Both the position numbers and the translations under genes were made by a program. From Lysinibacillus mangiferihumi (GTDB lineage: Bacteria > Bacillota > Bacilli > Bacillales_A > Planococcaceae), in assembly GCF_003049665.1 (NCBI RefSeq), contig NZ_PYWM01000004.1, positions 1 to 64,000 of the forward strand: a stretch of 64,000 nt of DNA, read 5' to 3'. Below the pieces are notes generated by a model that did not search any database, was not told where the DNA came from, and saw only the letters and a program-made list of their open reading frames with translations. This document shows positions 1 to 64,000 of the stretch, one piece after another; positions within the stretch are counted from its first letter, which is position 1, and each line of letters starts with the position of its first letter.

Positions 1-48
1 CAATTGTAACTTGAATTCAGGGGTATAAGTTCGACGTTCTCTTCTCAT
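1..48 (-). CDS. IS3-family transposase OrfA, N-terminal fragment cut by window edge
   Basis: The minus strand starts an ATG at 48 behind an AGGAG ribosome binding site. The 16 visible codons read MRRERRTYTPEFKLQL, a typical start of the helix-turn-helix OrfA protein of IS3-family elements, which binds the element ends. The frame is open to the window edge, so completeness cannot be judged. The DNA just upstream looks like the matching element end. Confidence 0.65.
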   Translation of the reverse strand, partial: MRRERRTYTPEFKLQL

Positions 49-121
49 AAGGTACACGCTCCTAAGGGTTCTAATATTTTTAGTATACCCCTTATGAAAG
101 TTGTTTAGTTAAGTGTAGACC
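49..121 (-). mobile_element. Probable terminal region of an IS3-family element
   Basis: On the minus strand the sequence runs TGGTCTACACTTAACTAAAC from about 121 towards the OrfA start at 48. A short terminal stretch of this kind, followed by a leader of about 70 bases, is what an IS3 left end looks like. The partner end lies outside the window, so the boundary at 121 is inferred from position only. Confidence 0.45.
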
Positions 122-563
122 ATCCAAAAATACTGAATGCGCTACATCCTTATAATCTACTTATCTATCGAAACATTCAATTCCCCATTAATAAACACGA
201 ACTTTGAGTTTCGTGGTTCCTGATTAAAATCAAATAAAACGAAGGATATATTATTATTAGTTATTTTTATACCGATTGTTCGTATTTTTTAATCGAAGAG
301 GCATTTATAAAATAAACTCAACTAAATCAAATTTCAAATTTTTTGAGAAATATTGAATTTCAATAGATTCCTCAAGAATCTTTCTTATATCTGATAACCT
401 GATTTATTTCCACCATGTAAGTGTAATCTGTATTAATTGAAATATACGATTGTTTTTTCTTATCCATAGCTCAAAACTTTCAGAACACACCGCATAGCAA
501 AGAGAGGCGAAGTCACAAATACGGGCAGATATTCCAAATTGTAGACATTATTAAGGTTCAGTT
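122..563. other. Gene-free AT-rich stretch
   Basis: No open frame with a plausible start or family signature was seen between the IS end and the immunity gene that stops at 564. The sequence is AT-rich with several runs of A and T. No convincing hairpin terminator was found. Confidence 0.4.
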
Positions 564-1043
564 TTACCCTTTTAAATTATTTATATAATTTTGTATAAGC
601 TGTCTGTTTTTCTCGCTTTGAGGTAGCAAACCTAAATGTTGATATTCAAAAATCATTTGTCGTTGAGTCGGGAATATTGCAGAATTAATTATGTCTTCAT
701 AATCGTAATTAATTTTTATTTTTCCAGGATACTTTAATGTTAGTGTTAAATTCGTCCATGGGGCTTGATCATTATCAATAAATATTTGTCTTAAATCATA
801 AAATATATTTTGTAATTCTATTAACAAATTGTCATAATTTTTTTCACTCAGTTTATATTTTTCAGGAATATCATGAGAGTAAATAAAATCTTCATTCTCC
901 GAAGTATTAAAATAAAAGTACACTACTCTAGAACCGTCTAATATTTCAGCATATAAGTAAATTTCGTACCAATTACCATCTGGTATCATAGCTATAACAT
1001 GCTCTGCTATCATAGGATACATCTGATTCATCTGTTGTTCCAT
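564..1043 (-). CDS. YezG-like (DUF600) immunity protein
   Basis: A protein of about 159 residues resembling Bacillus subtilis YezG, the antitoxin partner of the LXG toxin YeeF. It probably binds and neutralises the toxin C-terminal domain in the cytosol. Family-like stretches are WYEIYLYAEI, YSHDIPEKY, LLIELQNIFYDLR and APWTNLTLTL. The frame stays open upstream to 1235, but the start at 1043 is preferred because TTGGAGG lies 10-15 bases before it and the homologous region begins there. The remnant of the cognate toxin stops at 1051, so its stop codon overlaps this ribosome binding site, the usual toxin then immunity order. The toxin is broken, so this gene is an orphan or protects against toxins of neighbours. 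Confidence 0.75.
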   Translation of the reverse strand: MEQQMNQMYPMIAEHVIAMIPDGNWYEIYLYAEILDGSRVVYFYFNTSENEDFIYSHDIPEKYKLSEKNYDNLLIELQNIFYDLRQIFIDNDQAPWTNLTLTLKYPGKIKINYDYEDIINSAIFPTQRQMIFEYQHLGLLPQSEKNRQLIQNYINNLKG

Positions 1044-1050
1044 ACTTGTA

Positions 1051-1233
1051 CTAACCTCCAATTTGTTTTTGTATTGTAACATTTTGTGTCCTACCACCAT
1101 CATCTCTTTCGGAATACTTACCTCGAATTCGGTCTGTTGCTCCCACATTACTTTGAGTATATGGATTTCTCTTTCCTTTGCCCAGTTGTAAATCCGCTTC
1201 TTCACTATTAATATGACCAAATTCATACGTATC
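1051..1233 (-). pseudogene. C-terminal remnant of a polymorphic (YeeF/LXG-like) toxin
   Basis: About 60 codons remain of the end of a toxin gene, finishing with DDGGRTQNVTIQKQIGG just before the YezG-like immunity gene. The position directly upstream of a YezG-type gene, with the stop overlapping its ribosome binding site, is the main argument. The rest of the toxin is missing: near 1233 the sequence changes into an IS3 transposase remnant on the opposite strand. The family assignment is inferred from the neighbour because too little sequence is left to recognise the fold. Confidence 0.6.
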
Positions 1234-1813
1234 ATGGAAAAATATGGTTGGCAATGTCGTGTGAAAGTAAAAAACGGAAACTAACAGGACAACCTCACGC
1301 TATCGCAGCCAATTTATTAAATCGTGATTTTGAAGCAAGTGCACCCTTACAGAAGCTCGTAACCGATATTACTTACTTGCCAATTGGTCAGAAACAGTTG
1401 TATCTTTCAAGTATTCAAGATTTATATAATGGCGAAATTATTGCCTATTCGATCGGAGACTGCCAAGATACAGATTTTGTGTTGCATACGTTAACCCAAC
1501 TCCATGATGTACCTGAAGGTTGTACGTTGCATAGTGACCAAGGCTCGGTGTATACATCTTATCACTATCAACAAGCTGTAAAGGCAAAAGGCATTACCAT
1601 GAGCATGTCCCGTAAAGGTGCGCCCGCTGATAATGCCCCAATCGAATTGTTTCATTCTATGTTAAAGTCTGAAACATGCTACTGACAATTTGCGAAATAC
1701 TACGACGGTCATCGTAGAACAAACTGTCAAAGACTATATAAATAATAATAACCCGAATTCAAACGAAACTAAACAACCCGTCACCGGTTCAATACCGACA
1801 ATTGGTTGGGTAA
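1234..1813 (+). pseudogene. IS3-family transposase OrfB (DDE), truncated and frameshifted
   Basis: Remains of the integrase-like OrfB of an IS3/IS150-type element. The start MEKYGWQCRVKVK is in one frame, the next 140 codons (1248-1685) in another, and the tail (DNLRNTTT, then RIQTKLNNPSPVQYRQLVG ending at 1813) needs two more frame changes. The first two catalytic acidic residues are visible in VTDITYLP and HSDQGSVY, and the glutamate in PIELFHSMLKSE. The N-terminal third is absent. At least three frame changes rule out function. The insertion truncated the toxin gene to its left. Confidence 0.8.
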
Positions 1814-1963
1814 TGCTTTTTTGATTACTGTCTTATATAACTGGGTCAGTTCCTATAGCCAATCAAGGTTTTTTTGGAGATTAGGATTAATCTCTCTTGA
1901 TACAAAATATCATAAGTATTCTTCCGCATAAACTTCTGGATTCAAAACTTTGATATCTCAAAT

Positions 1964-2335
1964 TTAATCCAAGTACTCCTCAGCAATTTGTATACTTCTC
2001 TTTAAGTTTAAGTCTGGGTATCTTTGATCTAGGCAATATATTAATTCAATAAACTTTTTACTTTGTAAATTATAAGCCACTTCTTCAAAAACCTCACTTA
2101 AAAATGAAAGTTCTGTTTTTATACAAACCTTTAAGAAACTCAAAGTCAAGTTTTCATCTTCACTTAGTAAAACAATTAACTCTTCCCATTTCTGCTCAAT
2201 TCTTGGGTCATTATCATCTAGTAATGCTCGTGCACCTAAGACCGCTCTAACTATTAGGTAGATGTTAACTTCTTCTAAAATTATAATGGTTTTATTCGTT
2301 AATAATAACCAAATGCCTAGTTTGGCAATTTTTCT
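1964..2335 (-). CDS. Small acidic protein without a clear start, possible second immunity gene
   Basis: From 2335 down to a stop at 1964 the frame is open for about 120 codons, reading for example NIYLIVRAVLGARALLDD, then EQKWEELIVLLSEDENL and SIQIAEEYLD. The only ATG lies late (2149, giving 61 residues), and no GTG or TTG was found upstream. The frame overlaps the end of the preceding gene (stop at 2317), so translation may be coupled with a rare ATT start, or the gene may be broken at its start. The helical acidic character and the place behind a toxin and immunity pair suggest an immunity-type protein. No family is recognised. Confidence 0.4.
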   Translation of the reverse strand, partial: RKIAKLGIWLLLTNKTIIILEEVNIYLIVRAVLGARALLDDNDPRIEQKWEELIVLLSEDENLTLSFLKVCIKTELSFLSEVFEEVAYNLQSKKFIELIYCLDQRYPDLNLKRSIQIAEEYLD

Positions 2336-2790
2336 TTAATGTAAGAATGTTCAAGAAAACTAAGCAAACTCTTGGTTAAATATTTTACCTGGTATTGATC
2401 TAAATCACTATTGACAATTAACTGACCATTCTCTTTTCTAAGTAATTGATCCGAACCGTTTTCTAAAAACAATAGATTTCCGCCAACTTGTCTCATAAGA
2501 TTCCCAATAACTTTAAACAAAACTTCTATTCCTTGATAGAAAGTGTTACCAAATAATTGAACTCTAATGCATACATTTACATCTAAATCGTAATGCCTTC
2601 TAATAAAAGCTATGTCAGATATATCCTCTATTTCTAGAGCTAATGAAAAATACTTAATCCCAATAACTATTTCTTCTTCACTAATGTGAACAGTTATCTC
2701 TTCGTTCACAGACCCAACTATTATACTTCGAATAATTTCCGCCAGGGATTTACAACTTAAATTAGAGCTTAAAAATAATTCGTAATCCAT
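2317..2790 (-). CDS. Putative immunity protein (SitI3-like)
   Basis: A 157-residue protein beginning MDYELFLSSNLSCKSLAEII, an opening that resembles SitI3-type immunity proteins. It would act in the cytosol by binding the nuclease domain encoded just upstream. Its ATG at 2790 directly abuts the toxin stop codon at 2791-2793, with GGAGAGGAG inside the toxin end as ribosome binding site, so the two are translationally coupled. This tight toxin then immunity arrangement is the strongest evidence. The family name is tentative. The gene itself looks intact although its toxin partner is truncated. Confidence 0.5.
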   Translation of the reverse strand: MDYELFLSSNLSCKSLAEIIRSIIVGSVNEEITVHISEEEIVIGIKYFSLALEIEDISDIAFIRRHYDLDVNVCIRVQLFGNTFYQGIEVLFKVIGNLMRQVGGNLLFLENGSDQLLRKENGQLIVNSDLDQYQVKYLTKSLLSFLEHSYIKEKLPN

Positions 2791-3512
2791 TTATTTCTCC
2801 TCTCCAAATACTCGTGTAATTTTTCCATCGTTCACAATAAGTAATTCTTTTAAGTTTTTCAAATCTCCATTTGGATTAGCTTTTCTTTGAATACCTTCAG
2901 TAATTTCAAGAATTTTCTCAGATGGAAAATTATCCACATTAAGAACAATTCTTTCTGCCTGTGTTTTTGTTTTATTTGTTATGGTCCTAAGGACATTATC
3001 TGTCTTCGTATTTGGTGTTGGAGCATAACAATCAAATACTTTGCCTTCAATGAGAAAATCTGGATTAGATGTTGCTTTTATACCGTGACCATTACCGCCA
3101 TTTACTTCATTTAACATTTTTATTTCATAGCCCTTATTTGCCAAGAAATCTGCTGTTTCATTCTCTTTCTTAACACCATGTGAATCACCCTTTGTGTATT
3201 CTCCTTTTGGCTTACTCCCATTAGGTAATGACGGTTCAGTCAGATTAGTATTACCCGTACCCTTATTTCCCTCAGCAGGTTTACTATCATCTACTGGCAG
3301 TTAGAACTATTCGATGGATTATTTCGCCAGCTGTTCCCGTATCCGTTATTCGGCTCATATTCACACCGGCCAACTCCAACAGCGGTGTTCCCAACTGACG
3401 GAATTGGTCCTTTACTTCGGCTACTTTGGTTTGGAACTTATCTTTTACGGTGTCTAGCTTTTTAGTGGCTTTTTCTTTTAGTTGGCCTATTGAACCTTTA
3501 TTCGTGACGGTT
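2791..3512 (-). pseudogene. Polymorphic toxin C-terminal remnant with CdiA-type tRNase domain
   Basis: The last 117 codons, with GYEIKMLNE, NPDFLIEGKVFDCYAPT and ERIVLNVDNFPSEKILEI, match the look of the CdiA C-terminal tRNA nuclease fold: a restriction-like core with D and ExK-type residues. The frame stays open upstream through LPVDDSKPAEGNKGTGNTNL to about 3297, where an in-frame TAA occurs. Beyond it a different frame reads EKATKKLDTVKDKF and LGTPLLELAGVNMSR, the linker region of LXG-type or related secreted toxins. The N-terminal delivery part is missing and the upstream end abuts an IS3 fragment. The gene is therefore truncated and frameshifted. The nuclease domain alone might still be translated from an internal start at 3144. 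Confidence 0.65.
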
Positions 3513-3603
3513 TACGGATTAAGGCAAAATTAAAAACGAGTCCAGTGCAGTACCGAACTCGTTATACCCAAGCGCCTAATGAAATAACCGTGTCTAACTT
3601 TTA
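3513..3603 (+). pseudogene. C-terminal 29 codons of an IS3-family OrfB
   Basis: The plus strand reads RIKAKLKTSPVQYRTRYTQA and ends in VSNF and a TAA at 3603. The RIKAKLK...SPVQYR pattern is the conserved tail of IS3-family OrfB. It differs in sequence from the tail at 1770-1813, so it comes from a different element. The following bases up to about 3620 may be the right end of that element. It marks the breakpoint of the neighbouring toxin gene. Confidence 0.6.
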
Positions 3604-3631
3604 AGGGGTCACTTCATTGCAAGGGTTTTTA

Positions 3632-4102
3632 TTATTCTGAAAAAACGATATGCCATTCGTCTCGCTTGGCTAAAAATTCTTTTGCCAGCGCCTGTGCGCC
3701 TTCAAGGCTATGGCTTGCTGCCCAGCCACATTGCACTTCGTTGCATGCTGGAACAGCCGTGGCCTTCGTTACATCTGTAAAAGTTTTTTCTAAAATCGAT
3801 AGCAATTCATCATAATCATTATGATTAATCAACGATACATAAAACCCTGTTTGACAGCCCATTGGACTAAAATCAACAATGTGATCTGAATAATTGCGGA
3901 TAATATCTGCCGATAAATGCTCCAAAGAATGGAGTGCTGGCATTTCCATATGCTCTTTGTTAGGCTGTTTTAAGCGAATGTCGTACTTATAAACTTCATC
4001 GCCATTTTTCCCCACTTTTACACCCGCTAAACGAACATAAGGGGCTTTCACTTTCGTATGATCTAAATCAAAACTCTCTACATTTGTTTTTTCGCGTTCC
4101 AT
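3632..4102 (-). CDS. luxS: S-ribosylhomocysteine lyase LuxS
   Basis: LuxS cleaves S-ribosylhomocysteine to homocysteine and the autoinducer-2 precursor, within the activated methyl cycle in the cytosol. The metal site HSLEH (about residues 58-62), the catalytic cysteine in [10 protein letters not shown] (about 83) and the third metal ligand in EVQCGWA (about 125) are all present. An ORF extends to a TTG at 4126, but the ATG at 4102 is preferred: AAAAGGAG lies correctly upstream and the resulting 156 residues match the family length. It stands alone between the toxin remnants and a terminator at 4204. Confidence 0.97.
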
Positions 4103-4203
4103 TGCTAACAGCTCCTTTTCTGACAATACTAACTATTATACCTAGTTTTCTATGAAATGTGTAAATTTTTGAAATAGAATGATAATTAAGGTTTGAAATC
4201 ACT

Positions 4204-4240
4204 AAAAAAGAAGACAAAACGTCAATTTCGTTTTGTCTTC
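4204..4240 (-). terminator. Rho-independent terminator
   Basis: A perfect 12-base-pair stem (GAAGACAAAACG with CGTTTTGTCTTC) and 7-base loop is followed on the minus strand by a run of six T. It ends the small membrane protein gene that stops at 4277. Confidence 0.9.
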
Positions 4241-4276
4241 CCTATGAAAAATATTTTTGCTGGCGTGTTGCGGTTT

Positions 4277-4474
4277 CTACAATGGAAATTCAGATTCTTG
4301 AATATGACTCGGAATGTTTAGAAGCAATGTAATCACAACACTTATTGAGATTAGGATCAACACAGACTTCCATTGTAACTCAAATTCATTCTTTTTCAGC
4401 AATATCCTTTGATTAATAAAGTGAAAGAACGAAACAAACAGCAACACAACAACAAACTGTAAGAAAAAATTCAT
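4277..4474 (-). CDS. Small two-helix membrane protein, paralogue of the gene at 6366
   Basis: A 65-residue protein starting MNFFLQFVVVLLFVSFFHF. Two hydrophobic segments (about 3-20 and 38-55) are separated by a basic loop, ending in a short acidic tail (ESEFPL). The ATG at 4474 is preferred over the GTG at 4486 because GGGTGG lies 8 bases before it. A close paralogue with the same length and layout sits on the other side of the cstA-type gene. No family or function is recognised. Confidence 0.7.
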   Translation of the reverse strand: MNFFLQFVVVLLFVSFFHFINQRILLKKNEFELQWKSVLILISISVVITLLLNIPSHIQESEFPL

Positions 4475-4605
4475 TGTCGCTACCACCCTTTACATGTACA
4501 GAGTTCTCACTAATGTTTAACTATTATTTTTATCGTCAGCTATCTTTGTTTGTACAGCACTTAAGGATATTTGAAATATGTTCTGAACACCACTGCTTCG
4601 CATAT

Positions 4606-4645
4606 AAGGGTGCGTCTTAAAATAATTTTTAAGACACACCCTTTT
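4606..4645 (-). terminator. Hairpin terminator behind the CstA gene
   Basis: AAGGGTGCGTCTTAAAA pairs with a near-perfect complement ending in ACACCCTT, giving a stem of about 16 pairs. It lies 40 bases past the stop of the transporter gene. The T run is better on the plus strand, so termination on the minus strand is likely but not certain. Confidence 0.65.
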
Positions 4646-4684
4646 CTCTAACTTTACTTTACTAAAATTATATAGTAATTAATA

Positions 4685-6139
4685 CTACTTAACATGTTGA
4701 TAGCTTGTCACATCTTCATCTAACAAGAAGTTTGTGCCACGTTTTTTCAAAGCTGTACCAAAGAATATTGCTGTAATGATAAATGCGGCTATAATCCCAG
4801 TAGCATTCGAAAATGCAACATCCTGTCCGAATCCCATAGTTGGTTCATAAATAATATAGCTGAATACCATACTTGTCATAAATGAAGCTGGGATTGTTGC
4901 AATCCAATGGTTTTTACGGTCCAAAAATAAATACATTGCCGCTACCCATAAGGCAATTACTGCTGTTACACCGTTTGCCCATGAGAAATAACGCCATAAA
5001 ATATTAAAGTCTATTTTCGTTAACACATATGACATGACGAATAATGGGATTGCAATCCATAAACGACTAACTAATTTTGCTTGAGCAAATTTGAAATAAT
5101 CAGCGATAATCATACGAGCTGCACGAAACGCTGTATCACCTGATGTAATAGGTAGCACGATTACTCCTAAAACTGCTAAAGTTCCACCAATTGAACCAAG
5201 CATCAGAATAGATGCCTCGCTTACTACAGCAGCAGGTCCACCTGCAGCCATCATCTCATTTAAACCACCATATCCTCCAAATAGGCTCATTGCTGCAGCC
5301 GCCCAAATCATTGCAATAATTCCTTCAGTAATCATCATACCATAGAAAATTTTACGTCCTTCTTTTTCTCTTTTGGTCGTACGAGAAATGATTGGCGTTT
5401 GTGTTGCATGGAAACCAGATAATGCCCCACATGTAATTGTAAAGAATATTAATGGAAATATCGGTAATTTAGCAGGATGCATATTCTCAAATGTTAGCTC
5501 TGGAATTGGTGAACCTTTTACAATCATACTAATACCAATTCCAATTGCTGAAATCACAAGTAGCGCTCCTAGATAAGGATAGAATCGACCGATAATTTTA
5601 TCAACTGGAAGTAAAGTTGCTAAAATATAATAGATAAAAATTAACGCTACAATAATACTTATCGCAACTTTGCCATCCATTAAATTATTTATTAGCATTG
5701 CAGGTGATGTAACAAACACAGTACCAACTAGCAAGAGCAATAAAAGTGCAAAAATATTTACTACATGTTTCATTGCTTTTCCTAAAAACTTCGCTGCAAG
5801 CTCAGGTAAATGGGCTCCTTTATTACGAATAGAGATCATTCCTGTCAAATAATCATGAACAGCCCCGGCAAATATACAGCCAACTACAATCCATACAAAT
5901 GCAACAGGGCCATATAAAGCACCTACAATAGGACCAAACACAGGACCAGTACCCGCAATATTTAGGAGCTGAATTAATGAATTTTTAGGTGTAGACATTG
6001 GTACATAGTCTACACCGTCTGCATTTACATAAGCTGGTGTAGGACGCTCATCTTTAGGAATGAATACTTTTTCAACAAATTTCCCATAAGTAAAATAACC
6101 TACAATTAAAATCGCTATACAAGTTACAAAAGTTATCAT
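4685..6139 (-). CDS. cstA: CstA-family carbon starvation / pyruvate transporter
   Basis: A polytopic membrane protein of 484 residues with the CstA domain across its N-terminal two thirds. Characteristic stretches are YVPMSTPKNSL, NIAGTGPVFGPIVGALYGP, GAVHDYLTGMISIRNKG, ITCGALSGFHATQTPIISRT and LPITSGDTAFRAARMIIADY. Family members import pyruvate or peptides during carbon limitation. This is the shorter form, without the long C-terminal extension of Escherichia coli CstA. GGAGG precedes the ATG at 6139. Two paralogous small membrane proteins flank it on the same strand, which hints at a functional link. Confidence 0.9.
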   Translation of the reverse strand: MITFVTCIAILIVGYFTYGKFVEKVFIPKDERPTPAYVNADGVDYVPMSTPKNSLIQLLNIAGTGPVFGPIVGALYGPVAFVWIVVGCIFAGAVHDYLTGMISIRNKGAHLPELAAKFLGKAMKHVVNIFALLLLLLVGTVFVTSPAMLINNLMDGKVAISIIVALIFIYYILATLLPVDKIIGRFYPYLGALLVISAIGIGISMIVKGSPIPELTFENMHPAKLPIFPLIFFTITCGALSGFHATQTPIISRTTKREKEGRKIFYGMMITEGIIAMIWAAAAMSLFGGYGGLNEMMAAGGPAAVVSEASILMLGSIGGTLAVLGVIVLPITSGDTAFRAARMIIADYFKFAQAKLVSRLWIAIPLFVMSYVLTKIDFNILWRYFSWANGVTAVIALWVAAMYLFLDRKNHWIATIPASFMTSMVFSYIIYEPTMGFGQDVAFSNATGIIAAFIITAIFFGTALKKRGTNFLLDEDVTSYQHVK

Positions 6140-6365
6140 AAAATAAATTCCTCCTTTTCTTTATGTTCACTTAATTGCAACATCCTCATTGTTATACAAC
6201 AATTAAAATATACCGATAGGCTACAACAATCGCTTAATTATTATAGTTATATGTAATGTGACTAAAACAAAATCCCTCCTTTTTTATTACTATTTAATAT
6301 GACTTGAAATACAAAAATATTTCTAAATCAAATGCTAATAGAACATCCCCATAGTTCTTTTGTTT

Positions 6366-6569
6366 CTAAATGGGGAAATCGATTTCCTGAATATCACCAT
6401 TATCACCTATATTTAAAAGGATGGTGATAACAACGCTAAGTGAGACTAGTATCAACATAGACTTCCACTGTATTTTAAACTCGTACTTTTTCATCAAAAG
6501 CAATTGATTGATATAATGAAAGAACAAAACAAATAACAACACAACAATAAATTGAAATAAATAATTCAT
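6366..6569 (-). CDS. Small two-helix membrane protein, paralogue of the gene at 4277
   Basis: About 67 residues beginning MNYLFQFIVVLLFVLFFHY, with a second hydrophobic segment around residues 35-52 and an acidic end (EIDFPI). It is clearly a duplicate of the gene at 4277-4474. An upstream ATG at 6581 exists, but the second ATG at 6569 keeps AAAGGATGG as a ribosome binding site and matches the paralogue. It lies between the transporter and a secreted protein gene. Function unknown. Confidence 0.65.
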   Translation of the reverse strand: MNYLFQFIVVLLFVLFFHYINQLLLMKKYEFKIQWKSMLILVSLSVVITILLNIGDNGDIQEIDFPI

Positions 6570-6605
6570 CGTTGGCACCATCCTTTACAACATAAGTGTT
6601 ATTGT

Positions 6606-7268
6606 TTAGGCTGATATTTCAGCTCTTGTTATTCTATAATTCCCGCTACCTAATAGTTGAACAGAAAGATAAGTATTATATTCTACTAAATATTTAAACG
6701 CTTTAAAATTGCCATGACTATGAACATACCAGACACTTGGATCTAGTACATCAATCCAAGTATTATGAGATTCTGAATACACCAGCCCTGTTAGCCTTGC
6801 ATCTTTTGTAGCACCCATTATTTTTCCATTACTATATGTAAACTCCCCTGCTAAAACATGCTGAAAATTCCAACCTATAGTATTCTTTACATAAGCGCTA
6901 TAAACTTTCTTTTTGACAGCACTAGCAGCAGTAGTTGTAGATGCTAAAAATTTAGTATTTGCAGCATTATAAGGAGTGGTCAAAAAAGGATTAACTTCAT
7001 AACTAGTAAAATTCAGTTCTATAAAACCATTCCCAACACTTTTTCTAAGATAAAAACTTTCTATACCATTTGCCAAGTTTTCATTAGCTTGAACTACTAA
7101 TTCATCAAGAGCTTCATTCGCTTTATCAATTTCTTGAACAGTGGGAAACTCTTCTATTTCCAAATCTTCTACTTCCTTTGAAATTTCCGCTTTGGCTAAA
7201 GTAAAGCTTGCATTTGATAATAAAGTTAACAACATAACGATAAATAAAATTGAAATCTTTTTCATCAA
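6606..7268 (-). CDS. Secreted protein of unknown function
   Basis: A 220-residue protein with a clear signal peptide (hydrophobic residues 5-24, likely cut after LAKA near 27). The mature N-terminus is acidic and helical (ISKEVEDLEIEEF to about 70). The C-terminal half is rich in Tyr, Thr and Asn with WYVHSHGNFKAFKYL, suggesting a beta-rich domain. GGTGAGG precedes the double ATG. No family is recognised. It stands 24 bases downstream of nothing on its own strand except the small membrane gene that follows at 6569. Confidence 0.65.
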   Translation of the reverse strand: MMKKISILFIVMLLTLLSNASFTLAKAEISKEVEDLEIEEFPTVQEIDKANEALDELVVQANENLANGIESFYLRKSVGNGFIELNFTSYEVNPFLTTPYNAANTKFLASTTTAASAVKKKVYSAYVKNTIGWNFQHVLAGEFTYSNGKIMGATKDARLTGLVYSESHNTWIDVLDPSVWYVHSHGNFKAFKYLVEYNTYLSVQLLGSGNYRITRAEISA

Positions 7269-7523
7269 TTACCTCACCTCTTCTTAGCTTTTGCATTTTT
7301 TATTTATAATAAAAAAAAGTTGCGTTTTTTGTAAATATAATTAATTTAATTTGCTGAATTTTTATTATCAGTTAGTGTTTTTTGATACTAAACATTTAAG
7401 TTTAGAATTTTAGTTTTTTATAGGGCTACAAATAACTCATTTCAAAATAATTTTAAAAAATTGAGGGCATTTTTACTGTCTCTCATTCTTTTAAATCTAT
7501 TACTTGCTCCCTTTTAGACAGTT

Positions 7524-7982
7524 CTATACAGAAATTTTCCACTCACGATTCGCAGATGTGCCTAGGTACTCATCTGCGTAATTAGACTCTATTTCTTTTT
7601 GCGGGAATTTCTTTAAATACCACTGTTTCATTAGGACATAGTAAATGATTGCCGATAGAGGGAATCCGACGAAATACATATAATCAATGAACACAATCGC
7701 GAGTACACTACTAATGAGCCAGGCAAACATACCTGCCAAGTTTACACCCCCATTGAATGTAAATTGCCCGTCCTGTCTATACAAATCTTTGACATGTAAA
7801 CGGCGCTTGCGAAGGATGTAGTAATCACAAATAATTACACCTGCTACAGCCGACATAATAGCGCCGGAGTACCCTAAAAAACGGAATAACTGCTCTAAAA
7901 TAATCCACGGTTGAAACAATGTGCCGACAATCCCCGCCAATATGACACCCCACGTATAAGACAAATGGCAACGTGGAGCCAT
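7524..7982 (-). pseudogene. C-terminal part of an NCS1-family (PucI-like) allantoin/nucleobase permease
   Basis: About 150 codons with GAIMSAVAGVIICDYYILRK, VKDLYRQDGQFTFNGGVN and a last pair of membrane segments match the end of NCS1 permeases such as PucI, which import allantoin or related compounds. The family length is about 490 residues, so the first two thirds are missing. The homologous sequence ends near 7985, where an unrelated CobW fragment begins on the other strand. No ribosome binding site or start is apparent. It is a deletion remnant. Confidence 0.75.
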
Positions 7983-8065
7983 CCATTTTATATGTGGACA
8001 GTAAATTTTGTAAAAGCCGGCTACCTAGCAACTATCAGCTACCACCTTGCAATAATACATCGCAA

Positions 8066-8395
8066 ATTCAATCATTTTCTTTTGCTTTTTTGCAACCATT
8101 AAATTGGAATAGTTTCGGGGTATGGCTTAGCTTATTGCTTTATGCAAGAGGAGAAAACATTCTTCGTGTGAAAGGAATGCTAGATGTCGGTGAAACAGGA
8201 CCCATCATCTTAAATGGTGTCCAACATATTATTCATCCACCGATTCATTTAAGTGAATGGCCAGAAAATATGCAGATTTCACATATTGTCTTTATTATGA
8301 AAGATATCCCCACTACGTTATTGAAACAATCATTACTATCCTTCCAAACATTTCTCGGCACGGAAATCGATTTAATGGATGTACATTCCATATAA
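8066..8395 (+). pseudogene. C-terminal domain remnant of a CobW-family GTP-binding protein
   Basis: The frame reads IQSFSFAFLQPLNW, FGVWLSLLLYARGENILRVKG and NGVQHIIHPPIHLSEWP. This is the CobW C-terminal domain, found in metal-chaperone GTPases such as YciC or ZagA. The N-terminal GTPase domain with its P-loop is absent. The frame continues upstream to 7973, but that part is not CobW-like and overlaps the permease remnant on the other strand. The fragment therefore begins at a deletion junction near 7990-8060. Confidence 0.7.
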
Positions 8396-8493
8396 CAGAT
8401 ATTATCAAGATCACCGAAAAATCGTGCTTAGATGAATCCATTCTCTTCCTTCATCTGAGCACCTTTTTTATGCATTTCTTCGAGAAACGTCAA

Positions 8494-8531
8494 CGAAAAA
8501 AGCAACCGGTTACCTAAACCAGTTGCTCCTT
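8494..8531 (-). terminator. Terminator behind yneF
   Basis: On the minus strand GAGCAACTGG pairs with CCGGTTGCTT around a short loop, followed by TTTTTTCG. It lies 12 bases past the yneF stop. Confidence 0.8.
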
Positions 8532-8542
8532 AAAAACTCCAA

Positions 8543-8761
8543 TTATTTTTGGAATTTGTTCATTTGCGTCATCATTTGGCGTACTTGCTTTTCAGACGGC
8601 GTACGACCCATTTGTGCCATCATCATTCGAATCATTTGTTCGTTAATTGGTGGGTTCTCTTTTAAATATTTCATCATAGCTTGACGTGCAAAGTAGAAAC
8701 CAAGTGCTGCACCAGCTGCTAATGCGATAATTACAATAATAATCCAGCCCCATGTAGGCAT
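8543..8761 (-). CDS. yneF: YneF family protein (UPF0154)
   Basis: A 72-residue protein with one N-terminal membrane helix (WIIIVIIALAAGAALGFYFA) and a basic, methionine-rich C-terminus (NEQMIRMMMAQMGRTPSEKQ), the standard look of UPF0154. The start at 8761 is chosen because GGAGGAGG lies upstream; the longer frame to 8815 has no such site. Its place next to sirA is conserved in Bacillales. Molecular function unknown. Confidence 0.93.
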   Translation of the reverse strand: MPTWGWIIIVIIALAAGAALGFYFARQAMMKYLKENPPINEQMIRMMMAQMGRTPSEKQVRQMMTQMNKFQK

Positions 8762-8861
8762 ACAACCAACCTCCTCCACTACAATATACCGAGAAAAAAA
8801 CTCTCCACGCTCCATTATACACCAAATACTAGCGTGTTACTATATATTATAGTGAAAAATC

Positions 8862-9287
8862 CTAGTGCATTGTATACTTCATCGGCTTTAGCCAACCACA
8901 CTCATTATCTTGTTTATTAAAGGCAATAAAACGCTCACTCATCTTGGCTAGCATTTGAAATAAGTCCAAATCAAGCATGCGTGAGCCTTCGCAATAGACA
9001 CAAATTTTACGATCTACTAGATAAATCGCCATTCTCCCTTTTATCGGATGTTCTAAAAATAAAGCATTACGCGCTCTTTCTAAATGTGCATATTTGGAAT
9101 CTAGCTGTGCTTCTAACATGATGGCAATGTCATCGAAGCGAACAGTTTCACATATATATGCGAGTTCTTTTAAGGATTTCTCATTGGCATCTTCACAGCC
9201 TTGCATCATCTCTAACAACTTACGCTCTCTGCCGAAAATAAACGTTAAATGCTCTTCTTTTATTTTATATATGGAATAGGTTCTCAC
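8862..9287 (-). CDS. sirA: Sporulation inhibitor of replication SirA
   Basis: SirA binds domain I of DnaA at the start of sporulation and stops new rounds of replication. The 141-residue protein starts YSIYKIKEEHLTFIFGRE and ends with ECGWLKPMKY, matching the conserved N-terminal IKEE...GRE and C-terminal GWL.P.K features. The start is a GTG at 9287 behind GGGGGAT. The order sirA then yneF is as in B. subtilis, but tkt, normally adjacent, lies about 4.9 kb away. In B. subtilis sirA is under Spo0A control; no Spo0A box was sought in detail here. Confidence 0.88.
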   Translation of the reverse strand: MRTYSIYKIKEEHLTFIFGRERKLLEMMQGCEDANEKSLKELAYICETVRFDDIAIMLEAQLDSKYAHLERARNALFLEHPIKGRMAIYLVDRKICVYCEGSRMLDLDLFQMLAKMSERFIAFNKQDNECGWLKPMKYTMH

Positions 9288-9517
9288 CAGAAATCCCCCT
9301 TCGCTCAGTTTCTTTAACGTAAGTATAGCGGATTGTCTCTAGTTAATTTGTCAAACGAAGGAGGCAACCATCTTCTATTTTTGTCGAAAACCTTCTACTT
9401 TCAGCTTAAAAAATAACTGCTCCGCCTCAAGACCTAGAGGAAAATCCATTTCCAGTCCGTTTTAGATGTTCTCGTAAGCAGGTAACATAAAGGTACAAAC
9501 GAAAGGAGCTAAAACAT

Positions 9518-9871
9518 ATGAAAAAATTTCTTTTATTAACTGGAGGTATTATTGCAGCATGTGTCGCACTTGCCCTAATCGGACCAATTACTGGCCTAGT
9601 ATTTTCAGTTGCATTTGTTGCACTAGGCATGCACTTCTACATTGGTAGTAAATCGACATTTGCAAAAATTATTTGGTTTACAGTTGGTTTAATCGGTGTA
9701 CTATCGGCTATCTCTAATATCCCAGCAATGATTGGTCTTGCAGCAATCGCCATTATTTATGTGATTTATAAAAAATGGAATGGCGAAGAAGTGAACATTC
9801 CAACAATTGAAGCGAAAGAAGAAGATCCGTTTACAAACTTTGAAAAAGAATGGTCAAACTTAACAAAATAA
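9518..9871 (+). CDS. LiaI-like (Lmo0954 family) membrane protein
   Basis: A 117-residue protein with four hydrophobic segments (about 4-24, 25-43, 48-66 and 67-84) and a soluble acidic C-terminus (EAKEEDPFTNFEKEW). It resembles the Lmo0954-type membrane proteins that take the LiaI place upstream of PspA/LiaH and probably anchor the PspA protein at the membrane. AAAGGAGC precedes the ATG. It is the first gene of a five-gene operon whose next gene starts 16 bases after its stop. Confidence 0.75.
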   Translation: MKKFLLLTGGIIAACVALALIGPITGLVFSVAFVALGMHFYIGSKSTFAKIIWFTVGLIGVLSAISNIPAMIGLAAIAIIYVIYKKWNGEEVNIPTIEAKEEDPFTNFEKEWSNLTK

Positions 9872-9887
9872 AAGGAGCGAACTAAAA

Positions 9888-10526
9888 ATGAACTTATTAC
9901 AACGTTTTAGATACACAATTGAAGCAGACCTACATCAATTATTTGATAAAAAGGAAGAAAAAAATCCTATTGCGATGTTAAATCAATACATTCGTGAGGC
10001 TGAAAAACAAACAGAGCAAACAGGTACATTATTAGAGCGTCAGGGCAAACTAAAAGAAAAAATGGAACTGGAGCTTAAACAAAATGCCGATTTACTAGCA
10101 AAACGTGAAGCACAACTTCAATTAGCACTTGCGAGTGGCGAGCAAGATTTAATTGATTTTGCTTCGGACGAAGTAGCAGCCTATACAGCTCGTAACCATA
10201 CATTACAGACAAGTATCGAAGTGAACACGCGTGAATATTTTGAACTTGAACGCAAATTTGAAACAATGAAGCACAAAATTAAAGATATGAAAGTTCGTCA
10301 ATTACAGCTAATGGGCAAAGAAAATGTGACGCGCGCTCACCATCAAATGGACGGCATGATTTCAAACAACAATAAAACGAATTTCGAAGATTTAGAATCC
10401 TATATCGAAAAACTTGCCCACCGTATCGACAAAGATCATGAGGTAACAACTTTTGAAGCACGCCTAGCAGCGCTTGAAAAAAATTCAACTGAAGCTGTTT
10501 CACCACTACTCATTGAAAAGAAATAA
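9888..10526 (+). CDS. liaH: Phage shock protein A homologue (PspA/LiaH)
   Basis: PspA/IM30-family proteins coat stressed membranes as large oligomers and counter cell-envelope damage. The 212-residue protein starts NLLQRFRYTIEADLHQLFDK (amphipathic helix a0) and is almost wholly coiled coil with many Glu, Gln and Lys, as expected. GGAGCG precedes the ATG. A hairpin at 10545-10570 separates it from liaF, so it and the first gene may be made in excess. The neighbouring LiaFSR set indicates control by envelope stress. Confidence 0.88.
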   Translation: MNLLQRFRYTIEADLHQLFDKKEEKNPIAMLNQYIREAEKQTEQTGTLLERQGKLKEKMELELKQNADLLAKREAQLQLALASGEQDLIDFASDEVAAYTARNHTLQTSIEVNTREYFELERKFETMKHKIKDMKVRQLQLMGKENVTRAHHQMDGMISNNNKTNFEDLESYIEKLAHRIDKDHEVTTFEARLAALEKNSTEAVSPLLIEKK

Positions 10527-10540
10527 CATGTTATAATAGA

Positions 10541-10576
10541 AAGAAATGCGCCACATCAAAGCGGCGCATTATTTCT
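10541..10576 (+). terminator. Attenuator-like hairpin between liaH and liaF
   Basis: AATGCGCC (10545-10552) pairs with GGCGCATT (10563-10570), with flanking A and T runs that lengthen the stem and end in TTTCTT. Lying inside the operon, it probably gives partial termination and higher expression of the first two genes. Confidence 0.65.
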
Positions 10577-10616
10577 TGTTGTAAAATATTACATAGTAGA
10601 AAGAAGGGTGACCCTT

Positions 10617-11297
10617 TTGCAAAACTTCACAACAAATAAACTCACATTTTGGGTACTATGCTTCTTTTTACTCGTATTTGTAGAGCTTACCATTTTCAAT
10701 AACGGCGGTGCTTTTTGTTTATTAATCGGTGCTGTCCTGCTCTATTTAAGCTTTTCAAAAAACAAGCGATTTTTAAAATGGACAGGAATTTTCTTTATTG
10801 CAATTGCTCTCTTTACGATGTGGAGTTTGCGACTATTTATCGTCATACTGCTCTTATACATGCTCTATCAATACTTACAACGAGAAAACGAACCGAAAAT
10901 CGTCACATTGGAATTTGATAAGTTGCCGACAACTGAAAATAAACTATTCGGTACAATACCTGCGCCTGAAGATGCTTACAAATGGCAAGATGTACAAATC
11001 CAACGACTCGCTGGTGACATTACAATTGATACAACGCAAACAGTTTTACCTGCTGGTTCAAGTCTCGTTACGATTCGACAAGGCATTGGTAAAGTACAGA
11101 TTTATGTTCCTTATGAAATTCCTTTTCGTTTACACTATACAACGCTATTCGGAAACTTTACATGTTTGCAAGGACATCCACAGCGGCTTCTGAATGAAAG
11201 TATCGTGTTCTCAGATGGCAACCCTGAGGATGCAAAACGTACCCTCGTCATTCACGTCGCTACATGGCTAGGAGATTTGGAGGTGCTACGTAAATGA
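10617..11297 (+). CDS. liaF: LiaF-like negative regulator of the envelope stress response
   Basis: LiaF is a membrane protein that keeps the sensor kinase LiaS inactive without stress. Four hydrophobic segments fill residues 10-90. The soluble C-terminal DUF2154-type domain has GTIPAPEDAYKWQDVQIQ, AGDITIDTTQTVLPAGSS, IRQGIGKVQIYVPYEI and an end in THVATWLGDLEV-like sequence. The TTG at 10617 is preferred over the GTG at 10608 because GAAGG then lies about 9 bases upstream. It overlaps liaS by four bases (ATGA). Confidence 0.88.
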   Translation: MQNFTTNKLTFWVLCFFLLVFVELTIFNNGGAFCLLIGAVLLYLSFSKNKRFLKWTGIFFIAIALFTMWSLRLFIVILLLYMLYQYLQRENEPKIVTLEFDKLPTTENKLFGTIPAPEDAYKWQDVQIQRLAGDITIDTTQTVLPAGSSLVTIRQGIGKVQIYVPYEIPFRLHYTTLFGNFTCLQGHPQRLLNESIVFSDGNPEDAKRTLVIHVATWLGDLEVLRK

Positions 11298-12331
11298 TTG
11301 CCTTTCTTTCTAGAGCTTTCTCTATATTTTTCATATTGATTGGCGCGGCATTCGGTCTCCTTTTTGCGATTTGGGGTGAACCAAATGAAAAAGTTTGGGA
11401 ACCTTTGTGGCAACAAGACTATGATAATATTCCATTAGGTGGCGTCATTTTAATCAGTCTCTTTGCGCTTAGTTTCTTTATTGCAAGCTGGATTAGCATG
11501 ACTGCACGCGCGCGTGAGGCACAAGCAACTCGCTTTGTAAAAGAATTAATCGAGCCTGATTTCGTGTTACCTAAAAAACATGCACTACCGAAGCCATTGA
11601 AAAAAGCACTTGTTCAAACGAGCGAATTGATTGATACACAGCGGAAAAGCTTACAGCGCCTTTCCAATGAACGAGCAGAAGCCAATGATAAAGTAATTCA
11701 AGAGCGCATTATTGCCGAACGTCAACGACTTGCACGCGAGCTCCATGACTCGGTTTCACAACAATTATTTGCCGCTTCGATGTTACTTTCCGCCTTAACG
11801 GAAAGCGATGAAAATGCCAAAAGTTTAAAGCAAGTAGAAAAAATTGTACAGCAGGCTCAGCTAGAAATGCGCGCATTATTATTGCATTTACGCCCTGTTG
11901 CACTGCACAATAAAACCCTCGCCCAAGGCTTAGAGGAATTGATTATTGAACTACAACAAAAAGTATATTTTCATATAGAATATGAACTAGAAGAAATAGC
12001 TTTAACAAAGGCAGAGGAAGATCACCTGTTCCGCATTGCTCAAGAAGCATTATCCAATACATTGCGCCATTCTAAAGCAACAGAAGTTGAACTACTTCTT
12101 ATTGCCCGAGACAATCTTGCTATTTTACGCATTCAAGATAATGGTCTTGGCTTTGACGTAGAGGCGGATAAATCGACTTCCTACGGTTTACAAAATATCG
12201 CTGAGCGAGCCGTGGAAATTGGTTGTAGGTATAAAATTGTTTCGGTACCTGGAGAAGGTACAATAGTGGAGGTAAAAGTTCCGCTACAGAAGGAGGTTGT
12301 TGAAGTTGATTCAAGTATTAATAGTGGATGA
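11294..12331 (+). CDS. liaS: Sensor histidine kinase LiaS
   Basis: A NarL-family kinase of 345 residues with two N-terminal membrane segments (about 8-28 and 50-70). The HisKA_3 phosphoacceptor helix is [16 protein letters not shown], with the N-box [12 protein letters not shown] and ATP-lid motifs DNGLGFD and [10 protein letters not shown]. It phosphorylates LiaR in response to cell-wall damage. The short extracytoplasmic loop, the intramembrane-sensing type, fits LiaS. It overlaps liaF at its start and liaR at its end. Confidence 0.9.
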
Positions 12332-12938
12332 CCACGAGATGGTACGAATTGGGGTATCTGCCTATCTGTCAGCACAGCCTGATATTACTGTTGTGGGGGA
12401 AGCTGAAAATGGCGTCGAAGCTGTTGAACGTGCGCTCGCCCTTCGTCCGGATATTATTTTAATGGACAATGTCATGCCTGTGATGACCGGAGCTGAAGCG
12501 ACTGTTAAAATACTTGAAGCTTGGCCAGAAGCGAAAATTATGATGGTCACAAGCTTTTTAGATGACGATAAAGTGTATCCTGCTTTAGAGGCTGGTGCGA
12601 TTAGCTATATATTAAAAACATCCAATGCCAAGCAAATTGCCGATGCCATTCGTAAAACAATGGGCGGAGAAACTGTTTTGGAGCCAGAAGTCACATCTAA
12701 AATGATGCACCGTATGCGCTATGGAACAAGTACACCTCTTTATGAGCAATTAACTGAACGTGAAATGGAAGTTCTTTTGTTAATGGCAAAAGGCAAGGCA
12801 AACCAAGAAATTGCGGATGACTTATACATCGCCTTAAAAACAGTGAAAACCCACGTCAGCAATATTTTAGCCAAACTAGACGTTCAAGATCGAACACAAG
12901 CTGTCGTCTACGCATTCCAAAATGGTTTGGCAAAGTAA
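12306..12938 (+). CDS. liaR: Response regulator LiaR
   Basis: The receiver domain has DDHEMVRIG at the N-terminus, the phosphorylated aspartate in [12 protein letters not shown] and a switch lysine in ILKTSNA. The C-terminal LuxR-type helix-turn-helix is [16 protein letters not shown] to [16 protein letters not shown]. It probably activates its own operon. The TTG at 12306 is preferred: AGGAGG at 12291-12296 abuts the upstream TTG at 12297 but has correct spacing to 12306. The gene overlaps liaS by 26 bases. Confidence 0.9.
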
Positions 12939-12960
12939 TTTTTATTAAAGTCGCCAGGTT

Positions 12961-13023
12961 TGTGGCGATTTGCTATGTTTTTGTGGCGATTTGCTATGTT
13001 TTTGTGGCGATTAATGCTGTTTT
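12961..13023 (+). repeat. 21-bp tandem repeat, three copies
   Basis: TGTGGCGATTTGCTATGTTTT occurs twice exactly (12961-12981, 12982-13002) and once with changes (13003-13023). TGGCGG and GTGGCGATTCGCC continue the GGCGAT theme to about 13060. The array lies in the gap after liaR. A frame across it (from 12962) gives a repetitive hydrophobic peptide and is not taken as a gene. Confidence 0.85.
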
Positions 13024-13087
13024 GATGGCGGTTCCCCGGGGTTTAGTGGCGATTCGCCAACTAGTAACATCGAAAAGATCAAAAAAA

Positions 13088-13126
13088 ATACCGCAGCGCT
13101 CAATAAGAGCTTGCGGTTTCTTTTTA
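13088..13126 (+). terminator. Bidirectional terminator, copy 1 of a duplicated hairpin
   Basis: ACCGCAGCGCTC pairs with GAGCTTGCGGT around a short AATAA loop, with A-rich sequence before and TTTCTTTTT after. It can end liaR on the plus strand and the lipoprotein gene on the minus strand, whose stop lies inside the T run. A near-identical hairpin is at 14152-14186. Confidence 0.85.
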
Positions 13127-13630
13127 ATTATTTGTTTGTTTTAATCTATCTAATAAATCAAATAAACTCCAATAACCTTTTATTAAATCCTCATTTGTAT
13201 TTCCATTCAAAGCAACGCCAAAAGTAGTACCTTTATAATAACCGATAAAATAATCTTGAGCGTGATTTTCAAATGTATTTTGGTACGTGTGGTTAGGAAT
13301 AATAAAAGCTGAAATAGCTTTGTCTGACTGAACAAATACAATCGGTATAGAGGAATCTAAATAAAATTGAGTATATTGTTCATCGGAAGCTTCTTGTAAA
13401 TAATCTTTCGTAATCATAATAGCATCAAAAGAATTTTCATTTATTTTATGTAAATCTTGTAACATTATTTTTTTAAATTTTATATTTTTTTCTTTAATTA
13501 ACAAAGGTATTTCCCCTACAATCCCAATTTCTATAATTTCATGTTTTTTGACGATATTTACTTCTTCATTTGAACATCCCACTAATAAAAATAAAAAAGC
13601 AAAGAAAGAAAAAAAGTACTTTTTAATCAT
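13124..13630 (-). CDS. Lipoprotein of unknown function
   Basis: A 168-residue protein with a lipoprotein signal (hydrophobic residues 5-16 and lipobox LVGC, Cys19), so it should be anchored to the outer face of the membrane. The mature part has EIIEIGIVGEIPLLIKE and IKGYWSLFDLLDRLKQ. AAGGTGAG precedes the ATG. No family is recognised. It and the next two fragments lie between two copies of the same terminator hairpin, in a stretch absent from the usual sirA-tkt neighbourhood, so it may be acquired. Confidence 0.65.
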   Translation of the reverse strand: MIKKYFFSFFAFLFLLVGCSNEEVNIVKKHEIIEIGIVGEIPLLIKEKNIKFKKIMLQDLHKINENSFDAIMITKDYLQEASDEQYTQFYLDSSIPIVFVQSDKAISAFIIPNHTYQNTFENHAQDYFIGYYKGTTFGVALNGNTNEDLIKGYWSLFDLLDRLKQTNN

Positions 13631-13713
13631 TTAAGCTCACCTTTTACATTTTTTTATGCTTTATGATAAAATTTCTTTTAATAATATTATCATATTGAAA
13701 GGATTGAGGATAA

Positions 13714-13812
13714 GCGGGTAGTAAAAAATTTGATGGAACCATCAAAGTAGATTTGGATAACACAGGATATACTTATGTAGTAAATGGTTCTTCTATGAAC
13801 ATGGAACAGTAA
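13714..13812 (+). pseudogene. Short remnant of a protein gene
   Basis: A frame without a start reads AGSKKFDGTIKVDLDNTG and YVVNGSSMNMEQ before a TAA at 13812. The composition is protein-like with alternating polar and hydrophobic residues, as in secreted beta-rich proteins. Upstream stops prevent any longer reading. It is probably the tail of a lost gene; the evidence is composition only. Confidence 0.25.
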
Positions 13813-13842
13813 GTCATACGGGTCTTCAGTATAAAAGAGTAA

Positions 13843-14073
13843 TTAAATAAAATTAGAGTAGCGCTTGCTACTTTCAGATTGTCGACAAAAGGTATCAAGC
13901 AATTCAACGCGGATGCCTTTTGTCTTTTTTACCTTTTTAAGGACAAGAAATATATTTTTACCACATTGAATATAGTCTTCGACAATACCCTTTCCGTTAA
14001 GTAGCTTACCATGTACAAGTAGCCAGCTTTTTTCATTGTTGTAAAAGTAAACATCGCCCGCAACGGAAATCAA
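13843..14073 (-). CDS. Hypothetical protein or gene fragment
   Basis: A 76-codon frame with VYFYNNEKSWLLVHGKLLN and NIFLVLKKVKKTKGIRVELL looks protein-like. The start would be a TTG at 14073 with no good ribosome binding site, so it is more likely the end of a truncated gene. It lies between the duplicated terminator hairpins. No family is recognised. Confidence 0.35.
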   Translation of the reverse strand: MISVAGDVYFYNNEKSWLLVHGKLLNGKGIVEDYIQCGKNIFLVLKKVKKTKGIRVELLDTFCRQSESSKRYSNFI

Positions 14074-14100
14074 CGGTAGTTGTCATCTATTTTAAAAATA

Positions 14101-14149
14101 AAAAAAGGACTGTAGACAATCTCGAAAATTTCCGAGTTTGTCTACAGTC
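14101..14149 (-). terminator. Terminator behind tkt
   Basis: GACTGTAGACAA pairs perfectly with TTGTCTACAGTC, and a further CTCG/CGAG extension brings the stem to about 16 pairs. On the minus strand it is followed by seven T. It ends transcription from tkt. Confidence 0.88.
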
Positions 14150-14151
14150 TG

Positions 14152-14186
14152 ACCGCAACGCTTAATAAGAGCTTGCGGTATTTTTT
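14152..14186 (+). terminator. Terminator, copy 2 of the duplicated hairpin
   Basis: ACCGCAACGCTT pairs with GAGCTTGCGGT, followed by ATTTTTTA on the plus strand. It matches the hairpin at 13088-13126 at all but a few bases. It sits just past the tkt stop and blocks transcription entering from the lia side. Confidence 0.75.
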
Positions 14187-14200
14187 ATGGAAGCCAAATC

Positions 14201-16195
14201 TTACAGTGCTTTAACTTTTGCTACAACGTTTTCTACAGTGAAACCGTATTTTTCCATAACTAACTCTCCTGGAGCAGAAGCGCCGAACTTGTCGATTGCA
14301 AGAACGTCACCTTCAAAGCCAGTATATTTGTGCCAACCGAATGATGCACCCATTTCGATTGCTAGACGTTTTGTAACAGCTTTTGGAAGAACCGATTCTT
14401 TATATGCTGCATCTTGTTTTTCAAAGCGATCCATTGAAGGCATTGATACGACTGCAACGTCCATACCTTCAGCTTTTAATGCTTTTTGCGCTTCAATTGC
14501 AAGTGAAACTTCAGAACCTGTTGCAATTAAAATAGCATCTGCTACTTCTTTCGATGCAGGTGAAACAGTGTAAGCACCTTTTGCTACACCTTCACGAACT
14601 GTTTCGATTGGCGCGTCAAGCACTGGTAAGTTTTGACGAGATAATACTAAAACAGTCGGTGTTTTTTCAGATGCTACTGCAAGCTCCCATGCTACTGCTG
14701 ATTCGTTCGCATCTGCTGGACGAACAACAGAAAGATTTGGCATTGCACGTAATGAAGCTAAGTGTTCGATTGGTTCATGTGTTGGACCATCTTCCCCTAC
14801 AGCGATTGAGTCATGTGTGAATACATATGTCACAGGAAGACCCATTAATGCAGAAAGACGTACAGCTGGACGTACATAATCAGAGAATACGAAGAATGTA
14901 CCACCAAAGACGTTTAGACCGCCGTGAAGCGCCATACCGTTCATTGCCGCGCCCATAGCGAATTCACGGACACCAAACCAAATATTGCGACCTGCATAGT
15001 CATCTGCAGAGAAGTCGCCTGCGCCCTTCATCGTCGTTTTGTTAGAGCCAGCAAGGTCGGCTGAACCACCGAAGAATGATGGTGTTTTTTTGGCAATTGC
15101 ATTGATTGCATCGCCTGATGAAGAACGTGTTGCCACAGATTTACCTGCTTCATACACTGGTAATTCTGAAGCGAAATCCTCAGGTAGTTTCCCATTCATT
15201 GCATTTTCAAATTGCGCTGCTAATTCAGGGAACTCAGCTTTGTATGCTGCGAACTTTTCATTCCAAGCTGCTTCTGGCTGTGCACCTTGCACTTCAGCTG
15301 CTGCATTAAATGTATCATATACTTCAGATGGAATTTGGAATGGCTCATGTGTCCATTCGTAAGCCGCTTTTGTTAAGACAACTTCATCCGTACCTAGTGG
15401 CGCACCGTGAGAATCTGATTTTCCTGATTTGTTTGGTGAACCGAAACCGATGACTGTTTTCACTTCAATCAGTGTTGGCTTACCAGAAGATTTTTTCGCT
15501 TCTTCAATAGCTTGGTTAACAGCTTCTACATCTGTACCGTCAGCCACTTTTAAATAGTTCCAGCCATATGACTCAAAACGTTTTTGTACGTTTTCTGAGA
15601 ATGATTTTTCTAAATCACCATCTAATGAAATATCATTTGAATCGTATAACACGATTAATTTTTCAAGTTTTAAATGTCCAGCTAATGAAATCGCTTCAGC
15701 CGCAACACCTTCCATTAAGTCGCCGTCGCCACAAAGCGCAAATGTATAGTGATCGACAATTTCATGTCCTGGTTTATTATAAGTCGCTGCTAAATGACGC
15801 TCTGCCATTGCCATACCAACTGTCATCGCAATCCCTTGTCCAAGTGGACCTGTTGTTGCCTCTACCCCAACCGTATGGCCGTATTCTGGATGTCCTGGAG
15901 TTAATGAATCCCATTGACGGAAGTTTTGAATCTCTTCCATTGGTAGGCCGTAACCGCCAAGGTGAAGTAGGCTATATAAAAGCATAGAGCCATGACCTGC
16001 TGAAAGTACGAAACGATCGCGGTTATACCATTTTGGATTTGCCGGATTATGGCGAAGTTGTTTTGTCCAAAGCGTATAAGCCATTGGCGCTGCCCCCATT
16101 GGTAAGCCTGGGTGACCTGAATTTGCTTTTTCAATTGCATCAATTGACAATGTTCGGATAGCATTAATCGCTAGTTGGTCCGCATGTTGAGTCAT
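14201..16195 (-). CDS. tkt: Transketolase
   Basis: Transketolase moves two-carbon units between sugar phosphates in the pentose phosphate pathway, using thiamine diphosphate. The 664-residue protein has the full set of signatures: [29 protein letters not shown], the cofactor motif GDGDLMEG, the pyrimidine-domain segment [20 protein letters not shown], and [19 protein letters not shown]. In B. subtilis tkt lies between ynzC and sirA; here ynzC is still upstream, but the sirA side carries an insertion. It has its own terminator pair. Confidence 0.98.
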
Positions 16196-16492
16196 TATGT
16201 TGTGACATCCTTTCTCGTCCTATATATTGTTCTACTACAGTTTAGTCAACATTGTCCTAGAAAACAATGCTTTTGTTATACTATTTGAGATTTATGACAT
16301 ACTTTATCATCATTCTGTAACTTAGACATAGCAATGATAGAAATAATGACAAAATTACTGCCTATTTTGGAGGAAGGTTTAACAAATAAAAAAAGAAACC
16401 TTCTTCAGTGATGGCAAGGATTTTGCTAGAAATCTATAGTGAAATGTCCACGCGAAATGTGTTTGCTTACATCCTGCATGAAATGTGTCATA

Positions 16493-16726
16493 TTAATTTA
16501 GAAATTTATTTTTTTTCGCTTGTTTTACCTTCTCAGGCGTTACGTCATTACCTTCTTGATCGACAACTTTAACATTTTCAATTGTATTGCGCATCGTTGC
16601 TCTAAAAGTATCTAAATATTCTTTGCGAAGGGATGTACGCTCTTTCGCTTCTTCCTCCGTTAAACTGCCCGCTTTGGCTTTTGCTGCTAATTCATTGATT
16701 CGATTAATTTTTTCTTTGGATAACAT
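16493..16726 (-). CDS. ynzC: YnzC family protein (DUF896)
   Basis: A 77-residue, highly charged helical protein starting [20 protein letters not shown], followed by [17 protein letters not shown] and the family segment [18 protein letters not shown]. In B. subtilis it belongs to the lexA-controlled yneA-yneB-ynzC unit. Here it is cut off from yneB by a GNAT gene on the other strand and so needs its own promoter. AGGTGTG precedes the ATG. Function unknown. Confidence 0.92.
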
Positions 16727-16899
16727 CGTTACACACCTTTCAATACCTTGATGACTTCAGTATGCAAAGTATAGCATGCTTTCCCTTAAAATGCAGTTAT
16801 ACCAACCCTTAATCACACAGCTTAGCCACAATTTACATGACTTCCAAATGTTAGTAGTGTATAACTATTAATAAAGAACACATATTGGGGGGAAATAAG

Positions 16900-17412
16900 G
16901 TGAACATTACAACACAGCGATTACATATCCGAAAATTTGAAATACAAGATTGGCAGGCTGTTGTTAACTATATGTCCGATCAAACGGTGATGCACTATAT
17001 GCCAGAAGGCGTTTTAACTGCACAACAAGTGCGAAAATTTATATCAGATAATCGCGACGAAGCAAAGCATTTCGCCATTGTTTTACAGGAGAAATCACAG
17101 GTTATCGGTCATCTCGTATTCCATCCTTACTTTGGCGAACATACATATGAAATTGGCTGGGTGTTAAATCCTGCGTATTATCGTAAAGGCTATGCGTCGG
17201 AGGCAGCACAAGCACTATTAGATTACGGCTTCACGGAAATGAAGCTTCATCGAATCATCGCCACATGTCAGCCCGAAAATATCGCTTCTTATCGCGTTAT
17301 GGAAAAAATCGGCATGCGTCGTGAAGGATTTTTCAAAAAATGTATACCGCATGGTGACGATTGGTGGGATGAGTACTATTACGCTATTTTGCAGGAAGAA
17401 TGGCAAAGTTGA
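16900..17412 (+). CDS. RimJ/RimL-type GNAT acetyltransferase
   Basis: A 170-residue acetyltransferase starting VNITTQRLHIRKFEIQDW, with the acetyl-CoA loop YRKGYASEAAQALLDYGF and the typical MKLHRIIATCQPENIASYRV-like segment. Family members acetylate protein N-termini or small amines; the substrate cannot be read here. The GTG at 16900 is preferred to the TTG at 16885 because GGGGGG lies 7 bases before it. It is inserted in the opposite direction between ynzC and yneB. Confidence 0.88.
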   Translation: MNITTQRLHIRKFEIQDWQAVVNYMSDQTVMHYMPEGVLTAQQVRKFISDNRDEAKHFAIVLQEKSQVIGHLVFHPYFGEHTYEIGWVLNPAYYRKGYASEAAQALLDYGFTEMKLHRIIATCQPENIASYRVMEKIGMRREGFFKKCIPHGDDWWDEYYYAILQEEWQS

Positions 17413-17447
17413 GCTCTCTACTCCCCTTCAAGACTGTTAGCTAGAAT

Positions 17448-18447
<1,000 letters not shown>

Positions 18448-18466
18448 GCATCATATCCCCTTTTTA

Positions 18467-18492
18467 GAATGTTTGTTCGGAATGTATGTTCT
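18467..18492 (-). promoter_or_regulatory. Two overlapping LexA boxes in front of yneA
   Basis: GAATGTTTGTTCGG (18467-18480) and GGAATGTATGTTCT (18479-18492) each fit the Bacillus CGAAC-N4-GTTCG consensus with one or two deviations. They lie downstream of the yneA -10 element and would block transcription when LexA is bound. Confidence 0.75.
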
Positions 18493-18493
18493 T

Positions 18494-18522
18494 ATAATAA
18501 AGCGAACAAACGTTTTTGTCAA
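18494..18522 (-). promoter_or_regulatory. yneA promoter with internal LexA box
   Basis: On the minus strand TTGACA (18522-18517) and TATTAT (18499-18494) are separated by exactly 17 bases, a near-consensus sigma-A promoter. A LexA box, CGAACAAACGTTTT (18503-18516), fills the spacer. Confidence 0.85.
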
Positions 18523-18530
18523 ACACTTTT

Positions 18531-18570
18531 CGAACCTATGTTTGCATAGGTGTTCGCATTCTGCTATACT
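18531..18570 (+). promoter_or_regulatory. lexA promoter with LexA box
   Basis: TTGCAT (18542-18547) and TATACT (18565-18570) with a 17-base spacer form the lexA promoter. A LexA box, CGAACCTATGTTTG (18531-18544), overlaps the -35 element. It is embedded in a larger palindrome to 18556 (CGAACcTATG ... CATAggtGTTCG). This is the expected autorepression arrangement. Confidence 0.85.
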
Positions 18571-18613
18571 ATCTAGTAAGAAGAATGATATGAAAAAAAA
18601 GAGGTGAGCAATC

Positions 18614-19231
18614 ATGAAAAAAGTTTCGAAAAGACAAGAGGACATACTAGCGTTTATCAAAGAAGAAGTACGCGCAAAGGGCTATCCACCATCTGTACGT
18701 GAGATTGGTGAAGCAGTTGGACTTGCTTCAAGCTCAACAGTTCATGGACATTTAGCTCGGTTAGAGCAAAAAGGCTTTATTCGACGAGATCCTACTAAAC
18801 CGCGTGCAATTGAAATTTTAGAGCCTGAGGATTCGATTCAAAAGCAAAGTGTTATCCATGTACCGCTTGTAGGGAAGGTTACTGCTGGATCACCGATTAC
18901 AGCAATTGAAAATATCGACGAATATTTCCCTTTACCGGATATTTACGGGACAAGCGAAGATCAGTTATTTATGTTAGAAATCATGGGTGAATCGATGATT
19001 GAGGCAGGAATTTTTGACGGGGACTTAGTCATCGTCAAGCAAAAAGCAACAGCCGATAACGGTGATATCGTCGTAGCCATGACCGAAGAAGATGAAGCAA
19101 CTGTCAAACGTTTCTTTAAAGAAAAAAATCATTTCCGCTTACAGCCAGAAAACGCTACAATGGAACCGATTATTGTAGACCAAGTTTCAATTTTAGGACA
19201 AGTTGTCGGCTTATATCGCCGTGTCCATTAA
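18614..19231 (+). CDS. lexA: LexA repressor
   Basis: LexA represses the SOS genes and cleaves itself when RecA filaments form. The 205-residue protein has the N-terminal winged helix ([40 protein letters not shown]). It has the self-cleavage site Ala91-Gly92 in VTAGSP, catalytic Ser127 in MGESMIEAG and Lys165 in ATVKRFF. GAGGTGAG precedes the ATG. LexA boxes lie in its own promoter and that of yneA. Confidence 0.98.
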
Positions 19232-19274
19232 TGCATTCTTATACTAATTTTGCGAAAAAATAATGTTCAATAGG

Positions 19275-19315
19275 AAAGCCACGAAATGTTGATGGGATAA
19301 CATTCGTGGCTTTTT
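19275..19315 (+). terminator. lexA terminator
   Basis: AAAGCCACGAAATGTT pairs with AACATTCGTGGCTTT around a short loop, followed by TTTTT. Confidence 0.9.
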
Positions 19316-19371
19316 CATGTGTCCCCAAACTTACATTTAGGAGCGTTTGATGGCATATATCATTAGGTTCA

Positions 19372-19827
19372 TCAACGTGATAACGATTGTTTAATGTTCT
19401 TATGTAGAAAGATGATTCTTTCTATTTCTTCAAAACCATTTTTCTTATAAAATTCTTCGGCAGGTATCCCTCTATCTGTAAGTAGTACAATGTTATTTAT
19501 TTTGTTATTATCGAGTTCTTTAATTAAATGATTTAACAGCGCTCTTCCAATTCCCTTATTCTGCTGTTGTTGTTTTACGTACATTTCATTAATAAAGAAT
19601 TCATCTCCGCTCCACCAAACTCTATTGACTCCTAAAATACAGCCTAGAATCTCGTCATTTTCTATTGCTAAAACGCCTAAGAATCCAGGTGTCTGATAAA
19701 AATCTAATAAATATTTTTTAGCTTGCGAAAATGTCCATTTATCATTCCAAGGCGCATCATTAAATACTTCAATAAATGTTTCGGTACATTTACTTAAATC
19801 CTCTTCCACTAATAATTTATATTCCAT
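19372..19827 (-). CDS. GNAT family N-acetyltransferase
   Basis: A 151-residue acetyltransferase: MEYKLLVEEDLSKCTETF, then the acetyl-CoA motif VKQQQQNKGIGRALLNHLI and the late segment AEEFYKKNGFEEIER. The start at 19827 is preferred because AAAGGGG lies 8 bases upstream; the longer frame to 19893 has no such site. It stands alone and the substrate is unknown. Confidence 0.85.
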   Translation of the reverse strand: MEYKLLVEEDLSKCTETFIEVFNDAPWNDKWTFSQAKKYLLDFYQTPGFLGVLAIENDEILGCILGVNRVWWSGDEFFINEMYVKQQQQNKGIGRALLNHLIKELDNNKINNIVLLTDRGIPAEEFYKKNGFEEIERIIFLHKNIKQSLSR

Positions 19828-19998
19828 CACAACTACCCCTTTATTTAACATATAAATAAAATTATAACATTTATTATCTATCCTTTGTTTCACTGTAATT
19901 ACCTAAAGAAACTCTGCGTAGCTGCCTTTTGACTTGAAATAATTATAAATTTGCATATTTAGAATTTCTCTTAAACTATACCTCCAATTATGACAATA

Positions 19999-20034
19999 AA
20001 AATACAGCCTTTTCTATGTGAAAGACTGTATTTA
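19999..20034 (-). terminator. Terminator behind the amidotransferase gene
   Basis: AAATACAG and CTGTATTT pair, with extra CTTT/AAAG pairing around an eight-base loop. It lies 40 bases past the stop at 20073. Confidence 0.7.
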
Positions 20035-20072
20035 GAGGCTAAACTATTAAATTTTCGTTTGATTTCTTAGAA

Positions 20073-20795
20073 CTATGCTTCTCTTTTATATAGCATGCTC
20101 GCTTTAACGAAAGCTGAAAAAAGTTTTTGTGCAGCAATATCTCCTACAATTGCCTGTTCTTCTGGGTGCCACTGAACTGCTAGACAAAACGGAAACTCTT
20201 CATGGACCACCGCTTCGACTAGACCGTCACTAGATTTTGCTGCAACGACTAGCTTCTCCGCTAAAACATTTACTGCTTGATGATGAAAGGAATTAACAGC
20301 AATTTTTTCTTCTTCAATAATTGTTTTTAACAATGTATGAGGTGTTATGTGAACATAATGCGTGGCAACACCACGAGCCGCTTGTTGTGCATGTTTTAAC
20401 AGCTTACTACTATGATATTCACTATCAACATCTTGGTATAATGTTCCACCTAATGCAACATTGAGCATTTGAATACCACGACAAATTCCGAATATCGGCA
20501 TTTTCCTTGTAAAGGCTGCATTAAGTAAGGCCAGCTCCACCTTGTCTCTCTCCGGGTGTATCTTTCCTAGCCTTGGTAAAGGTTCAGCACCAAATTCAAA
20601 TGGATGAACATCGTGCCCACCCGATAAAAGTAAACCATCCGTTAACGATAGAATTTGTGCCGCATCTTCCTCTACCCCCAGCGGAATAATAAGTGGGATC
20701 CCTCCAGCCTCAATAATGCTATTGCTATAGGCTACATTTAATCTCGATGATAAATCGTCTTCCGCAAACGCCGTTATACCTATAATTGGTTTCAT
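20073..20795 (-). CDS. Gamma-glutamyl-gamma-aminobutyrate hydrolase-like class I amidotransferase
   Basis: A 240-residue peptidase C26 protein. The nucleophile is in FGICRGIQMLNVALGG (about residue 106) and the catalytic His-Glu in LAVQWHPEEQ. DGLLLSGGHDVHPFEFG is the usual substrate-side segment. Relatives such as PuuD split gamma-glutamyl-GABA in putrescine degradation, but no other putrescine gene is nearby, so the substrate is inferred from the family only. GGGGGAGA precedes the ATG. It follows the prepilin peptidase gene by 12 bases and is probably co-transcribed. Confidence 0.85.
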   Translation of the reverse strand: MKPIIGITAFAEDDLSSRLNVAYSNSIIEAGGIPLIIPLGVEEDAAQILSLTDGLLLSGGHDVHPFEFGAEPLPRLGKIHPERDKVELALLNAAFTRKMPIFGICRGIQMLNVALGGTLYQDVDSEYHSSKLLKHAQQAARGVATHYVHITPHTLLKTIIEEEKIAVNSFHHQAVNVLAEKLVVAAKSSDGLVEAVVHEEFPFCLAVQWHPEEQAIVGDIAAQKLFSAFVKASMLYKREA

Positions 20796-20807
20796 CTATC
20801 TCCCCCC

Positions 20808-21560
20808 TTACCATAATCCTACATACCACTGTATTATGACATTTCCATAGAAATACACTATGACCGCTGCTAGTGCGATGGCAGGGCCAAATGGAATCGC
20901 TGTTTTTCTACCTTGCTGGCGCACTTGCAGCACAATCATACCGACAACCATTCCAATGACAGCTGCTATCAATAATGTCAATAGTGTGTGGATTGTACCT
21001 AATACAAGGCCAACTAGAAAGAATAATTTTATATCGCCGCCACCCATACCGCCACGTGACACAACTGCGATACTATATAATATGCCAAAGCCAACGACAG
21101 CACCTACAATACTATCCCACCAAGGCGTCAAAGGCGCTAGTATACGTCCAATCACTAATAATGGCAAAAAGCACAATAGCACTTTATCCGGTATAAGCAT
21201 ATAGGCAATATCCGATACAACAACAATCACCAATAAAGAAATCAATAATAATGCCACGATTAATTGTTCACTAAATCCATATTGCCAATATGAAAAGGCA
21301 AATAATATCCCGGTCAGCAGCTCCATTAACGGATAAATCCATGCAATTTTTTGCCCACAGCTACGACATTTACCTCCTAAAAATATATAGGACAATACAG
21401 GAATTAAATCTATTGCCGGCAATTGCCTCTGACAGGTTGTACAGTGTGAAGGTGGCTTGACTATCGACTCCTTCCTCGGCACACGTAAACCTACCACATT
21501 AAAAAACGAACCAAATACAAGTCCAAATACGAATACAAGTATTGTATAAGCCATTTCCAT
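20808..21560 (-). CDS. comC: Prepilin peptidase (type IV leader peptidase)
   Basis: A membrane aspartic protease that processes and methylates type IV prepilin-like proteins, such as the ComG competence pilins. The 250-residue protein has the N-terminal segment GSFFNVVGLRVPRKESI, two CxxC pairs (HCTTCQRQLP, KCRSCGQKI) and about eight membrane segments. The two catalytic aspartates are in VVSDIAYMLIPDK and GGGDIKLFFLVG. The symbol is the B. subtilis homologue and is inferred from function; no comG genes are in the window. Confidence 0.88.
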   Translation of the reverse strand: MEMAYTILVFVFGLVFGSFFNVVGLRVPRKESIVKPPSHCTTCQRQLPAIDLIPVLSYIFLGGKCRSCGQKIAWIYPLMELLTGILFAFSYWQYGFSEQLIVALLLISLLVIVVVSDIAYMLIPDKVLLCFLPLLVIGRILAPLTPWWDSIVGAVVGFGILYSIAVVSRGGMGGGDIKLFFLVGLVLGTIHTLLTLLIAAVIGMVVGMIVLQVRQQGRKTAIPFGPAIALAAVIVYFYGNVIIQWYVGLW

Positions 21561-21805
21561 TTTTCTTACCCCCTAAACTAACATAGTGCTTATACTTGTT
21601 GTCCTTTATAATAAGGTTGTGACCTCGACGGTCGTGGTAATAGTAGACTCTACATTCTGCTAGTGTTTCTAACTTGTGTTTGATTTCATTATTGGTGAAT
21701 CATAATTATAAAATTCTACAGCCGCTATCCGTGTTCCTGTCACCTTCATATAGCAATGGCACGTCTTTGGGGCACTTTTTTATGGACAAAAAATTGCACG
21801 GTAAA

Positions 21806-21848
21806 ATAAAAGACCATTTACTAGTCACACTAGTAAACAGTCTTTATT
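21806..21848 (-). terminator. Terminator behind the DUF2339 gene
   Basis: AAAGACCATTTACTAGT pairs with ACTAGTAAACAGTCTTT around a CAC loop. The minus strand continues into TTTTATTTTAC. The hairpin begins just past the stop at 21850. Confidence 0.85.
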
Positions 21849-21849
21849 T

Positions 21850-23940
21850 TTATTTCCTCAACAATCGGCCCGACAGTAGCATGCCGATGCCACCAATTGA
21901 GATGAAAAGTATTGCGCGTATTAATAAATCGAGTGCGGATAAGTCGAAGAATATCAGCTTTATAAAGGCGATGGCTAATATGATAAAGCCGGAAAGTCGC
22001 AGTATTCGTAAGTGCCGCACTGCGCCAAGCCACAGTGATAGGCTTGCCGTTAGAAAGAGCGTAATTGTTGTTAGTGCAATGCTAAGCTTCCAATCTAGTA
22101 AGTCGTTATAAGCGAGTTGTGACACAAGACCACATACTGCTAGCATCGTACTTACTACACCTATACTAACAATGGCATCTAAAAATTTCGGCATATAGTC
22201 TTGATAGATTCGATAAATACGTCCCTTCATAAGCAAATCAAGGATGATGGCCATAATCGTAGCAATGAAGGTTAACCGTGTCATAATATTGAGCCATTCA
22301 ATCCCTTGTATATTAGAAGGAATAACGTTTAACATAAATGTAAATAACAAGAATAATACAGTCAGCACTGGCGTTAATGCCCGCCCTTTAAATGTTACTG
22401 GTAGCAACAGTGACCCTACAAACAACAATACAATGCTGATACTCATTAGATGTGGGGTATTACTAGCACTTACAATATAAACACTATCCAGCTTGCCTAT
22501 ATAAGCGATAAAGTAACTAGCTGTAATAACTGCTAATAAATCGAGCACATATAAATCTTTCATTAATTTCTCAAAGGCATTTAATGTTTCTTTACGACGT
22601 ATGGCATACATATAAATAATGAAGAGATATACCCCTGGCATCAATAAAGCGAGATGTTCTATACTAAAAAATGGAGTTGGCTCGTGTATGACAAAGCTAA
22701 TCATAAGTGCAATGAAAAATCCTACTGAACTGACAACTTTCATCACACTTGCTCGAAGTCGTAAGCTCATCATAACGCCTGCAAATAGTATGAATGGAAG
22801 AAGTAAATCATCCACTTTTTCAGGGATATTCATAATCAATAACGTATTACAAAGAGTAATAAATGCGAGTGTTACGGCACTATCAAATGCCTCCTGCCAT
22901 TTTTGCTTATAGCCATAACCCGCTATAACTATAAATAACATACATAAACCAAACAGTAGGAGCTCTTTATAGTCAAGTGGACTACTTATCAAGTTCATCA
23001 TTAGTAAGCTAAAGACCCCTAAACTAAATTGCAGTCCAACATAAATGTGCTTCCATTTCGATTCAGCATTATACAAGCGACACCAACTCGTGTAGAAAAT
23101 AGCAAGTGTCATGAACAAACCTAATGCAAACATTCCTTGATTATCATTATTCATAAAGGCGACAATACCAATTGCCAAAATTGAGAAAAAAGTAGCGACA
23201 TAAAGCGCAATGTTTTGTTTATGTTGCAGAATAACAAATTGCAACATTGTAAACAGGACAATGACAAAGAATAATATAATGTATGCGCTAAAATCCATAT
23301 ATTCTAGTAAATACGGTAATAACAATGAAGTAAAGGCGACAAATAAAGTAAGCACCTCATTTTTCTTTAGATAGCTGATTGCTATGCCATAGCCAATAAA
23401 TAGGATGGCAATAAACAATGCTAATGTTAAGCCCAATACATCGTATAGCATAGCACCAGCAGCAGTAGTTAAAATACCTACGATAAATGCCCCTCCGTAT
23501 AAGGAAATGGTTACGGCTGGTGACCCTAGCTTTTTATGTTCTACTACATAGGCTATGGTTGCTAATACGATGGATAATAAATAAGCGAGGATGATTTTCA
23601 CCTCGTTTGATAGGTAGCCATAATCACTAACTAGTTTTAACCCCCATAACACGCCCAATACTAAAATAACCATAAATACTTTCGGAAGCGCCCACATAAT
23701 TTGCTCTTCGATTGAACGCCCTTGTTGTACATTTGTTTTTGCTGTTGGGATTGGCGAAATTGGTGGCGTTGGCTTAGCTTTTGCGATTGGTAAGGCAGAT
23801 TGGCCAGTGATGGATTTGTTGATGTTTTGTATCGTTGTCTTTTCTTGTGACTGTTGGTGCTTTAACTCATCCATTTCCCGCCGTAACGCTACCATCTCTT
23901 TTTCTAGCTTAGCAATTCGCTGCTCCATTTCTAGCGACAA
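21850..23940 (-). CDS. Large DUF2339 membrane protein
   Basis: A 696-residue protein with an N-terminal coiled coil (LEMEQRIAKLEKEMVALRRE to about 45), a proline-rich linker (KAKPTPPISPIPTAKT) and then about 20 closely packed hydrophobic segments to the C-terminus. This is the DUF2339 layout. The family has no assigned biochemical role. The start is a TTG at 23940 with GGGGG 8 bases upstream. It is the only gene of its transcription unit. Confidence 0.85.
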   Translation of the reverse strand: MSLEMEQRIAKLEKEMVALRREMDELKHQQSQEKTTIQNINKSITGQSALPIAKAKPTPPISPIPTAKTNVQQGRSIEEQIMWALPKVFMVILVLGVLWGLKLVSDYGYLSNEVKIILAYLLSIVLATIAYVVEHKKLGSPAVTISLYGGAFIVGILTTAAGAMLYDVLGLTLALFIAILFIGYGIAISYLKKNEVLTLFVAFTSLLLPYLLEYMDFSAYIILFFVIVLFTMLQFVILQHKQNIALYVATFFSILAIGIVAFMNNDNQGMFALGLFMTLAIFYTSWCRLYNAESKWKHIYVGLQFSLGVFSLLMMNLISSPLDYKELLLFGLCMLFIVIAGYGYKQKWQEAFDSAVTLAFITLCNTLLIMNIPEKVDDLLLPFILFAGVMMSLRLRASVMKVVSSVGFFIALMISFVIHEPTPFFSIEHLALLMPGVYLFIIYMYAIRRKETLNAFEKLMKDLYVLDLLAVITASYFIAYIGKLDSVYIVSASNTPHLMSISIVLLFVGSLLLPVTFKGRALTPVLTVLFLLFTFMLNVIPSNIQGIEWLNIMTRLTFIATIMAIILDLLMKGRIYRIYQDYMPKFLDAIVSIGVVSTMLAVCGLVSQLAYNDLLDWKLSIALTTITLFLTASLSLWLGAVRHLRILRLSGFIILAIAFIKLIFFDLSALDLLIRAILFISIGGIGMLLSGRLLRK

Positions 23941-24033
23941 TTCATCATCCCCCTTAGCGATTAGAATTTTCTTACATTATACCACATTCACTTTTATTGT
24001 AAAATTACACTTTTTTATAACTGTAATTAAATT

Positions 24034-24285
24034 TTATCGAGGTTTTCGATACATTAAGGCACGTTCACTATCACTGGTACCACTCGTAGTCGGATCGACA
24101 ACAACCCCCATTAAAACAAGAATCGATAACACTGTATTCAAAATGGACGTTAGTTGCTCACTCATTGCACTTGTTAAATCATAACCAAACAAGGCGCCCA
24201 CTTGTTGAGCGAGTAGTAACAGCATGGAAAATAAAGCTAATAAAAACGGCTTATGCATGAATCGAATCTTCCAGTTAATTCTCAT
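24034..24285 (-). CDS. Phage holin (phiLC3 type), isolated
   Basis: An 83-residue protein with MRINWKIRFMHKPFLLALFS, a second hydrophobic segment and GVVVDPTTSGTSDSERALMY, the signature end of phiLC3/phi11-type holins. Such proteins make membrane holes that release endolysin. GAGGTGAG precedes the ATG. No endolysin, tail gene or other phage gene lies nearby, so it is a prophage leftover or a domesticated gene. Confidence 0.85.
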   Translation of the reverse strand: MRINWKIRFMHKPFLLALFSMLLLLAQQVGALFGYDLTSAMSEQLTSILNTVLSILVLMGVVVDPTTSGTSDSERALMYRKPR

Positions 24286-24544
24286 AAATGCTCACCTCCC
24301 CCCTCCTCACCACAGTATATGCACCACGTCACTTGACACATATGCAAAAATATAGCTTTAGCAAGGAATGCTTCCTCCTAATGTCGTTACACTTTCTATC
24401 ACACTAGGCGCTAATGAATCAATGATTTACATGGGTTAATCGGGGATTTACATCGACTTATCAGCGCTTACAACCTTTTCTATGAACTAAAAGTGACAAC
24501 TTCACATACTATAGAAAGGAACGATTTGATAAAGGGGATGTCAA

Positions 24545-24646
24545 ATGTCTTGTAGGGAAAGACCCGATGTGTGGGACGAAGATGGAAGAGATATTGAGCG
24601 TTGGGAAAATGACGGTGGTCGAAGTAATTTTACTAGATACTTCTAA
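24545..24646 (+). CDS. 33-residue acidic/arginine-rich small protein
   Basis: An ATG at 24545 behind AAAGGGGA opens a 33-codon frame: MSCRERPDVWDEDGRDIER followed by a Gly-Arg-Asn end (GGRSNFTRYF). The composition is unusual: nine acidic and seven arginine residues, no lysine. The good ribosome binding site and the stop just ahead of the convergent terminator support a real gene. No family is recognised. Confidence 0.45.
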   Translation: MSCRERPDVWDEDGRDIERWENDGGRSNFTRYF

Positions 24647-24676
24647 GCGGCTATATAACGGTTTCCAAAAACCCTG

Positions 24677-24719
24677 TAAAAAAAGCAGGCTGTCCTCAAA
24701 ATGACTAGGACAGCCCGCT
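24677..24719 (-). terminator. Terminator behind the Sfp-type gene
   Basis: On the minus strand AGCGGGCTGTCCT pairs with AGGACAGCCTGCT around a ten-base loop, followed by TTTTTTTAC. It begins 6 bases past the stop at 24725. Confidence 0.88.
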
Positions 24720-24724
24720 AAACA

Positions 24725-25405
24725 TTACCATATATCAATATTGTCAAAAGAAACAATGGAAATCGGTTCTTTCGATAACTGCTTGGAACACAAGGCAACG
24801 ATATGACAATCATCTAAATCAAACAATTGAAAGCTATACTTTTGTGACAGTTGGTTGCTTTCATACAATTGTATTGTTTCAGGTTGAATGCAAAACGAAA
24901 AAGAATCAAGTGGAATAGTCAATCCTTTTCCCTCAGCTTTTATATAACTTTCTTTCAATGTCCAAAGTTTATAAAAATACTGTATTTGTTTGTCTTTTGG
25001 TCGACTTAAAATATCTTGATACTCACTGCTTGTAAAATAGGCTTTTGCAATGTCCATCTCTATCGTTGTTACTTGTTCTATATCTATTCCAATAGGCGTA
25101 TCACTTACTGCACATACAACCCAGTTACCTGAATGCGCCAAATTAAAATGAATATGGTCGAAATTTTGAAGATTAGGCTTACCATATTCATTGATAGTGA
25201 AATGAATCTGGTCATTTGTCATGCCAAAGTCCCTCTTTAAAGAATGACGCAGAAGAACTTCTGCCAATATAGAGCGCTTTTTATCTTCATCAAAGTGAAA
25301 TTTGCTTACTTTTTCTTTTCTTTCAGCAGATATCCTTAGCTCAAATTGTTGGAAAATATCTTGATACGCTTTTTCTGTTATTTTTATTGCATATTTATAG
25401 ATCAT
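24725..25405 (-). CDS. Sfp-type 4'-phosphopantetheinyl transferase
   Basis: The enzyme loads carrier domains of non-ribosomal peptide and polyketide synthetases with phosphopantetheine from coenzyme A. The 226-residue protein has the family motifs PIGIDIEQV (metal-binding Asp), FNLAHSGNWVVCAVS and LWTLKESYIKAEGKGL. The length matches Sfp rather than the short AcpS type. It is the last gene of a block with two exporters and a ComX/ComP/ComA system, yet no synthetase gene is in the window. Confidence 0.93.
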   Translation of the reverse strand: MIYKYAIKITEKAYQDIFQQFELRISAERKEKVSKFHFDEDKKRSILAEVLLRHSLKRDFGMTNDQIHFTINEYGKPNLQNFDHIHFNLAHSGNWVVCAVSDTPIGIDIEQVTTIEMDIAKAYFTSSEYQDILSRPKDKQIQYFYKLWTLKESYIKAEGKGLTIPLDSFSFCIQPETIQLYESNQLSQKYSFQLFDLDDCHIVALCSKQLSKEPISIVSFDNIDIW

Positions 25406-25493
25406 GATTGTGCTCCATATAAATTTTAATAGTGCTAGTCTTTGGATTTCACTTTATAGTATAATTTTGCAACAAGAAATACAAAAGCGTAAA

Positions 25494-26297
25494 TTACTTG
25501 GCCATCTTCTCTTCACCCTTGTTGCTATAAGTATCGGTACTTTCCACTATCCATTTCATAATGCTTTCTTCTCTTTCCTTAATATTGTCAACCTTCGCAT
25601 CAAATTTATTCATTTTCTTAGAAGCGACAATTTTTCCATCTACCATAAATAGAACTCTTTCAGTTTTTGCAGCAACTTTTGCATCATGTGTTACCAGCAT
25701 AACTGTTGTACCTTTTTTATTGATTTCTGTTAAAAGTGACATAATTTCTGTCGCTGATTTAGAATCTAATGCGCCTGTCGGTTCATCTCCAAATAGAATA
25801 TCTGGATCATTAATTAATGCCCTACATATCGCGACCCTTTGTAACTGGCCCCCTGAAGCTTGATTAATATTATTATTTTCAAGCGCTGCAATTCCAGTCA
25901 TTTCTAGTAATTTTTTTGCTCTTTTATATACTTTATTTTTATCTGCATCTTTGGATACAAGCGCAGGGAACATAACATTATCAATTAACGAGAGGTTTTT
26001 TAAAAGATTTATATTTTGGAATATAAAACCCATATTATTTAATCGGATCTTCGCTAGATTTTCTTCTTTTAGTTTGCCGATCTCATTCCCTTTAAAAAGT
26101 ACATCGCCAGAGGAAATTCGATCCATACCACTTACATTATATAAGAGTGTTGATTTTCCACTGCCTGATGGACCCATTACGGCTACAAATTCTCCCTCTT
26201 TAATTTCTAGATTTACATCTTTTAAAATATGCAGTTCATTGTTTTTTCCTAATTCTACTATTTTATTAATTCTTGTCGCCTCTAAAATGTTATTCAT
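25494..26297 (-). CDS. ABC exporter ATP-binding subunit (MacB/LolD/BceA type)
   Basis: A 267-residue ATPase with Walker A GPSGSGKSTLL (about 42-52), signature QASGGQLQRVAICRAL, Walker B DILFGDEPTGALD and switch VTHDAK. About 40 residues extend past the ATPase core (from KKMNKFDAKVDN). Subunits of this type power FtsX/MacB permeases that extract peptides or antibiotics from the membrane. GGAGG precedes the ATG, and the permease gene lies 33 bases upstream. Confidence 0.9.
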   Translation of the reverse strand: MNNILEATRINKIVELGKNNELHILKDVNLEIKEGEFVAVMGPSGSGKSTLLYNVSGMDRISSGDVLFKGNEIGKLKEENLAKIRLNNMGFIFQNINLLKNLSLIDNVMFPALVSKDADKNKVYKRAKKLLEMTGIAALENNNINQASGGQLQRVAICRALINDPDILFGDEPTGALDSKSATEIMSLLTEINKKGTTVMLVTHDAKVAAKTERVLFMVDGKIVASKKMNKFDAKVDNIKEREESIMKWIVESTDTYSNKGEEKMAK

Positions 26298-26330
26298 ATC
26301 TATTCCTCCATTGCATCGTCTTTCTGCTTC

Positions 26331-28685
26331 TTAACCCTTTAAAATAACAGATAAATCATCTTTTACAGTTACTTTACAGCACACAGTGATCGTGATACCA
26401 ACTACTACTATTAATGCTAAAGGACATAGTAGCCAAGTTTGCCATGCAACGTTTACTAACTCTATTTTCGCAGCGCCCATAGAAGACATCCCCATACTTA
26501 CAAGATACTCTCCTAAGTAATTCGAAACTAGTACACCTAAGAAAATTCCTATTATTAGTACTAGTAGTGTTCCAGCCATATATTGTTGTTTAATATTATT
26601 GGCTGTTAATCCCATACTGCGCATAATAGCGATTTGAGACATATCTTTTGATAATAACATTCTCAAGAATAGGGCTGTAATTAAAACAATAATGATTAAT
26701 GAAATGGCAATTCCACCGATAACAACCGTACTCATTTGACCAATAATATTGCCAAGCGTTTGCTGAGTATATTCTTTAATATCATTGACCTGTGCAGAGG
26801 CATATTGGCTTTGATAATATTCCATTTTTTCTGGAATATTGACATCTTTAGCCACATCCATGTTCACTATATACCAAAGAATCGCATTTTCATTTAGTTC
26901 AAGACTTGTTGTGGCCTTTGCCGTTTTCCCGCCATTTGTAATATCTTGATAGATACCACTTACTGTCATCTTCTTCTCTGCTCCAGCAACCTTTACGATT
27001 ACCGTATCTCCGACTTTTTTATCTAATCCATCTTTAGAGGCATTCGCATAAGATAGAGCAATTTCTCCATCCTCTTTCGGCGCATTTCCCTCCAAATAAC
27101 TTAGTGGAAATACTGAAAAATCACCGGTTTCAATATTTATATAATCCCATGCACCTTCTGCATTTTTAACCTGAAACGAGCCTGTAATATAAGCAGCGTA
27201 TTTTTCAATATCTGGATCATTTGCTAACTCTTCTTGCAATTTTTTATAATCTTCTGTAATCGTATCTGTTTTTCGAAGGTCAATCCTCATATCAGATTTC
27301 CCTACACCCATATAAGTAGAGAATTCCGGTGAATTCATCGTATTATATACATTTATTGGAAGTATGATAATAAATGTACAGATAACAAATATAACGATAA
27401 GTAATCTATATAATTTGAAACGCTTAAATACATCTCGAATACCCATATAAATATTGGTACTGAAAAATTTATTTTTTAGCAGGGAGAAGCTATATTTCTT
27501 ATTCTTACCGCGTTGCATAATATCTGAACGTAGTGCTTCTACAGCAGAAATCTTATCAATTCGTTTTAGCACTTTCTTGAAGTACAACGTAATGATGAAA
27601 TAAACAAATAATGGCGCTATAAGAGAAAGTGCATATTTCAAGTTACCTGATAAATCAGAAGATATGTAAAGTCTCATATTCCCCGTAAACAGATTAACAA
27701 CTACAAAGGACAGTAAATATCCCACAATACCTGCAACTACAGAAATAGCTCTATACTTATTAAGATATACCTTTTTAATATCTTTCTTAGAGATTCCGAT
27801 CGCTTTCATTACACCGATTTCTCTTAAATCCTCATCAATCGTTGCTAAGAATGTCAGTCGAATACAAAGCGATGCAATAATAATAAGCAAAATACTAATC
27901 AGTATAATAACCATCGCTACAATCGTATCTGACATTGCATTAAATATTAAGAATATTTTTCCGCCAACTGTAGGTCCATTTGCCGGAAGACCTGCATCAA
28001 TATATGCTGTCTGAACAGCTTGAGCATCGCCAGTCTCATGTAGTTTGAATTGAATTAAATATTCGCGTTCGCCTACTTGATTTACCAACATTTCATTATA
28101 ATCAGATTGATTGATAACAAAACGTTTTGACGAAGTAAGCGAAGAATTCATCTCATAATCTCGGGCATAATCTGAAATGGTAAATTCCTTTTCATAATCG
28201 CCTCTTTTCACCGTAATCGTTTCGCCAACTTTTAAGTTATATTGCTGCATAAAATAAATAGGAACAGCTACAGTCCCTTCTTTTACGTCCAACTTATTGT
28301 TGTTTAGATCCAATATATAATCAAAACTTTTATTTTGAACAACAAATGATATGTCCTGTACAGTACCTGCCATTGTATTGTTGTTTCCAAAATGTATATT
28401 ATTTCCATCTAAAGTGAGAAGAACCATCGTTTCCTGCATAGCAATATGTTCACGTTGTTCTTCTGTAAATTTATCAATATCTCGCTGATTATAATCTCCT
28501 GCATGCATCTGCGTGATATCGGCTGGGTGTGCTCTTTCTTGCAGTTCTGACATTGACTGCGTTAAATTTGCAATGATATTTGTTGCACTAGCTCCTAAAA
28601 TTACTGCCATCGTTATAAAAATAAATATTGTTGCCGTAACAATTTTCTTTCTGTAGCAATCATTCTTTACCATTTTCAGAAACAA
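26331..28685 (-). CDS. FtsX-type ABC permease, two FtsX domains
   Basis: A 784-residue permease with an N-terminal membrane segment (about 14-34), a large extracytoplasmic domain and an FtsX block at about 250-380. A further outside domain and a second FtsX block (about 660-775) follow; one block includes IGVMKAIGISKKDIKKVYL and the other IAIMRSMGLTANNIKQQYM. It works with the ATPase at 25494-26297. The start is a TTG at 28685 behind GGAGG. This mechanotransmission type of exporter is common in peptide antibiotic loci. Confidence 0.88.
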   Translation of the reverse strand: MFLKMVKNDCYRKKIVTATIFIFITMAVILGASATNIIANLTQSMSELQERAHPADITQMHAGDYNQRDIDKFTEEQREHIAMQETMVLLTLDGNNIHFGNNNTMAGTVQDISFVVQNKSFDYILDLNNNKLDVKEGTVAVPIYFMQQYNLKVGETITVKRGDYEKEFTISDYARDYEMNSSLTSSKRFVINQSDYNEMLVNQVGEREYLIQFKLHETGDAQAVQTAYIDAGLPANGPTVGGKIFLIFNAMSDTIVAMVIILISILLIIIASLCIRLTFLATIDEDLREIGVMKAIGISKKDIKKVYLNKYRAISVVAGIVGYLLSFVVVNLFTGNMRLYISSDLSGNLKYALSLIAPLFVYFIITLYFKKVLKRIDKISAVEALRSDIMQRGKNKKYSFSLLKNKFFSTNIYMGIRDVFKRFKLYRLLIVIFVICTFIIILPINVYNTMNSPEFSTYMGVGKSDMRIDLRKTDTITEDYKKLQEELANDPDIEKYAAYITGSFQVKNAEGAWDYINIETGDFSVFPLSYLEGNAPKEDGEIALSYANASKDGLDKKVGDTVIVKVAGAEKKMTVSGIYQDITNGGKTAKATTSLELNENAILWYIVNMDVAKDVNIPEKMEYYQSQYASAQVNDIKEYTQQTLGNIIGQMSTVVIGGIAISLIIIVLITALFLRMLLSKDMSQIAIMRSMGLTANNIKQQYMAGTLLVLIIGIFLGVLVSNYLGEYLVSMGMSSMGAAKIELVNVAWQTWLLCPLALIVVVGITITVCCKVTVKDDLSVILKG

Positions 28686-28740
28686 AGCTATTCCTCCTTC
28701 ATCTAACTACACGACTTACCTATTTATTAAATTTTTATTA

Positions 28741-30063
28741 TTAAATTGACTGCTCAGTTGGTATTAGCTCAGTATCTTTTTGTTTTTCCATTTCTCGAAT
28801 ACCTTTAGATTTTGAAACAAATAATGCCGTAATTATTAGTCCTACTCCAGAAAGAATGATTAAAAAACCAATTCCCCTTGTTTCACCAGTACCTATAATT
28901 TTTCCAACAGAATTTGCTAGAATGCCTCCTTCAACTAACGCTGGGTTAAATACGTAATCGGCCAGAACACCTGCAATAACGTAAGCAACGACGAAACCTA
29001 TTTGTGATATTAAAGAAATCAGTCCCCATGCTCTACCTTGCTTCTCATTGTCTATCGATTTTCGTATTAAAACATCAATACATGTCGTTGCAAATGGCAA
29101 TGAAGCAAAGAATAAAAATCCGGAAATAATAATAACTGGGATACTTGTTGTGGCGCCGAATCCTGCCATCGTTATACCAGATACAACGAAACTAACGACC
29201 ATTACTTTCACAAAATTTCTCTTGATAATTCCCGTACCAATCAAAATACTGGATACCATCATACCGCATGCTACAACTGTCTGAAGTATTCCGGTTGTTT
29301 TCTCACTGGCAAATGATAAAATCATCGGTTTTGATAGTACTTGAATAATTCCCATATAGAACATTAAAACGGAAACCAGTACTATAAGAAGCATAACCCC
29401 TTTTGATTCCACAATAATTTGCCAACCTTCTTTTAAATCTTTGAAAAAGTCTAAATCCTTTTTCTCCAAAGGCTTTACCGAAAGCGATTTTCTTACAAAA
29501 AGAATTGTTGAAACTGTTACAGCAAGTGTCAAAATATCAATGATGATAATTAATTCCATACTGTAAAATGCTAAAATTAGACCACCAATAATTGGTGAAA
29601 TCAAAAATTTAGAAGAGGAAGCAATCCCCACCATACCACTTGCCTTTGCATATTCATCCTCTGATAGTAAATCCGTTAGTGTTGCTTTATACGCTGGATC
29701 TAATAATGATGCGAAGGCTGAACTAAATCCTACACAAAGACAGATTTGCCATACTTGAATATTTCCTGTATTCATTAGCACTAATAACAAAATGAGTCCC
29801 AACCCTGAGACACAATCACCAATAATCATAAGGAGTCTTCTGTCAAATCGATCTGCAAGAACTCCTGCAGCCGGACTGAATAAGATCATGGGTAGTAGCG
29901 CTGCCATTTCAACCATAGCAACATCCAATGCGGATTTCGTAAGTTGCCAAACGTATACGCCAAGACCGAAGGCAGTCATACCAGTACCGATATTAGATAT
30001 CAGCTCCCCCATCCAGATGACCAAGAACTTTTTAAATCCTGCATCTGTCTTTACGTCATTCAT
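28741..30063 (-). CDS. MFS exporter (EntS/macrolide efflux-like)
   Basis: A 440-residue major facilitator with 12 predicted segments. MTAFGLGVYVWQLTKSALDV, GVLADRFDRRLLMIIGD (loop 2-3 motif) and ISSSKFLIS-like helices match the MFS_3/EntS group, which exports siderophores and macrolides. GGAGGACT precedes the ATG. It precedes the ABC exporter and lies downstream of comA, which suggests export of a product controlled by that quorum-sensing system. Confidence 0.88.
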   Translation of the reverse strand: MNDVKTDAGFKKFLVIWMGELISNIGTGMTAFGLGVYVWQLTKSALDVAMVEMAALLPMILFSPAAGVLADRFDRRLLMIIGDCVSGLGLILLLVLMNTGNIQVWQICLCVGFSSAFASLLDPAYKATLTDLLSEDEYAKASGMVGIASSSKFLISPIIGGLILAFYSMELIIIIDILTLAVTVSTILFVRKSLSVKPLEKKDLDFFKDLKEGWQIIVESKGVMLLIVLVSVLMFYMGIIQVLSKPMILSFASEKTTGILQTVVACGMMVSSILIGTGIIKRNFVKVMVVSFVVSGITMAGFGATTSIPVIIISGFLFFASLPFATTCIDVLIRKSIDNEKQGRAWGLISLISQIGFVVAYVIAGVLADYVFNPALVEGGILANSVGKIIGTGETRGIGFLIILSGVGLIITALFVSKSKGIREMEKQKDTELIPTEQSI

Positions 30064-30407
30064 AATTCGAGTCCTCCTTCTTTTTAAAATTTACTCCAAT
30101 AATATTTTACAGTTTTAGCCGTTAAATAAAAAATAGTATTTACCACATAATAACTTTTTAACTATAGTTTTACTATAATTTATTAATTTTGAATAACATT
30201 CTTAAAAAACAAAGTAAGAACTTCTCCTATTTGAGAATTTTCCAATATAAATATTCCTTTGAAGTTACATCTAAACCACCAAAACTCGTTATTTAAATTC
30301 TACCAATATATTTACCGTACTTTATAGGGCGGGTTTCCGATTAAAATAATACGGAAAACCACACTTGACATTAAAAAATAAATATTTACACTAGTTGATA
30401 ACAAAGT
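30064..30407. promoter_or_regulatory. Intergenic region upstream of the MFS gene
   Basis: About 345 AT-rich bases separate the exporter operon from the comA terminator. On the minus strand GGTTTTCCG and CGGAAACC form an inverted repeat at about 30330-30360 around a 12-base loop. No clear ComA box (TTGCGG-N4-CCGCAA) was found. A promoter for the exporter block must lie here because a terminator stands between it and comA. Confidence 0.4.
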
Positions 30408-30447
30408 AAAAAAAACGACAAAAACACTTAAACAGTGTTTTGTCGTT
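30408..30447 (-). terminator. Terminator behind comA
   Basis: AACGACAAAACACTG pairs with AGTGTTTTTGTCGTT on the minus strand around a four-base loop, followed by eight T. It lies about 85 bases past the comA stop. Confidence 0.88.
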
Positions 30448-30530
30448 ATAGATGTGTATGAATATTACAAAAATTATTATATTATTAGTAAAAAACGTAT
30501 AATATATAAACATTAATTGATTCTTACTAC

Positions 30531-31178
30531 TTAATTAAAATGATATTTATCCGTTTCTAAAGTAGTTAATTCATTCCATTTAACAGCTGCCTCTGCTCGT
30601 GATTCGACACCAAGCTTAGAAAAAATTGTGCTTAATACTTTCTCTATTGTCCGTTGGCTTAAATGAATTTCTAGTGCAATAGCCTTATTAGTATATCCAT
30701 CTCTGACAAAATCTAAAATTTGTCGTTCTCTCTCTGTCAGATTTATAGAATCTTTAGCTCCAACATTATGTACATACAGCTTTTTAAGAAGCGAAAGTGA
30801 AATAATAACTTTCCCTTCATGTGCATATTGAATTGTATCAATCAATTGTTTTCTACTTTCCGTTTTACTAATAAATCCTGATATCCCCTTGTTTAATAAT
30901 TCGGGTAAATATTTCTCGATATTATAACCTGTATAAATAATCGCAATTGCTTCAGGATGAATTTTAAGTAATTTTTCAATAAATTGCAGTCCATCCATTC
31001 CTGCTAAGTTAAAATCAATTAAGTAGATATCATAAAATGATTCGGATAAGTGCTGTAAAGCAATACAGGGATCTGTAAACACCACTGCTTGACAGTCTAG
31101 TTCAGCTTGCAATATGGCCCGTGTGCCTTCACCAATAGCAATATGATCATCCAATACCATTATTTTCAAAATCCTCAC
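30531..31178 (-). CDS. comA: ComA-like LuxR-type response regulator
   Basis: In B. subtilis ComA activates surfactin synthesis and competence when phosphorylated by ComP. This 215-residue protein has the receiver motifs VLDDHIAIGEGTRAIL, the phospho-aspartate in IYLIDFNLAGMDGL, TGY and ISKTESRKQL (very close to ComA), and the C-terminal helix-turn-helix LTERERQILDFVRDGYTNKA with LSQRTIEKVLSTIFSKLGV. It overlaps the end of comP by 32 bases if the GTG at 31178 is used; the ATG at 31160 is an alternative. Downstream are exporters and Sfp. Confidence 0.85.
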   Translation of the reverse strand: MRILKIMVLDDHIAIGEGTRAILQAELDCQAVVFTDPCIALQHLSESFYDIYLIDFNLAGMDGLQFIEKLLKIHPEAIAIIYTGYNIEKYLPELLNKGISGFISKTESRKQLIDTIQYAHEGKVIISLSLLKKLYVHNVGAKDSINLTERERQILDFVRDGYTNKAIALEIHLSQRTIEKVLSTIFSKLGVESRAEAAVKWNELTTLETDKYHFN

Positions 31179-33387
31179 CTATTTTCATAGATAGTTTAAT
31201 GTTTGTCCCTTGCGGCTGATTTGATCTTATTAAAAATGTCCCCTGATAATACTTTATACGTTCCTTCATTCCCATTAGTCCTATACTTTTCATACAGTCT
31301 TGTTGAATATTTTCATCAATACCAATTCCATCATCCCAATATTCAATAAAAACTTTTTGTGCTCGGGATGTCAATGAAATATAGACGGACTGTGCCTGTG
31401 AATGTTTATTTGCATTGGAGAGCAACTCTTGAATAATACGATAGATTGTAGTGGATTGCTGCAATGATAAACCTTCAATCCTTTGAAAATCCTCTTTAAT
31501 CAAAAAGTTAAACCGAATTTTACATTTCTGTATTAACTCCTCTAACGAGCGGTGTAGACCAAGTCTATCGATTAAAGGCGGATATAAATTTTCACAAATT
31601 TCTCTTGTATTATCCACAATATCCAGTACTTCTTCACGCAAATGCATAAAAGCCTCTTTGTCATCTTGTTCTTTTGTTGCAGCTTCTTCCATATTACGAC
31701 TCATACGAATCAAATCTTGTAAAATCGTATCATGTATCTCTGTAGATAACCGTAAACGTTCTTTCTCTGAAGACAAAATCCATAACCTATTATACCATCG
31801 AGGTGCATGCAATTTGTCTAACTTCGTCAGTTGTGCCATAAGTTCATCCAACTTAAGTGAATTATCGATAATGCTTTGAACATAGTACAAAAATAGTTCA
31901 AGCATTTTTAAAGATTCGGACGGTATTTTACGAAATTTTGTGTCTGTGATTGCTAACAACTTAGAGTCTACTGTTTCATAGAGTACCAATATGTATTTCG
32001 TGTCATGTTTATAAATTAAATTGGGACAAATAACACGACATTTATGTTCTTCTATATAACCAAGAGATTGCGTTAAATTATCTTCTATAATCTCAATATT
32101 ATTCAGCATTAACATTAGATTTAGCTCTTGTTTAATATATTCCATAAGCTTGTCGAAGTTAGTAGCATAATGTGCTGATGATTTAATGAATCGGTAAAAA
32201 TTGGAAAAATTATAGTTCTTTAAAGTACTTAAATAACGAGCATTCCGTACTTCCATACTTTCCTTGTATGACAACAGTAAAATGGAGGAAATAAATGTAA
32301 TCAAAAAATAAAGACTATATATGTAAAACGAGCGTACTTCCTCAAGAGATAGTAAAATAAATGATAACACGAGACTAAATGGAATCGCCAATTGTAAATG
32401 TGAAAACATGCGATTAAGCGCATATTGTAAGTTAACAAAATTTCCTGCCATTTCTAAGTAAATCAGACAAATAGGGACCACTAATAAAAACAACGCCGTC
32501 ACATCTGCTGGTAGAAATGGATGCACATTAAAAATTGTTGGAATTCCATAACATAATACAAACGGTCCAATGCCTAAAAAAAAGATGCAGAATAATGGTT
32601 TGGCATAGTATTTAGTATTGCTTTTAGCTGCGATCATAATATTAATAGCCAGTAAGCAGCATAAAATTAAATATACTGATAGTTCAAATATAGTCTGCAC
32701 TTTAAGTAGATCTTTCATGAAAATCCTCACTATATTCATCACTACAATCGTTATACCGATAACAAAAAAAACATTACGCAACTTTTTTTGAAAAGCATCA
32801 TCCATTGTTCTTAAAAAATAATTACAGTAGAAAATACAATTCACAATGCTAAGGAAGATTGCTAATGAATTAATAACAGTACTAATGAAATCTCCTCGTC
32901 CTGCTGCACCTGCACTTATATAAGCTAATGCTGTAAATTGTAAATGAAAAATCAAATACTGTTTGTTCTTAGTAAGTATTTGTTTAAATAAAAAAAGACA
33001 AAAAGCAGTTGTGATTAAGGTATATAATAATGGCATAATTAACTGCTTTATTAATTGTGCGTTTATATTCTTATTCGACACGATTAACTTTTCCACTTTT
33101 CCTTCATGCCATATTGTTATGCTGTGCGCTTGTGTAATTAGAAAAGGGGATGAAGTATTGGCTGACAGCTTCATCCCATCTAATTCTAAAACTTTCGTAT
33201 AGGGCACTAAATTTTGAGATGCTGCCCAACTTTCCTCTTCAATCTGTTGAATATACCAACTTTGATCTTGTGATTGAACTAGTGTAATCCCAATAATAGG
33301 CCCGTTAACGACAACGGATAAACAATACAATTGTATGAAAAAAGTGAGAAAAAGCGAAATTAAGATATTAGCCTTTTCTTGTTTCAT
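31147..33387 (-). CDS. comP: ComP-like sensor histidine kinase
   Basis: ComP senses the ComX pheromone at the outside and phosphorylates ComA. The protein of about 746 residues has one N-terminal helix, an outside segment with a PDZ-like look (EESWAASQNLVPYTKVLELDG), then about eight membrane segments to residue 370, a linker, and a HisKA_3 kinase module. This carries the acceptor His in LRLSTEIHDTILQDLI, N-box IIQELLSNANKHS and YWDDGIGIDEN. The size and multi-helix input match ComP. The ATG at 33387 lies 4 bases past the comX stop; the frame is open to 33441, but that part overlaps comX. Confidence 0.85.
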   Translation of the reverse strand: MKQEKANILISLFLTFFIQLYCLSVVVNGPIIGITLVQSQDQSWYIQQIEEESWAASQNLVPYTKVLELDGMKLSANTSSPFLITQAHSITIWHEGKVEKLIVSNKNINAQLIKQLIMPLLYTLITTAFCLFLFKQILTKNKQYLIFHLQFTALAYISAGAAGRGDFISTVINSLAIFLSIVNCIFYCNYFLRTMDDAFQKKLRNVFFVIGITIVVMNIVRIFMKDLLKVQTIFELSVYLILCCLLAINIMIAAKSNTKYYAKPLFCIFFLGIGPFVLCYGIPTIFNVHPFLPADVTALFLLVVPICLIYLEMAGNFVNLQYALNRMFSHLQLAIPFSLVLSFILLSLEEVRSFYIYSLYFLITFISSILLLSYKESMEVRNARYLSTLKNYNFSNFYRFIKSSAHYATNFDKLMEYIKQELNLMLMLNNIEIIEDNLTQSLGYIEEHKCRVICPNLIYKHDTKYILVLYETVDSKLLAITDTKFRKIPSESLKMLELFLYYVQSIIDNSLKLDELMAQLTKLDKLHAPRWYNRLWILSSEKERLRLSTEIHDTILQDLIRMSRNMEEAATKEQDDKEAFMHLREEVLDIVDNTREICENLYPPLIDRLGLHRSLEELIQKCKIRFNFLIKEDFQRIEGLSLQQSTTIYRIIQELLSNANKHSQAQSVYISLTSRAQKVFIEYWDDGIGIDENIQQDCMKSIGLMGMKERIKYYQGTFLIRSNQPQGTNIKLSMKIGEDFENNGIG

Positions 33388-33391
33388 ATGT

Positions 33392-33577
33392 TTACGGACG
33401 CCAAAACGTTGCATGCGGATCCTTAAATGTTTTCTTTTCACCGTGTTTAAAGGATTCTACAGTTAAACTTTGCTCTAACTCATTTACATTTAAAAGTGAA
33501 ATTCTATTTTCTTTTAAAAGGTCTAAAATGTTGGGCTTTTTATGAAGATATTGAATGATTTCTAACATGTCCTTCAC
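33392..33577 (-). CDS. comX: ComX-type pheromone precursor
   Basis: A 61-residue peptide starting MKDMLEIIQYLHKKPNILDL and ending DPHATFWRP. ComX precursors are 50-75 residues, poorly conserved except for the N-terminal helix, and carry a tryptophan near the C-terminus that ComQ isoprenylates before release of the last 5-10 residues. Here Trp59 is third from the end, exactly as in B. subtilis 168. The place directly before comP and after a comQ remnant makes the call firm. The probable pheromone is the last 6-10 residues. AAGG precedes the ATG. Confidence 0.85.
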   Translation of the reverse strand: MKDMLEIIQYLHKKPNILDLLKENRISLLNVNELEQSLTVESFKHGEKKTFKDPHATFWRP

Positions 33578-33612
33578 ACCTCTTAAATATATTTTTCGAA
33601 TAGTGATACATC

Positions 33613-34080
33613 TTAGGTTGGATAAATTTCTTTTAGTAATTCAAGTGCAAGATTACGATATTTAGACTGTAATAGATGTATATATAGATAACCCTGAAGC
33701 TCCGATTTGCTGTGGCATAATGCAAATATTCATTGTTGAATCGCCTGCTGACTATAATACAAGCGTAATTCATCCAATGCTGAATCTTCATATTGTAATA
33801 GATACAATATTGGCAATGCTCCTTTTTATGTGAATATTTGTAAGTTTAATGTGTCGCCATAATCATTATTTAACTGAGCAACCATTGCAATATAGTGTGC
33901 ACTCATTTCAAGCTTTTCAATATACTTTCCAGTTGCTAATACTTCTCCGAGTAATAAAGAAATGCAATTTAAATTTTGACTGTTATGTATCCCCGGCATT
34001 AGAGGGATAAATAATAATGGTGATTTCTCTCTTTTACATTAATGGGAAACCCATCTATTTACAATCTGTTTAAGAGCTAA
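33613..34080 (-). pseudogene. comQ: Decayed comQ (isoprenyl transferase for ComX)
   Basis: Upstream of comX the minus strand reads in one frame LLLGEVLATGKYIEKLEMSA, AMVAQLNNDYGDTLNLQIFT, a stop (33826-33828), then ALPILYLLQYEDSALDEL and YYSQQAIQQ, a second stop (33730-33732), then LLQSKYRNLALELLKEIYPT before the end at 33613. NNDYGD stands in the place of the second Asp-rich motif of ComQ/polyprenyl synthases, and the LP-x-LYLLQ segment is typical of ComQ. A further stop lies at 34039-34041, and the N-terminal half with the first Asp-rich motif is not found. The gene is therefore inactive. Confidence 0.75.
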
Positions 34081-34359
34081 TCATTAAATTTGTCATCTAT
34101 GACTCATGACAGTTATCTTTTTTCCAATCATTACTATTATACCTAAAATACTAAAATTGTAAATATATTCATAAATATTAATACCTATTAACAATATAAT
34201 GCATTATATTACATAATTCCGCAACTATAGTTTCATATCTTTTATTAGTAAAAATATAGCAAGAAATTATTTAAGAACATCACTATAAATACTGTACAAA
34301 GATAGGAAATCATAACGAAAATCCATTTTAATACTATAAATCGAAGCACAATTCAGTTA
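34081..34359. other. Gene-free AT-rich stretch upstream of the com locus
   Basis: Very AT-rich sequence without a convincing frame or family signature. It lies where the missing first half of comQ would be, and no further comQ-like reading was recognised here. The decay or deletion therefore probably ends near 34080. Confidence 0.35.
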
Positions 34360-34400
34360 GAAAGGCATCAAGAGTGGATTCCACTTCTTGATGCCTTTTG
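34360..34400. terminator. Strong bidirectional hairpin
   Basis: AAAGGCATCAAGAGTGG pairs with CCACTTCTTGATGCCTTT around a very short loop, with T on the plus side and A on the other. It separates the com region from the repeat element that follows. Confidence 0.8.
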
Positions 34401-34412
34401 TCAATACTCTGA

Positions 34413-34729
34413 GAGGCTGGGATAAAAGAGAAAAGGTGTTAGATTGATGGCAGTCAATCTAACACTTTTTTTGCTGCGCCGTTGTTGTCCGCTTCGGCGG
34501 TGCTTTCCGCTCAGCACAGTAAGCCGCAACCCTCGCTAACGCGCAGAATGCCCGCGTCTTACGCTGTGTGCGTTGTGAGCAGGAGTCACCGCCTCCGCTA
34601 CCCACAACTAGCGAACATTTCTAGTTTTTTATTTATTGCAAAAGCAAGAATAGCTAAGTTCTCCATATAGCAAAATTTTTGAACACCTTTCCTCTGTTCC
34701 TTAAATTTTTTTAGTTATGTCCCAGCCTC
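34413..34729. repeat. MITE-like inverted-repeat element of about 317 bp
   Basis: The ends are GAGGCTGGGATAA (from 34413) and TTATGTCCCAGCCTC (to 34729), inverted copies matching over the outer ten bases. Next to the left end is a perfect hairpin: GTGTTAGATTGA pairs with TCAATCTAACAC (34436-34466), followed by seven T. The core, about 34470-34600, is strikingly GC-rich (CGCTTCGGCGG, CGCTAACGCGCAG) compared with its surroundings. No plausible gene is inside. GAGGCTGGGA-bounded intergenic repeats occur in many Firmicutes; mobility is inferred from the ends. Confidence 0.7.
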
Positions 34730-34751
34730 TTTCTACCATACAAAGTTAGAT

Positions 34752-36188
34752 TTAGTAAGCGCGCGCAAACCAAACTGTATGTTGTGCTTTTTTCCCACAA
34801 TGAATGCAAGTATGCTTTGTAACTGGTGGGTTAAATGGTATATTACGAGTTGTAAATTTTGTTTCTTCTTTTACCTTTTCTTCACACACATCATCTCCAC
34901 ACCAACCCGCTAAAATCCAACCTGGGATTGTTTCATTTTGTTCAGATTGAGCTAAATGCTGTTTTAACTGTTCCATTGAATCGATATGGGTATGGGAGTT
35001 GTTTGCACGGAAAGCTTTTGCTTTTTCAAATAGTCGCGTTTGCATCGTTTCAAGTTCTGTTTCTATGCTTTTAACAATTGTGTCTAAAGAAACAGTTACT
35101 TTTTCTTCTTCATCACGGGCTTTCATTAAGCCTTGCTGATTTTCTAAATCACGTGGCCCCAATTCAATACGCACAGGTACACCTTTTAGCTCCCATTCAT
35201 TAAACTTATAACCAGGTGATTGGTCTGAATCATCAAGACGCACACGAATACCCTTTGCTTTTAACGCTACAAAAATTTCATCTAATTTCTCGATAATCTT
35301 AGGGTTCTTTTTCCACGGACCGACTGGGATTAACACAACTTGCGTTGGAGCGATTCTTGGCGGTAAAACAAGACCTTGTTCATCACCATGCACCATAATA
35401 ACAGAACCGATTAAACGGGTAGACGTTCCCCACGATGTTGTATGCACATGGACATGTTTATTTTCTTTATTTAAATATTTGATATCAAAAGCTTCGGCAA
35501 ATTTCGTACCTAAATAATGAGATGTCCCTGCTTGTACGGCCTTGCCATCCTTCATCATCGCTTCAATGGAAAATGTATCAACTGCTCCAGCAAAACGTTC
35601 TGATGGTGTTTTTTGCCCATCATAGACAGGAATGGCTAATAGTCCTTCGACAACTTCTTTATAAATAGCTAACATTTGCATTGTTTCTTTCCGTGCATCT
35701 TCTTCATCGACATGCGCCGTATGACCTTCTTGCCATAAAAATTCTGAAGTACGGATAAACGGTAGCGTTTTCTTTTCCCAACGGAATACATTGGCCCATT
35801 GATTGATTAAAACAGGAAGGTCTCGATAACTTTTAATCCAATTAGAATACAAATGCCCAATCATTGTTTCCGAAGTTGGGCGTAGCGCTAAACGCTCTTC
35901 TAATTGTTCACCTGCCGCTTCGGTCACCCAAGGAAGCTCTGGTGAAAATCCTTCAATATGATCCTTTTCCTTTTGGAAAAAAGATTCTGGAATGAGCATT
36001 GGGAAGTAGGCATTGCGGTGCCCTGTTTCCTTAAAACGCTTATCCATCTCCGCTTGAATATGCTCCCACAGTTCATAGCCATCTGGTTTAAAGGCAATAC
36101 AACCACGAACCGGCGTATAATCCATTAAATCCGCCTTTTGTATCGTTTCCACATACCATTTTGAAAAATCGTTTGTTTTTTGAGACAT
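34752..36188 (-). CDS. proS: Prolyl-tRNA synthetase, type 3 (ProS)
   Basis: Charges tRNA-Pro with proline. The 478-residue protein is the short archaeal/eukaryotic-like type: DFSKWYVETIQKADLMDY at the start, class II motif 2 VFRWEKKTLPFIRTSEFLWQEGHTAH, LRPTSETMIGHLYSNWIKSY, motif 3-like HGDEQGLVLPP, an anticodon-binding domain (about 285-390), and the zinc-type C-terminal domain with WCGDDVCEEK and CIHCGKKAQHTVWFARAY. Most Bacillales rely on the longer type 1 ProS, so this may be a second copy. A T-box leader lies upstream, pointing to induction when tRNA-Pro is uncharged. Confidence 0.96.
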   Translation of the reverse strand: MSQKTNDFSKWYVETIQKADLMDYTPVRGCIAFKPDGYELWEHIQAEMDKRFKETGHRNAYFPMLIPESFFQKEKDHIEGFSPELPWVTEAAGEQLEERLALRPTSETMIGHLYSNWIKSYRDLPVLINQWANVFRWEKKTLPFIRTSEFLWQEGHTAHVDEEDARKETMQMLAIYKEVVEGLLAIPVYDGQKTPSERFAGAVDTFSIEAMMKDGKAVQAGTSHYLGTKFAEAFDIKYLNKENKHVHVHTTSWGTSTRLIGSVIMVHGDEQGLVLPPRIAPTQVVLIPVGPWKKNPKIIEKLDEIFVALKAKGIRVRLDDSDQSPGYKFNEWELKGVPVRIELGPRDLENQQGLMKARDEEEKVTVSLDTIVKSIETELETMQTRLFEKAKAFRANNSHTHIDSMEQLKQHLAQSEQNETIPGWILAGWCGDDVCEEKVKEETKFTTRNIPFNPPVTKHTCIHCGKKAQHTVWFARAY

Positions 36189-36368
36189 CTTTTTCTCCTC
36201 CTATTTTGAAAAATCTATTTTGCTTTGGCAAAATTGCATCTGATTTTTTTAGAGCCTGCTCAAATAGCTCCTTTTAAAATCTGCGATACCCACCGGGGCA
36301 TTTAACTTAATTTGGCATGCGTCCATATATTTCGTCTTCATCCCCTAGCTAATGCTAAATCAAGTTCA

Positions 36369-36585
36369 TAAAAAAAGCATAAAGCATCCTAATAAAGGAC
36401 GTCTTTACGCTAGTTGACGTGGTACCACCTTAGTTCGGCATAATATGCATATTACGCCCTCTAAACGTTTGTAACGAAACGACTCGGTTAGTTGTTAACT
36501 GACATCTCCGTGGTAGGGTTCAATAAGAAGGGGTGCTATAGCTCTCAGCCTAGGCTATATTTTCTGTTTCACAATTCTTATTTAC
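36369..36585 (-). promoter_or_regulatory. T-box riboswitch upstream of proS
   Basis: On the minus strand the T-box AAGGTGGTACCACG lies at 36431-36418. The terminator is AGCGTAAAGACGTCC with GGATGCTTTATGCT and seven T (36411-36369). At the 5' end AATAAGAA (36582-36575) and TTCTTATT (36529-36522) can close a short Stem I whose 3' side contains ACCCC, which could present a CCC or CCU proline specifier. The T-box and terminator are certain; the specifier reading is an inference. Confidence 0.88.
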
Positions 36586-36618
36586 TTAATCACATCATCG
36601 ATTGTATATGTATACATT

Positions 36619-36647
36619 AATATACCAATTTGCTAAATGTAATTCAA
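36619..36647 (-). promoter_or_regulatory. Promoter of the T-box leader
   Basis: On the minus strand TTGAAT (36647-36642) and TATATT (36624-36619) are 17 bases apart, about 35 bases before the presumed Stem I. Confidence 0.6.
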
Positions 36648-36758
36648 TCATTACGATAGGTCATTGAACGTTAAAATAAATACCAACATTAAAACATTTT
36701 GATGTTTTCATTAAATCAAGTAGAATGAGTTTGAAACACTTATATGAAAGGTGATTAT

Positions 36759-37115
36759 ATGCAACGTCAACTAACAGAAAAATTATGGCGTGAAGAAAAA
36801 TATCGCGTCATGTTCCATAGCCAAAAGCATTACAATCAACTCCGTCTGGCAATGCGCGACATGATGAGCCATGAGCAAATTAAACAATTAATCGAAGTTG
36901 CATTACAACAAACGCCAACTGAAGGCAGCATGCGCAATGCCTGTCAGCATATGTGGGGGTATTTCCGTAAAGTAGCCTCAATAGAAGAAAAACGAACATA
37001 CGAGCAATTGCTTCTTACTTATCAAATACCAGCGCTACTTTGTTTTTTACAACAATTAGCCATTCAATATAACGTTACTTATTTACGTGAAAGTACTATT
37101 TTACAAATACAGTAG
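36759..37115 (+). CDS. DUF1722 (YbgA-like) protein
   Basis: A 118-residue protein with LWREEKYRVMFHSQKHYNQL and a C-terminal LLCFLQQLAIQYNVTYLRES, matching DUF1722, the domain also found at the end of YbgA. The biochemical role is not known. The ATG at 36759 is preferred over 36744 because AAAGGTGA lies just before it. The frame is alone on its strand next to the BRCT gene. Confidence 0.8.
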   Translation: MQRQLTEKLWREEKYRVMFHSQKHYNQLRLAMRDMMSHEQIKQLIEVALQQTPTEGSMRNACQHMWGYFRKVASIEEKRTYEQLLLTYQIPALLCFLQQLAIQYNVTYLRESTILQIQ

Positions 37116-37189
37116 AAGTAGTTATTGCCTCAATGCAAGTCTACAAACAAGCACCCCCCTTACTATCAAGCTCTTAGGAGAGAATCTAT

Positions 37190-37537
37190 ATGAACACAAA
37201 TAAGGACAACAATGACGTTATCTTTCTTACAAATCCAACCGAACGTATAACGCATCCATTTTATAATAAACAAATCGTCTTTACAGGGGCTCTTTCCACG
37301 ATGACACGCGCAGAAGCTGCAAAAAAAGCACGAGCTTGTGGCGGTTTAATGCAAGGGGCTGTGACTAAGGACACAACTTTTGTTATTCTTGGCCAAAACC
37401 GACGAGGCAAAAGCACGAAACATTTAAAAGCAGAGCAACTCATCCAACTTGGATATGACATTCAAATTATTGCTGAAGATGATTTTATTTGGCTTATTTC
37501 CATGCAAAAAGACTATATCCCATCTTCTTTACAATAA
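37190..37537 (+). CDS. Stand-alone BRCT domain protein
   Basis: A 115-residue protein with a BRCT domain over residues 24-105: FYNKQIVFTGALSTMTRAEA, AKKARACGGLMQGAVTKDTT and AEQLIQLGYDIQIIAEDDF. It resembles the C-terminal domain of NAD-dependent DNA ligase but lacks all catalytic parts. BRCT domains bind DNA ends or partner proteins; the partner is unknown. A short gap separates it from the DUF1722 gene, so co-transcription is possible. Confidence 0.85.
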   Translation: MNTNKDNNDVIFLTNPTERITHPFYNKQIVFTGALSTMTRAEAAKKARACGGLMQGAVTKDTTFVILGQNRRGKSTKHLKAEQLIQLGYDIQIIAEDDFIWLISMQKDYIPSSLQ

Positions 37538-37615
37538 CTGCTACCGCGAAATAGCGAACTGCAATAGGTTTGACAATTAACACCGTATAGACGGAACAAA
37601 TGTAATCTCCTACAT

Positions 37616-37666
37616 AAAAACACGTTGACCAGCTGCGCTTCACCGCATCCAATCAACGTGTATTTT
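37616..37666 (-). terminator. Hairpin behind the cyclophilin gene
   Basis: ACACGTTGA and TCAACGTGT pair around a 24-base loop, with T-rich sequence after it on both strands. The long loop lowers confidence. Confidence 0.5.
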
Positions 37667-37676
37667 AATGTGCGTA

Positions 37677-38324
37677 CTATTTTTGCACTACTGGTGCAGG
37701 GTAGTCAAAGCCCTTTGTATCCACTTCAACTTTTTTCATGATTTGATCTTCTAATGGCTTATCTGTGGCATCACGTTCAACGGCAACGATTTCATCTACC
37801 GTTTCCATTCCTTCAATCACTTTGCCAAATGCAGCATATTTTTTATCAAGATGTGACGCTTCTTCTGTCATAATAAAAAATTGGGAGCCCGCAGAATTTG
37901 GGTCGTCCGTCCGTGCCATTGAAATGACACCGCGTTCATGTTTTAAATTATTTTCAAAGCCATTCTTAGCAAACTCACCTTTGATTGAATAATCAGGACC
38001 ACCTGATCCATTTCCTGAAGGATCGCCTCCTTGAATCATAAAGCCAGGAATTACACGATGAAAAATAAGCCCATCATAAAATCCTTTGTTTACTAAGGTA
38101 ATAAAATTCGCCACTGTATTCGGTGCTACTTTAGGCTCTAGTTCAATCACAATTTTTTTATCATCGTTCATTGTAATCGTCACAATTGGATTTTCTTTCA
38201 CAGCCGATGCATAATCTACTTTTTCTTCCGCTGTCTTATCCTCTTTTGACGTCCCACAACCCGTCACAATAAAAACTACTGCCATTAGGCTAAAAACAAC
38301 ATACAGTACTCTAGATTGTGCCAA
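37677..38324 (-). CDS. Cyclophilin-type peptidyl-prolyl isomerase lipoprotein
   Basis: Catalyses proline isomerisation in proteins outside the membrane. A lipoprotein signal ends at IVTGCG (Cys about 23), followed by a charged linker. The cyclophilin domain has FYDGLIFHRVIPGFMIQGGD, GERGVISMART-like and SAGSQFFIMTEEASHLDKKY, with FGKVIEGMETVDEI near the end. A GTG at 38336 is possible, but a TTG at 38324 fits better with GGGAGTGG 8 bases upstream. Confidence 0.9.
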   Translation of the reverse strand: MAQSRVLYVVFSLMAVVFIVTGCGTSKEDKTAEEKVDYASAVKENPIVTITMNDDKKIVIELEPKVAPNTVANFITLVNKGFYDGLIFHRVIPGFMIQGGDPSGNGSGGPDYSIKGEFAKNGFENNLKHERGVISMARTDDPNSAGSQFFIMTEEASHLDKKYAAFGKVIEGMETVDEIVAVERDATDKPLEDQIMKKVEVDTKGFDYPAPVVQK

Positions 38325-38394
38325 TAGTCTTACCACTCCCTATATCAGTTTATTAAAGTATATAACTACGAGATTATTCATCACAACTTTAAAC

Positions 38395-39228
38395 TTACAA
38401 ATGAATAGTAAAAACAGCGATTTCAGGCGGAACCATAAAACGAGCAGCGATTCTAGACGTGCCAATACCCGTATTGACATAAAGCTGCATGCCATTGTCT
38501 TTATTAATCGTATAAAATCCATCGTCATATTTTTCAGCCAACGACGTCTTTATAGTTTTCATAAAGGGAATCCGTATTTGCCCTCCATGACTATGTCCAG
38601 CTAACAGCAAATTAACAGAAGTATCTTTTAAAAGCTCTGCCATATCTGGCTCATGCATAAGTACAATTTCATAATCATACGTATCATCCATTTGCGATAG
38701 CAACAGGTCTATATCCGGCTTTCCAAGTAAACCATCATCAATTCCTCCGATAAATAGTTTTTTATCATTTGAAACTGGAACCGTAACGCCATTATTATTC
38801 AATAATGTAAAATCAGCATTCGTTAATAAATCTTCATAGATTTTAAAAGCTCCGCCACCATAATCGCGATTTCCCCATACTGCAAATTTCCCCACCGTCG
38901 CGTTAAGTTGCGATAAACTATCGGTGACTTCTTGTTTTTGTGGAAACGCAGAAAAATTTTCGAATAAATCCCCTGTAAACACAATCATATCAGGCGAAAT
39001 CTGATTAATCTTTTCGACTAAACGATTTAATTGATTGACGGTATATGTTTCACTAACTTGAATATCTGATATTTGAACTATTTTAACTGATTCACCTTTG
39101 TCTTCATTCAAATGATACGAATGAACGACGAGCATCTTTGGTTCAATTTTAAAAGCGTATCCTACAAGTAAACCTATTAATACCACGACTAATAAAACGA
39201 TTTTTACAACTATTTTAAAGTTCTTCAT
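38395..39228 (-). CDS. YpbG-like metallophosphoesterase, membrane-anchored
   Basis: A 277-residue phosphoesterase with one N-terminal helix (about 7-26) and the domain outside or facing the membrane. Metal-site motifs are QISDIQ, VFTGDLFEN, WGNRDYGGGA, VLMHEPD and LAGHSHGGQI. The usual DxH and GNHD are DIQ and GNRD here; the GNRDYGGGA form is known from the YpbG/YkuE-like group, so this is probably a subfamily trait rather than loss. Substrate unknown. GAAAGGGG precedes the ATG by 10 bases. Confidence 0.85.
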   Translation of the reverse strand: MKNFKIVVKIVLLVVVLIGLLVGYAFKIEPKMLVVHSYHLNEDKGESVKIVQISDIQVSETYTVNQLNRLVEKINQISPDMIVFTGDLFENFSAFPQKQEVTDSLSQLNATVGKFAVWGNRDYGGGAFKIYEDLLTNADFTLLNNNGVTVPVSNDKKLFIGGIDDGLLGKPDIDLLLSQMDDTYDYEIVLMHEPDMAELLKDTSVNLLLAGHSHGGQIRIPFMKTIKTSLAEKYDDGFYTINKDNGMQLYVNTGIGTSRIAARFMVPPEIAVFTIHL

Positions 39229-39295
39229 TCGACTGCGAATGCCCCTTTCAAACTGATAGGTGCGTATTAAGCTCTTTTCACAACTGAAAAGGTAC

Positions 39296-39334
39296 TAAAA
39301 AAGAACGTGCACCCAACCGATGCTCGTTCTTTGT
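39296..39334. terminator. Hairpin in the gap before the HipA-like gene
   Basis: AAAGAACG and CGTTCTTT pair, with an inner GTGC/GATGC region in the loop and A and T runs outside. It may insulate the divergent phosphoesterase and kinase genes. Confidence 0.55.
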
Positions 39335-39521
39335 TTATGTTGATTTAACTAAATCAAACCTTATGGTAAAACGAATATACGAGTCTACTACCACCACTCC
39401 ATACTGTAAATCATTTTTACTGAAGAAGCCATACATTATTAGCAAAAAACTGCTAATGCTATAGGGATTTGCAGTATCTCTTATGTATAATAGAGGAAAG
39501 TCATATTAAGGACGTGGTACA

Positions 39522-40331
39522 ATGCAAATCGAAAGGGTCAGTATTCCTAAATCGGCACAGCCTATAATTAGTACATCTAGTAAAGGCGACCAATCAAAAT
39601 GGCGTATTGGCGATAAGTGGGTAAAACAAAATGCTCGTGGCTATGAAAGTCATGCAGAAGTATTGGCGACTCTTGTACTTAGCTGCTCCAGTTTGCCTAT
39701 CAACCGCTACGTTCAATACTTTCCTTGTGAAATTGAATTACCTGATGGTGAAATGACTAGAGGATGTTATTCATATGATTTTCGTGGAGAATTACAAGAA
39801 GTTACACTCGAACGGTTATTTGAGGCAAATTTCACCACAACTGATGCTATTACTACGGACAAGACACTATCAACAGCAGAGAAATTCCAGCAACTATCTG
39901 CACAAATTGAAAGCTTTACAGGGCTTAACATACGAAAGGAATTGGCACAATTATTTGCTTTTGATGCACTCATTTTAAATGAAGACCGTCATACCAATAA
40001 CATCTTATTTTTGTATGACCCTAAGCATAGATCATGGTCACTCGCACCTATTTTTGACAATGGGTTAAGCCTATTATCTGATGAAAAAGATTATGCACAA
40101 GGTAAACCGATTTCCATTTTAAAACGAAAAGTAAAAGCAAAGCCACTTAATTCATCGTTTGCAAAGCAACTTTCACTTTATGATGGCCCACCGTTTATTA
40201 ATAAAAAGCTTTTAATAGCACGCCTGGAAGATAGTCCTTTAGATTTTGGACGTGCAAAAACCGTTTTACTATCACAACTGAATGACCCTATATTTCAAAA
40301 GTTATGGATAGAAGGTGATAATGATGATTGA
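39522..40331 (+). CDS. HipA/CtkA-like Ser/Thr protein kinase
   Basis: A 269-residue kinase of the HipA C-terminal type. A probable ATP-binding lysine is in KWRIGDKWVKQN (about 35). LAQLFAFDALILNEDRHTNN carries the catalytic Asp155 and the Asn residues of the loop, and LAPIFDNGLSLL carries the metal-binding Asp179 in a DFG-like motif. HipA toxins phosphorylate glutamyl-tRNA synthetase; related CtkA and HipT have other substrates. The protein is much shorter than HipA (440 residues) and lacks the N-subdomain. GGAC precedes the ATG. The next gene overlaps its end. Confidence 0.8.
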   Translation: MQIERVSIPKSAQPIISTSSKGDQSKWRIGDKWVKQNARGYESHAEVLATLVLSCSSLPINRYVQYFPCEIELPDGEMTRGCYSYDFRGELQEVTLERLFEANFTTTDAITTDKTLSTAEKFQQLSAQIESFTGLNIRKELAQLFAFDALILNEDRHTNNILFLYDPKHRSWSLAPIFDNGLSLLSDEKDYAQGKPISILKRKVKAKPLNSSFAKQLSLYDGPPFINKKLLIARLEDSPLDFGRAKTVLLSQLNDPIFQKLWIEGDNDD

Positions 40332-40710
40332 TTTTATGAAATTTGATGTCATGTGGATGGACGAGGTGATTGCTTCTGTAGATTTAAAGCCAGCTAATGG
40401 TGGTACACCTTATGTCGTTAATTATATTGAAGATTTCAATAAGCAATTTTCACCAAACATGGAAGGGCATATTACCCTAGAAGAATTAGAACGTTGGCTG
40501 AAATGGCGGACTTTCCCCCCTACTCGCATGAATGCACAGGAGCTTCTTGAAAGTCTAGGTTTACAAGCCTACAATCGCTGGGGCATTGTCCGTAAAACAC
40601 ATGGCGTTATGGCAGATGACGAGATTTGGTTACGCTTTAAAGGTGAAACATTGACACATCGAGATGTCTGTTTACGTAAAGATTTATACTACCCTGATTT
40701 GGAAACATAA
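40324..40710 (+). CDS. Partner protein of the HipA-like kinase, unknown family
   Basis: About 128 residues, beginning MIDFMKFDVMWMDEVIASVDL. Other segments are GHITLEELERWLKWRTFPPT, ELLESLGLQAYNRWGIVRKT and HGVMADDEIWLRFKGE. The ATG at 40324 (or 40321) overlaps the kinase stop at 40329-40331, with GAAGG inside the kinase end, so translation is coupled. The tight pairing suggests an antitoxin, substrate adaptor or the missing HipA N-subdomain equivalent. No DNA-binding motif is seen. Such kinase and small-protein pairs occur in other Firmicutes as far as I recall, without a defined role. Confidence 0.7.
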   Translation: MIDFMKFDVMWMDEVIASVDLKPANGGTPYVVNYIEDFNKQFSPNMEGHITLEELERWLKWRTFPPTRMNAQELLESLGLQAYNRWGIVRKTHGVMADDEIWLRFKGETLTHRDVCLRKDLYYPDLET

Positions 40711-40715
40711 TGGAG

Positions 40716-40754
40716 AATAGCTAGTTATCGACAAAATAACGACAACTAGCTATT
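40716..40754 (+). terminator. Hairpin behind the kinase module
   Basis: AATAGCTAGTT pairs perfectly with AACTAGCTATT; CG pairs extend it. There is no long T run, so it may act weakly or on both strands. Confidence 0.6.
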
Positions 40755-40770
40755 GCGATATCGCTATAAA

Positions 40771-41556
40771 TTAAGTATTTGGCCAAACTTTGCAATCGTT
40801 TTCGAGCAGCCATTTATGCTCTGCTTCAAATATCCGTTCTGTCCATGGGGCATTTTCTAAATGACGAATCATCCAGCAAAAATACATTGCATAGCCTGGG
40901 GCTGTCGCTTGCGGATGGTCTAATCCTCCAGGTATGGTAAGAAAGCTATTATGCTTGACGCGAAACGCTTCATCACCAACCATTGCACAACCGAAGCCTT
41001 GCTCTTTATTGAATCGATAGTAATACACTTCTGGCTGTTTATGATGATGTGGAGGATAGCTTGACCAACGACCTGGGTGAGAAATCACTTCACCAATGAC
41101 TAAATTTGAATAAGGGGCAGTTGAATAATCAAAAATCGTTCGGATTGTACGGTATGACGTTTTATCTAACGTATTTGCACCAGCCTCCTCACTCGTACAT
41201 TCTTCTGGTAAATATAAACGGCTTGCAAAGATGTTGTGATTATTGGTTTTTTGAATAAGCACTTCACTTTCTGCTAATGCTTCTATGATGATTTCAATCC
41301 CTTTGCATACGTGCAGGCAATGCGGCGATTGTTGAAAAATATCTTCTCGGCAAACCTCTTTCGATTGATCTTCCCACGATAATTTGACAAAGCCTTCAAG
41401 TGGTAGTATGACTGTCTCACACTCTATATCGTAAAGTATAATTGTCTCGCCTTTGCGCAATAAATAAACCCCGATATCCATTAGCATCTTTGTATCGTCT
41501 GTGCGATGTGTTATTGCGTTGTATCCATGCTGAAACTTGCCTATTGTTTTATACAT
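40771..41556 (-). CDS. iolB: 5-deoxy-glucuronate isomerase IolB
   Basis: Converts 5-deoxy-D-glucuronate to 2-deoxy-5-keto-D-gluconate in myo-inositol breakdown. The 261-residue cupin has HPGRWSSYPPHHHKQPEVYY (metal-binding histidines and glutamate), EVYYYRFNKEQGFG and VKHNSFLTIPGGLDHPQAT. The ATG at 41556 follows GGAAGGTG; an earlier ATG at 41577 lacks such spacing. It is the last gene of the inositol cluster. Confidence 0.93.
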   Translation of the reverse strand: MYKTIGKFQHGYNAITHRTDDTKMLMDIGVYLLRKGETIILYDIECETVILPLEGFVKLSWEDQSKEVCREDIFQQSPHCLHVCKGIEIIIEALAESEVLIQKTNNHNIFASRLYLPEECTSEEAGANTLDKTSYRTIRTIFDYSTAPYSNLVIGEVISHPGRWSSYPPHHHKQPEVYYYRFNKEQGFGCAMVGDEAFRVKHNSFLTIPGGLDHPQATAPGYAMYFCWMIRHLENAPWTERIFEAEHKWLLENDCKVWPNT

Positions 41557-41613
41557 TATTTCACACCTTCCCATCACATCTATACAAATTCATACAGTAT
41601 TCTAGAACAAGCC

Positions 41614-42510
41614 CTATATGCCTGTTAAATTAGCAATATAAGAACGAGCAATTTTTGCATATTTAAATGGATTTGCTTTTGCAGGGTCTTGCTCAGCCTC
41701 TACAATGCACCAGCCTTTGTAATTCATTGTTGCTAACTCCTTAAAAATCGGTTCGAAATCAATTTGACCATCCCCCGGTACTGTGTAGATGCCCGCCTTT
41801 ACCGCATCTAAAAAGCTTAATTGTTCATGTTTAACAAGCGTGAGCACTTCATCTCGAACATCTTTTAAATGCACATGATGAATGCGGTTCGCGTGTTTTT
41901 TGAGAACGGCTAAATAATCTTCCCCAGCAAAATATAAGTGCCCACAATCAAATAATAAAGACACAAGCCCCTTGTCTGTTTCAGCCATTAAACGGTCAAT
42001 TTCTGATACGGTTTGAATACCTGTTCCCATATGATGATGATAGACAATGCGCATATCTTTTTGTTGTGCAAGGGCACCAAGCTTTTCTAAACCAGTCGTC
42101 AGTAATTCCCATTCCTGTTGATTAAAAGTCGGTTTATTTTGCATTATGCTTACATCCGGTTGTCCTTGAATGCTTTTACCTTGTTCAGAAACAACAATGA
42201 CTTTTGCACCCATTGCATATAGAAAATCACGATGTACTAAAAATGCTTGTTCTGTTTCTTTGTAAGGTGCTGTCGTTAAATAGGAACTAAACCAGGCAGA
42301 AGCGACTTGTAATCCTCGAATATCTAAATAGGAATGCAATATAGCAGGATCTTTCGGAAACTTGTTGCCAATTTCACATCCAGTAAAGCCTGCTAATGCC
42401 ATTTCGCTAATACATTGTTCGAATGTAATCTCACGACCTAGCTCTGGCAAATCATCATTAGTCCAACCAATTGGCGCAATTCCTAATTTAATATTCTCTT
42501 TATCTAACAC
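41614..42510 (-). CDS. iolE: Inosose dehydratase IolE
   Basis: Dehydrates scyllo-inosose to the dione used by IolD. A xylose isomerase-like TIM barrel of about 298 residues with IKLGIAPIGWTNDDLPELG, GFTGCEIGNKFP, VSLLFDCGHLYFAGED, RIHHVHLKDVRDEVL and GWCIVEAEQDPAKANPFKYA. The start is unsure among GTG 42519, ATG 42516 and GTG 42510; the last gives the best spacing to AGGTGAT and the length of homologues. An IS607-type element lies directly upstream, so expression depends on read-through or a promoter at the element end. Confidence 0.93.
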   Translation of the reverse strand: MLDKENIKLGIAPIGWTNDDLPELGREITFEQCISEMALAGFTGCEIGNKFPKDPAILHSYLDIRGLQVASAWFSSYLTTAPYKETEQAFLVHRDFLYAMGAKVIVVSEQGKSIQGQPDVSIMQNKPTFNQQEWELLTTGLEKLGALAQQKDMRIVYHHHMGTGIQTVSEIDRLMAETDKGLVSLLFDCGHLYFAGEDYLAVLKKHANRIHHVHLKDVRDEVLTLVKHEQLSFLDAVKAGIYTVPGDGQIDFEPIFKELATMNYKGWCIVEAEQDPAKANPFKYAKIARSYIANLTGI

Positions 42511-42540
42511 GAACATCACCTGCTACTAAAAACATTATCA

Positions 42541-42690
42541 AAAATAGTCATTTGACAATGCTAGATGATTTCTTGCTTCTCCGTGTCCCGCCTCGCCACT
42601 TGCTCGCTACTGCGGTTTGTGTAACACTCCACAAGCGTAAATTCCGATGTAGCCCACCGTACATATATGAAGTTTAGTTAAGTTAATACT
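42541..42690 (-). ncRNA. Candidate reRNA (omega RNA) and right end of the IS607-type element
   Basis: Downstream of tnpB the minus strand carries a GC-rich, structured stretch of about 110 bases in an AT-rich setting, with CTTGTGGAGTGTTACACAAAC, GCGAGCAAGTGGCGAGGCGGG-like sequence and GACACGGAGAAGCAAGAAAT. TnpB nucleases are guided by an RNA made from exactly this position, overlapping the end of tnpB and the right end of the element, with the guide taken from flanking DNA. Boundaries and guide are inferred. Confidence 0.45.
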
Positions 42691-43832
42691 TCATATTCTG
42701 TTGCATATTTCAGATTTAAACTGGCATTAAAGTCTCGGTTAATTTCAATTTGACAGTTATTGCAGTGGTATGTTCTATCTAATAAGCTTAGCTTTACCTT
42801 TTTCGCACCACAGCACGAACATAGCTTAGACGATGGATAAAAGCGGCTTACTTGTCGCAATTCAATACCACACTCTTTGCATTTTCCAAGCAACCATTCC
42901 TTGAAATAATGGAAATTTTGTTGTGCCACTGCTTTTGATAAATGACGATTTTTCATCATACCTTTGACGTTTAAATCTTCAATTGTGATATACGCTGGCT
43001 TGGCTTTCACCAGTTGATTCACGACAAAACGAGTGTATTCTCTACGAATATTCGTCAATCTAACATGCAATTTTTGCAATCTGATTAATTGCTTTTGCCT
43101 GTTTTTGTAGCAGATTTCACCTACCTTTCTATTTTTATTTTGTTCATAGCTACGACTAAGCTTTCGCTGTTGTCGTTTCAACTGTTTTTCAAGCTTTTTT
43201 ATTTTAGGTGTTTTGTTAATATTTGAAAATATTTCATGATGACTGCACACCGCAAATTCTTTCAGTCCTACATCTACACCGATTCCGTCATGTTCTGAAA
43301 TAAGAATAGTTTGTGGTGTATCCATTTCACATAACACTGAAATACAATATCGATTCCCTTGCTGTGAAATCGTGCAGCTTTTCACAACCCTATCTGTTGG
43401 AATGTAGCCGTACTCCTTTAAGCGCACCCATCCGATTGTGGGTACTTTAATGCGATGACGTTCTACTAACAAATCCGTTTGGTTGTTTTTCGGGAAGTAT
43501 GCTTTCACCTGCTGGTCTTTCTTTTTCTTAAAACGTGGGAACTTCGTAATGCCTTTAAAGAAATTTTTAAAGGCACGATCACCATTCATAATGGCTTGTT
43601 TAACGGCTTTGCTCGACACATCTTTAATCCAACAATCTTGTTCTTTCACATACACATTGTTTAGCCATTTTGAAAAATCATAGCCTGACAAATGCTTACC
43701 TGTTTGTTTGTAGTGATTTTGTGCTTTAGAAAGATATAGATTATATACATAACGACATGTACCGATGGTTTGATTCATTTTTTGTTGCTGTGCTTTAAAA
43801 AGAATGATTTCTGTCTTAAAAGCTTTTTTCAT
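42678..43832 (-). CDS. tnpB: TnpB RNA-guided nuclease of an IS607-type element
   Basis: A 384-residue TnpB, near the full family length. The RuvC residues are intact: Asp187 in GIGVDVGLKEF, Glu285 in YITIEDLNVKG and Asp367 in EINRDFNASLNL. The zinc finger has SSKLCSCCGAKK and YHCNNC. TnpB cuts DNA next to a short target-adjacent motif under RNA guidance and helps retain the element. Its ATG overlaps the tnpA stop (ATGA). With all key residues present it is probably active. Confidence 0.94.
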   Translation of the reverse strand: MKKAFKTEIILFKAQQQKMNQTIGTCRYVYNLYLSKAQNHYKQTGKHLSGYDFSKWLNNVYVKEQDCWIKDVSSKAVKQAIMNGDRAFKNFFKGITKFPRFKKKKDQQVKAYFPKNNQTDLLVERHRIKVPTIGWVRLKEYGYIPTDRVVKSCTISQQGNRYCISVLCEMDTPQTILISEHDGIGVDVGLKEFAVCSHHEIFSNINKTPKIKKLEKQLKRQQRKLSRSYEQNKNRKVGEICYKNRQKQLIRLQKLHVRLTNIRREYTRFVVNQLVKAKPAYITIEDLNVKGMMKNRHLSKAVAQQNFHYFKEWLLGKCKECGIELRQVSRFYPSSKLCSCCGAKKVKLSLLDRTYHCNNCQIEINRDFNASLNLKYATEYEVLT

Positions 43833-44422
43833 AGCTCATCATCCTTAATCTTCTTATATTTTCTTAAACCATAAATTCGACAAGAAAATACATGAATGAT
43901 TGAAATTAAATCTTGCACAAGTTCTTCTTGTGGAGATAACTTTTCATTATTCACAACAACAATTCCAACACCAAATTTTTTCAAAAATGCTTCAAACCAA
44001 TCATAACCAAAGCGCACAAATCGGTCTTTATGTGAAATAATAATCTGACTTAGTTCTTTTTGTTGTGCCAGCTCAATTAACTCATTCCACTTTTTTCGAT
44101 TGTCATTCAAACCGCTTGCAATGTCTGTTATAACCTCATCAACAATAATCCCTCTTGAATTCGCGAATGTTTTCAAAAATTCAATTTGATTATCTAAATC
44201 ATCTTTTTGCCCTCGATTTGAAACTCTGGCATAAATCATCGTCTTACCTACTTTATTTTCACTAATACCCATATATTGCTCGTACTGAGCATGTGTGTAA
44301 TATCTCCTTCCTTTAGGGTTTCGATAAGCGATTAATTTGCCTTCTCTATCCCAACGTTGAAGCGTAATAACAGCTACCCCTAACATAGAGGCAAATTCTT
44401 TTGGTTTATACATCTTTTCCAT
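43829..44422 (-). CDS. tnpA: IS607-family serine recombinase TnpA
   Basis: A 197-residue transposase with an N-terminal MerR-like helix-turn-helix (KPKEFASMLGVAVITLQRWD) and a resolvase domain with the catalytic serine in MIYARVSNRGQKDDL (Ser68), ASGLNDNRKKWNELI and ISHKDRFVRFGYDWF. IS607 enzymes insert through a dinucleotide crossover and leave no target duplication. The gene appears complete and forms an operon with tnpB. Confidence 0.94.
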   Translation of the reverse strand: MEKMYKPKEFASMLGVAVITLQRWDREGKLIAYRNPKGRRYYTHAQYEQYMGISENKVGKTMIYARVSNRGQKDDLDNQIEFLKTFANSRGIIVDEVITDIASGLNDNRKKWNELIELAQQKELSQIIISHKDRFVRFGYDWFEAFLKKFGVGIVVVNNEKLSPQEELVQDLISIIHVFSCRIYGLRKYKKIKDDEL

Positions 44423-44483
44423 GAATATAATTTATAACGAATGATTACTTATCATAATGTTTTGATAACAGTTTTATTTCTCC

Positions 44484-46400
44484 TTAATACTTGCGGGCTG
44501 CTTGTAAGTTTTGCTCTTTTTCCTTATATGCTAATTGTACTTTCGGATTATTGGATGTTTCCGCAATTCCTACATGCCACCAAGCACCATAGCCATCTGT
44601 CATTGTTTTAGGTAAAACTTTAATATCAAATAGTGTACTAATCGCTGAGGATTTTGCGTCTTTCATTGCAGCTTCTAATTCAGAAATCGATGTAATACGG
44701 TATGTTTTCAAGCCATAACCTTCGCCAATTTTTGCATAATCAATTGCCATAACAGAACCATTTGTTTTATTTGTTTGCTGGTCGCGGTAACGAAATTCTG
44801 TTTGAAAGCTTCCCATACCGTTTGCCATTTGAAGGTTGTTAATACAGCCAAATCCTGCATTATCAAATAGCAATATATTAATTTTTTTATTTTCTTGTAG
44901 ACTTGTCACTAATTCGGAATGGAGCATTAGGAAACTGCCATCACCAACCATCGTATACACTTCTTGCTTCGGACTCGCTAATTTCACACCGAGAGCAGCT
45001 GCAATTTCATACCCCATACACGAATAACCATATTCCATATGGTACGTATTCGTTGTCTGGCTTTCCCAAAGTCTCTGTAAATCCCCGGGTAAGCTTCCCG
45101 CAGCACCTGTAATAATCGCGTCATGTTCGATTAATTTATTTATGTGTAATAACACCTTTGTTTGTGTTAATTGCGTTTGAAGTGCTTCCACATAGTCATG
45201 TAGCTCATCATCTAAATGACCCGAGATTTCTGGTCCATAATTTTCGTTATAAACACAATTTGCAAGTCGATTACGTTCCATCTGCCATTTGCTTTTTAGT
45301 GTCTCTAGCTCCGTAAAATTTGCACAGTATCCATTTAATTCCTCTTCTAAAGCTTTAATGCCTTCTTTGACATCAGCAATAACATACTGTGCATCAAGTT
45401 TTTGTGCATGAAATGGTGAAGCATTGATAGTGATGATATCTTTATCTGCAAATAAGCTTTTGGATGCTGTCGTAAAATCGGTAAAGCGTGTACCAAGCCC
45501 AATAATGACATCTGCTTGTTTGGCAAGTTCATTGGCACATAGATTTCCAGTAACCCCAATCCCACCTACATTTAATTGTTCAGATGAAGAAATGGTACTT
45601 TTTCCGGCTTGTGTTTCTGCGAATGGCATTTCGAATTTTTTCGCAAAAGCTAATACTTCTTTGCCGGCTTCCGAATAACGCACCCCTCCTCCGACAATAA
45701 GAAGTGGCTTTTTCTTTTGGCGAATCGTTGTGGCAATCGCTTCAATTGATGAGGGATTTGGTGTACGACGTTCAATCATATGTACACGCTTGTTAAAGAA
45801 AGAAAGTGGGAAATCCCAAGCTTCCCCTTGCACATCTTGAGGTAAAGCAATGACTACTGCGCCCGTATCTTCAACGTTCGTCAGCACTCGCATTGCGTTA
45901 ATCATTGCGGAAATAAGCTGTTCAGGTCGTGCGATACGATCCCAATATTTAGATACTGCTTGGAATGCATCATTTGTAGAAATTGATAAATTATGTGTTT
46001 GCTCAATTTGTTGCAGTACGGGATCGGGTTGTCTTGTCATAAAGACATCCCCTGGTAACAATAACAATGGAATTTGGTTAGCCGTAGCAGTGGCTGCAGC
46101 TGTCACCATATTAGCTGATCCAGGACCAACGGATGAAGTACAAGCTAATATCTGTTTGCGGTTACGCTGTTTGGCAAATGCCATTGCAACATGTGCCATC
46201 CCCTGCTCATTTCGGCCTTGATAAACTTTTAAATGACCTGGATTTTCCTCTAAAGCTTGCCCAAGTCCTAAAACATTGCCGTGACCAAAGATCGTGAAAA
46301 TACCTTCGACGAAGCGTTGCTCTTGTCCATTAAAATGTACAAATTGCGCATTTAAAAATTTAACAAGTGCTTGTGCTGTCGTTAAACGAATTGTTTCCAT
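44484..46400 (-). CDS. iolD: Trihydroxycyclohexane-1,2-dione hydrolase IolD
   Basis: A thiamine diphosphate enzyme that opens the inositol-derived ring. The 638-residue protein has the fold of acetolactate synthase: [72 protein letters not shown] and the cofactor motif [14 protein letters not shown] with [11 protein letters not shown]. The ATG at 46400 follows GGAGGGG; the longer frame to 46427 lacks a site. Downstream lies the IS607-type element. Confidence 0.95.
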
Positions 46401-46529
46401 CTGTCGCCCCTCCTGTAATGGATGCAATAGGAAGACTTCGAAAGGTAGCCCCTTTCAAAGCTACATATACATAACGCTCATATATTATCAGTCAAAAATG
46501 CTATAAATTGTTCTAGCATCCTTTATTTA

Positions 46530-47525
46530 TTATGTTTCATATGTCCCGTTTTTTACTTTCTGCTCTAGCTCATCTAATGTAGGCATTGCATCCGAGCAGC
46601 TATGCTTAGCTATCACAATGGATGCAGAGGCACTGCCATATTTCATTGCTACGTCTACGGTTTCACCTTGCATCAGCTTGTAGATGAATGCCGATGCATA
46701 GGAGTCACCTGCACCAAAAGATTTTAAGACACTTGTGCGAAATACCCCACTTTTCGTCCGACTACCATCCTTTGCGTAAGCAATTGAGCCATCACCGCCG
46801 TGTTTAATGACAACAAGCTGTGCTTTATAGGTGAACCATTTTGAAGCTGTCTGCTCATCATCCAACTGTACATGTAGAACCTTTTCCATCATATTAAACT
46901 CTTCACGTGTCCCGATGATGATGTCACATTTCTCTGCAGCTAGATTATAATACACCGCTGTTTCCGCTTCGTCCCGCCATGTATATGGACGATAATCCAA
47001 GTCGAAAATGATGCGAATACCATGCTTTACGGCATAGTCTAGAGCTAAAAATACCGCTTCACGAGAGGGGCTGGAAGCAAGTGCAGTACCCGAAATAAGT
47101 AATGCTTTTGAGTTCGCAATAAGCCCCTCTTGAACCTCTACAGGATGGAGAAGTAAATCCGCTACATTGTTGCGATACATTAATATGCTACAATCACTAG
47201 GACTTTTAATTTCTGTAAATGTAAGGCCTGTTACTGCGTTTGTTTTATCGATAACGATATTCGATGTATCAATATTTTTTTGGGCTAAATAATTTCGAAT
47301 AAAATTCCCCATTTGATCATTGGCTATTTTGCCAATAAAACTGATGTTCAACCCTAAATTAGCTAAGCCAATCGCAATATTTGCAGGGGATCCTCCAACA
47401 TACTTTGTAAATGTCATCGTCTCTTCCATTGGCCGATTAATTTCATTTGCATTTAAATCAATACATAAACGACCAATTGCGACCAAATCAAATTGTTTTC
47501 CTTGTGGAAATGTTATCGTAGTCAC
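46530..47525 (-). CDS. iolC: 5-dehydro-2-deoxygluconokinase IolC
   Basis: A PfkB-family kinase that phosphorylates 2-deoxy-5-keto-D-gluconate. Motifs: DLVAIGRLCIDLNANEINRP (N-terminal signature, with the IolC-type LNANE), YVGGSPANIAIGLANLG and KSFGAGDSYASAFIYKL (catalytic Asp). The frame starts at a TTG (47546), but the GTG at 47525 is preferred: AAGGAGG lies 8 bases upstream and would fall inside the longer version. The gene follows iolG closely. Confidence 0.94.
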   Translation of the reverse strand: MTTITFPQGKQFDLVAIGRLCIDLNANEINRPMEETMTFTKYVGGSPANIAIGLANLGLNISFIGKIANDQMGNFIRNYLAQKNIDTSNIVIDKTNAVTGLTFTEIKSPSDCSILMYRNNVADLLLHPVEVQEGLIANSKALLISGTALASSPSREAVFLALDYAVKHGIRIIFDLDYRPYTWRDEAETAVYYNLAAEKCDIIIGTREEFNMMEKVLHVQLDDEQTASKWFTYKAQLVVIKHGGDGSIAYAKDGSRTKSGVFRTSVLKSFGAGDSYASAFIYKLMQGETVDVAMKYGSASASIVIAKHSCSDAMPTLDELEQKVKNGTYET

Positions 47526-47546
47526 GATTTTCGCCTCCTTCTTCAA

Positions 47547-48542
47547 CTAAGAAATACTTACTGGTCGACCTATTTGCATAGATTTCTTTGCGGCCTCCGC
47601 AATACGCTCTGCTTGAAGACCGTCGTTGCCTGTGCACACTATATCTGTATTATTAATAATAGCTGCGGCGAATTCTTTCATTTCATCAATATACGCTTGC
47701 CTGTATCTTTCTAAGAAAAAGTGGTAGGGCTTATCTGTTATAACGCCCTCTGTGCTGAAATGTGTAATATTGGAGGGGCGATTATTTTCAACTACTAAAG
47801 CACCTAGTTCACCGAAAACTTCCAAACGTTGATCATAGCCATAGACCGCTTGGCGACTATTTTCAATTGTTCCGATACTACCGTTTGCAAATGTTAGTAA
47901 CACGATTGCCGTATCGACATCGCCAACTTCTCCAATTTTTTCATCAATCAATACTGCCCCTTTTGCATGTACTTCAACAACATCAGATTGCATTACATAA
48001 CGTGCCATATCGAAATCATGAATCATCATGTCCATGAATAAGCCTCCGGATGTTTTCACGTATTCAATCGGCGGGGGGTGTGGATCACGTGATGTAATAC
48101 GTAGTGTATGTGCTGTACCAATAACCCCATTTGCAATTTGATTGCGGATTGTACGAAAGTTCGTATCAAAACGTCTATTAAAGCCTACTTGTAACTTGAC
48201 ACCTTGTTCCTTTACGACTGTTAGTGCTTCTTGTGTTGATGTTGTCGAAAATGTTATAGGCTTCTCGCAAAAAATATGTTTTTTTGCACGCGCAGCCGCT
48301 TTAATAAGCTCCATATGCGTTGTTGTTGGGCTACAAATAAGAATTGCATCAATTTCTGGGTCTTGGATAATAGCCATTGGATTGTTTGTTATATTTACAA
48401 TATCTCTTTGTTGTGCCCAATCGTAAATATTGTCTATATATACGTCAGCAACTGATTTAATTTTTACGGATGGTAGTAATGCTAAATTGTCAATATGAAG
48501 CTGTCCAATACGACCAGCTCCAATCACCCCGACAGTAATCAT
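47547..48542 (-). CDS. iolG: Inositol 2-dehydrogenase IolG
   Basis: Oxidises myo-inositol to scyllo-inosose with NAD. The 331-residue Gfo/Idh/MocA protein has the Rossmann motif GVIGAGRIGQLHIDN, the catalytic lysine in FCEKPITFS, and VGFNRRFDTNF and SGGLFMDMMIHDFDMARY. GGGAGTT precedes the ATG. It begins a downstream unit (iolG, iolC, iolD) behind an operator-like palindrome. Confidence 0.92.
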   Translation of the reverse strand: MITVGVIGAGRIGQLHIDNLALLPSVKIKSVADVYIDNIYDWAQQRDIVNITNNPMAIIQDPEIDAILICSPTTTHMELIKAAARAKKHIFCEKPITFSTTSTQEALTVVKEQGVKLQVGFNRRFDTNFRTIRNQIANGVIGTAHTLRITSRDPHPPPIEYVKTSGGLFMDMMIHDFDMARYVMQSDVVEVHAKGAVLIDEKIGEVGDVDTAIVLLTFANGSIGTIENSRQAVYGYDQRLEVFGELGALVVENNRPSNITHFSTEGVITDKPYHFFLERYRQAYIDEMKEFAAAIINNTDIVCTGNDGLQAERIAEAAKKSMQIGRPVSIS

Positions 48543-48558
48543 GCTTTCAACTCCCTCT

Positions 48559-48580
48559 TTTAGGAAATCGCTTACCTAAA
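48559..48580 (-). promoter_or_regulatory. LacI-type operator in front of iolG
   Basis: TTTAGGAAATC and GCTTACCTAAA form a 22-base imperfect palindrome, 9 of 11 positions matching, with a central CG. The TAAGCGnTT core resembles the site at 54245-54263. It lies in the 75-base gap between the regulator gene and iolG. Confidence 0.65.
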
Positions 48581-48617
48581 TGAATAAATCACATGTACGT
48601 TTTAAATAGCCCTTGTA

Positions 48618-49628
48618 TTACAAATTGATAGAACTTACCGTTTGTCGTTCAATAAGCTTTGGCGTTAATACAATCTGTTCATACGGTATACTTTTTTCAC
48701 CATTAATAATTTTTAACAATTGATGAATAGCCAATTTCCCCATTTCCTCAATCGGCTGTTCAATCGTCGTTAACGGTGGTTGGCAAAGCTGTGCATAAAT
48801 TGTATTATCAAAGCCAACTACCGACAGCTCCTCAGGTACTTTAATTCCTTTTTGTGTAGCGCTATTAATCGCTACAATGGCTAAAAAGTCTGTTGTTGCA
48901 AACAAAGCGGTTGGTCTTGGTGTGTTGTTAAGTAGCCTGTCAACCGCTTTTTTCGCTTCCGTTAACTCTGAATCGCTGGAAATAATATAAGATGCTTGGA
49001 TAGCATGCTGTTGCATTTCAAAATAATCACAAAATCCTTGCAAACGTTTTTTCTCACTATCCCTTGATAAGTCACCAATTAGTCCTACTTGATGATGACC
49101 TTTATCGAATAAGTAGCGAGCCGCAATATACCCACCCTCGAAATTATTTGTAGTCACACCAGTTGCTTCATTTGGATTGGCCTGAACGGAAAATTTCAGA
49201 ATTGGCGTGTCTCGTTTATTAATTTTACGAAGTGTCTCTTCATCCAGTTGCTCAGTGGCAATAATAATTCCGTCAACATGCTTTCGAAGCAGTAACGTAA
49301 TATACTCCTTTTCACGTTCCGGCTGATTATAGGTACTGCAAATAATAATCGCATAATCGAGTTCGCGCGCAATGTTTTCTAGCACACGCGTAATTTCCCC
49401 GAAAAACGGATTGGCAATATTCGGTACAAGTACACCGAGTGTTTTTGTCTTTTTTCCTGAAAGGGCAGTAGCAATCGTACTAGGCTCGTAATCTAATTTT
49501 TTCATTACTTGTTTTACATGATTGCGTGTTTTTTCACTAATTTGACCTGTGTCATTGACTACTTTAGAAACAGTAGCAATAGATACAGCTGCTTCTTTTG
49601 CTACATCGTAAATCGTTGCTCTCATCAT
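48618..49628 (-). CDS. LacI-family regulator of the inositol cluster
   Basis: A 336-residue repressor with the LacI helix-turn-helix (TIYDVAKEAAVSIATVSKVV), the hinge helix (YEPSTIATALSGKKTKTLGV) and a periplasmic-binding-type effector domain. It sits between transporter and catabolic genes, so the ligand is probably inositol or an intermediate. B. subtilis uses the DeoR-type IolR instead. Palindromes upstream of iolG and of the first cluster gene are its likely targets. Confidence 0.88.
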   Translation of the reverse strand: MMRATIYDVAKEAAVSIATVSKVVNDTGQISEKTRNHVKQVMKKLDYEPSTIATALSGKKTKTLGVLVPNIANPFFGEITRVLENIARELDYAIIICSTYNQPEREKEYITLLLRKHVDGIIIATEQLDEETLRKINKRDTPILKFSVQANPNEATGVTTNNFEGGYIAARYLFDKGHHQVGLIGDLSRDSEKKRLQGFCDYFEMQQHAIQASYIISSDSELTEAKKAVDRLLNNTPRPTALFATTDFLAIVAINSATQKGIKVPEELSVVGFDNTIYAQLCQPPLTTIEQPIEEMGKLAIHQLLKIINGEKSIPYEQIVLTPKLIERQTVSSINL

Positions 49629-49692
49629 TCAAAACTCCTTTATTTAATGTGTTTTCAAAAGTGAAAAGTACACGAAATCACCTTACAATTTG

Positions 49693-50658
49693 TTATTTTC
49701 CAATCGTTTGTAAGAACTCTAATTGCTTTTGTGCATTATCCTTTTGAATAATATCAATACCGCTATCAATACGACTTTCAACATCTTCACCTTTCGCTGC
49801 TTTGACAGCGTATTCTACCCCTTGGTATCCCATATTGTACGGGCTCTGTGCTACGGTCCCTGTTAGACCGCCATCAAGAATTGATTGCACCGCTTCTTCT
49901 GTGCCATCAGTACCAAAGATTTTGATGTCTAAGTTTTTCGCTTGAACAGCACGTAATACCCCAAGTGCCATATCATCATTTGCTGCAAATACACCTTTTA
50001 TCTCACTATCTTTTTCAAGGATATTTTCCATAACTGATAGCGCCTTTGTTTTATCGCTATCTGCAGGCTGTTCAGAAACAATCAACATCCCCGCTTGCTC
50101 TAATGCATCCTTTGCTCCCTTAATGCGTTCGTCAGTCGCTGGATTGCCCAATGCCCCAGAGATAAGCACAACTTTATCTCCAGATTGGAGTAAGCTCGCT
50201 AATTTTTTACCGCCTTCTTGACCAGCTGTATAGTTTTCAGTACCGATGAAAGTTACTTTACCTTTAAAATCTGCATCTGAGTCGATAAGAAGTACCGGAA
50301 CATCTTTTGCTGCTTTTTCGAGTGTCGGAATAACGGTATCTGGTTGACTAGGGGATACAACAATTGCATCTGGTGATTGACTTAGCTGATCTTCTAACAT
50401 ATTCACTTGCTGGATCACTTCCGATTCAGCAGAAGGACCAACGATTGTGACATTTACGCCTAAATCTTCACCTGCTTTTTTCGCACCCGCCTCTACATAT
50501 TTCCAATATGGGCTCGATAACGTTTTTAAAACAACCGAGATGTTGGGATCAGCATCTGAGCTTGAGGATGACGAAGATGTTGAATTATCAGTACATGCCG
50601 CTAATAAAAGTGAAGTCATTAAACCGATTGATAAAAATAATTTAGCTGTTTTATTCAT
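49693..50658 (-). CDS. Sugar ABC transporter substrate-binding lipoprotein (inositol-type)
   Basis: A 321-residue lipoprotein (SLLLAACTD, Cys about 22) followed by a serine-rich linker and a RbsB-type binding domain: ISVVLKTLSSPYWKYVEAGA, AIVVSPSQPDTVIPTLEKA, LIDSDADFKGKVTFIGTENY and GVFAANDDMALGVLRAV. It captures the sugar outside the membrane for the permease encoded next to it. Inositol is inferred from the surrounding genes and the resemblance to IbpA-type proteins. Confidence 0.88.
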   Translation of the reverse strand: MNKTAKLFLSIGLMTSLLLAACTDNSTSSSSSSSDADPNISVVLKTLSSPYWKYVEAGAKKAGEDLGVNVTIVGPSAESEVIQQVNMLEDQLSQSPDAIVVSPSQPDTVIPTLEKAAKDVPVLLIDSDADFKGKVTFIGTENYTAGQEGGKKLASLLQSGDKVVLISGALGNPATDERIKGAKDALEQAGMLIVSEQPADSDKTKALSVMENILEKDSEIKGVFAANDDMALGVLRAVQAKNLDIKIFGTDGTEEAVQSILDGGLTGTVAQSPYNMGYQGVEYAVKAAKGEDVESRIDSGIDIIQKDNAQKQLEFLQTIGK

Positions 50659-50679
50659 GGTTTTTTTATCCCCTTTTGT

Positions 50680-51678
50680 TTAATTTGATTTTGATTTACG
50701 CTGACGTAAGACATCTACATAAACAGCAGCAATAATCACAAGACCAATAACCGTCATTTGGAAGTCTGCCGATACATTGAGTAAGTTCAAACCATTGCGT
50801 AAAACTGCTATAATAAGTGCTCCAATTAATGTACCCCATACGGTTCCAACTCCGCCAAAGAAACTGGCTCCTCCGATAATAACTGCGGCAATTGCATCTA
50901 ATTCATAGGTTAAACCCGCTAATGGAAATGCAGAGTTGACACGACCAACCAACACAAGACCTGCTAAGCCAGCCATAAAACCACTTATGGTATAAACAAT
51001 GATAAGCACGCGATCGACATTAATTCCTGATAAACGTGCCGCCTCTTTATTTCCACCAATTGCATAGATGTAGCGTCCTGTTTGTGAACGCGTCAAGAAA
51101 ATATGAAATAGCGTATAGACGACAATCACTAATAAGAAACTGATTGGAATAGGGCCAGCAAATTCACTACCTAAAAACTGAATCATATAAGGAAAACCAG
51201 CAATTGGCGCTGCACCCGTAATAATAAGGGCAATTCCTCGTGCAATATTCATTGTTCCTAATGTTGAAATAAACGGGTGTGGTAAACGTAATTTTGTTAA
51301 CAGTAACCCGTTTAACAAACCAAAACCCGCTCCTATTGCTAAACAAGCAATAATCCCCACTACTGGACCCATCTGCAAGTTGATGGATACAACCCCCATA
51401 ATCATAATCGAGAGCGCTAAAATCGAACCAACAGATAAGTCTATACCTGCTGTTAAGATTGGCAATAGCATGCCGATTGCCAGCAAGGCATTAATAGAAG
51501 ATTGCCTAGCAATATTGGTCAGGTTGTTGACGGTTAAAAAGCGATCAGACATAATTGTTAGTACAATCATTAAAATAATTAGTGCTAACAGTGAACCGAA
51601 CTTACTTATTAACTTTTTCCAAAATTGTTCTTTTCCTTGTGATTTCACGGATTCAACTGATTCGGTTAATTCACTCAT
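50680..51678 (-). CDS. Sugar ABC transporter permease (RbsC/IatP type)
   Basis: A 332-residue permease with about ten membrane segments. Family features: RQSSINALLAIGMLLPILTAGIDLSVG, GGNKEAARLSGINVDRV and AAVIIGGASFFGGVGTVWGT. It works with the ATPase at 51702-53204 and the binding protein at 49693-50658; spacing is 21-24 bases, so the three are one operon. Confidence 0.92.
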   Translation of the reverse strand: MSELTESVESVKSQGKEQFWKKLISKFGSLLALIILMIVLTIMSDRFLTVNNLTNIARQSSINALLAIGMLLPILTAGIDLSVGSILALSIMIMGVVSINLQMGPVVGIIACLAIGAGFGLLNGLLLTKLRLPHPFISTLGTMNIARGIALIITGAAPIAGFPYMIQFLGSEFAGPIPISFLLVIVVYTLFHIFLTRSQTGRYIYAIGGNKEAARLSGINVDRVLIIVYTISGFMAGLAGLVLVGRVNSAFPLAGLTYELDAIAAVIIGGASFFGGVGTVWGTLIGALIIAVLRNGLNLLNVSADFQMTVIGLVIIAAVYVDVLRQRKSKSN

Positions 51679-51701
51679 AATTTTCTCCTCCCCTTTTAGT
51701 G

Positions 51702-53204
51702 CTATGCTCCAAGAGTTGCAGCCTTCATAACAGCTTCCTGCGTCGCCTCTACAATTGGTAAATTTGCCGTAATATTGCCTTGATTCATCACCAATACACG
51801 GTCACACATGCCTAAAATTTCCGGTAAATCAGATGAAATCAAGACGACAAGCGCCCCTTCCTCAACTAAGCGATTGATTAAGCGATAAACTTCAACTTTT
51901 GCCCCAATATCAATTCCCCGCGTTGGCTCATCAAAAATAAAAACTTTCGCTTTTGTACAAAGCCATTTGGCAATCACAACCTTTTGTTGGTTACCCCCAC
52001 TAAAATTGCGTGCGTGAAGCTCAATATTGCTAGGGCGAATTTTAAGTTCTTGCACATATGTCTCTGCTTGGTTTCGCATTGCGGCTGGGCTTAATAAATT
52101 TCCTCTACCTTTAAAGCTCTTCATATTCGCTAAGCACACATTGAAATCAAGGGGTAAATCGAGCAGTAGTCCTTCAGATTTTCTATCCTCCGTAATAAAA
52201 GCAATTCCTGCATCAATTGCTTGGCGAGGGCTTTGAATATTTTGCTCAACGCCATCAATGTAAATTTTTCCTGCATGCCGTTTGTCAGCGCCGAAAATTG
52301 CCCGTGCAAACTCTGTACGTCCCGCACCTACTAAACCGGAAATCCCTACAATTTCTCCATAATGGATGTCCATATTGAGTGCTGGGGAGTCAGCCGTTAC
52401 TTTAAAGTTTTCTATGCGAAAGCCAACTTCTCCGCGCGTGAAATCTTTTTTCGGAAATTTTTCATCAAGTGAGCGCCCTACCATTAGCTCAATCCAGTAG
52501 TCTGTATCCGTTGTCGCAACATCTACCGTTTCAATGCTGAGACCATCACGTAATATCGTAATTCTGTTACCTAAACGTCGAATTTCCTCTAGACGGTGCG
52601 AGATGAAAATAATCGCAATCCCTTCTTCGCGTAATTGATCGACAATTTTATATAATTGCTCTACTTCCCCTCCACTTAAACTGGATGTAGGCTCATCCAT
52701 TATTAACACTTTGGCATCTAAAATTAATGCTTTGGCGATTTCTACAAGTTGTTGTTGGCCCATGCCAAGCTTGTTCAATGGGGTAGTTGCTAGTTTTGGA
52801 TTTTGCCCAAGTCGTATCAGTAACTCCTCTGCACGCTCAATCATTGCCTTACGATCGAGTAAACTGTACTTTCCTCCTTTTTTAAGTTCACGACCTAAAA
52901 AAATATTTTCATAGACTGTTAACTCTGGTATAACATTCAGTTCTTGATAAATCGTCGCAATACCAAGTTCCATTGATTCAATCGGACTGTTAATTTGAAC
53001 GTGCTTCCCTTGCCAAATGATTTCACCTTGATCCATTGAGTAAGCACCAGTTAATATTTTTATTAATGTCGATTTTCCCGCCCCATTTTCTCCAAGCAAT
53101 ACATGTACCTCACCCGGACGGACATGAAAATCAACACCTTTAAGCACGTGGTTATTTTGGAAGCTCTTGTAAATATTTTTCATTTCAAATAACGCTTCGT
53201 ACAT
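51702..53204 (-). CDS. Sugar ABC transporter ATPase with two domains (RbsA/IatA type)
   Basis: A 500-residue double ATPase. Domain 1: Walker A GENGAGKSTLIKI, LGMGQQQLVEIAKAL and Walker B VLIMDEPTSSL. Domain 2: a degenerate Walker A (GLVGAGRTEFARAI), signature FSGGNQQKVVIAKWL and FIFDEPTRGIDIGAK. This asymmetric pattern is normal for RbsA-type proteins. It powers the probable inositol transporter. Confidence 0.93.
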   Translation of the reverse strand: MYEALFEMKNIYKSFQNNHVLKGVDFHVRPGEVHVLLGENGAGKSTLIKILTGAYSMDQGEIIWQGKHVQINSPIESMELGIATIYQELNVIPELTVYENIFLGRELKKGGKYSLLDRKAMIERAEELLIRLGQNPKLATTPLNKLGMGQQQLVEIAKALILDAKVLIMDEPTSSLSGGEVEQLYKIVDQLREEGIAIIFISHRLEEIRRLGNRITILRDGLSIETVDVATTDTDYWIELMVGRSLDEKFPKKDFTRGEVGFRIENFKVTADSPALNMDIHYGEIVGISGLVGAGRTEFARAIFGADKRHAGKIYIDGVEQNIQSPRQAIDAGIAFITEDRKSEGLLLDLPLDFNVCLANMKSFKGRGNLLSPAAMRNQAETYVQELKIRPSNIELHARNFSGGNQQKVVIAKWLCTKAKVFIFDEPTRGIDIGAKVEVYRLINRLVEEGALVVLISSDLPEILGMCDRVLVMNQGNITANLPIVEATQEAVMKAATLGA

Positions 53205-53220
53205 AAATAGGCCTCCCTTC

Positions 53221-54219
53221 TTACAGTTTTACGGTGTGGGTTTTACCTTGTGCTTTAAATGAGGCAGTTGCTGCATAAGCAATTTTCAGTGCTTGTAAAC
53301 TATCATCCACAGTTACAGGTGAAGGTTTACCATCCATTACAGCGCAAGCGAAAGCGCTTAACTCATTAACATAAGCAACCTCAAAACGCTGTGGAAATGC
53401 AGGAATAATTTCATGTAAATTGCCTTGTTTCGTTAAAATATTGACATTGTTTTTTCGACTACTACCAATAAGTAGAGTTCCTTCTGAACCGATGATTTCT
53501 GTACGAATATCATAGCCATAGTAGGCACAACGACTGCCTTCAATATCACCCGTAGCTCCATTGACAAATTGGAGATAGGTTAAACCTTGATCGACATCTC
53601 CATATTGTGCTAGCTCCGGATATTTAATATTGCTGCCAAATGAAGAAACCGCTTTCACTTCATCGTCCATTAAAAAGCGAGCAAGGTCATAATCATGGAT
53701 ACACATATCGATGAATAAACCTCCACTGCGAGAGATAAAACTCCCTTCAGGTGCTACTGGGTCTCGGCTAATACCTTTAAAGTAAAGCGGCTTCCCAATT
53801 CCACCTGCAGCAATAATTTTTTTCGCTTCCACGTAGTCCGAATCAAAACGCCTCATAAAACCTACTTGGCAAAAAGTGTTGGTTTGCTTTATTTGTTGTT
53901 GAATAGCTAACGATTCTTCCATATCGATGGTGAGTGGTTTTTCTACAAAAATTGCTTTATTAGCAGAGACTGCTTTGGAAATGATGTCATAATGTGTACT
54001 AGTTGAAGTCACAATGACTACAGCTTCAATCGATTCATTTGCCATAATGTCATCCACATTATTCGTAAAATGCGGAATATTCAATTCATTTGCAACAGAC
54101 TGGGCGACTTCAAGTGAATGATCACAAACTGACATTAATTCAATTTCACGAATATTCCGTAAATTAATAGCGTGCCAACGCCCTAAACGACCTAAGCCAA
54201 TAACAGCTACTTTAAGCAT
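53221..54219 (-). CDS. Second inositol dehydrogenase-like Gfo/Idh/MocA protein
   Basis: A 332-residue paralogue of the iolG product: VIGLGRLGRWHAINLRN, FVEKPLTIDMEES (catalytic lysine), GFMRRFDSDYVEAKKI and SGGLFIDMCIHDYDLARF. It could oxidise scyllo- or D-chiro-inositol or a different stereoisomer, as IolX or IolW do in B. subtilis. GGAGG precedes the ATG. It is the first gene of the cluster, directly behind the promoter and operator at 54240-54263. Confidence 0.9.
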   Translation of the reverse strand: MLKVAVIGLGRLGRWHAINLRNIREIELMSVCDHSLEVAQSVANELNIPHFTNNVDDIMANESIEAVVIVTSTSTHYDIISKAVSANKAIFVEKPLTIDMEESLAIQQQIKQTNTFCQVGFMRRFDSDYVEAKKIIAAGGIGKPLYFKGISRDPVAPEGSFISRSGGLFIDMCIHDYDLARFLMDDEVKAVSSFGSNIKYPELAQYGDVDQGLTYLQFVNGATGDIEGSRCAYYGYDIRTEIIGSEGTLLIGSSRKNNVNILTKQGNLHEIIPAFPQRFEVAYVNELSAFACAVMDGKPSPVTVDDSLQALKIAYAATASFKAQGKTHTVKL

Positions 54220-54239
54220 ATTGTAAATCCTCCAGTTGG

Positions 54240-54263
54240 ATTATAAGTTAAGCGCTTACTTAA
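54240..54263 (-). promoter_or_regulatory. Cluster promoter -10 element and LacI-type operator
   Basis: On the minus strand TATAAT (54245-54240) is immediately preceded by a palindrome with perfect core TAAGCGCTTA (54249-54258), extended by AAGT/ACTT. A repressor bound here would cover the promoter. The -35 region is weak (TCAATT at 17 bases). Confidence 0.7.
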
Positions 54264-54614
54264 ATTGAATTCTACAAAATACAAAAATATAAATCAACAC
54301 ATTTTTTCTCTAAAAAACTTAAAATAGCTAGTTAAACAACACTTTTCTTTATTCTAATTTATTGAATAGTTTTCTTTTTATAGAGTCTTAAAAACCTATG
54401 TAAATTGATATATAAAGTTTTGTTTAATTTTTCAGAAAATAAAATCACTATTGCAATAAATATTTTTATTTAGCAAAAAAAAATTCCAACTATACAATTT
54501 TCAATCCTTGAAACAGCGAATTAAGTGTTGGATTAAAATGATAACCCTCCACTATAACACCAGCGAGATTCTTTTTGATAAACTGGGTGAAAAATATGAG
54601 ATGGAGGGATTTTT
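54264..54614. promoter_or_regulatory. Divergent intergenic region between the inositol cluster and the helicase gene
   Basis: About 350 very AT-rich bases. No gene or strong hairpin was seen. The helicase promoter must lie towards the right half; several TATAAT-like stretches exist but none has a convincing partner. Confidence 0.35.
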
Positions 54615-56636
54615 ATGATAGATCCAAACGAAATAACATATCTTGAAAAAACTTTAAATAAATTAACAATTGCAAATAAAAAGCTTTCAACAGATATACA
54701 TCATCAAGATTATCGTTTTAAAGATTTACAAAAATATATGGTTGAATATAAAAGTGAACTGGATAAATTTGAAGTGTATAATTACCAGCAAACGTTAAGG
54801 ATGATTGATAAGCGAGGTTTCGCTCATGTGACGGAACGTGAGCAGATAACAAAGCTAATTACATCTCCATATTTCGGACGATTCGATTTTTTATATCTTG
54901 GAGAAGACCTTTGTGAGGCAGAAACGATTTATATTGGACGTTTTGGTTTTGCTGATGAAGAAGGAACGCAATTAATTTATGACTGGCGTGCACCTGTTTG
55001 CAATATGTACTACGAGTTTGAAATAGGTAAAGCACATTATGCGGCGATGGATAAACAATTTGACGGTGAGCTTATTAAAAAACGTCAAATAAAAATAGAG
55101 AATTCTAAACTGCAATATGTGCTTGATAGCTCATTAACGATACAAGATGAAGTTCTTCAGCAAACATTGAATCAGTATGCAAGTGAAAAGATGAAAACAA
55201 TCGTCACATCAATTCAACGGGAACAAAATAAAATTGTGCGAAATGAATCCGCACATAATGTCATCATTCAAGGCGTTGCTGGCTCAGGAAAAACAGCTGT
55301 TGCCTTACATCGCATCGCCTATTATTTATATAAATTCCGTGATACGTTACAAGCTGAACGTATTTTTATTTTGTCCCCTAATAAAGTATTCGGCGACTAT
55401 ATTTCTACTGTCCTCCCTGAGCTTGGTGAAGAGCCGATTCGTTCCTTTACTTTGGACGAGTTTACTTCAAATTTATTGCCAGCTACTGTAACATTTACAC
55501 CATTTGAAGAAGAAACGAAAATCATTATATCGAATCCAAACGGTGCGTTGGCTACTCGTGCAAAAATCAAAGGAAATTATCAATTTGTACAAAAACTACA
55601 AGCCTTTTTGGATCAATTAGACTTGAAGCTTCTTAAAAACGAAAGTATAACGATTGCTGGTGTAGAACTAAAAGCAGATTATTTACAAGGGCGTTTCCTT
55701 CAATATAGAAAAGAGCCGGTTGTTATACGATTAGAACTTTTAGCAGATGATATTATTCTAGCACTCAAGTCTAAGCGAACTAGAGAAGGTAAATTACCAA
55801 CAAAAACTGAAATTATAAAGCTTTTAAAAAAGCGTCTCTTGTTTACTTCACCATTCGCAATTTACCGTGCCTTTATTGATACGCTTGGCGAAAATATAGT
55901 TAAGTTTTCAACAAAGCGCTTTGAATTTAATGATGTCTACCCTTATCTATATGTCCAAATTTATTTTAAAGGAATTAAAAAATATGAGCTTGTCCAGCAC
56001 TTTGTATTAGATGAAATGCAAGATTATACTCCTATTCAGTATGCAGTATTGTCTAGTGTGTTTACTTGTAAACGAACAATTATTGGTGATTTTAGCCAAG
56101 CGCTTTTGCCGTATGAAACGATATCAAAAGAGGCATTTGCAGCAATGTTTAATAATCTAGAATACGTAGAATTAACAACAACATATCGTTCATCGTATGA
56201 AATTGCCATGTATGGGAAAAAGTTTATGCTCAATGGTGAAATTCATCCGATTGAAAGGCATGGGAAGGAACCAATTGAATTAATGTATGACACATTAGAA
56301 CAAATGGTAAAACAAATCCATGAAAATGCGAGGAATGACTATCAATCTACCGCTATTATCTGTAAAACAGAGAGGGACTTACAAGTGTTGAAAGAGCATT
56401 TAAACTTATCATTTACAGTACTGGACGGTCAATCAGAAAAGTTTGAAACAGGGCTACTTTTAACTACAATACAGTATGCAAAAGGTCTTGAGTTTGATAT
56501 GGTCATCATCCCCTTTGTAAACAAAGCTAATTATCATACTGAATTTGATAATGGATTACTTTATATCGCTTCCACACGGGCAATGCATGAATTAATGCTT
56601 TTAGTAGACATTAACGCCCCTTCCCCATTACTGTAA
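54615..56636 (+). CDS. HelD-like UvrD/Rep-type helicase
   Basis: HelD proteins free RNA polymerase from DNA and nascent RNA, and some give rifamycin resistance. The 673-residue protein has an N-terminal coiled arm (TYLEKTLNKLTIANKKL to about 65) and the HelD segment YFGRFDFLYLGED to YDWRAPVCNMYYEFEIGKA. It also has Walker A GVAGSGKTAVALHRIAYYL (220-238), Walker B FVLDEMQDYTPIQYAVL, and motifs TTTYRSSYEIA and TIQYAKGLEFDMVIIPFV. It is somewhat shorter than B. subtilis HelD (774). GGAGGG precedes the ATG. A MerR-type gene converges on its end. Confidence 0.9.
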   Translation: MIDPNEITYLEKTLNKLTIANKKLSTDIHHQDYRFKDLQKYMVEYKSELDKFEVYNYQQTLRMIDKRGFAHVTEREQITKLITSPYFGRFDFLYLGEDLCEAETIYIGRFGFADEEGTQLIYDWRAPVCNMYYEFEIGKAHYAAMDKQFDGELIKKRQIKIENSKLQYVLDSSLTIQDEVLQQTLNQYASEKMKTIVTSIQREQNKIVRNESAHNVIIQGVAGSGKTAVALHRIAYYLYKFRDTLQAERIFILSPNKVFGDYISTVLPELGEEPIRSFTLDEFTSNLLPATVTFTPFEEETKIIISNPNGALATRAKIKGNYQFVQKLQAFLDQLDLKLLKNESITIAGVELKADYLQGRFLQYRKEPVVIRLELLADDIILALKSKRTREGKLPTKTEIIKLLKKRLLFTSPFAIYRAFIDTLGENIVKFSTKRFEFNDVYPYLYVQIYFKGIKKYELVQHFVLDEMQDYTPIQYAVLSSVFTCKRTIIGDFSQALLPYETISKEAFAAMFNNLEYVELTTTYRSSYEIAMYGKKFMLNGEIHPIERHGKEPIELMYDTLEQMVKQIHENARNDYQSTAIICKTERDLQVLKEHLNLSFTVLDGQSEKFETGLLLTTIQYAKGLEFDMVIIPFVNKANYHTEFDNGLLYIASTRAMHELMLLVDINAPSPLL

Positions 56637-57350
56637 TGTTTTTAGTATAGCGATGATGGATTCTAAATCTTTCATCGCTATTTTTAATTGAGTAATTAAA
56701 TCATCCGTTACATGAAAAAATTCATCTTTAAAGGTGGTTGATTGTAATATTTGCAGTAGATTAATATCATTTTTCGATTGTTCCATTTCTCGAAATAAAT
56801 TGGCAATGCTTGTAATCGAGAAGTGTGCGCTGCGTAACGTACGAATAATAAGTAGTTTTTGTATATCACGCTCAGAATAGATTCTTCGATTTTGTGTGTT
56901 TCTCTTTACAGTAAATAAATTGTTCCGTTCCCAATTCCGTAATGTTTCTTCTGTTAACTGAAGCATTGACGCGACAGTTTTGTGGGAAAATGTTTCAGTG
57001 GAAGTTGGTTGATTTTGCAATAAGTGTTCAACCGTTTTAACTGCTTTTAAAGCGTAATCATATTCTGTTTGCAAAAAACTTAAATAGGATTTTGCAGCAT
57101 ATAAACATTCCATGAACTGTTCGCTACCGCTTAGTAGTACTATTTTTGTGGCTTTTTTTCGCAGATTATTTTGAATAAATTCTTGTCTAAAAGCAAGCCG
57201 AGCAATTTTCATTTGTATTAGATGAAGATAAGAATATTCTCTGTAACCATTCTCTTTTCTCGGCACAGGCGAAATAAACTTCCATTCTTCGTAAATTCGA
57301 ACCGTATTCGGATGAACCTGAACTAGTTGGGCAATTTCACTAGTTCTCAT
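56628..57350 (-). CDS. MerR-type regulator with two helix-turn-helix domains
   Basis: A 240-residue protein with a first MerR domain (MRTSEIAQLVQVHPNTVRIY, NGYREYSYLHLIQMKIARLA) and a second one at about 125-195 (HKTVASMLQLTEETLRNWER, RRIYSERDIQKLLIIRTLRS). Two MerR domains in one chain are unusual. The ATG at 57350 is preferred over a GTG at 57365 because GAGGCGGT then serves as ribosome binding site. It converges on the helicase gene with a 9-base overlap. Confidence 0.85.
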   Translation of the reverse strand: MRTSEIAQLVQVHPNTVRIYEEWKFISPVPRKENGYREYSYLHLIQMKIARLAFRQEFIQNNLRKKATKIVLLSGSEQFMECLYAAKSYLSFLQTEYDYALKAVKTVEHLLQNQPTSTETFSHKTVASMLQLTEETLRNWERNNLFTVKRNTQNRRIYSERDIQKLLIIRTLRSAHFSITSIANLFREMEQSKNDINLLQILQSTTFKDEFFHVTDDLITQLKIAMKDLESIIAILKTLQ

Positions 57351-57368
57351 AAAAGACCGCCTCACTAA

Positions 57369-57569
57369 CTAAAGATAGGATGTAATGCTATTTAATAAGT
57401 ATATCAAATGGTAAATGCCAGTGATAACAATAGCTAGGGCAATGGGGTACCGCAATCCAAAGAATAAAAGAAAATGATTGATTATCGGCATAAAAAAAGC
57501 ACCCAATGAAGCAAGATATGCTCCCAGGTGTAGGCACATTAAACAAATAAAATTTTGAGAGCATATCAT
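57369..57569 (-). CDS. Small hydrophobic protein, start unclear
   Basis: A 66-codon frame with two hydrophobic segments: LHLGAYLASLGAFFMPIINH and YPIALAIVITGIYHLIYLL. It lies immediately upstream of the MerR gene on the same strand. No ribosome binding site precedes the first ATG, and the true start may be an internal ATG or TTG. It could be a fragment. No family is recognised. Confidence 0.4.
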   Translation of the reverse strand: MICSQNFICLMCLHLGAYLASLGAFFMPIINHFLLFFGLRYPIALAIVITGIYHLIYLLNSITSYL

Positions 57570-57651
57570 TTGTGATAGTGAGGTGCTGTCAAATTAGCGC
57601 CTCTTTACTTCCAACAGGTTATTTACTTTTTATTACATAGCCGTTGTATTT

Positions 57652-58125
57652 TTAATAGAGGACATCTGTATTATTTGTAATGACAATATTTTCTTTATTA
57701 ATAGTTACTTCCTTCGAATCTTGTTTGAAAACATGGATAATCCCATCTACTACGTTTTGAATAATTTGGTCATCAAATGTTGACTCCGTGCGCAGCACAA
57801 CTGAACATGTTATTTCTTGATTCTCCGTATCACCTATATTGGATTCAGAGGTTGCCGAAACTAGAACATCTTCACCTTTTAAACCTGTTTGTTCTGCTAT
57901 GAGTGATTTTATATCTGCCTCTTTTGCCCTACGCCACTGCGTTGTTTCTTCATCGACTTCTTCCATCACTCTTACCTTCATTTCACCATTTGGCAAAAAC
58001 TCAGTCAATTCACTTGTAACCTCGGGTTTTGGTTTTTGTTGCCCAATAAGATAGTACGATACAGCAATCATCACAACCAGAAGCATCGAAAATAGTATTG
58101 TTTTCTTAGAAATCCTTTTCAACAT
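57652..58125 (-). CDS. Membrane-anchored protein of unknown function
   Basis: A 157-residue protein with one N-terminal helix (ILFSMLLVVMIAVSYYLIG) and an acidic outside domain with NGEMKVRVMEEVDEETTQW, IAEQTGLKGEDVLVSATSES and NKENIVITNNTDVLY. The opening recalls the SpoIIIAH/AG type of sporulation proteins, but the rest does not clearly match, so no name is given. The ATG at 58125 follows AAAAGGTG; a GTG at 58131 is the alternative. Confidence 0.6.
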   Translation of the reverse strand: MLKRISKKTILFSMLLVVMIAVSYYLIGQQKPKPEVTSELTEFLPNGEMKVRVMEEVDEETTQWRRAKEADIKSLIAEQTGLKGEDVLVSATSESNIGDTENQEITCSVVLRTESTFDDQIIQNVVDGIIHVFKQDSKEVTINKENIVITNNTDVLY

Positions 58126-58137
58126 AATCACACCTTT

Positions 58138-58800
58138 TTAATTCACTCGATATGAATAGTTAACTACTAAAGTTCCGCCCACAAGGCTTCCTAATGAAAC
58201 ATCATTGAAATTTATAGTTTTATCTGCTAGAAGAACACGTTTATATGTGATGTATCCTCCAGTACTTACAATAATATTATTGTTATTTTTTATGTAGGTA
58301 TTTGTATTCCCTACGCTAAAGCCAGAAGGGGGTGTACCAAAAATAGAAACATTATTTACCGTTATTCTATATACATCTTTTCCAGGAAGCTATTGGGCTA
58401 CCCGTAGTATAGTTCACAGTATATATAGTTATATCTCCAGAGCCTACTATGTTCGTAAGTCTTAAACTATAATTATAATTTGTATTTGCTTTAATAGAAT
58501 CTCTACTACTACCAATTGCTCTTGTTCTTAAAACCTCTTGATTAGAAATTTCAGCATTAACAATAATCCCTTCTCCAACTGGAATATCATAAACTAACGA
58601 AGGTTCATTATTAAAATCATGATTTGCATGTTCATTTAAGTAGTCAAATACAATTCCTAATCTTCTATCAATTTCTTCTTGATCAATATCATTTTCATTC
58701 CCATAATTAACTTCCGCTGTAATTGATTCTGCTAAAGCTTTATTTTCTCCTACACCTATTGAAACTAATAATAAAAGTAATACAAACATGAATTTTTCAT
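58138..58800 (-). pseudogene. Secreted protein gene with two frameshifts
   Basis: The start ATG at 58800 behind GAGGGAAG reads ATGAAAAATTC; one more A would give MKKF and join the open frame MFVLLLLLVSIGVGENKALA, a signal peptide. That frame then runs 140 codons (TAEVNYGNENDIDQEEIDRR, AIGSSRDSIKANTNYNYSLR) and stops at 58367. Shifting frame in the GGAAAAG run near 58380 continues the protein as DVYRITVNNVSIFGTPPSGF, YITYKRVLLADKTINFNDVS and a stop at 58138. The full product would be about 219 residues. Both breaks are in A runs, so sequencing error is possible. No family is firmly recognised. Confidence 0.7.
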
Positions 58801-59165
58801 AAATTCTTCCCTCATATATTTTTTACTTTTAAGGATGTTTACGTTATTTCTTTACTTTTTAAGATTTTAGTAAAGAAATAGTATCATTAGACGTTTTTGT
58901 ATTTTTCTAAAAGTACTCCGCTACACATCATTTGCTGTAAAATTTATAGAAAACAAACAACATCAAAAAATTCATTTACATAAGTTTAACTACTATTAAA
59001 ACTTGTATGAATCATCATAGCTTCAATCTCCTTTCAAGTATTTTTTAATAATTTATCAGAATTTTTCGTTTGATTCAATTAAAAATAGAAGGACATTATT
59101 AAAAATTTCATTTCACTTTGTTAAACTTATTGTAAAGAAAAAACTAGTTTGCAGGATGGTTAAAG
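58801..59165. other. Gene-free AT-rich stretch
   Basis: No protein-like frame was seen in these 365 bases, which are strongly AT-rich. The right end holds a possible ribosome binding site for the small frame at 59166. Confidence 0.35.
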
Positions 59166-59297
59166 ATGACAAAGAAGCTACTTCGTTTATACGTTATTGT
59201 TTCAGGTTTTGTCATTGATTTGGCTAGTGAAACATTAAGAGATTTAGAAGATGAGCGGTTAACCACACTGTTAGCCACTAAACAATTAATTTATTAA
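59166..59297 (+). CDS. 43-residue small protein
   Basis: An ATG at 59166 behind AGGATGG opens a frame reading MTKKLLRLYVIVSGFVIDLA and then SETLRDLEDERLTTLLATKQ. It has one hydrophobic stretch followed by an acidic helix. The balanced composition suggests a real peptide. No family is recognised and the ribosome binding site is only moderate. Confidence 0.4.
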   Translation: MTKKLLRLYVIVSGFVIDLASETLRDLEDERLTTLLATKQLIY

Positions 59298-59397
59298 ATA
59301 GACTAAACTTATAAGAGGATAGTATGTTCAATATATGAGCATAAATCCTCTTTTTCAATACATATTAGATTTATTAACTAGGTTTTGAAATATTAGT

Positions 59398-59601
59398 CTA
59401 ATATGTATACAATATAACAGAGCGTATGTTCGTTTCTATTTTTATAAACTCTTCAACACCGTTATACTCATATTGTTTAGACCAGTTAAGTATAGTCGTA
59501 TGATCTGTCCCGATCGATTTAGCAATTTCATGTGAACTTTCTTTGCCCTCTAAGTATCGTAATGCTGCTTGTAATTTTTCCTCTGCAGTATATTTAGCCA
59601 T
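59398..59601 (-). pseudogene. IS3-family transposase OrfA, truncated
   Basis: From the ATG at 59601 the frame reads MAKYTAEEKLQAALRYLEGK and SSHEIAKSIGTDHTTILNWS, the helix-turn-helix of IS3-family OrfA. After about 52 codons the similarity ends and the frame stops at 59398, where a 12-base inverted repeat (ATACATATTAGA and TCTAATATGTAT, 59358-59408) begins. OrfB is missing, so the element is dead. Confidence 0.75.
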
Positions 59602-59655
59602 TAAAAAACTGCACCTCCAATTGTTAGATGTGTCTAACAATTGGGTGCAGTTCAT
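59602..59655 (-). mobile_element. Terminal end of the IS3-family remnant
   Basis: On the minus strand TGAACTGCACCCAATTG starts the element. CACCCAATTGTTAGA and TCTAACAATTGGAGGTG form a long hairpin that contains the ribosome binding site of OrfA. This leader structure is typical of these elements and limits transposase translation from outside transcripts. Confidence 0.65.
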
Positions 59656-59668
59656 ATGGTGCTTAATT

Positions 59669-60028
59669 TCATATTACCTTATAAAAATATGGACCACACA
59701 TTGACTCGTGCGTATGAACATATGTCCAAGTAAAGTTTTTATCAAATATATATATATCTAGTTGCGAATCAAAGTCTTTTGACACTACTTCCTTTGCACT
59801 TGTGTAAAGGAATACAATGGGGAAACCTTGATACATCACATAAAGTTCATCTTTGGAAGAAGTATCGAATGCCTCTCTTGCATCTTCTTTTTTCAAGCAA
59901 TCTTGCTTCTCATAACTGAAAATATGCCATTTAAATTGTTCGTAATGTATTTCTTTCTTTAATTGCTCATTAATATTTTTTGCAAATGTCTTGTCCCATA
60001 AATCAATAATTTCATCTGCTTTCAACAA
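59669..60028 (-). CDS. DUF4275 family protein
   Basis: A 119-residue cytosolic protein with FKWHIFSYEKQDCLKKEDAR, AFDTSSKDELYVMYQGFP and an end in FTWTYVHTHESMCGPYFYKV, the typical DUF4275 order. The family has no assigned function; it is often found near other small orphan genes. The gene seems complete and begins next to an older gene remnant. Confidence 0.75.
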   Translation of the reverse strand: MLKADEIIDLWDKTFAKNINEQLKKEIHYEQFKWHIFSYEKQDCLKKEDAREAFDTSSKDELYVMYQGFPIVFLYTSAKEVVSKDFDSQLDIYIFDKNFTWTYVHTHESMCGPYFYKVI

Positions 60029-60048
60029 AATTTCTATCCTAAAAATAC

Positions 60049-60290
60049 AATTTCACCATTTTCTTTTTTTGCTCGATATTGTAATTTTACCCACGCATTG
60101 TTTTGGATTTTTATAGCCCTTTTCACCTTTGTGAAATAGCGTAGAGAATAGATTTTCTACTTCAGTTTATGTTGTATCTTTAGAAAGTTTATGTACACGT
60201 ATTAATTCGATACCTTTATAAGCATCTTCTATTCCATGAACTTCAACTTCTCCAATGCAGTTTATTTTAAGTACAAACATCCACATCTTT
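60049..60290 (-). pseudogene. Broken small gene
   Basis: On the minus strand an ATG near 60284 reads MFVLKINCIGEVEVHGIEDA and VHKLSKDTT to a TAA, continues in frame as TEVENLFSTLFHKG, and after a shift as KVKRAIKIQNNAWVKLQYRA and a stop near 60050. Joined, these would be a protein of about 75 residues. Both parts look protein-like, so this appears to be a decayed gene. No family is recognised. Confidence 0.4.
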
Positions 60291-60467
60291 AAGATGTTAT
60301 CATGCAATATTGACTAATAGATACCAATACTATTTTCACTATTAAAATTCTGATATTTTAGATAAAAACACATCTATTGTAACTGTTAATCAAAATTCAG
60401 AATTGTTAGAATGTTATTAATTACCAAGAATATACTTAAAACCTAATTTCTTTCAGGAGGGATACAA

Positions 60468-61430
60468 ATGAAGCAAAAGTTACATTTAATTCCGTTTGAA
60501 GTGAATGAAGTGGTCGAAGTGGTCGAAGTGGTGCCAGAAGGTATTAAAATTATTGCAGCACCAAAAGTTTGGGAGAATTCTAAAGGAAAGGGGATTACTG
60601 TTGCGATATTGGACACAGGCTGCGACGTCACCCATCCTGATTTGAGTGGGCGTATTATCGGTGGGTGGAATTTCACTCATGATGATGATGGACAACCTGA
60701 TCGATACATCGATTATAATGGCCATGGAACCCATGTGGCTGGCACAATTGCTGCAATCAATAACTACACAGGAGTAGTTGGTGTTGCACCTGAGGCAAGT
60801 TTATTGATTTTAAAAGTGCTTGATAAAAATGGATCAGGGCAATACGACTGGATCATAAATGGTATTAACTATGCAGTTGAACAAAGGGTGGATATCATCT
60901 CCATGAGCCTCGGAGGTTCTGTCGATGTACCTGAGTTACACCAAGCTATTCAAAACGCAATCACTAATCAAATACTAGTCGTTTGTGCTGCTGGTAATGA
61001 GGGAGATGGACAGAGTTCTTCAAATGAATTGGCCTATCCTGCCTGCTACAATGAAGTCATCAGCGTCGGTTCCATTAACCTGCAACGCAGATCTTCTTAT
61101 TTTTCAAATTCGAATAATGAAGTCGACTTAGTAGCCCCTGGTGAAGAAATCCTTTCAACGTATTTAAACGGAACTTATGCAAAACTAAGCGGAACTTCGA
61201 TGGCAACACCGCATATATCTGGTGCACTTGCACTCATAAAAGAGAATGCCAACAGAAACTTTGAGCGAAATCTGACAGAGGCTGAGCTGTATGCACAATT
61301 AATAAAAAGAACGATTCCTTTAGGAAACTCGCCAAAACTCGAAGGCAACGGCATGCTGTACTTAACAACAGAGGAATACTTATCGAATGTATTCAACCAA
61401 AAATTATCTGGACAGGCGTTGAAAATATAA
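60468..61430 (+). CDS. Intracellular subtilisin-like serine protease (IspA type)
   Basis: A 320-residue S8 protease without signal peptide. It starts with the short propeptide containing LIPF, as in IspA (LIPY), followed by a repeat of VVEV. The catalytic triad is Asp49 in VAILDTGCDVTHPDL, His86 in NGHGTHVAGT and Ser244 in LSGTSMATPHISG, with oxyanion Asn177 in CAAGNEGDG. Such enzymes degrade cytosolic protein in late growth and sporulation. AGGAGGG precedes the ATG. Its stop codon overlaps the next start by one base. Confidence 0.95.
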   Translation: MKQKLHLIPFEVNEVVEVVEVVPEGIKIIAAPKVWENSKGKGITVAILDTGCDVTHPDLSGRIIGGWNFTHDDDGQPDRYIDYNGHGTHVAGTIAAINNYTGVVGVAPEASLLILKVLDKNGSGQYDWIINGINYAVEQRVDIISMSLGGSVDVPELHQAIQNAITNQILVVCAAGNEGDGQSSSNELAYPACYNEVISVGSINLQRRSSYFSNSNNEVDLVAPGEEILSTYLNGTYAKLSGTSMATPHISGALALIKENANRNFERNLTEAELYAQLIKRTIPLGNSPKLEGNGMLYLTTEEYLSNVFNQKLSGQALKI

Positions 61431-62239
61431 TGGAAAAACTAGATTTGCTATACTGTGAATGGGAAACGGCCAAGTCAGACTTTTTAAACTATCAGGAAAA
61501 TCGACCCTATTATGACGAAAAGAAAGATAAGGAAGTCAGAAATCAATACTATCATAGCATTTCATTCACGAATACTACTCTTTTAGACAGCCTTCACACA
61601 TTGCTTAAAAAAACACATACAGATCAATTAAACTACAGCCCGCACCGTTATGTGTACCCCTGGGTTGATTTACAGGAAAACGGTTCATTAAAAAGTCTTT
61701 ATTCTGGAAAAAGGATGGATCCCCTTTCTGTCATAGAGGAGGACGTTCGGCTCCACGAAATGCAGGCAAAAGGGTTAATAAGCATCTTATCGGATAATCT
61801 ATTTAACTGTGAACATGTAGTGCCTCAATCATGGTTCGATAAAAAAGAACCGATGAGAGGAGACTTGCATCATTTATTCGCCTGCAATCCTACCTGCAAT
61901 AGCAGTCGCAGCAACTACCCTTATTACGATTTCCATGATTATATCCCTGAAGGATTAATTTTAGGAATCAAAGATGGCTGCGGCAAAGCTGAAGAAAGTA
62001 AATTCGAACCAGAATACGGCAAAGGAATCGTTGCTAGAGCAACACTCTATTTCCTAATTCGCTATCCAAACATAATAAAAAAAGAACTAGAGAATATCTC
62101 CTTATTGTTAAAATGGCATCAATCTTTTCCAGTATCTATCTATGAAAAGCATCGCAACCTAGCTATCCATGAACTTCAAGGCAATCGGAATCCATTTATT
62201 GATTTTCCAGAGATTGCAGACTGTATCGTAACAAATTAA
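61430..62239 (+). CDS. Endonuclease I family nuclease without signal peptide
   Basis: A 269-residue protein with the endonuclease I (EndA/Bsn type) core FNCEHVVPQSWFDKKEPMRG, DLHHLFACNPTCNSSRSNYP and YYDFHD. The beta-beta-alpha metal site should use the histidines around 129 and 147 and nearby Asn residues. Relatives are secreted; here there is no signal peptide or membrane helix, so it should act in the cytosol. It is coupled to the protease gene by TAATG. The pair could degrade DNA/RNA and protein in a dying or sporulating cell. Confidence 0.85.
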   Translation: MEKLDLLYCEWETAKSDFLNYQENRPYYDEKKDKEVRNQYYHSISFTNTTLLDSLHTLLKKTHTDQLNYSPHRYVYPWVDLQENGSLKSLYSGKRMDPLSVIEEDVRLHEMQAKGLISILSDNLFNCEHVVPQSWFDKKEPMRGDLHHLFACNPTCNSSRSNYPYYDFHDYIPEGLILGIKDGCGKAEESKFEPEYGKGIVARATLYFLIRYPNIIKKELENISLLLKWHQSFPVSIYEKHRNLAIHELQGNRNPFIDFPEIADCIVTN

Positions 62240-62291
62240 AAAACACTAATTCCCATATAATCGTACAAAAGAATTAGTGTTCGCTTTTTTA
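62240..62291 (+). terminator. Terminator behind the protease-nuclease operon
   Basis: AACACTAATTC pairs with GAATTAGTGTT around an 18-base loop, followed by CGCTTTTTT. Confidence 0.8.
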
Positions 62292-62408
62292 ACATTAAAC
62301 GTTAATAAAGGTATAATTTCTACATGTAGTAGGTCGAGATATTAAGGGTGATTGGTCATCTTTTATTCCAAAAATTCGTTTCAAACGAAAACAAAGGAGA
62401 TGGTTCCA

Positions 62409-62504
62409 ATGACAGTTTATGAGTCTATAACGCTCATGTTTAGTTTCGCTACACTTATTGTAACGATTCTTGCGTTGTCATTTACTTTTTCAAAAAAAAA
62501 GTAA
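62409..62504 (+). CDS. TxpA/BsrG-like holin-like type I toxin
   Basis: A 31-residue peptide: MTVYESITLMFSFATLIVT followed by a hydrophobic stretch and the basic end SKKK. It matches the short holin-like toxins (for example TxpA, BsrG, YonT), with the conserved start M-T/S-V-x-E-S/A and one membrane helix. Such toxins are silenced by an antisense RNA from the opposite strand. A strong AAAGGAGA site lies 7 bases before the ATG. It is far from any phage gene. Confidence 0.8.
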   Translation: MTVYESITLMFSFATLIVTILALSFTFSKKK

Positions 62505-62505
62505 A

Positions 62506-62537
62506 TCGCCCTCTATACCTTACAGAGTAGGGTGAAT
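62506..62537 (+). terminator. Hairpin behind the toxin, possible start region of an antisense RNA
   Basis: TCGCCCTCT pairs with AGAGTAGGGTGA (one bulge). It starts one base past the toxin stop. In TxpA/RatA-type modules an antisense gene runs in from this side. Confidence 0.55.
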
Positions 62538-62671
62538 TACTAGAATGCCAATCGCCTTTAATGTAATCATCTAAATCCGAACAATCTCATTACCTTTAAT
62601 AGAAACTATCGCTGGTCTATTTTGGTATTTTTTACACATTTTAAATCTTCAAGGATATGTTGCAAACCTTA

Positions 62672-63169
62672 TTATTCTTCCCCACTAAACTCTAAAATAT
62701 TTAAACCCTCGGATACTTCTGGTTCTTCAAAAAAATTAGTAACATGAATAAACGTCTCTTCTGTGTCAAAAGTTGCTCTTTCGGGTTGTTCGATACACCT
62801 TTGTGCAATTTGACGTAAGCATTGCTCATTATTTAAATTAAGGAAAATTAGTTGATGGTTTGCATTTACCTCTGATGCAATATCCAAAAACCATTTTCGC
62901 TGTTGTTGAGTATTACCTGGAAAATCCATGACTACATCTGTACCAACACTTAATATGTTTTGGACATGCTTTTTCATCATCGGCTTGAGTTGCGCTGAGA
63001 ATTTAAGATAGTCTTCAAATGTTGTAATCTGATTAGGGTAAAGAGATGCAAGCCATTCATCCTCAGATAACAATACTGCTTGCTTCTCTAAAGCCACTTG
63101 TTTTGATTTAGTCGTTTTTCCAGCTCCCATTTTTCCGCAGAAAAAGTATAGAGTCCCTAGTTTTTTCAT
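62672..63169 (-). CDS. Small P-loop nucleotide-binding protein (AAA_33 / zeta-like kinase)
   Basis: A 165-residue protein with Walker A FFCGKMGAGKTTKSKQVA (about 10-27), an acidic LLSEDEWLASLYP (place of the catalytic Asp in small-molecule kinases), VVMDFPGNTQQQRKWF and LNLNNEQCLRQIAQR. It resembles uncharacterised kinases related to zeta toxins and chloramphenicol phosphotransferase. The substrate is unknown. It stands alone. Confidence 0.8.
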   Translation of the reverse strand: MKKLGTLYFFCGKMGAGKTTKSKQVALEKQAVLLSEDEWLASLYPNQITTFEDYLKFSAQLKPMMKKHVQNILSVGTDVVMDFPGNTQQQRKWFLDIASEVNANHQLIFLNLNNEQCLRQIAQRCIEQPERATFDTEETFIHVTNFFEEPEVSEGLNILEFSGEE

Positions 63170-63257
63170 ATTTTTATCCCTCCATCTTATTTTATCGGTT
63201 ATTTCCTTATCTTGTAAAATTATAATTTACAACCTGGCTTATTAATAATAGTAATTG
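63170..63257. other. Gene-free stretch, upstream region of the P-loop kinase
   Basis: About 90 AT-rich bases that should contain the promoter of the minus-strand kinase gene. No clear -35/-10 pair stands out. Confidence 0.3.
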
Positions 63258-63412
63258 TTATGTAATGAAATTGCATACAAAGGGATTATTAGAAAACTCA
63301 CCTATTATCCCAATATCACTATAAAGGAAAAAGTTGTTATAGTTTTCTTCCTGTTCTAGTACATTTATCGTTTCTTTAATCCATAAAGAAGCATATCCTT
63401 TTTTCTTTAATA
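63258..63412 (-). pseudogene. GNAT acetyltransferase remnant
   Basis: The minus strand reads ILKKKGYASLWIKETINVLE, QEENYNNFFLYSDIG and a stop at 63258. The order KKGYAS...LYSDIG matches the acetyl-CoA loop and following strand of one GNAT subgroup. The N-terminal half and the usual FYEKFGF end are missing, so it is a fragment. Confidence 0.5.
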
Positions 63413-63763
63413 TAAAGGGGTAGCGATTGAACCAATCCCTTTTACTGCTTTTCAGAAAGATTTAGTTCATATACGATGGAGAAGCTAATTATGATTATTT
63501 AAATTTTATTAAATTTCCCCAAAATATACACTGACAAAATGACAGTTTTCATACACTATAAAATAGCCTCCAAAAAAGAAATAGCGCAATTCTTGCTACA
63601 GAATCGCGCCCGATTGTTGAGTACCTTATTGAAGAAAAGCACCCGTTAGTTTAAGTATATTTATTCACATTTAAATGTTTTACTAAGAACATTCCGTCCA
63701 CTTATTACAGGAACGTTGCTTGGTTAGTAAGTAAACGTCTACATTATTGTTGAAACACTCCCA
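63413..63763. other. Gene-free stretch with degenerate sequence
   Basis: No gene was recognised. Around 63560-63650 the GC content rises locally (GCGCAATTCTTGCTACAG, ATCGCGCCCGATTGTTGAG), which looks like the remains of an intergenic repeat or gene, but nothing could be identified. Confidence 0.3.
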
Positions 63764-64000
63764 CTAGTTGAATATTTCAATAGCCTTAGTGATTTTTTTT
63801 CCTTTCCAATCCTCTTTGTTAAGAGTGTAATGATAGTGAATTTGGTCTTCAATTTCAATTTCTCCATTAAAACGAAATCCACATTTTTGAATAACTTTAT
63901 TTGAGCCTAAATTGTGAGGTAGAACAACTGTATTAAGTAGCTCTACATCTGTATTCTCAAACAAATATTTTATCAATCCTTTTACTGCTGTTGTTGTGTA
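63764..64000 (-). CDS. GNAT acetyltransferase, C-terminal part, cut by window edge
   Basis: The frame is open to the window edge and reads TTTAVKGLIKYLFENTDVEL, VVLPHNLGSNKVIQKCGFRF and IHYHYTLNKEDW before the stop at 63764. The NLGSNKVIQKCGF segment is typical of RimJ/RimL-type acetyltransferases (N-x-x-S-x-x-V-x-x-K-x-G-F). Its start lies beyond the window. Whether the gene is intact cannot be judged. Confidence 0.8.
   Translation of the reverse strand, partial: YTTTAVKGLIKYLFENTDVELLNTVVLPHNLGSNKVIQKCGFRFNGEIEIEDQIHYHYTLNKEDWKGKKITKAIEIFN

What the first reader, a model, noticed from the sequence alone, without database searches (positions are those of the whole stretch)
24725..34080. ComX/ComP/ComA quorum-sensing locus with dead comQ, next to exporters and Sfp but no synthetase
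Seen: a 61-residue ComX-like peptide with Trp third from its end, a ComP-size kinase and a ComA-like regulator, then MFS and ABC exporters and an Sfp-type transferase on the same strand. Known: ComQ prenylates ComX, ComA drives surfactin genes and Sfp activates the synthetase. Inference: this is the signalling, export and activation frame of a lipopeptide locus whose synthetase was lost or lies elsewhere.
Basis: partly seen in the sequence, partly recalled or inferred. Interest (0 to 1): 0.75.

Follow-up and report, generated by a model that had tools for sequence, protein, structure and literature searches.

The report
Silenced quorum-sensing lipopeptide locus, receiver kept
This Lysinibacillus chromosome lacks the 36-kb synthesis block that two sister species carry at the same spot and has a broken signal-maturing gene, while the sensor, regulator and exporters stay open and conserved, so the cell likely listens to its relatives' signal and would export their product (a predicted lipopeptide) without making either.

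Summary
On the minus strand (24725-33577) lie comX, a ComP-type kinase, a ComA-type regulator, then MFS, FtsX, ABC and Sfp-type genes; upstream is a comQ remnant that has lost about its first 157 of 289 codons and carries stops and frameshifts. In two sister species (G027, G029) the same site has intact comQXPA and, exactly between comA and the MFS gene, a 36.4-kb block of 14 ORFs (fatty-acyl-AMP-ligase-like, PKS, aminotransferase, NRPS, FkbH, thioesterase). The window has 143 bp there. Two other species (G020, G026) keep only comQ and comX at the site; G026 retains a 57-bp comP scar. On the window branch ComP, ComA, MFS, FtsX and ABC are significantly constrained, whereas comQ remnant, ComX and Sfp cannot be told from neutral drift. 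I infer a receiver-plus-export remnant of a pheromone-controlled biosynthetic island. Two complete comQXPA loci lie elsewhere in the genome, so maturation of this ComX by a distant ComQ is not excluded. Side finding: 33 of 74 comX sites in 32 genus genomes are comX-comP pairs with no comQ or comA nearby. Loss of the block is near certain; the listening function is inferred and untested.

The parts
33586..33981 (-). comQ remnant: matches residues 155-289 of an intact relative's ComQ, with stops and frameshifts; 5' half deleted
   Evidence: 72% identity, 3 stops inside; 720-nt deletion, 1-nt and 2-nt deletions, in-frame stop at a short gap, one nonsense codon
33392..33577 (-). comX, 61 aa (58 aa from the ATG), ends FWRP
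   Evidence: PF05952, 21.0 bits, below the 25-bit cut-off; 71-74% identity to G029/G027
31147..33441 (-). ComP-type sensor kinase, 764 aa (746 aa from the ATG at 33387)
   Evidence: HisKA_3, HATPase_c; 95% to G027/G029
30531..31178 (-). ComA-type response regulator, 215 aa
   Evidence: Response_reg, GerE
30332..30360 (-). inverted repeat GGTTTTCCG-N12-CGGAAACC after comA, kept in the sisters ahead of the synthesis block; candidate regulator site (guess)
   Evidence: the pattern was taken from this very sequence, so the chance figure is not an independent test
30142..30284 (.). 143-bp junction where the sisters have the 36.4-kb block; no convincing match to the block or to genus genomes
28741..30063 (-). 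MFS exporter, 440 aa
   Evidence: (no NCBIfam cut-off reached)
26331..28685 (-). FtsX-type ABC permease, 784 aa
25494..26297 (-). ABC ATPase, 267 aa
24725..25405 (-). Sfp-type phosphopantetheinyl transferase, 226 aa
   Evidence: PF01648, PF22624, both over cut-off
34752..36188 (-). left border gene shared with G020, G026, G027 and G029; prolyl-tRNA synthetase-like (name recalled, not searched)
21850..24285 (-). right border: 83-aa and 696-aa membrane-type proteins shared with the same four species (names not searched)

Best explanation
This is the sensing-and-export remnant of a comQXPA-linked PKS/NRPS gene cluster whose synthesis block and comQ this lineage has very likely lost, and it would now work as a receiver: ComP likely senses the ComX pheromone of related producers and, through ComA, is predicted to turn on the remaining exporters. 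Shown: two sister species carry the complete island at the same site; here the 36.4-kb block is absent and comQ is broken; comX, comP, comA, exporters and Sfp are open. Shown by substitution counts: ComP, ComA, MFS, FtsX and ABC are constrained on this branch, while comQ remnant, ComX and Sfp cannot be told from neutral drift. Inferred: deletion rather than gain, loss of own signal, reception of relatives' signal, ComA control of the exporters, and protection from or handling of the relatives' product as the benefit.
For: Exact absence of 36,390 bp relative to G029 between window 30285 and 30141, with both flanks at 94-97%. comQ changes placed on this lineage: 11 nonsynonymous, 1 stop, 0 synonymous; 5 more (3 synonymous, 2 not) unplaced. 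Window-branch counts, nonsynonymous:synonymous: ComP 21:33, ComA 4:10, MFS 3:7, FtsX 5:21, ABC 2:6 (chance under neutrality 1e-10, 9e-5, 0.0025, 3e-10, 0.0016) against ComX 16:3 (0.71) and Sfp 7:4 (0.14). ComX+Sfp against the other five: P 1.4e-5 here, 0.07 on the two sister branches. ComP sensor half dN/dS 0.12-0.14 against the producers. The stretch after comA that precedes the synthesis block in the sisters is kept and now precedes the exporters.
Against: No binding, expression or phenotype was tested. The window branch in a three-way comparison also contains the ancestor of G027/G029; polarised, ComX has only 5:0 certain changes on this lineage. ComX genes vary fast in their C-termini, so drift and a new pherotype are hard to tell apart. 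ComP here lacks two residues just after DDGIG in the ATPase domain. The production/response grouping was made after seeing the counts. Only one genome of this species was available. Two intact comQ genes remain in the genome.
Confidence: 0.5

Rival explanations
1. The circuit still makes its own signal: ComQ from the C48 or C69 locus would modify this ComX in trans, so the locus remains a full quorum-sensing system with other outputs.
For: Two complete comQXPA loci elsewhere. ComX is open and keeps Trp third from the end. In the genus, 33 of 74 comX sites have comP but no comQ nearby, and every one of their 26 genomes has a ComQ gene elsewhere, so maturation at a distance looks usual.
Against: The lost ComQ is only 30-34% identical to the other two. 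ComX shows no constraint on this branch, while the core ComX of the same three genomes has dN/dS 0.08-0.09. None of the five genomes with this island has a comQ-less comX-comP pair.
Confidence: 0.2
2. Everything left is decaying and the loss is simply recent; comP, comA and exporters have no present function.
For: comX and Sfp already look relaxed; ComP has a 2-residue gap in the ATPase domain.
Against: Four small lesions lie in 384 nt of comQ remnant and none in about 3,060 nt of comX, comP and comA; chance 1.5e-4 if uniform, a rough figure since the lesion count depends on the alignment. ComP and FtsX constraint is strong.
Confidence: 0.2
3. Exporters and Sfp are kept to serve the other NRPS at C87:225-242 kb, independent of ComP-ComA.
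For: The PPTase beside that NRPS is interrupted by an in-frame stop, leaving the window's Sfp-type gene and an AcpS-size gene on C63 as the open ACPS matches (3 matches in all).
Against: Sfp is the least constrained of the kept enzyme genes here (7:4); comP and comA constraint is not explained.
Confidence: 0.2
4. The block was gained by the ancestor of G027 and G029; the window shows the older state.
For: No remnant of the block was found in the 143-bp junction.
Against: comQ is separately broken here; an Sfp gene and exporters without synthetase would be an odd starting point; G026 keeps a 57-bp scar of comP after comX, so the island was trimmed elsewhere too.
Confidence: 0.04

Closest known systems
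comQXPA quorum sensing of Bacillus subtilis, which drives surfactin synthesis
   Same: Gene order comQ-comX-comP-comA on one strand, prenyl-transferase-type ComQ in the sisters, ComX with C-terminal Trp, kinase and GerE-type regulator
   Different: comQ is broken here; in the sisters the locus is physically joined to its presumed target cluster, which I recall is not so for srfA in B. subtilis
Two comQXPA loci per Lysinibacillus genome (Dogsa et al. 2014, PMC4008528; passages and section 11 read)
   Same: Several comQXPA loci in one genome of this genus
   Different: A third locus here, degraded and tied to a PKS/NRPS island; comQ-less and comP-less derivatives were not in the parts I read
comX genes near lanthipeptide clusters (PMC12715929; passages read)
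   Same: ComX gene beside an antimicrobial-type cluster
   Different: That study concerns class II lanthipeptides; here PKS/NRPS, with the cluster missing in one species
Iturin-type lipopeptide clusters (FAAL-KS-aminotransferase start; recalled)
   Same: Fatty-acyl-AMP-ligase-like domain, KS, class III aminotransferase, NRPS modules in the sisters' block
   Different: Extra FkbH, 3HCDH, acyl-CoA dehydrogenase and ETF genes and more PKS modules; product unknown
Pneumococcal blp loci with non-producing strains that keep sensing and immunity (recalled; only listings seen)
   Same: Works like it: a response and immunity part kept without production
   Different: Unrelated peptides, kinases and products

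Membership tests
comQXPA quorum-sensing locus (the window's) | ComX-family peptide with Trp near the C-terminus | tested here: met
   PF05952 E 3e-4 but 21.0 bits, under the 25-bit cut-off; Trp third from the end; aligns with sisters' ComX
comQXPA quorum-sensing locus (the window's) | Intact ComQ prenyl transferase next to comX | tested here: not met
   Only residues 155-289, 3 stops; so a derivative of the family, not a complete member
comQXPA quorum-sensing locus (the window's) | ComP-type kinase and ComA-type regulator adjacent on the same strand | tested here: met
   HisKA_3, HATPase_c, Response_reg, GerE; adjacent, minus strand
comQXPA quorum-sensing locus (the window's) | Signal is modified, secreted and sensed | not testable with these tools
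   Needs mass spectrometry and reporters
Lipopeptide PKS/NRPS cluster (sisters G027, G029) | Fatty-acyl-AMP-ligase-like starter, KS/AT modules, condensation and adenylation domains, carrier domains, thioesterase | tested here: met
   the AMP ligase models are matched below their NCBIfam cut-offs
Lipopeptide PKS/NRPS cluster (window) | Synthetase genes at the locus | tested here: not met
   36.4 kb absent; condensation domains only at C87:225-242 kb and C129
Sfp-type PPTase | PF01648 over cut-off in a protein of about 220-230 aa with the Sfp-type N-terminal domain | tested here: met
   73.6 and 56.6 bits; enzyme activity not tested

The most novel reading that the evidence does not exclude
One signal-plus-weapon island has broken into three social roles in sister Lysinibacillus species: full producers (G027, G029: comQXPA, synthetase, exporters), a listener with exporters but no voice or weapon (this genome), and signal-only senders (G020, G026: comQ and comX intact under constraint, dN/dS 0.16-0.17, with comP and the rest gone). 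It would be a natural set of producer, eavesdropper and decoy, in a genus where one ComQ may also serve many comX-comP pairs from a distance.
Probability: 0.3. Interest if true: 0.82.

Novelty: new variant of a known kind. Interest (0 to 1): 0.62.

Why it matters
Theory predicts listeners, cheaters and false signallers in quorum sensing, but natural comQXPA examples seem scarce: a 2018 review states that no quorum-sensing-deficient B. subtilis isolate had been found (PMC6334282, passages read). Here sister species at one chromosomal site show the whole system, the response half and the signal half, each with substitution evidence for what is kept. That makes listening by non-producers, and sending by non-listeners, directly testable with made or purified pheromone. 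It also points to a 36-kb PKS/NRPS cluster in G027 and G029 with its own pheromone switch, whose product I could not name.

Tried and rejected
Rejected: that the block moved within the genome. The other large NRPS (C87:225-242 kb) is 22-33% identical to the block's proteins and the block's ETF-beta finds only a 30% match.

Led nowhere: the origin of the 143-bp junction. A 171-base query in 32 genus genomes gave, apart from itself, only matches of 23-49 bases; no match to the G029 stretch beyond its own flanks.

Rejected: that the site is a fixed feature of the genus. In nine named Lysinibacillus loci around the right-border gene (L094-L102, 10 kb each side) no proS-like, ComQ, ComX, MFS or Sfp match was found at E 1e-8; two loci have weak 26-29% ComP-, ComA- or ABC-like matches.

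Not decided: whether the inverted repeat at 30332-30360 is a ComA site. A promoter scan of 30040-30560 gave 6 sites against 4.1 expected and no terminator.

Led nowhere: other strains of this species. The ComX profile search returned 12 proteins; only the window's own has this C-terminus. Of the 11 others read, 7 end in YWRA, the G020/G026 type.

Literature limits: seven searches over open-licence papers; I saw listings, and opened four papers by passages (PMC4008528 also section 11; PMC9867215, PMC12715929, PMC6334282). PMC9867215 names a supplementary table on quorum-sensing clusters in its strains that I could not read. A listing also showed B. subtilis quorum-sensing mutants arising with a fungus (PMC7661731), so signal mutants as such are not new.

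Full report
WHAT IS THERE. The window is G000:C87:1-64000 of a 5.31-Mb draft genome in 138 contigs; relatives found with the right-border protein are named Lysinibacillus. On the minus strand lie comX (33392-33577), a ComP-type kinase (31147-33441), a ComA-type regulator (30531-31178), an MFS exporter (28741-30063), an FtsX permease (26331-28685), an ABC ATPase (25494-26297) and an Sfp-type transferase (24725-25405). ComX scores 21.0 bits to PF05952, under the 25-bit cut-off, and has Trp third from its end.

comQ IS DEAD. A relative's intact ComQ (289 aa) matches here only as residues 155-289, with three stops. Against G029, 720 nt are replaced by 24 nt, taking DNA upstream and about the first 157 codons. 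The rest shows, in the alignment with four relatives, a short gap with an in-frame stop, a 1-nt and a 2-nt deletion and a nonsense codon; a pairwise alignment splits the gaps a little differently. Changes placed on this lineage are 11 nonsynonymous, 1 stop and 0 synonymous; 5 more (3 synonymous, 2 not) cannot be placed.

THE SYNTHETASE WAS HERE, VERY LIKELY. I searched 32 genus genomes, own included, with the window's ComP. All have ComP-like matches, but only G027 and G029 have an orthologue (95%); the next best are about 27-31% (listing capped, best first). In both, the same site beside the proS-like gene holds intact comQ-comX-comP-comA, then 14 ORFs of 60 aa or more, then the same MFS-FtsX-ABC-Sfp and right border (the ORF list was made for G029, and the two genomes align through the block at 96%). 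Window 30285 corresponds to position 9469 and window 30141 to 45860 of the joined G029 stretch: 36,390 bp are absent here, with 143 bp instead. In G029 the block encodes a 3HCDH protein, a 104-aa protein that I read as a carrier protein by eye (no family match at the thresholds used), FkbH (TIGR01686, over cut-off), an acyl-CoA dehydrogenase, two ETF subunits, a 2510-aa AMP-ligase-KS-AT-DH-KR-PP-binding protein, a 948-aa KS-AT protein, a 664-aa PP-binding and class III aminotransferase protein, a DUF6790 protein, a 3567-aa protein (2 condensation, 2 AMP-binding, 2 KS, 1 AT, 3 PP-binding matches), a 1920-aa PP-binding-condensation-AMP-binding protein, an unassigned 276-aa protein and a thioesterase. 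A lipopeptide with a polyketide part is predicted. Reading the FkbH group as supply of an unusual extender unit is recalled knowledge.

SIGNAL-ONLY RELATIVES. G020 and G026 have intact comQ and comX at this site and then, within about 700 bp, the right border. G026 keeps a 57-bp match to comP (84%, ComP residues 67-85) just after comX; G020 shows none. Between G020 and G026, comQ has dN/dS 0.16 and comX 0.17; comQ between the producers has 0.16. Neither has a condensation-domain match at E 0.001.

WHAT IS KEPT HERE. Changes by branch among window, G027 and G029, gaps and three-state sites left out, the window branch including the ancestor of the other two, nonsynonymous:synonymous: ComP 21:33, ComA 4:10, MFS 3:7, FtsX 5:21, ABC 2:6, against ComX 16:3 and Sfp 7:4. 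The chance of so few nonsynonymous changes under neutrality is 1e-10, 9e-5, 0.0025, 3e-10 and 0.0016 for the first five, and 0.71 and 0.14 for ComX and Sfp. ComX plus Sfp against the other five gives P 1.4e-5 on this branch and 0.07 on the two sister branches together; the grouping was made afterwards. Polarised with G020/G026, ComX has 5:0 on this lineage, 6:2 on the G027/G029 ancestor and 5:1 unplaced. Four small lesions in 384 nt of comQ and none in about 3,060 nt of comX/P/A has a chance of 1.5e-4 if uniform, a rough figure. Against: ComP lacks two residues after DDGIG.

MECHANISM. The most economical reading: ComP still senses the pheromone of producer relatives (sensor half 23-24 nonsynonymous changes in 400 codons against them, dN/dS 0.12-0.14), ComA responds, and the exporters come on. 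The stretch after comA, with the inverted repeat GGTTTTCCG-N12-CGGAAACC, precedes the synthesis block in the sisters and the exporters here. That ComA binds it is a guess. The benefit would be protection from, or handling of, the relatives' product. None of these steps was tested.

RIVALS. Two complete comQXPA loci on C48 and C69 could mature this ComX in trans. A genus survey lends weight: of 74 comX matches with E below 0.01 in 32 genomes (rows at E 0.11 or worse dropped), 33 have comP but neither comQ nor comA (tblastn E 1e-5) within 2 kb upstream and 4.5 kb downstream. They lie in 26 genomes, 25 of which have a comQ-bearing locus in the survey; the 26th, G016, has a ComQ-like gene elsewhere. 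All 33 have Trp second (31) or third (2) from the end, and 29 of 33 ComP frames exceed 700 aa. But none of the five island-bearing genomes has such a pair, the lost ComQ is 30-34% identical to the other two of this genome, and their ComP genes lie far from the island's in the tree. Sfp may be kept for the other NRPS, whose neighbouring PPTase is interrupted, but Sfp is weakly constrained.

KNOWN AND NEW. Two comQXPA loci per Lysinibacillus genome are known (PMC4008528), and comX near lanthipeptide clusters is reported (PMC12715929). In the listings of seven searches and the passages read I saw no comQXPA-linked PKS/NRPS island, no such break-up and no comQ-less comX-comP pairs; the library holds open-licence papers only. 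I rate it a new variant of a known kind.

Noticed in passing
loci L103-L169 (stretches of G001-G031): 33 of 74 comX sites in the genus survey are comX-comP pairs without comQ or comA nearby, all with Trp second or third from the end of ComX; they suggest shared ComQ and ComA acting at a distance.
   Followed up: partly
L084 8264-9324 and L085 8650-9710: G026 and G020 keep intact comQ and comX without comP, comA or exporters at the island site; both genes look constrained.
   Followed up: partly
L017 109-5819: The C69 comQXPA locus lies divergent from genes with chorismate-binding, glutamine amidotransferase, chorismate mutase and prephenate dehydrogenase domains, so a second comQXPA locus may border a shikimate-derived metabolite cluster.
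   Followed up: partly
L019/L020, G000:C87 about 225-245 kb: Another NRPS (1367 and 4231 aa) lies on the same contig, beside a PPTase gene interrupted by an in-frame stop.
   Followed up: partly
L154 and L155 (G015, G006): Two ComX peptides carry an extension after the Trp, which is tenth from the end.
   Followed up: no
G000:C53:71781-73937: A further ComP-like kinase (735-aa frame) with no ComX match nearby; frames of similar length occur in several relatives.
   Followed up: no
window 34431-34613: A stretch near the comQ deletion recurs at 87-89% identity elsewhere in the G029 and G027 stretches, perhaps a small dispersed repeat.
   Followed up: no
L132 2737-4186: In G012 a comP of a comQ-less pair is split by a 398-aa transposase-like gene (name recalled).
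   Followed up: no
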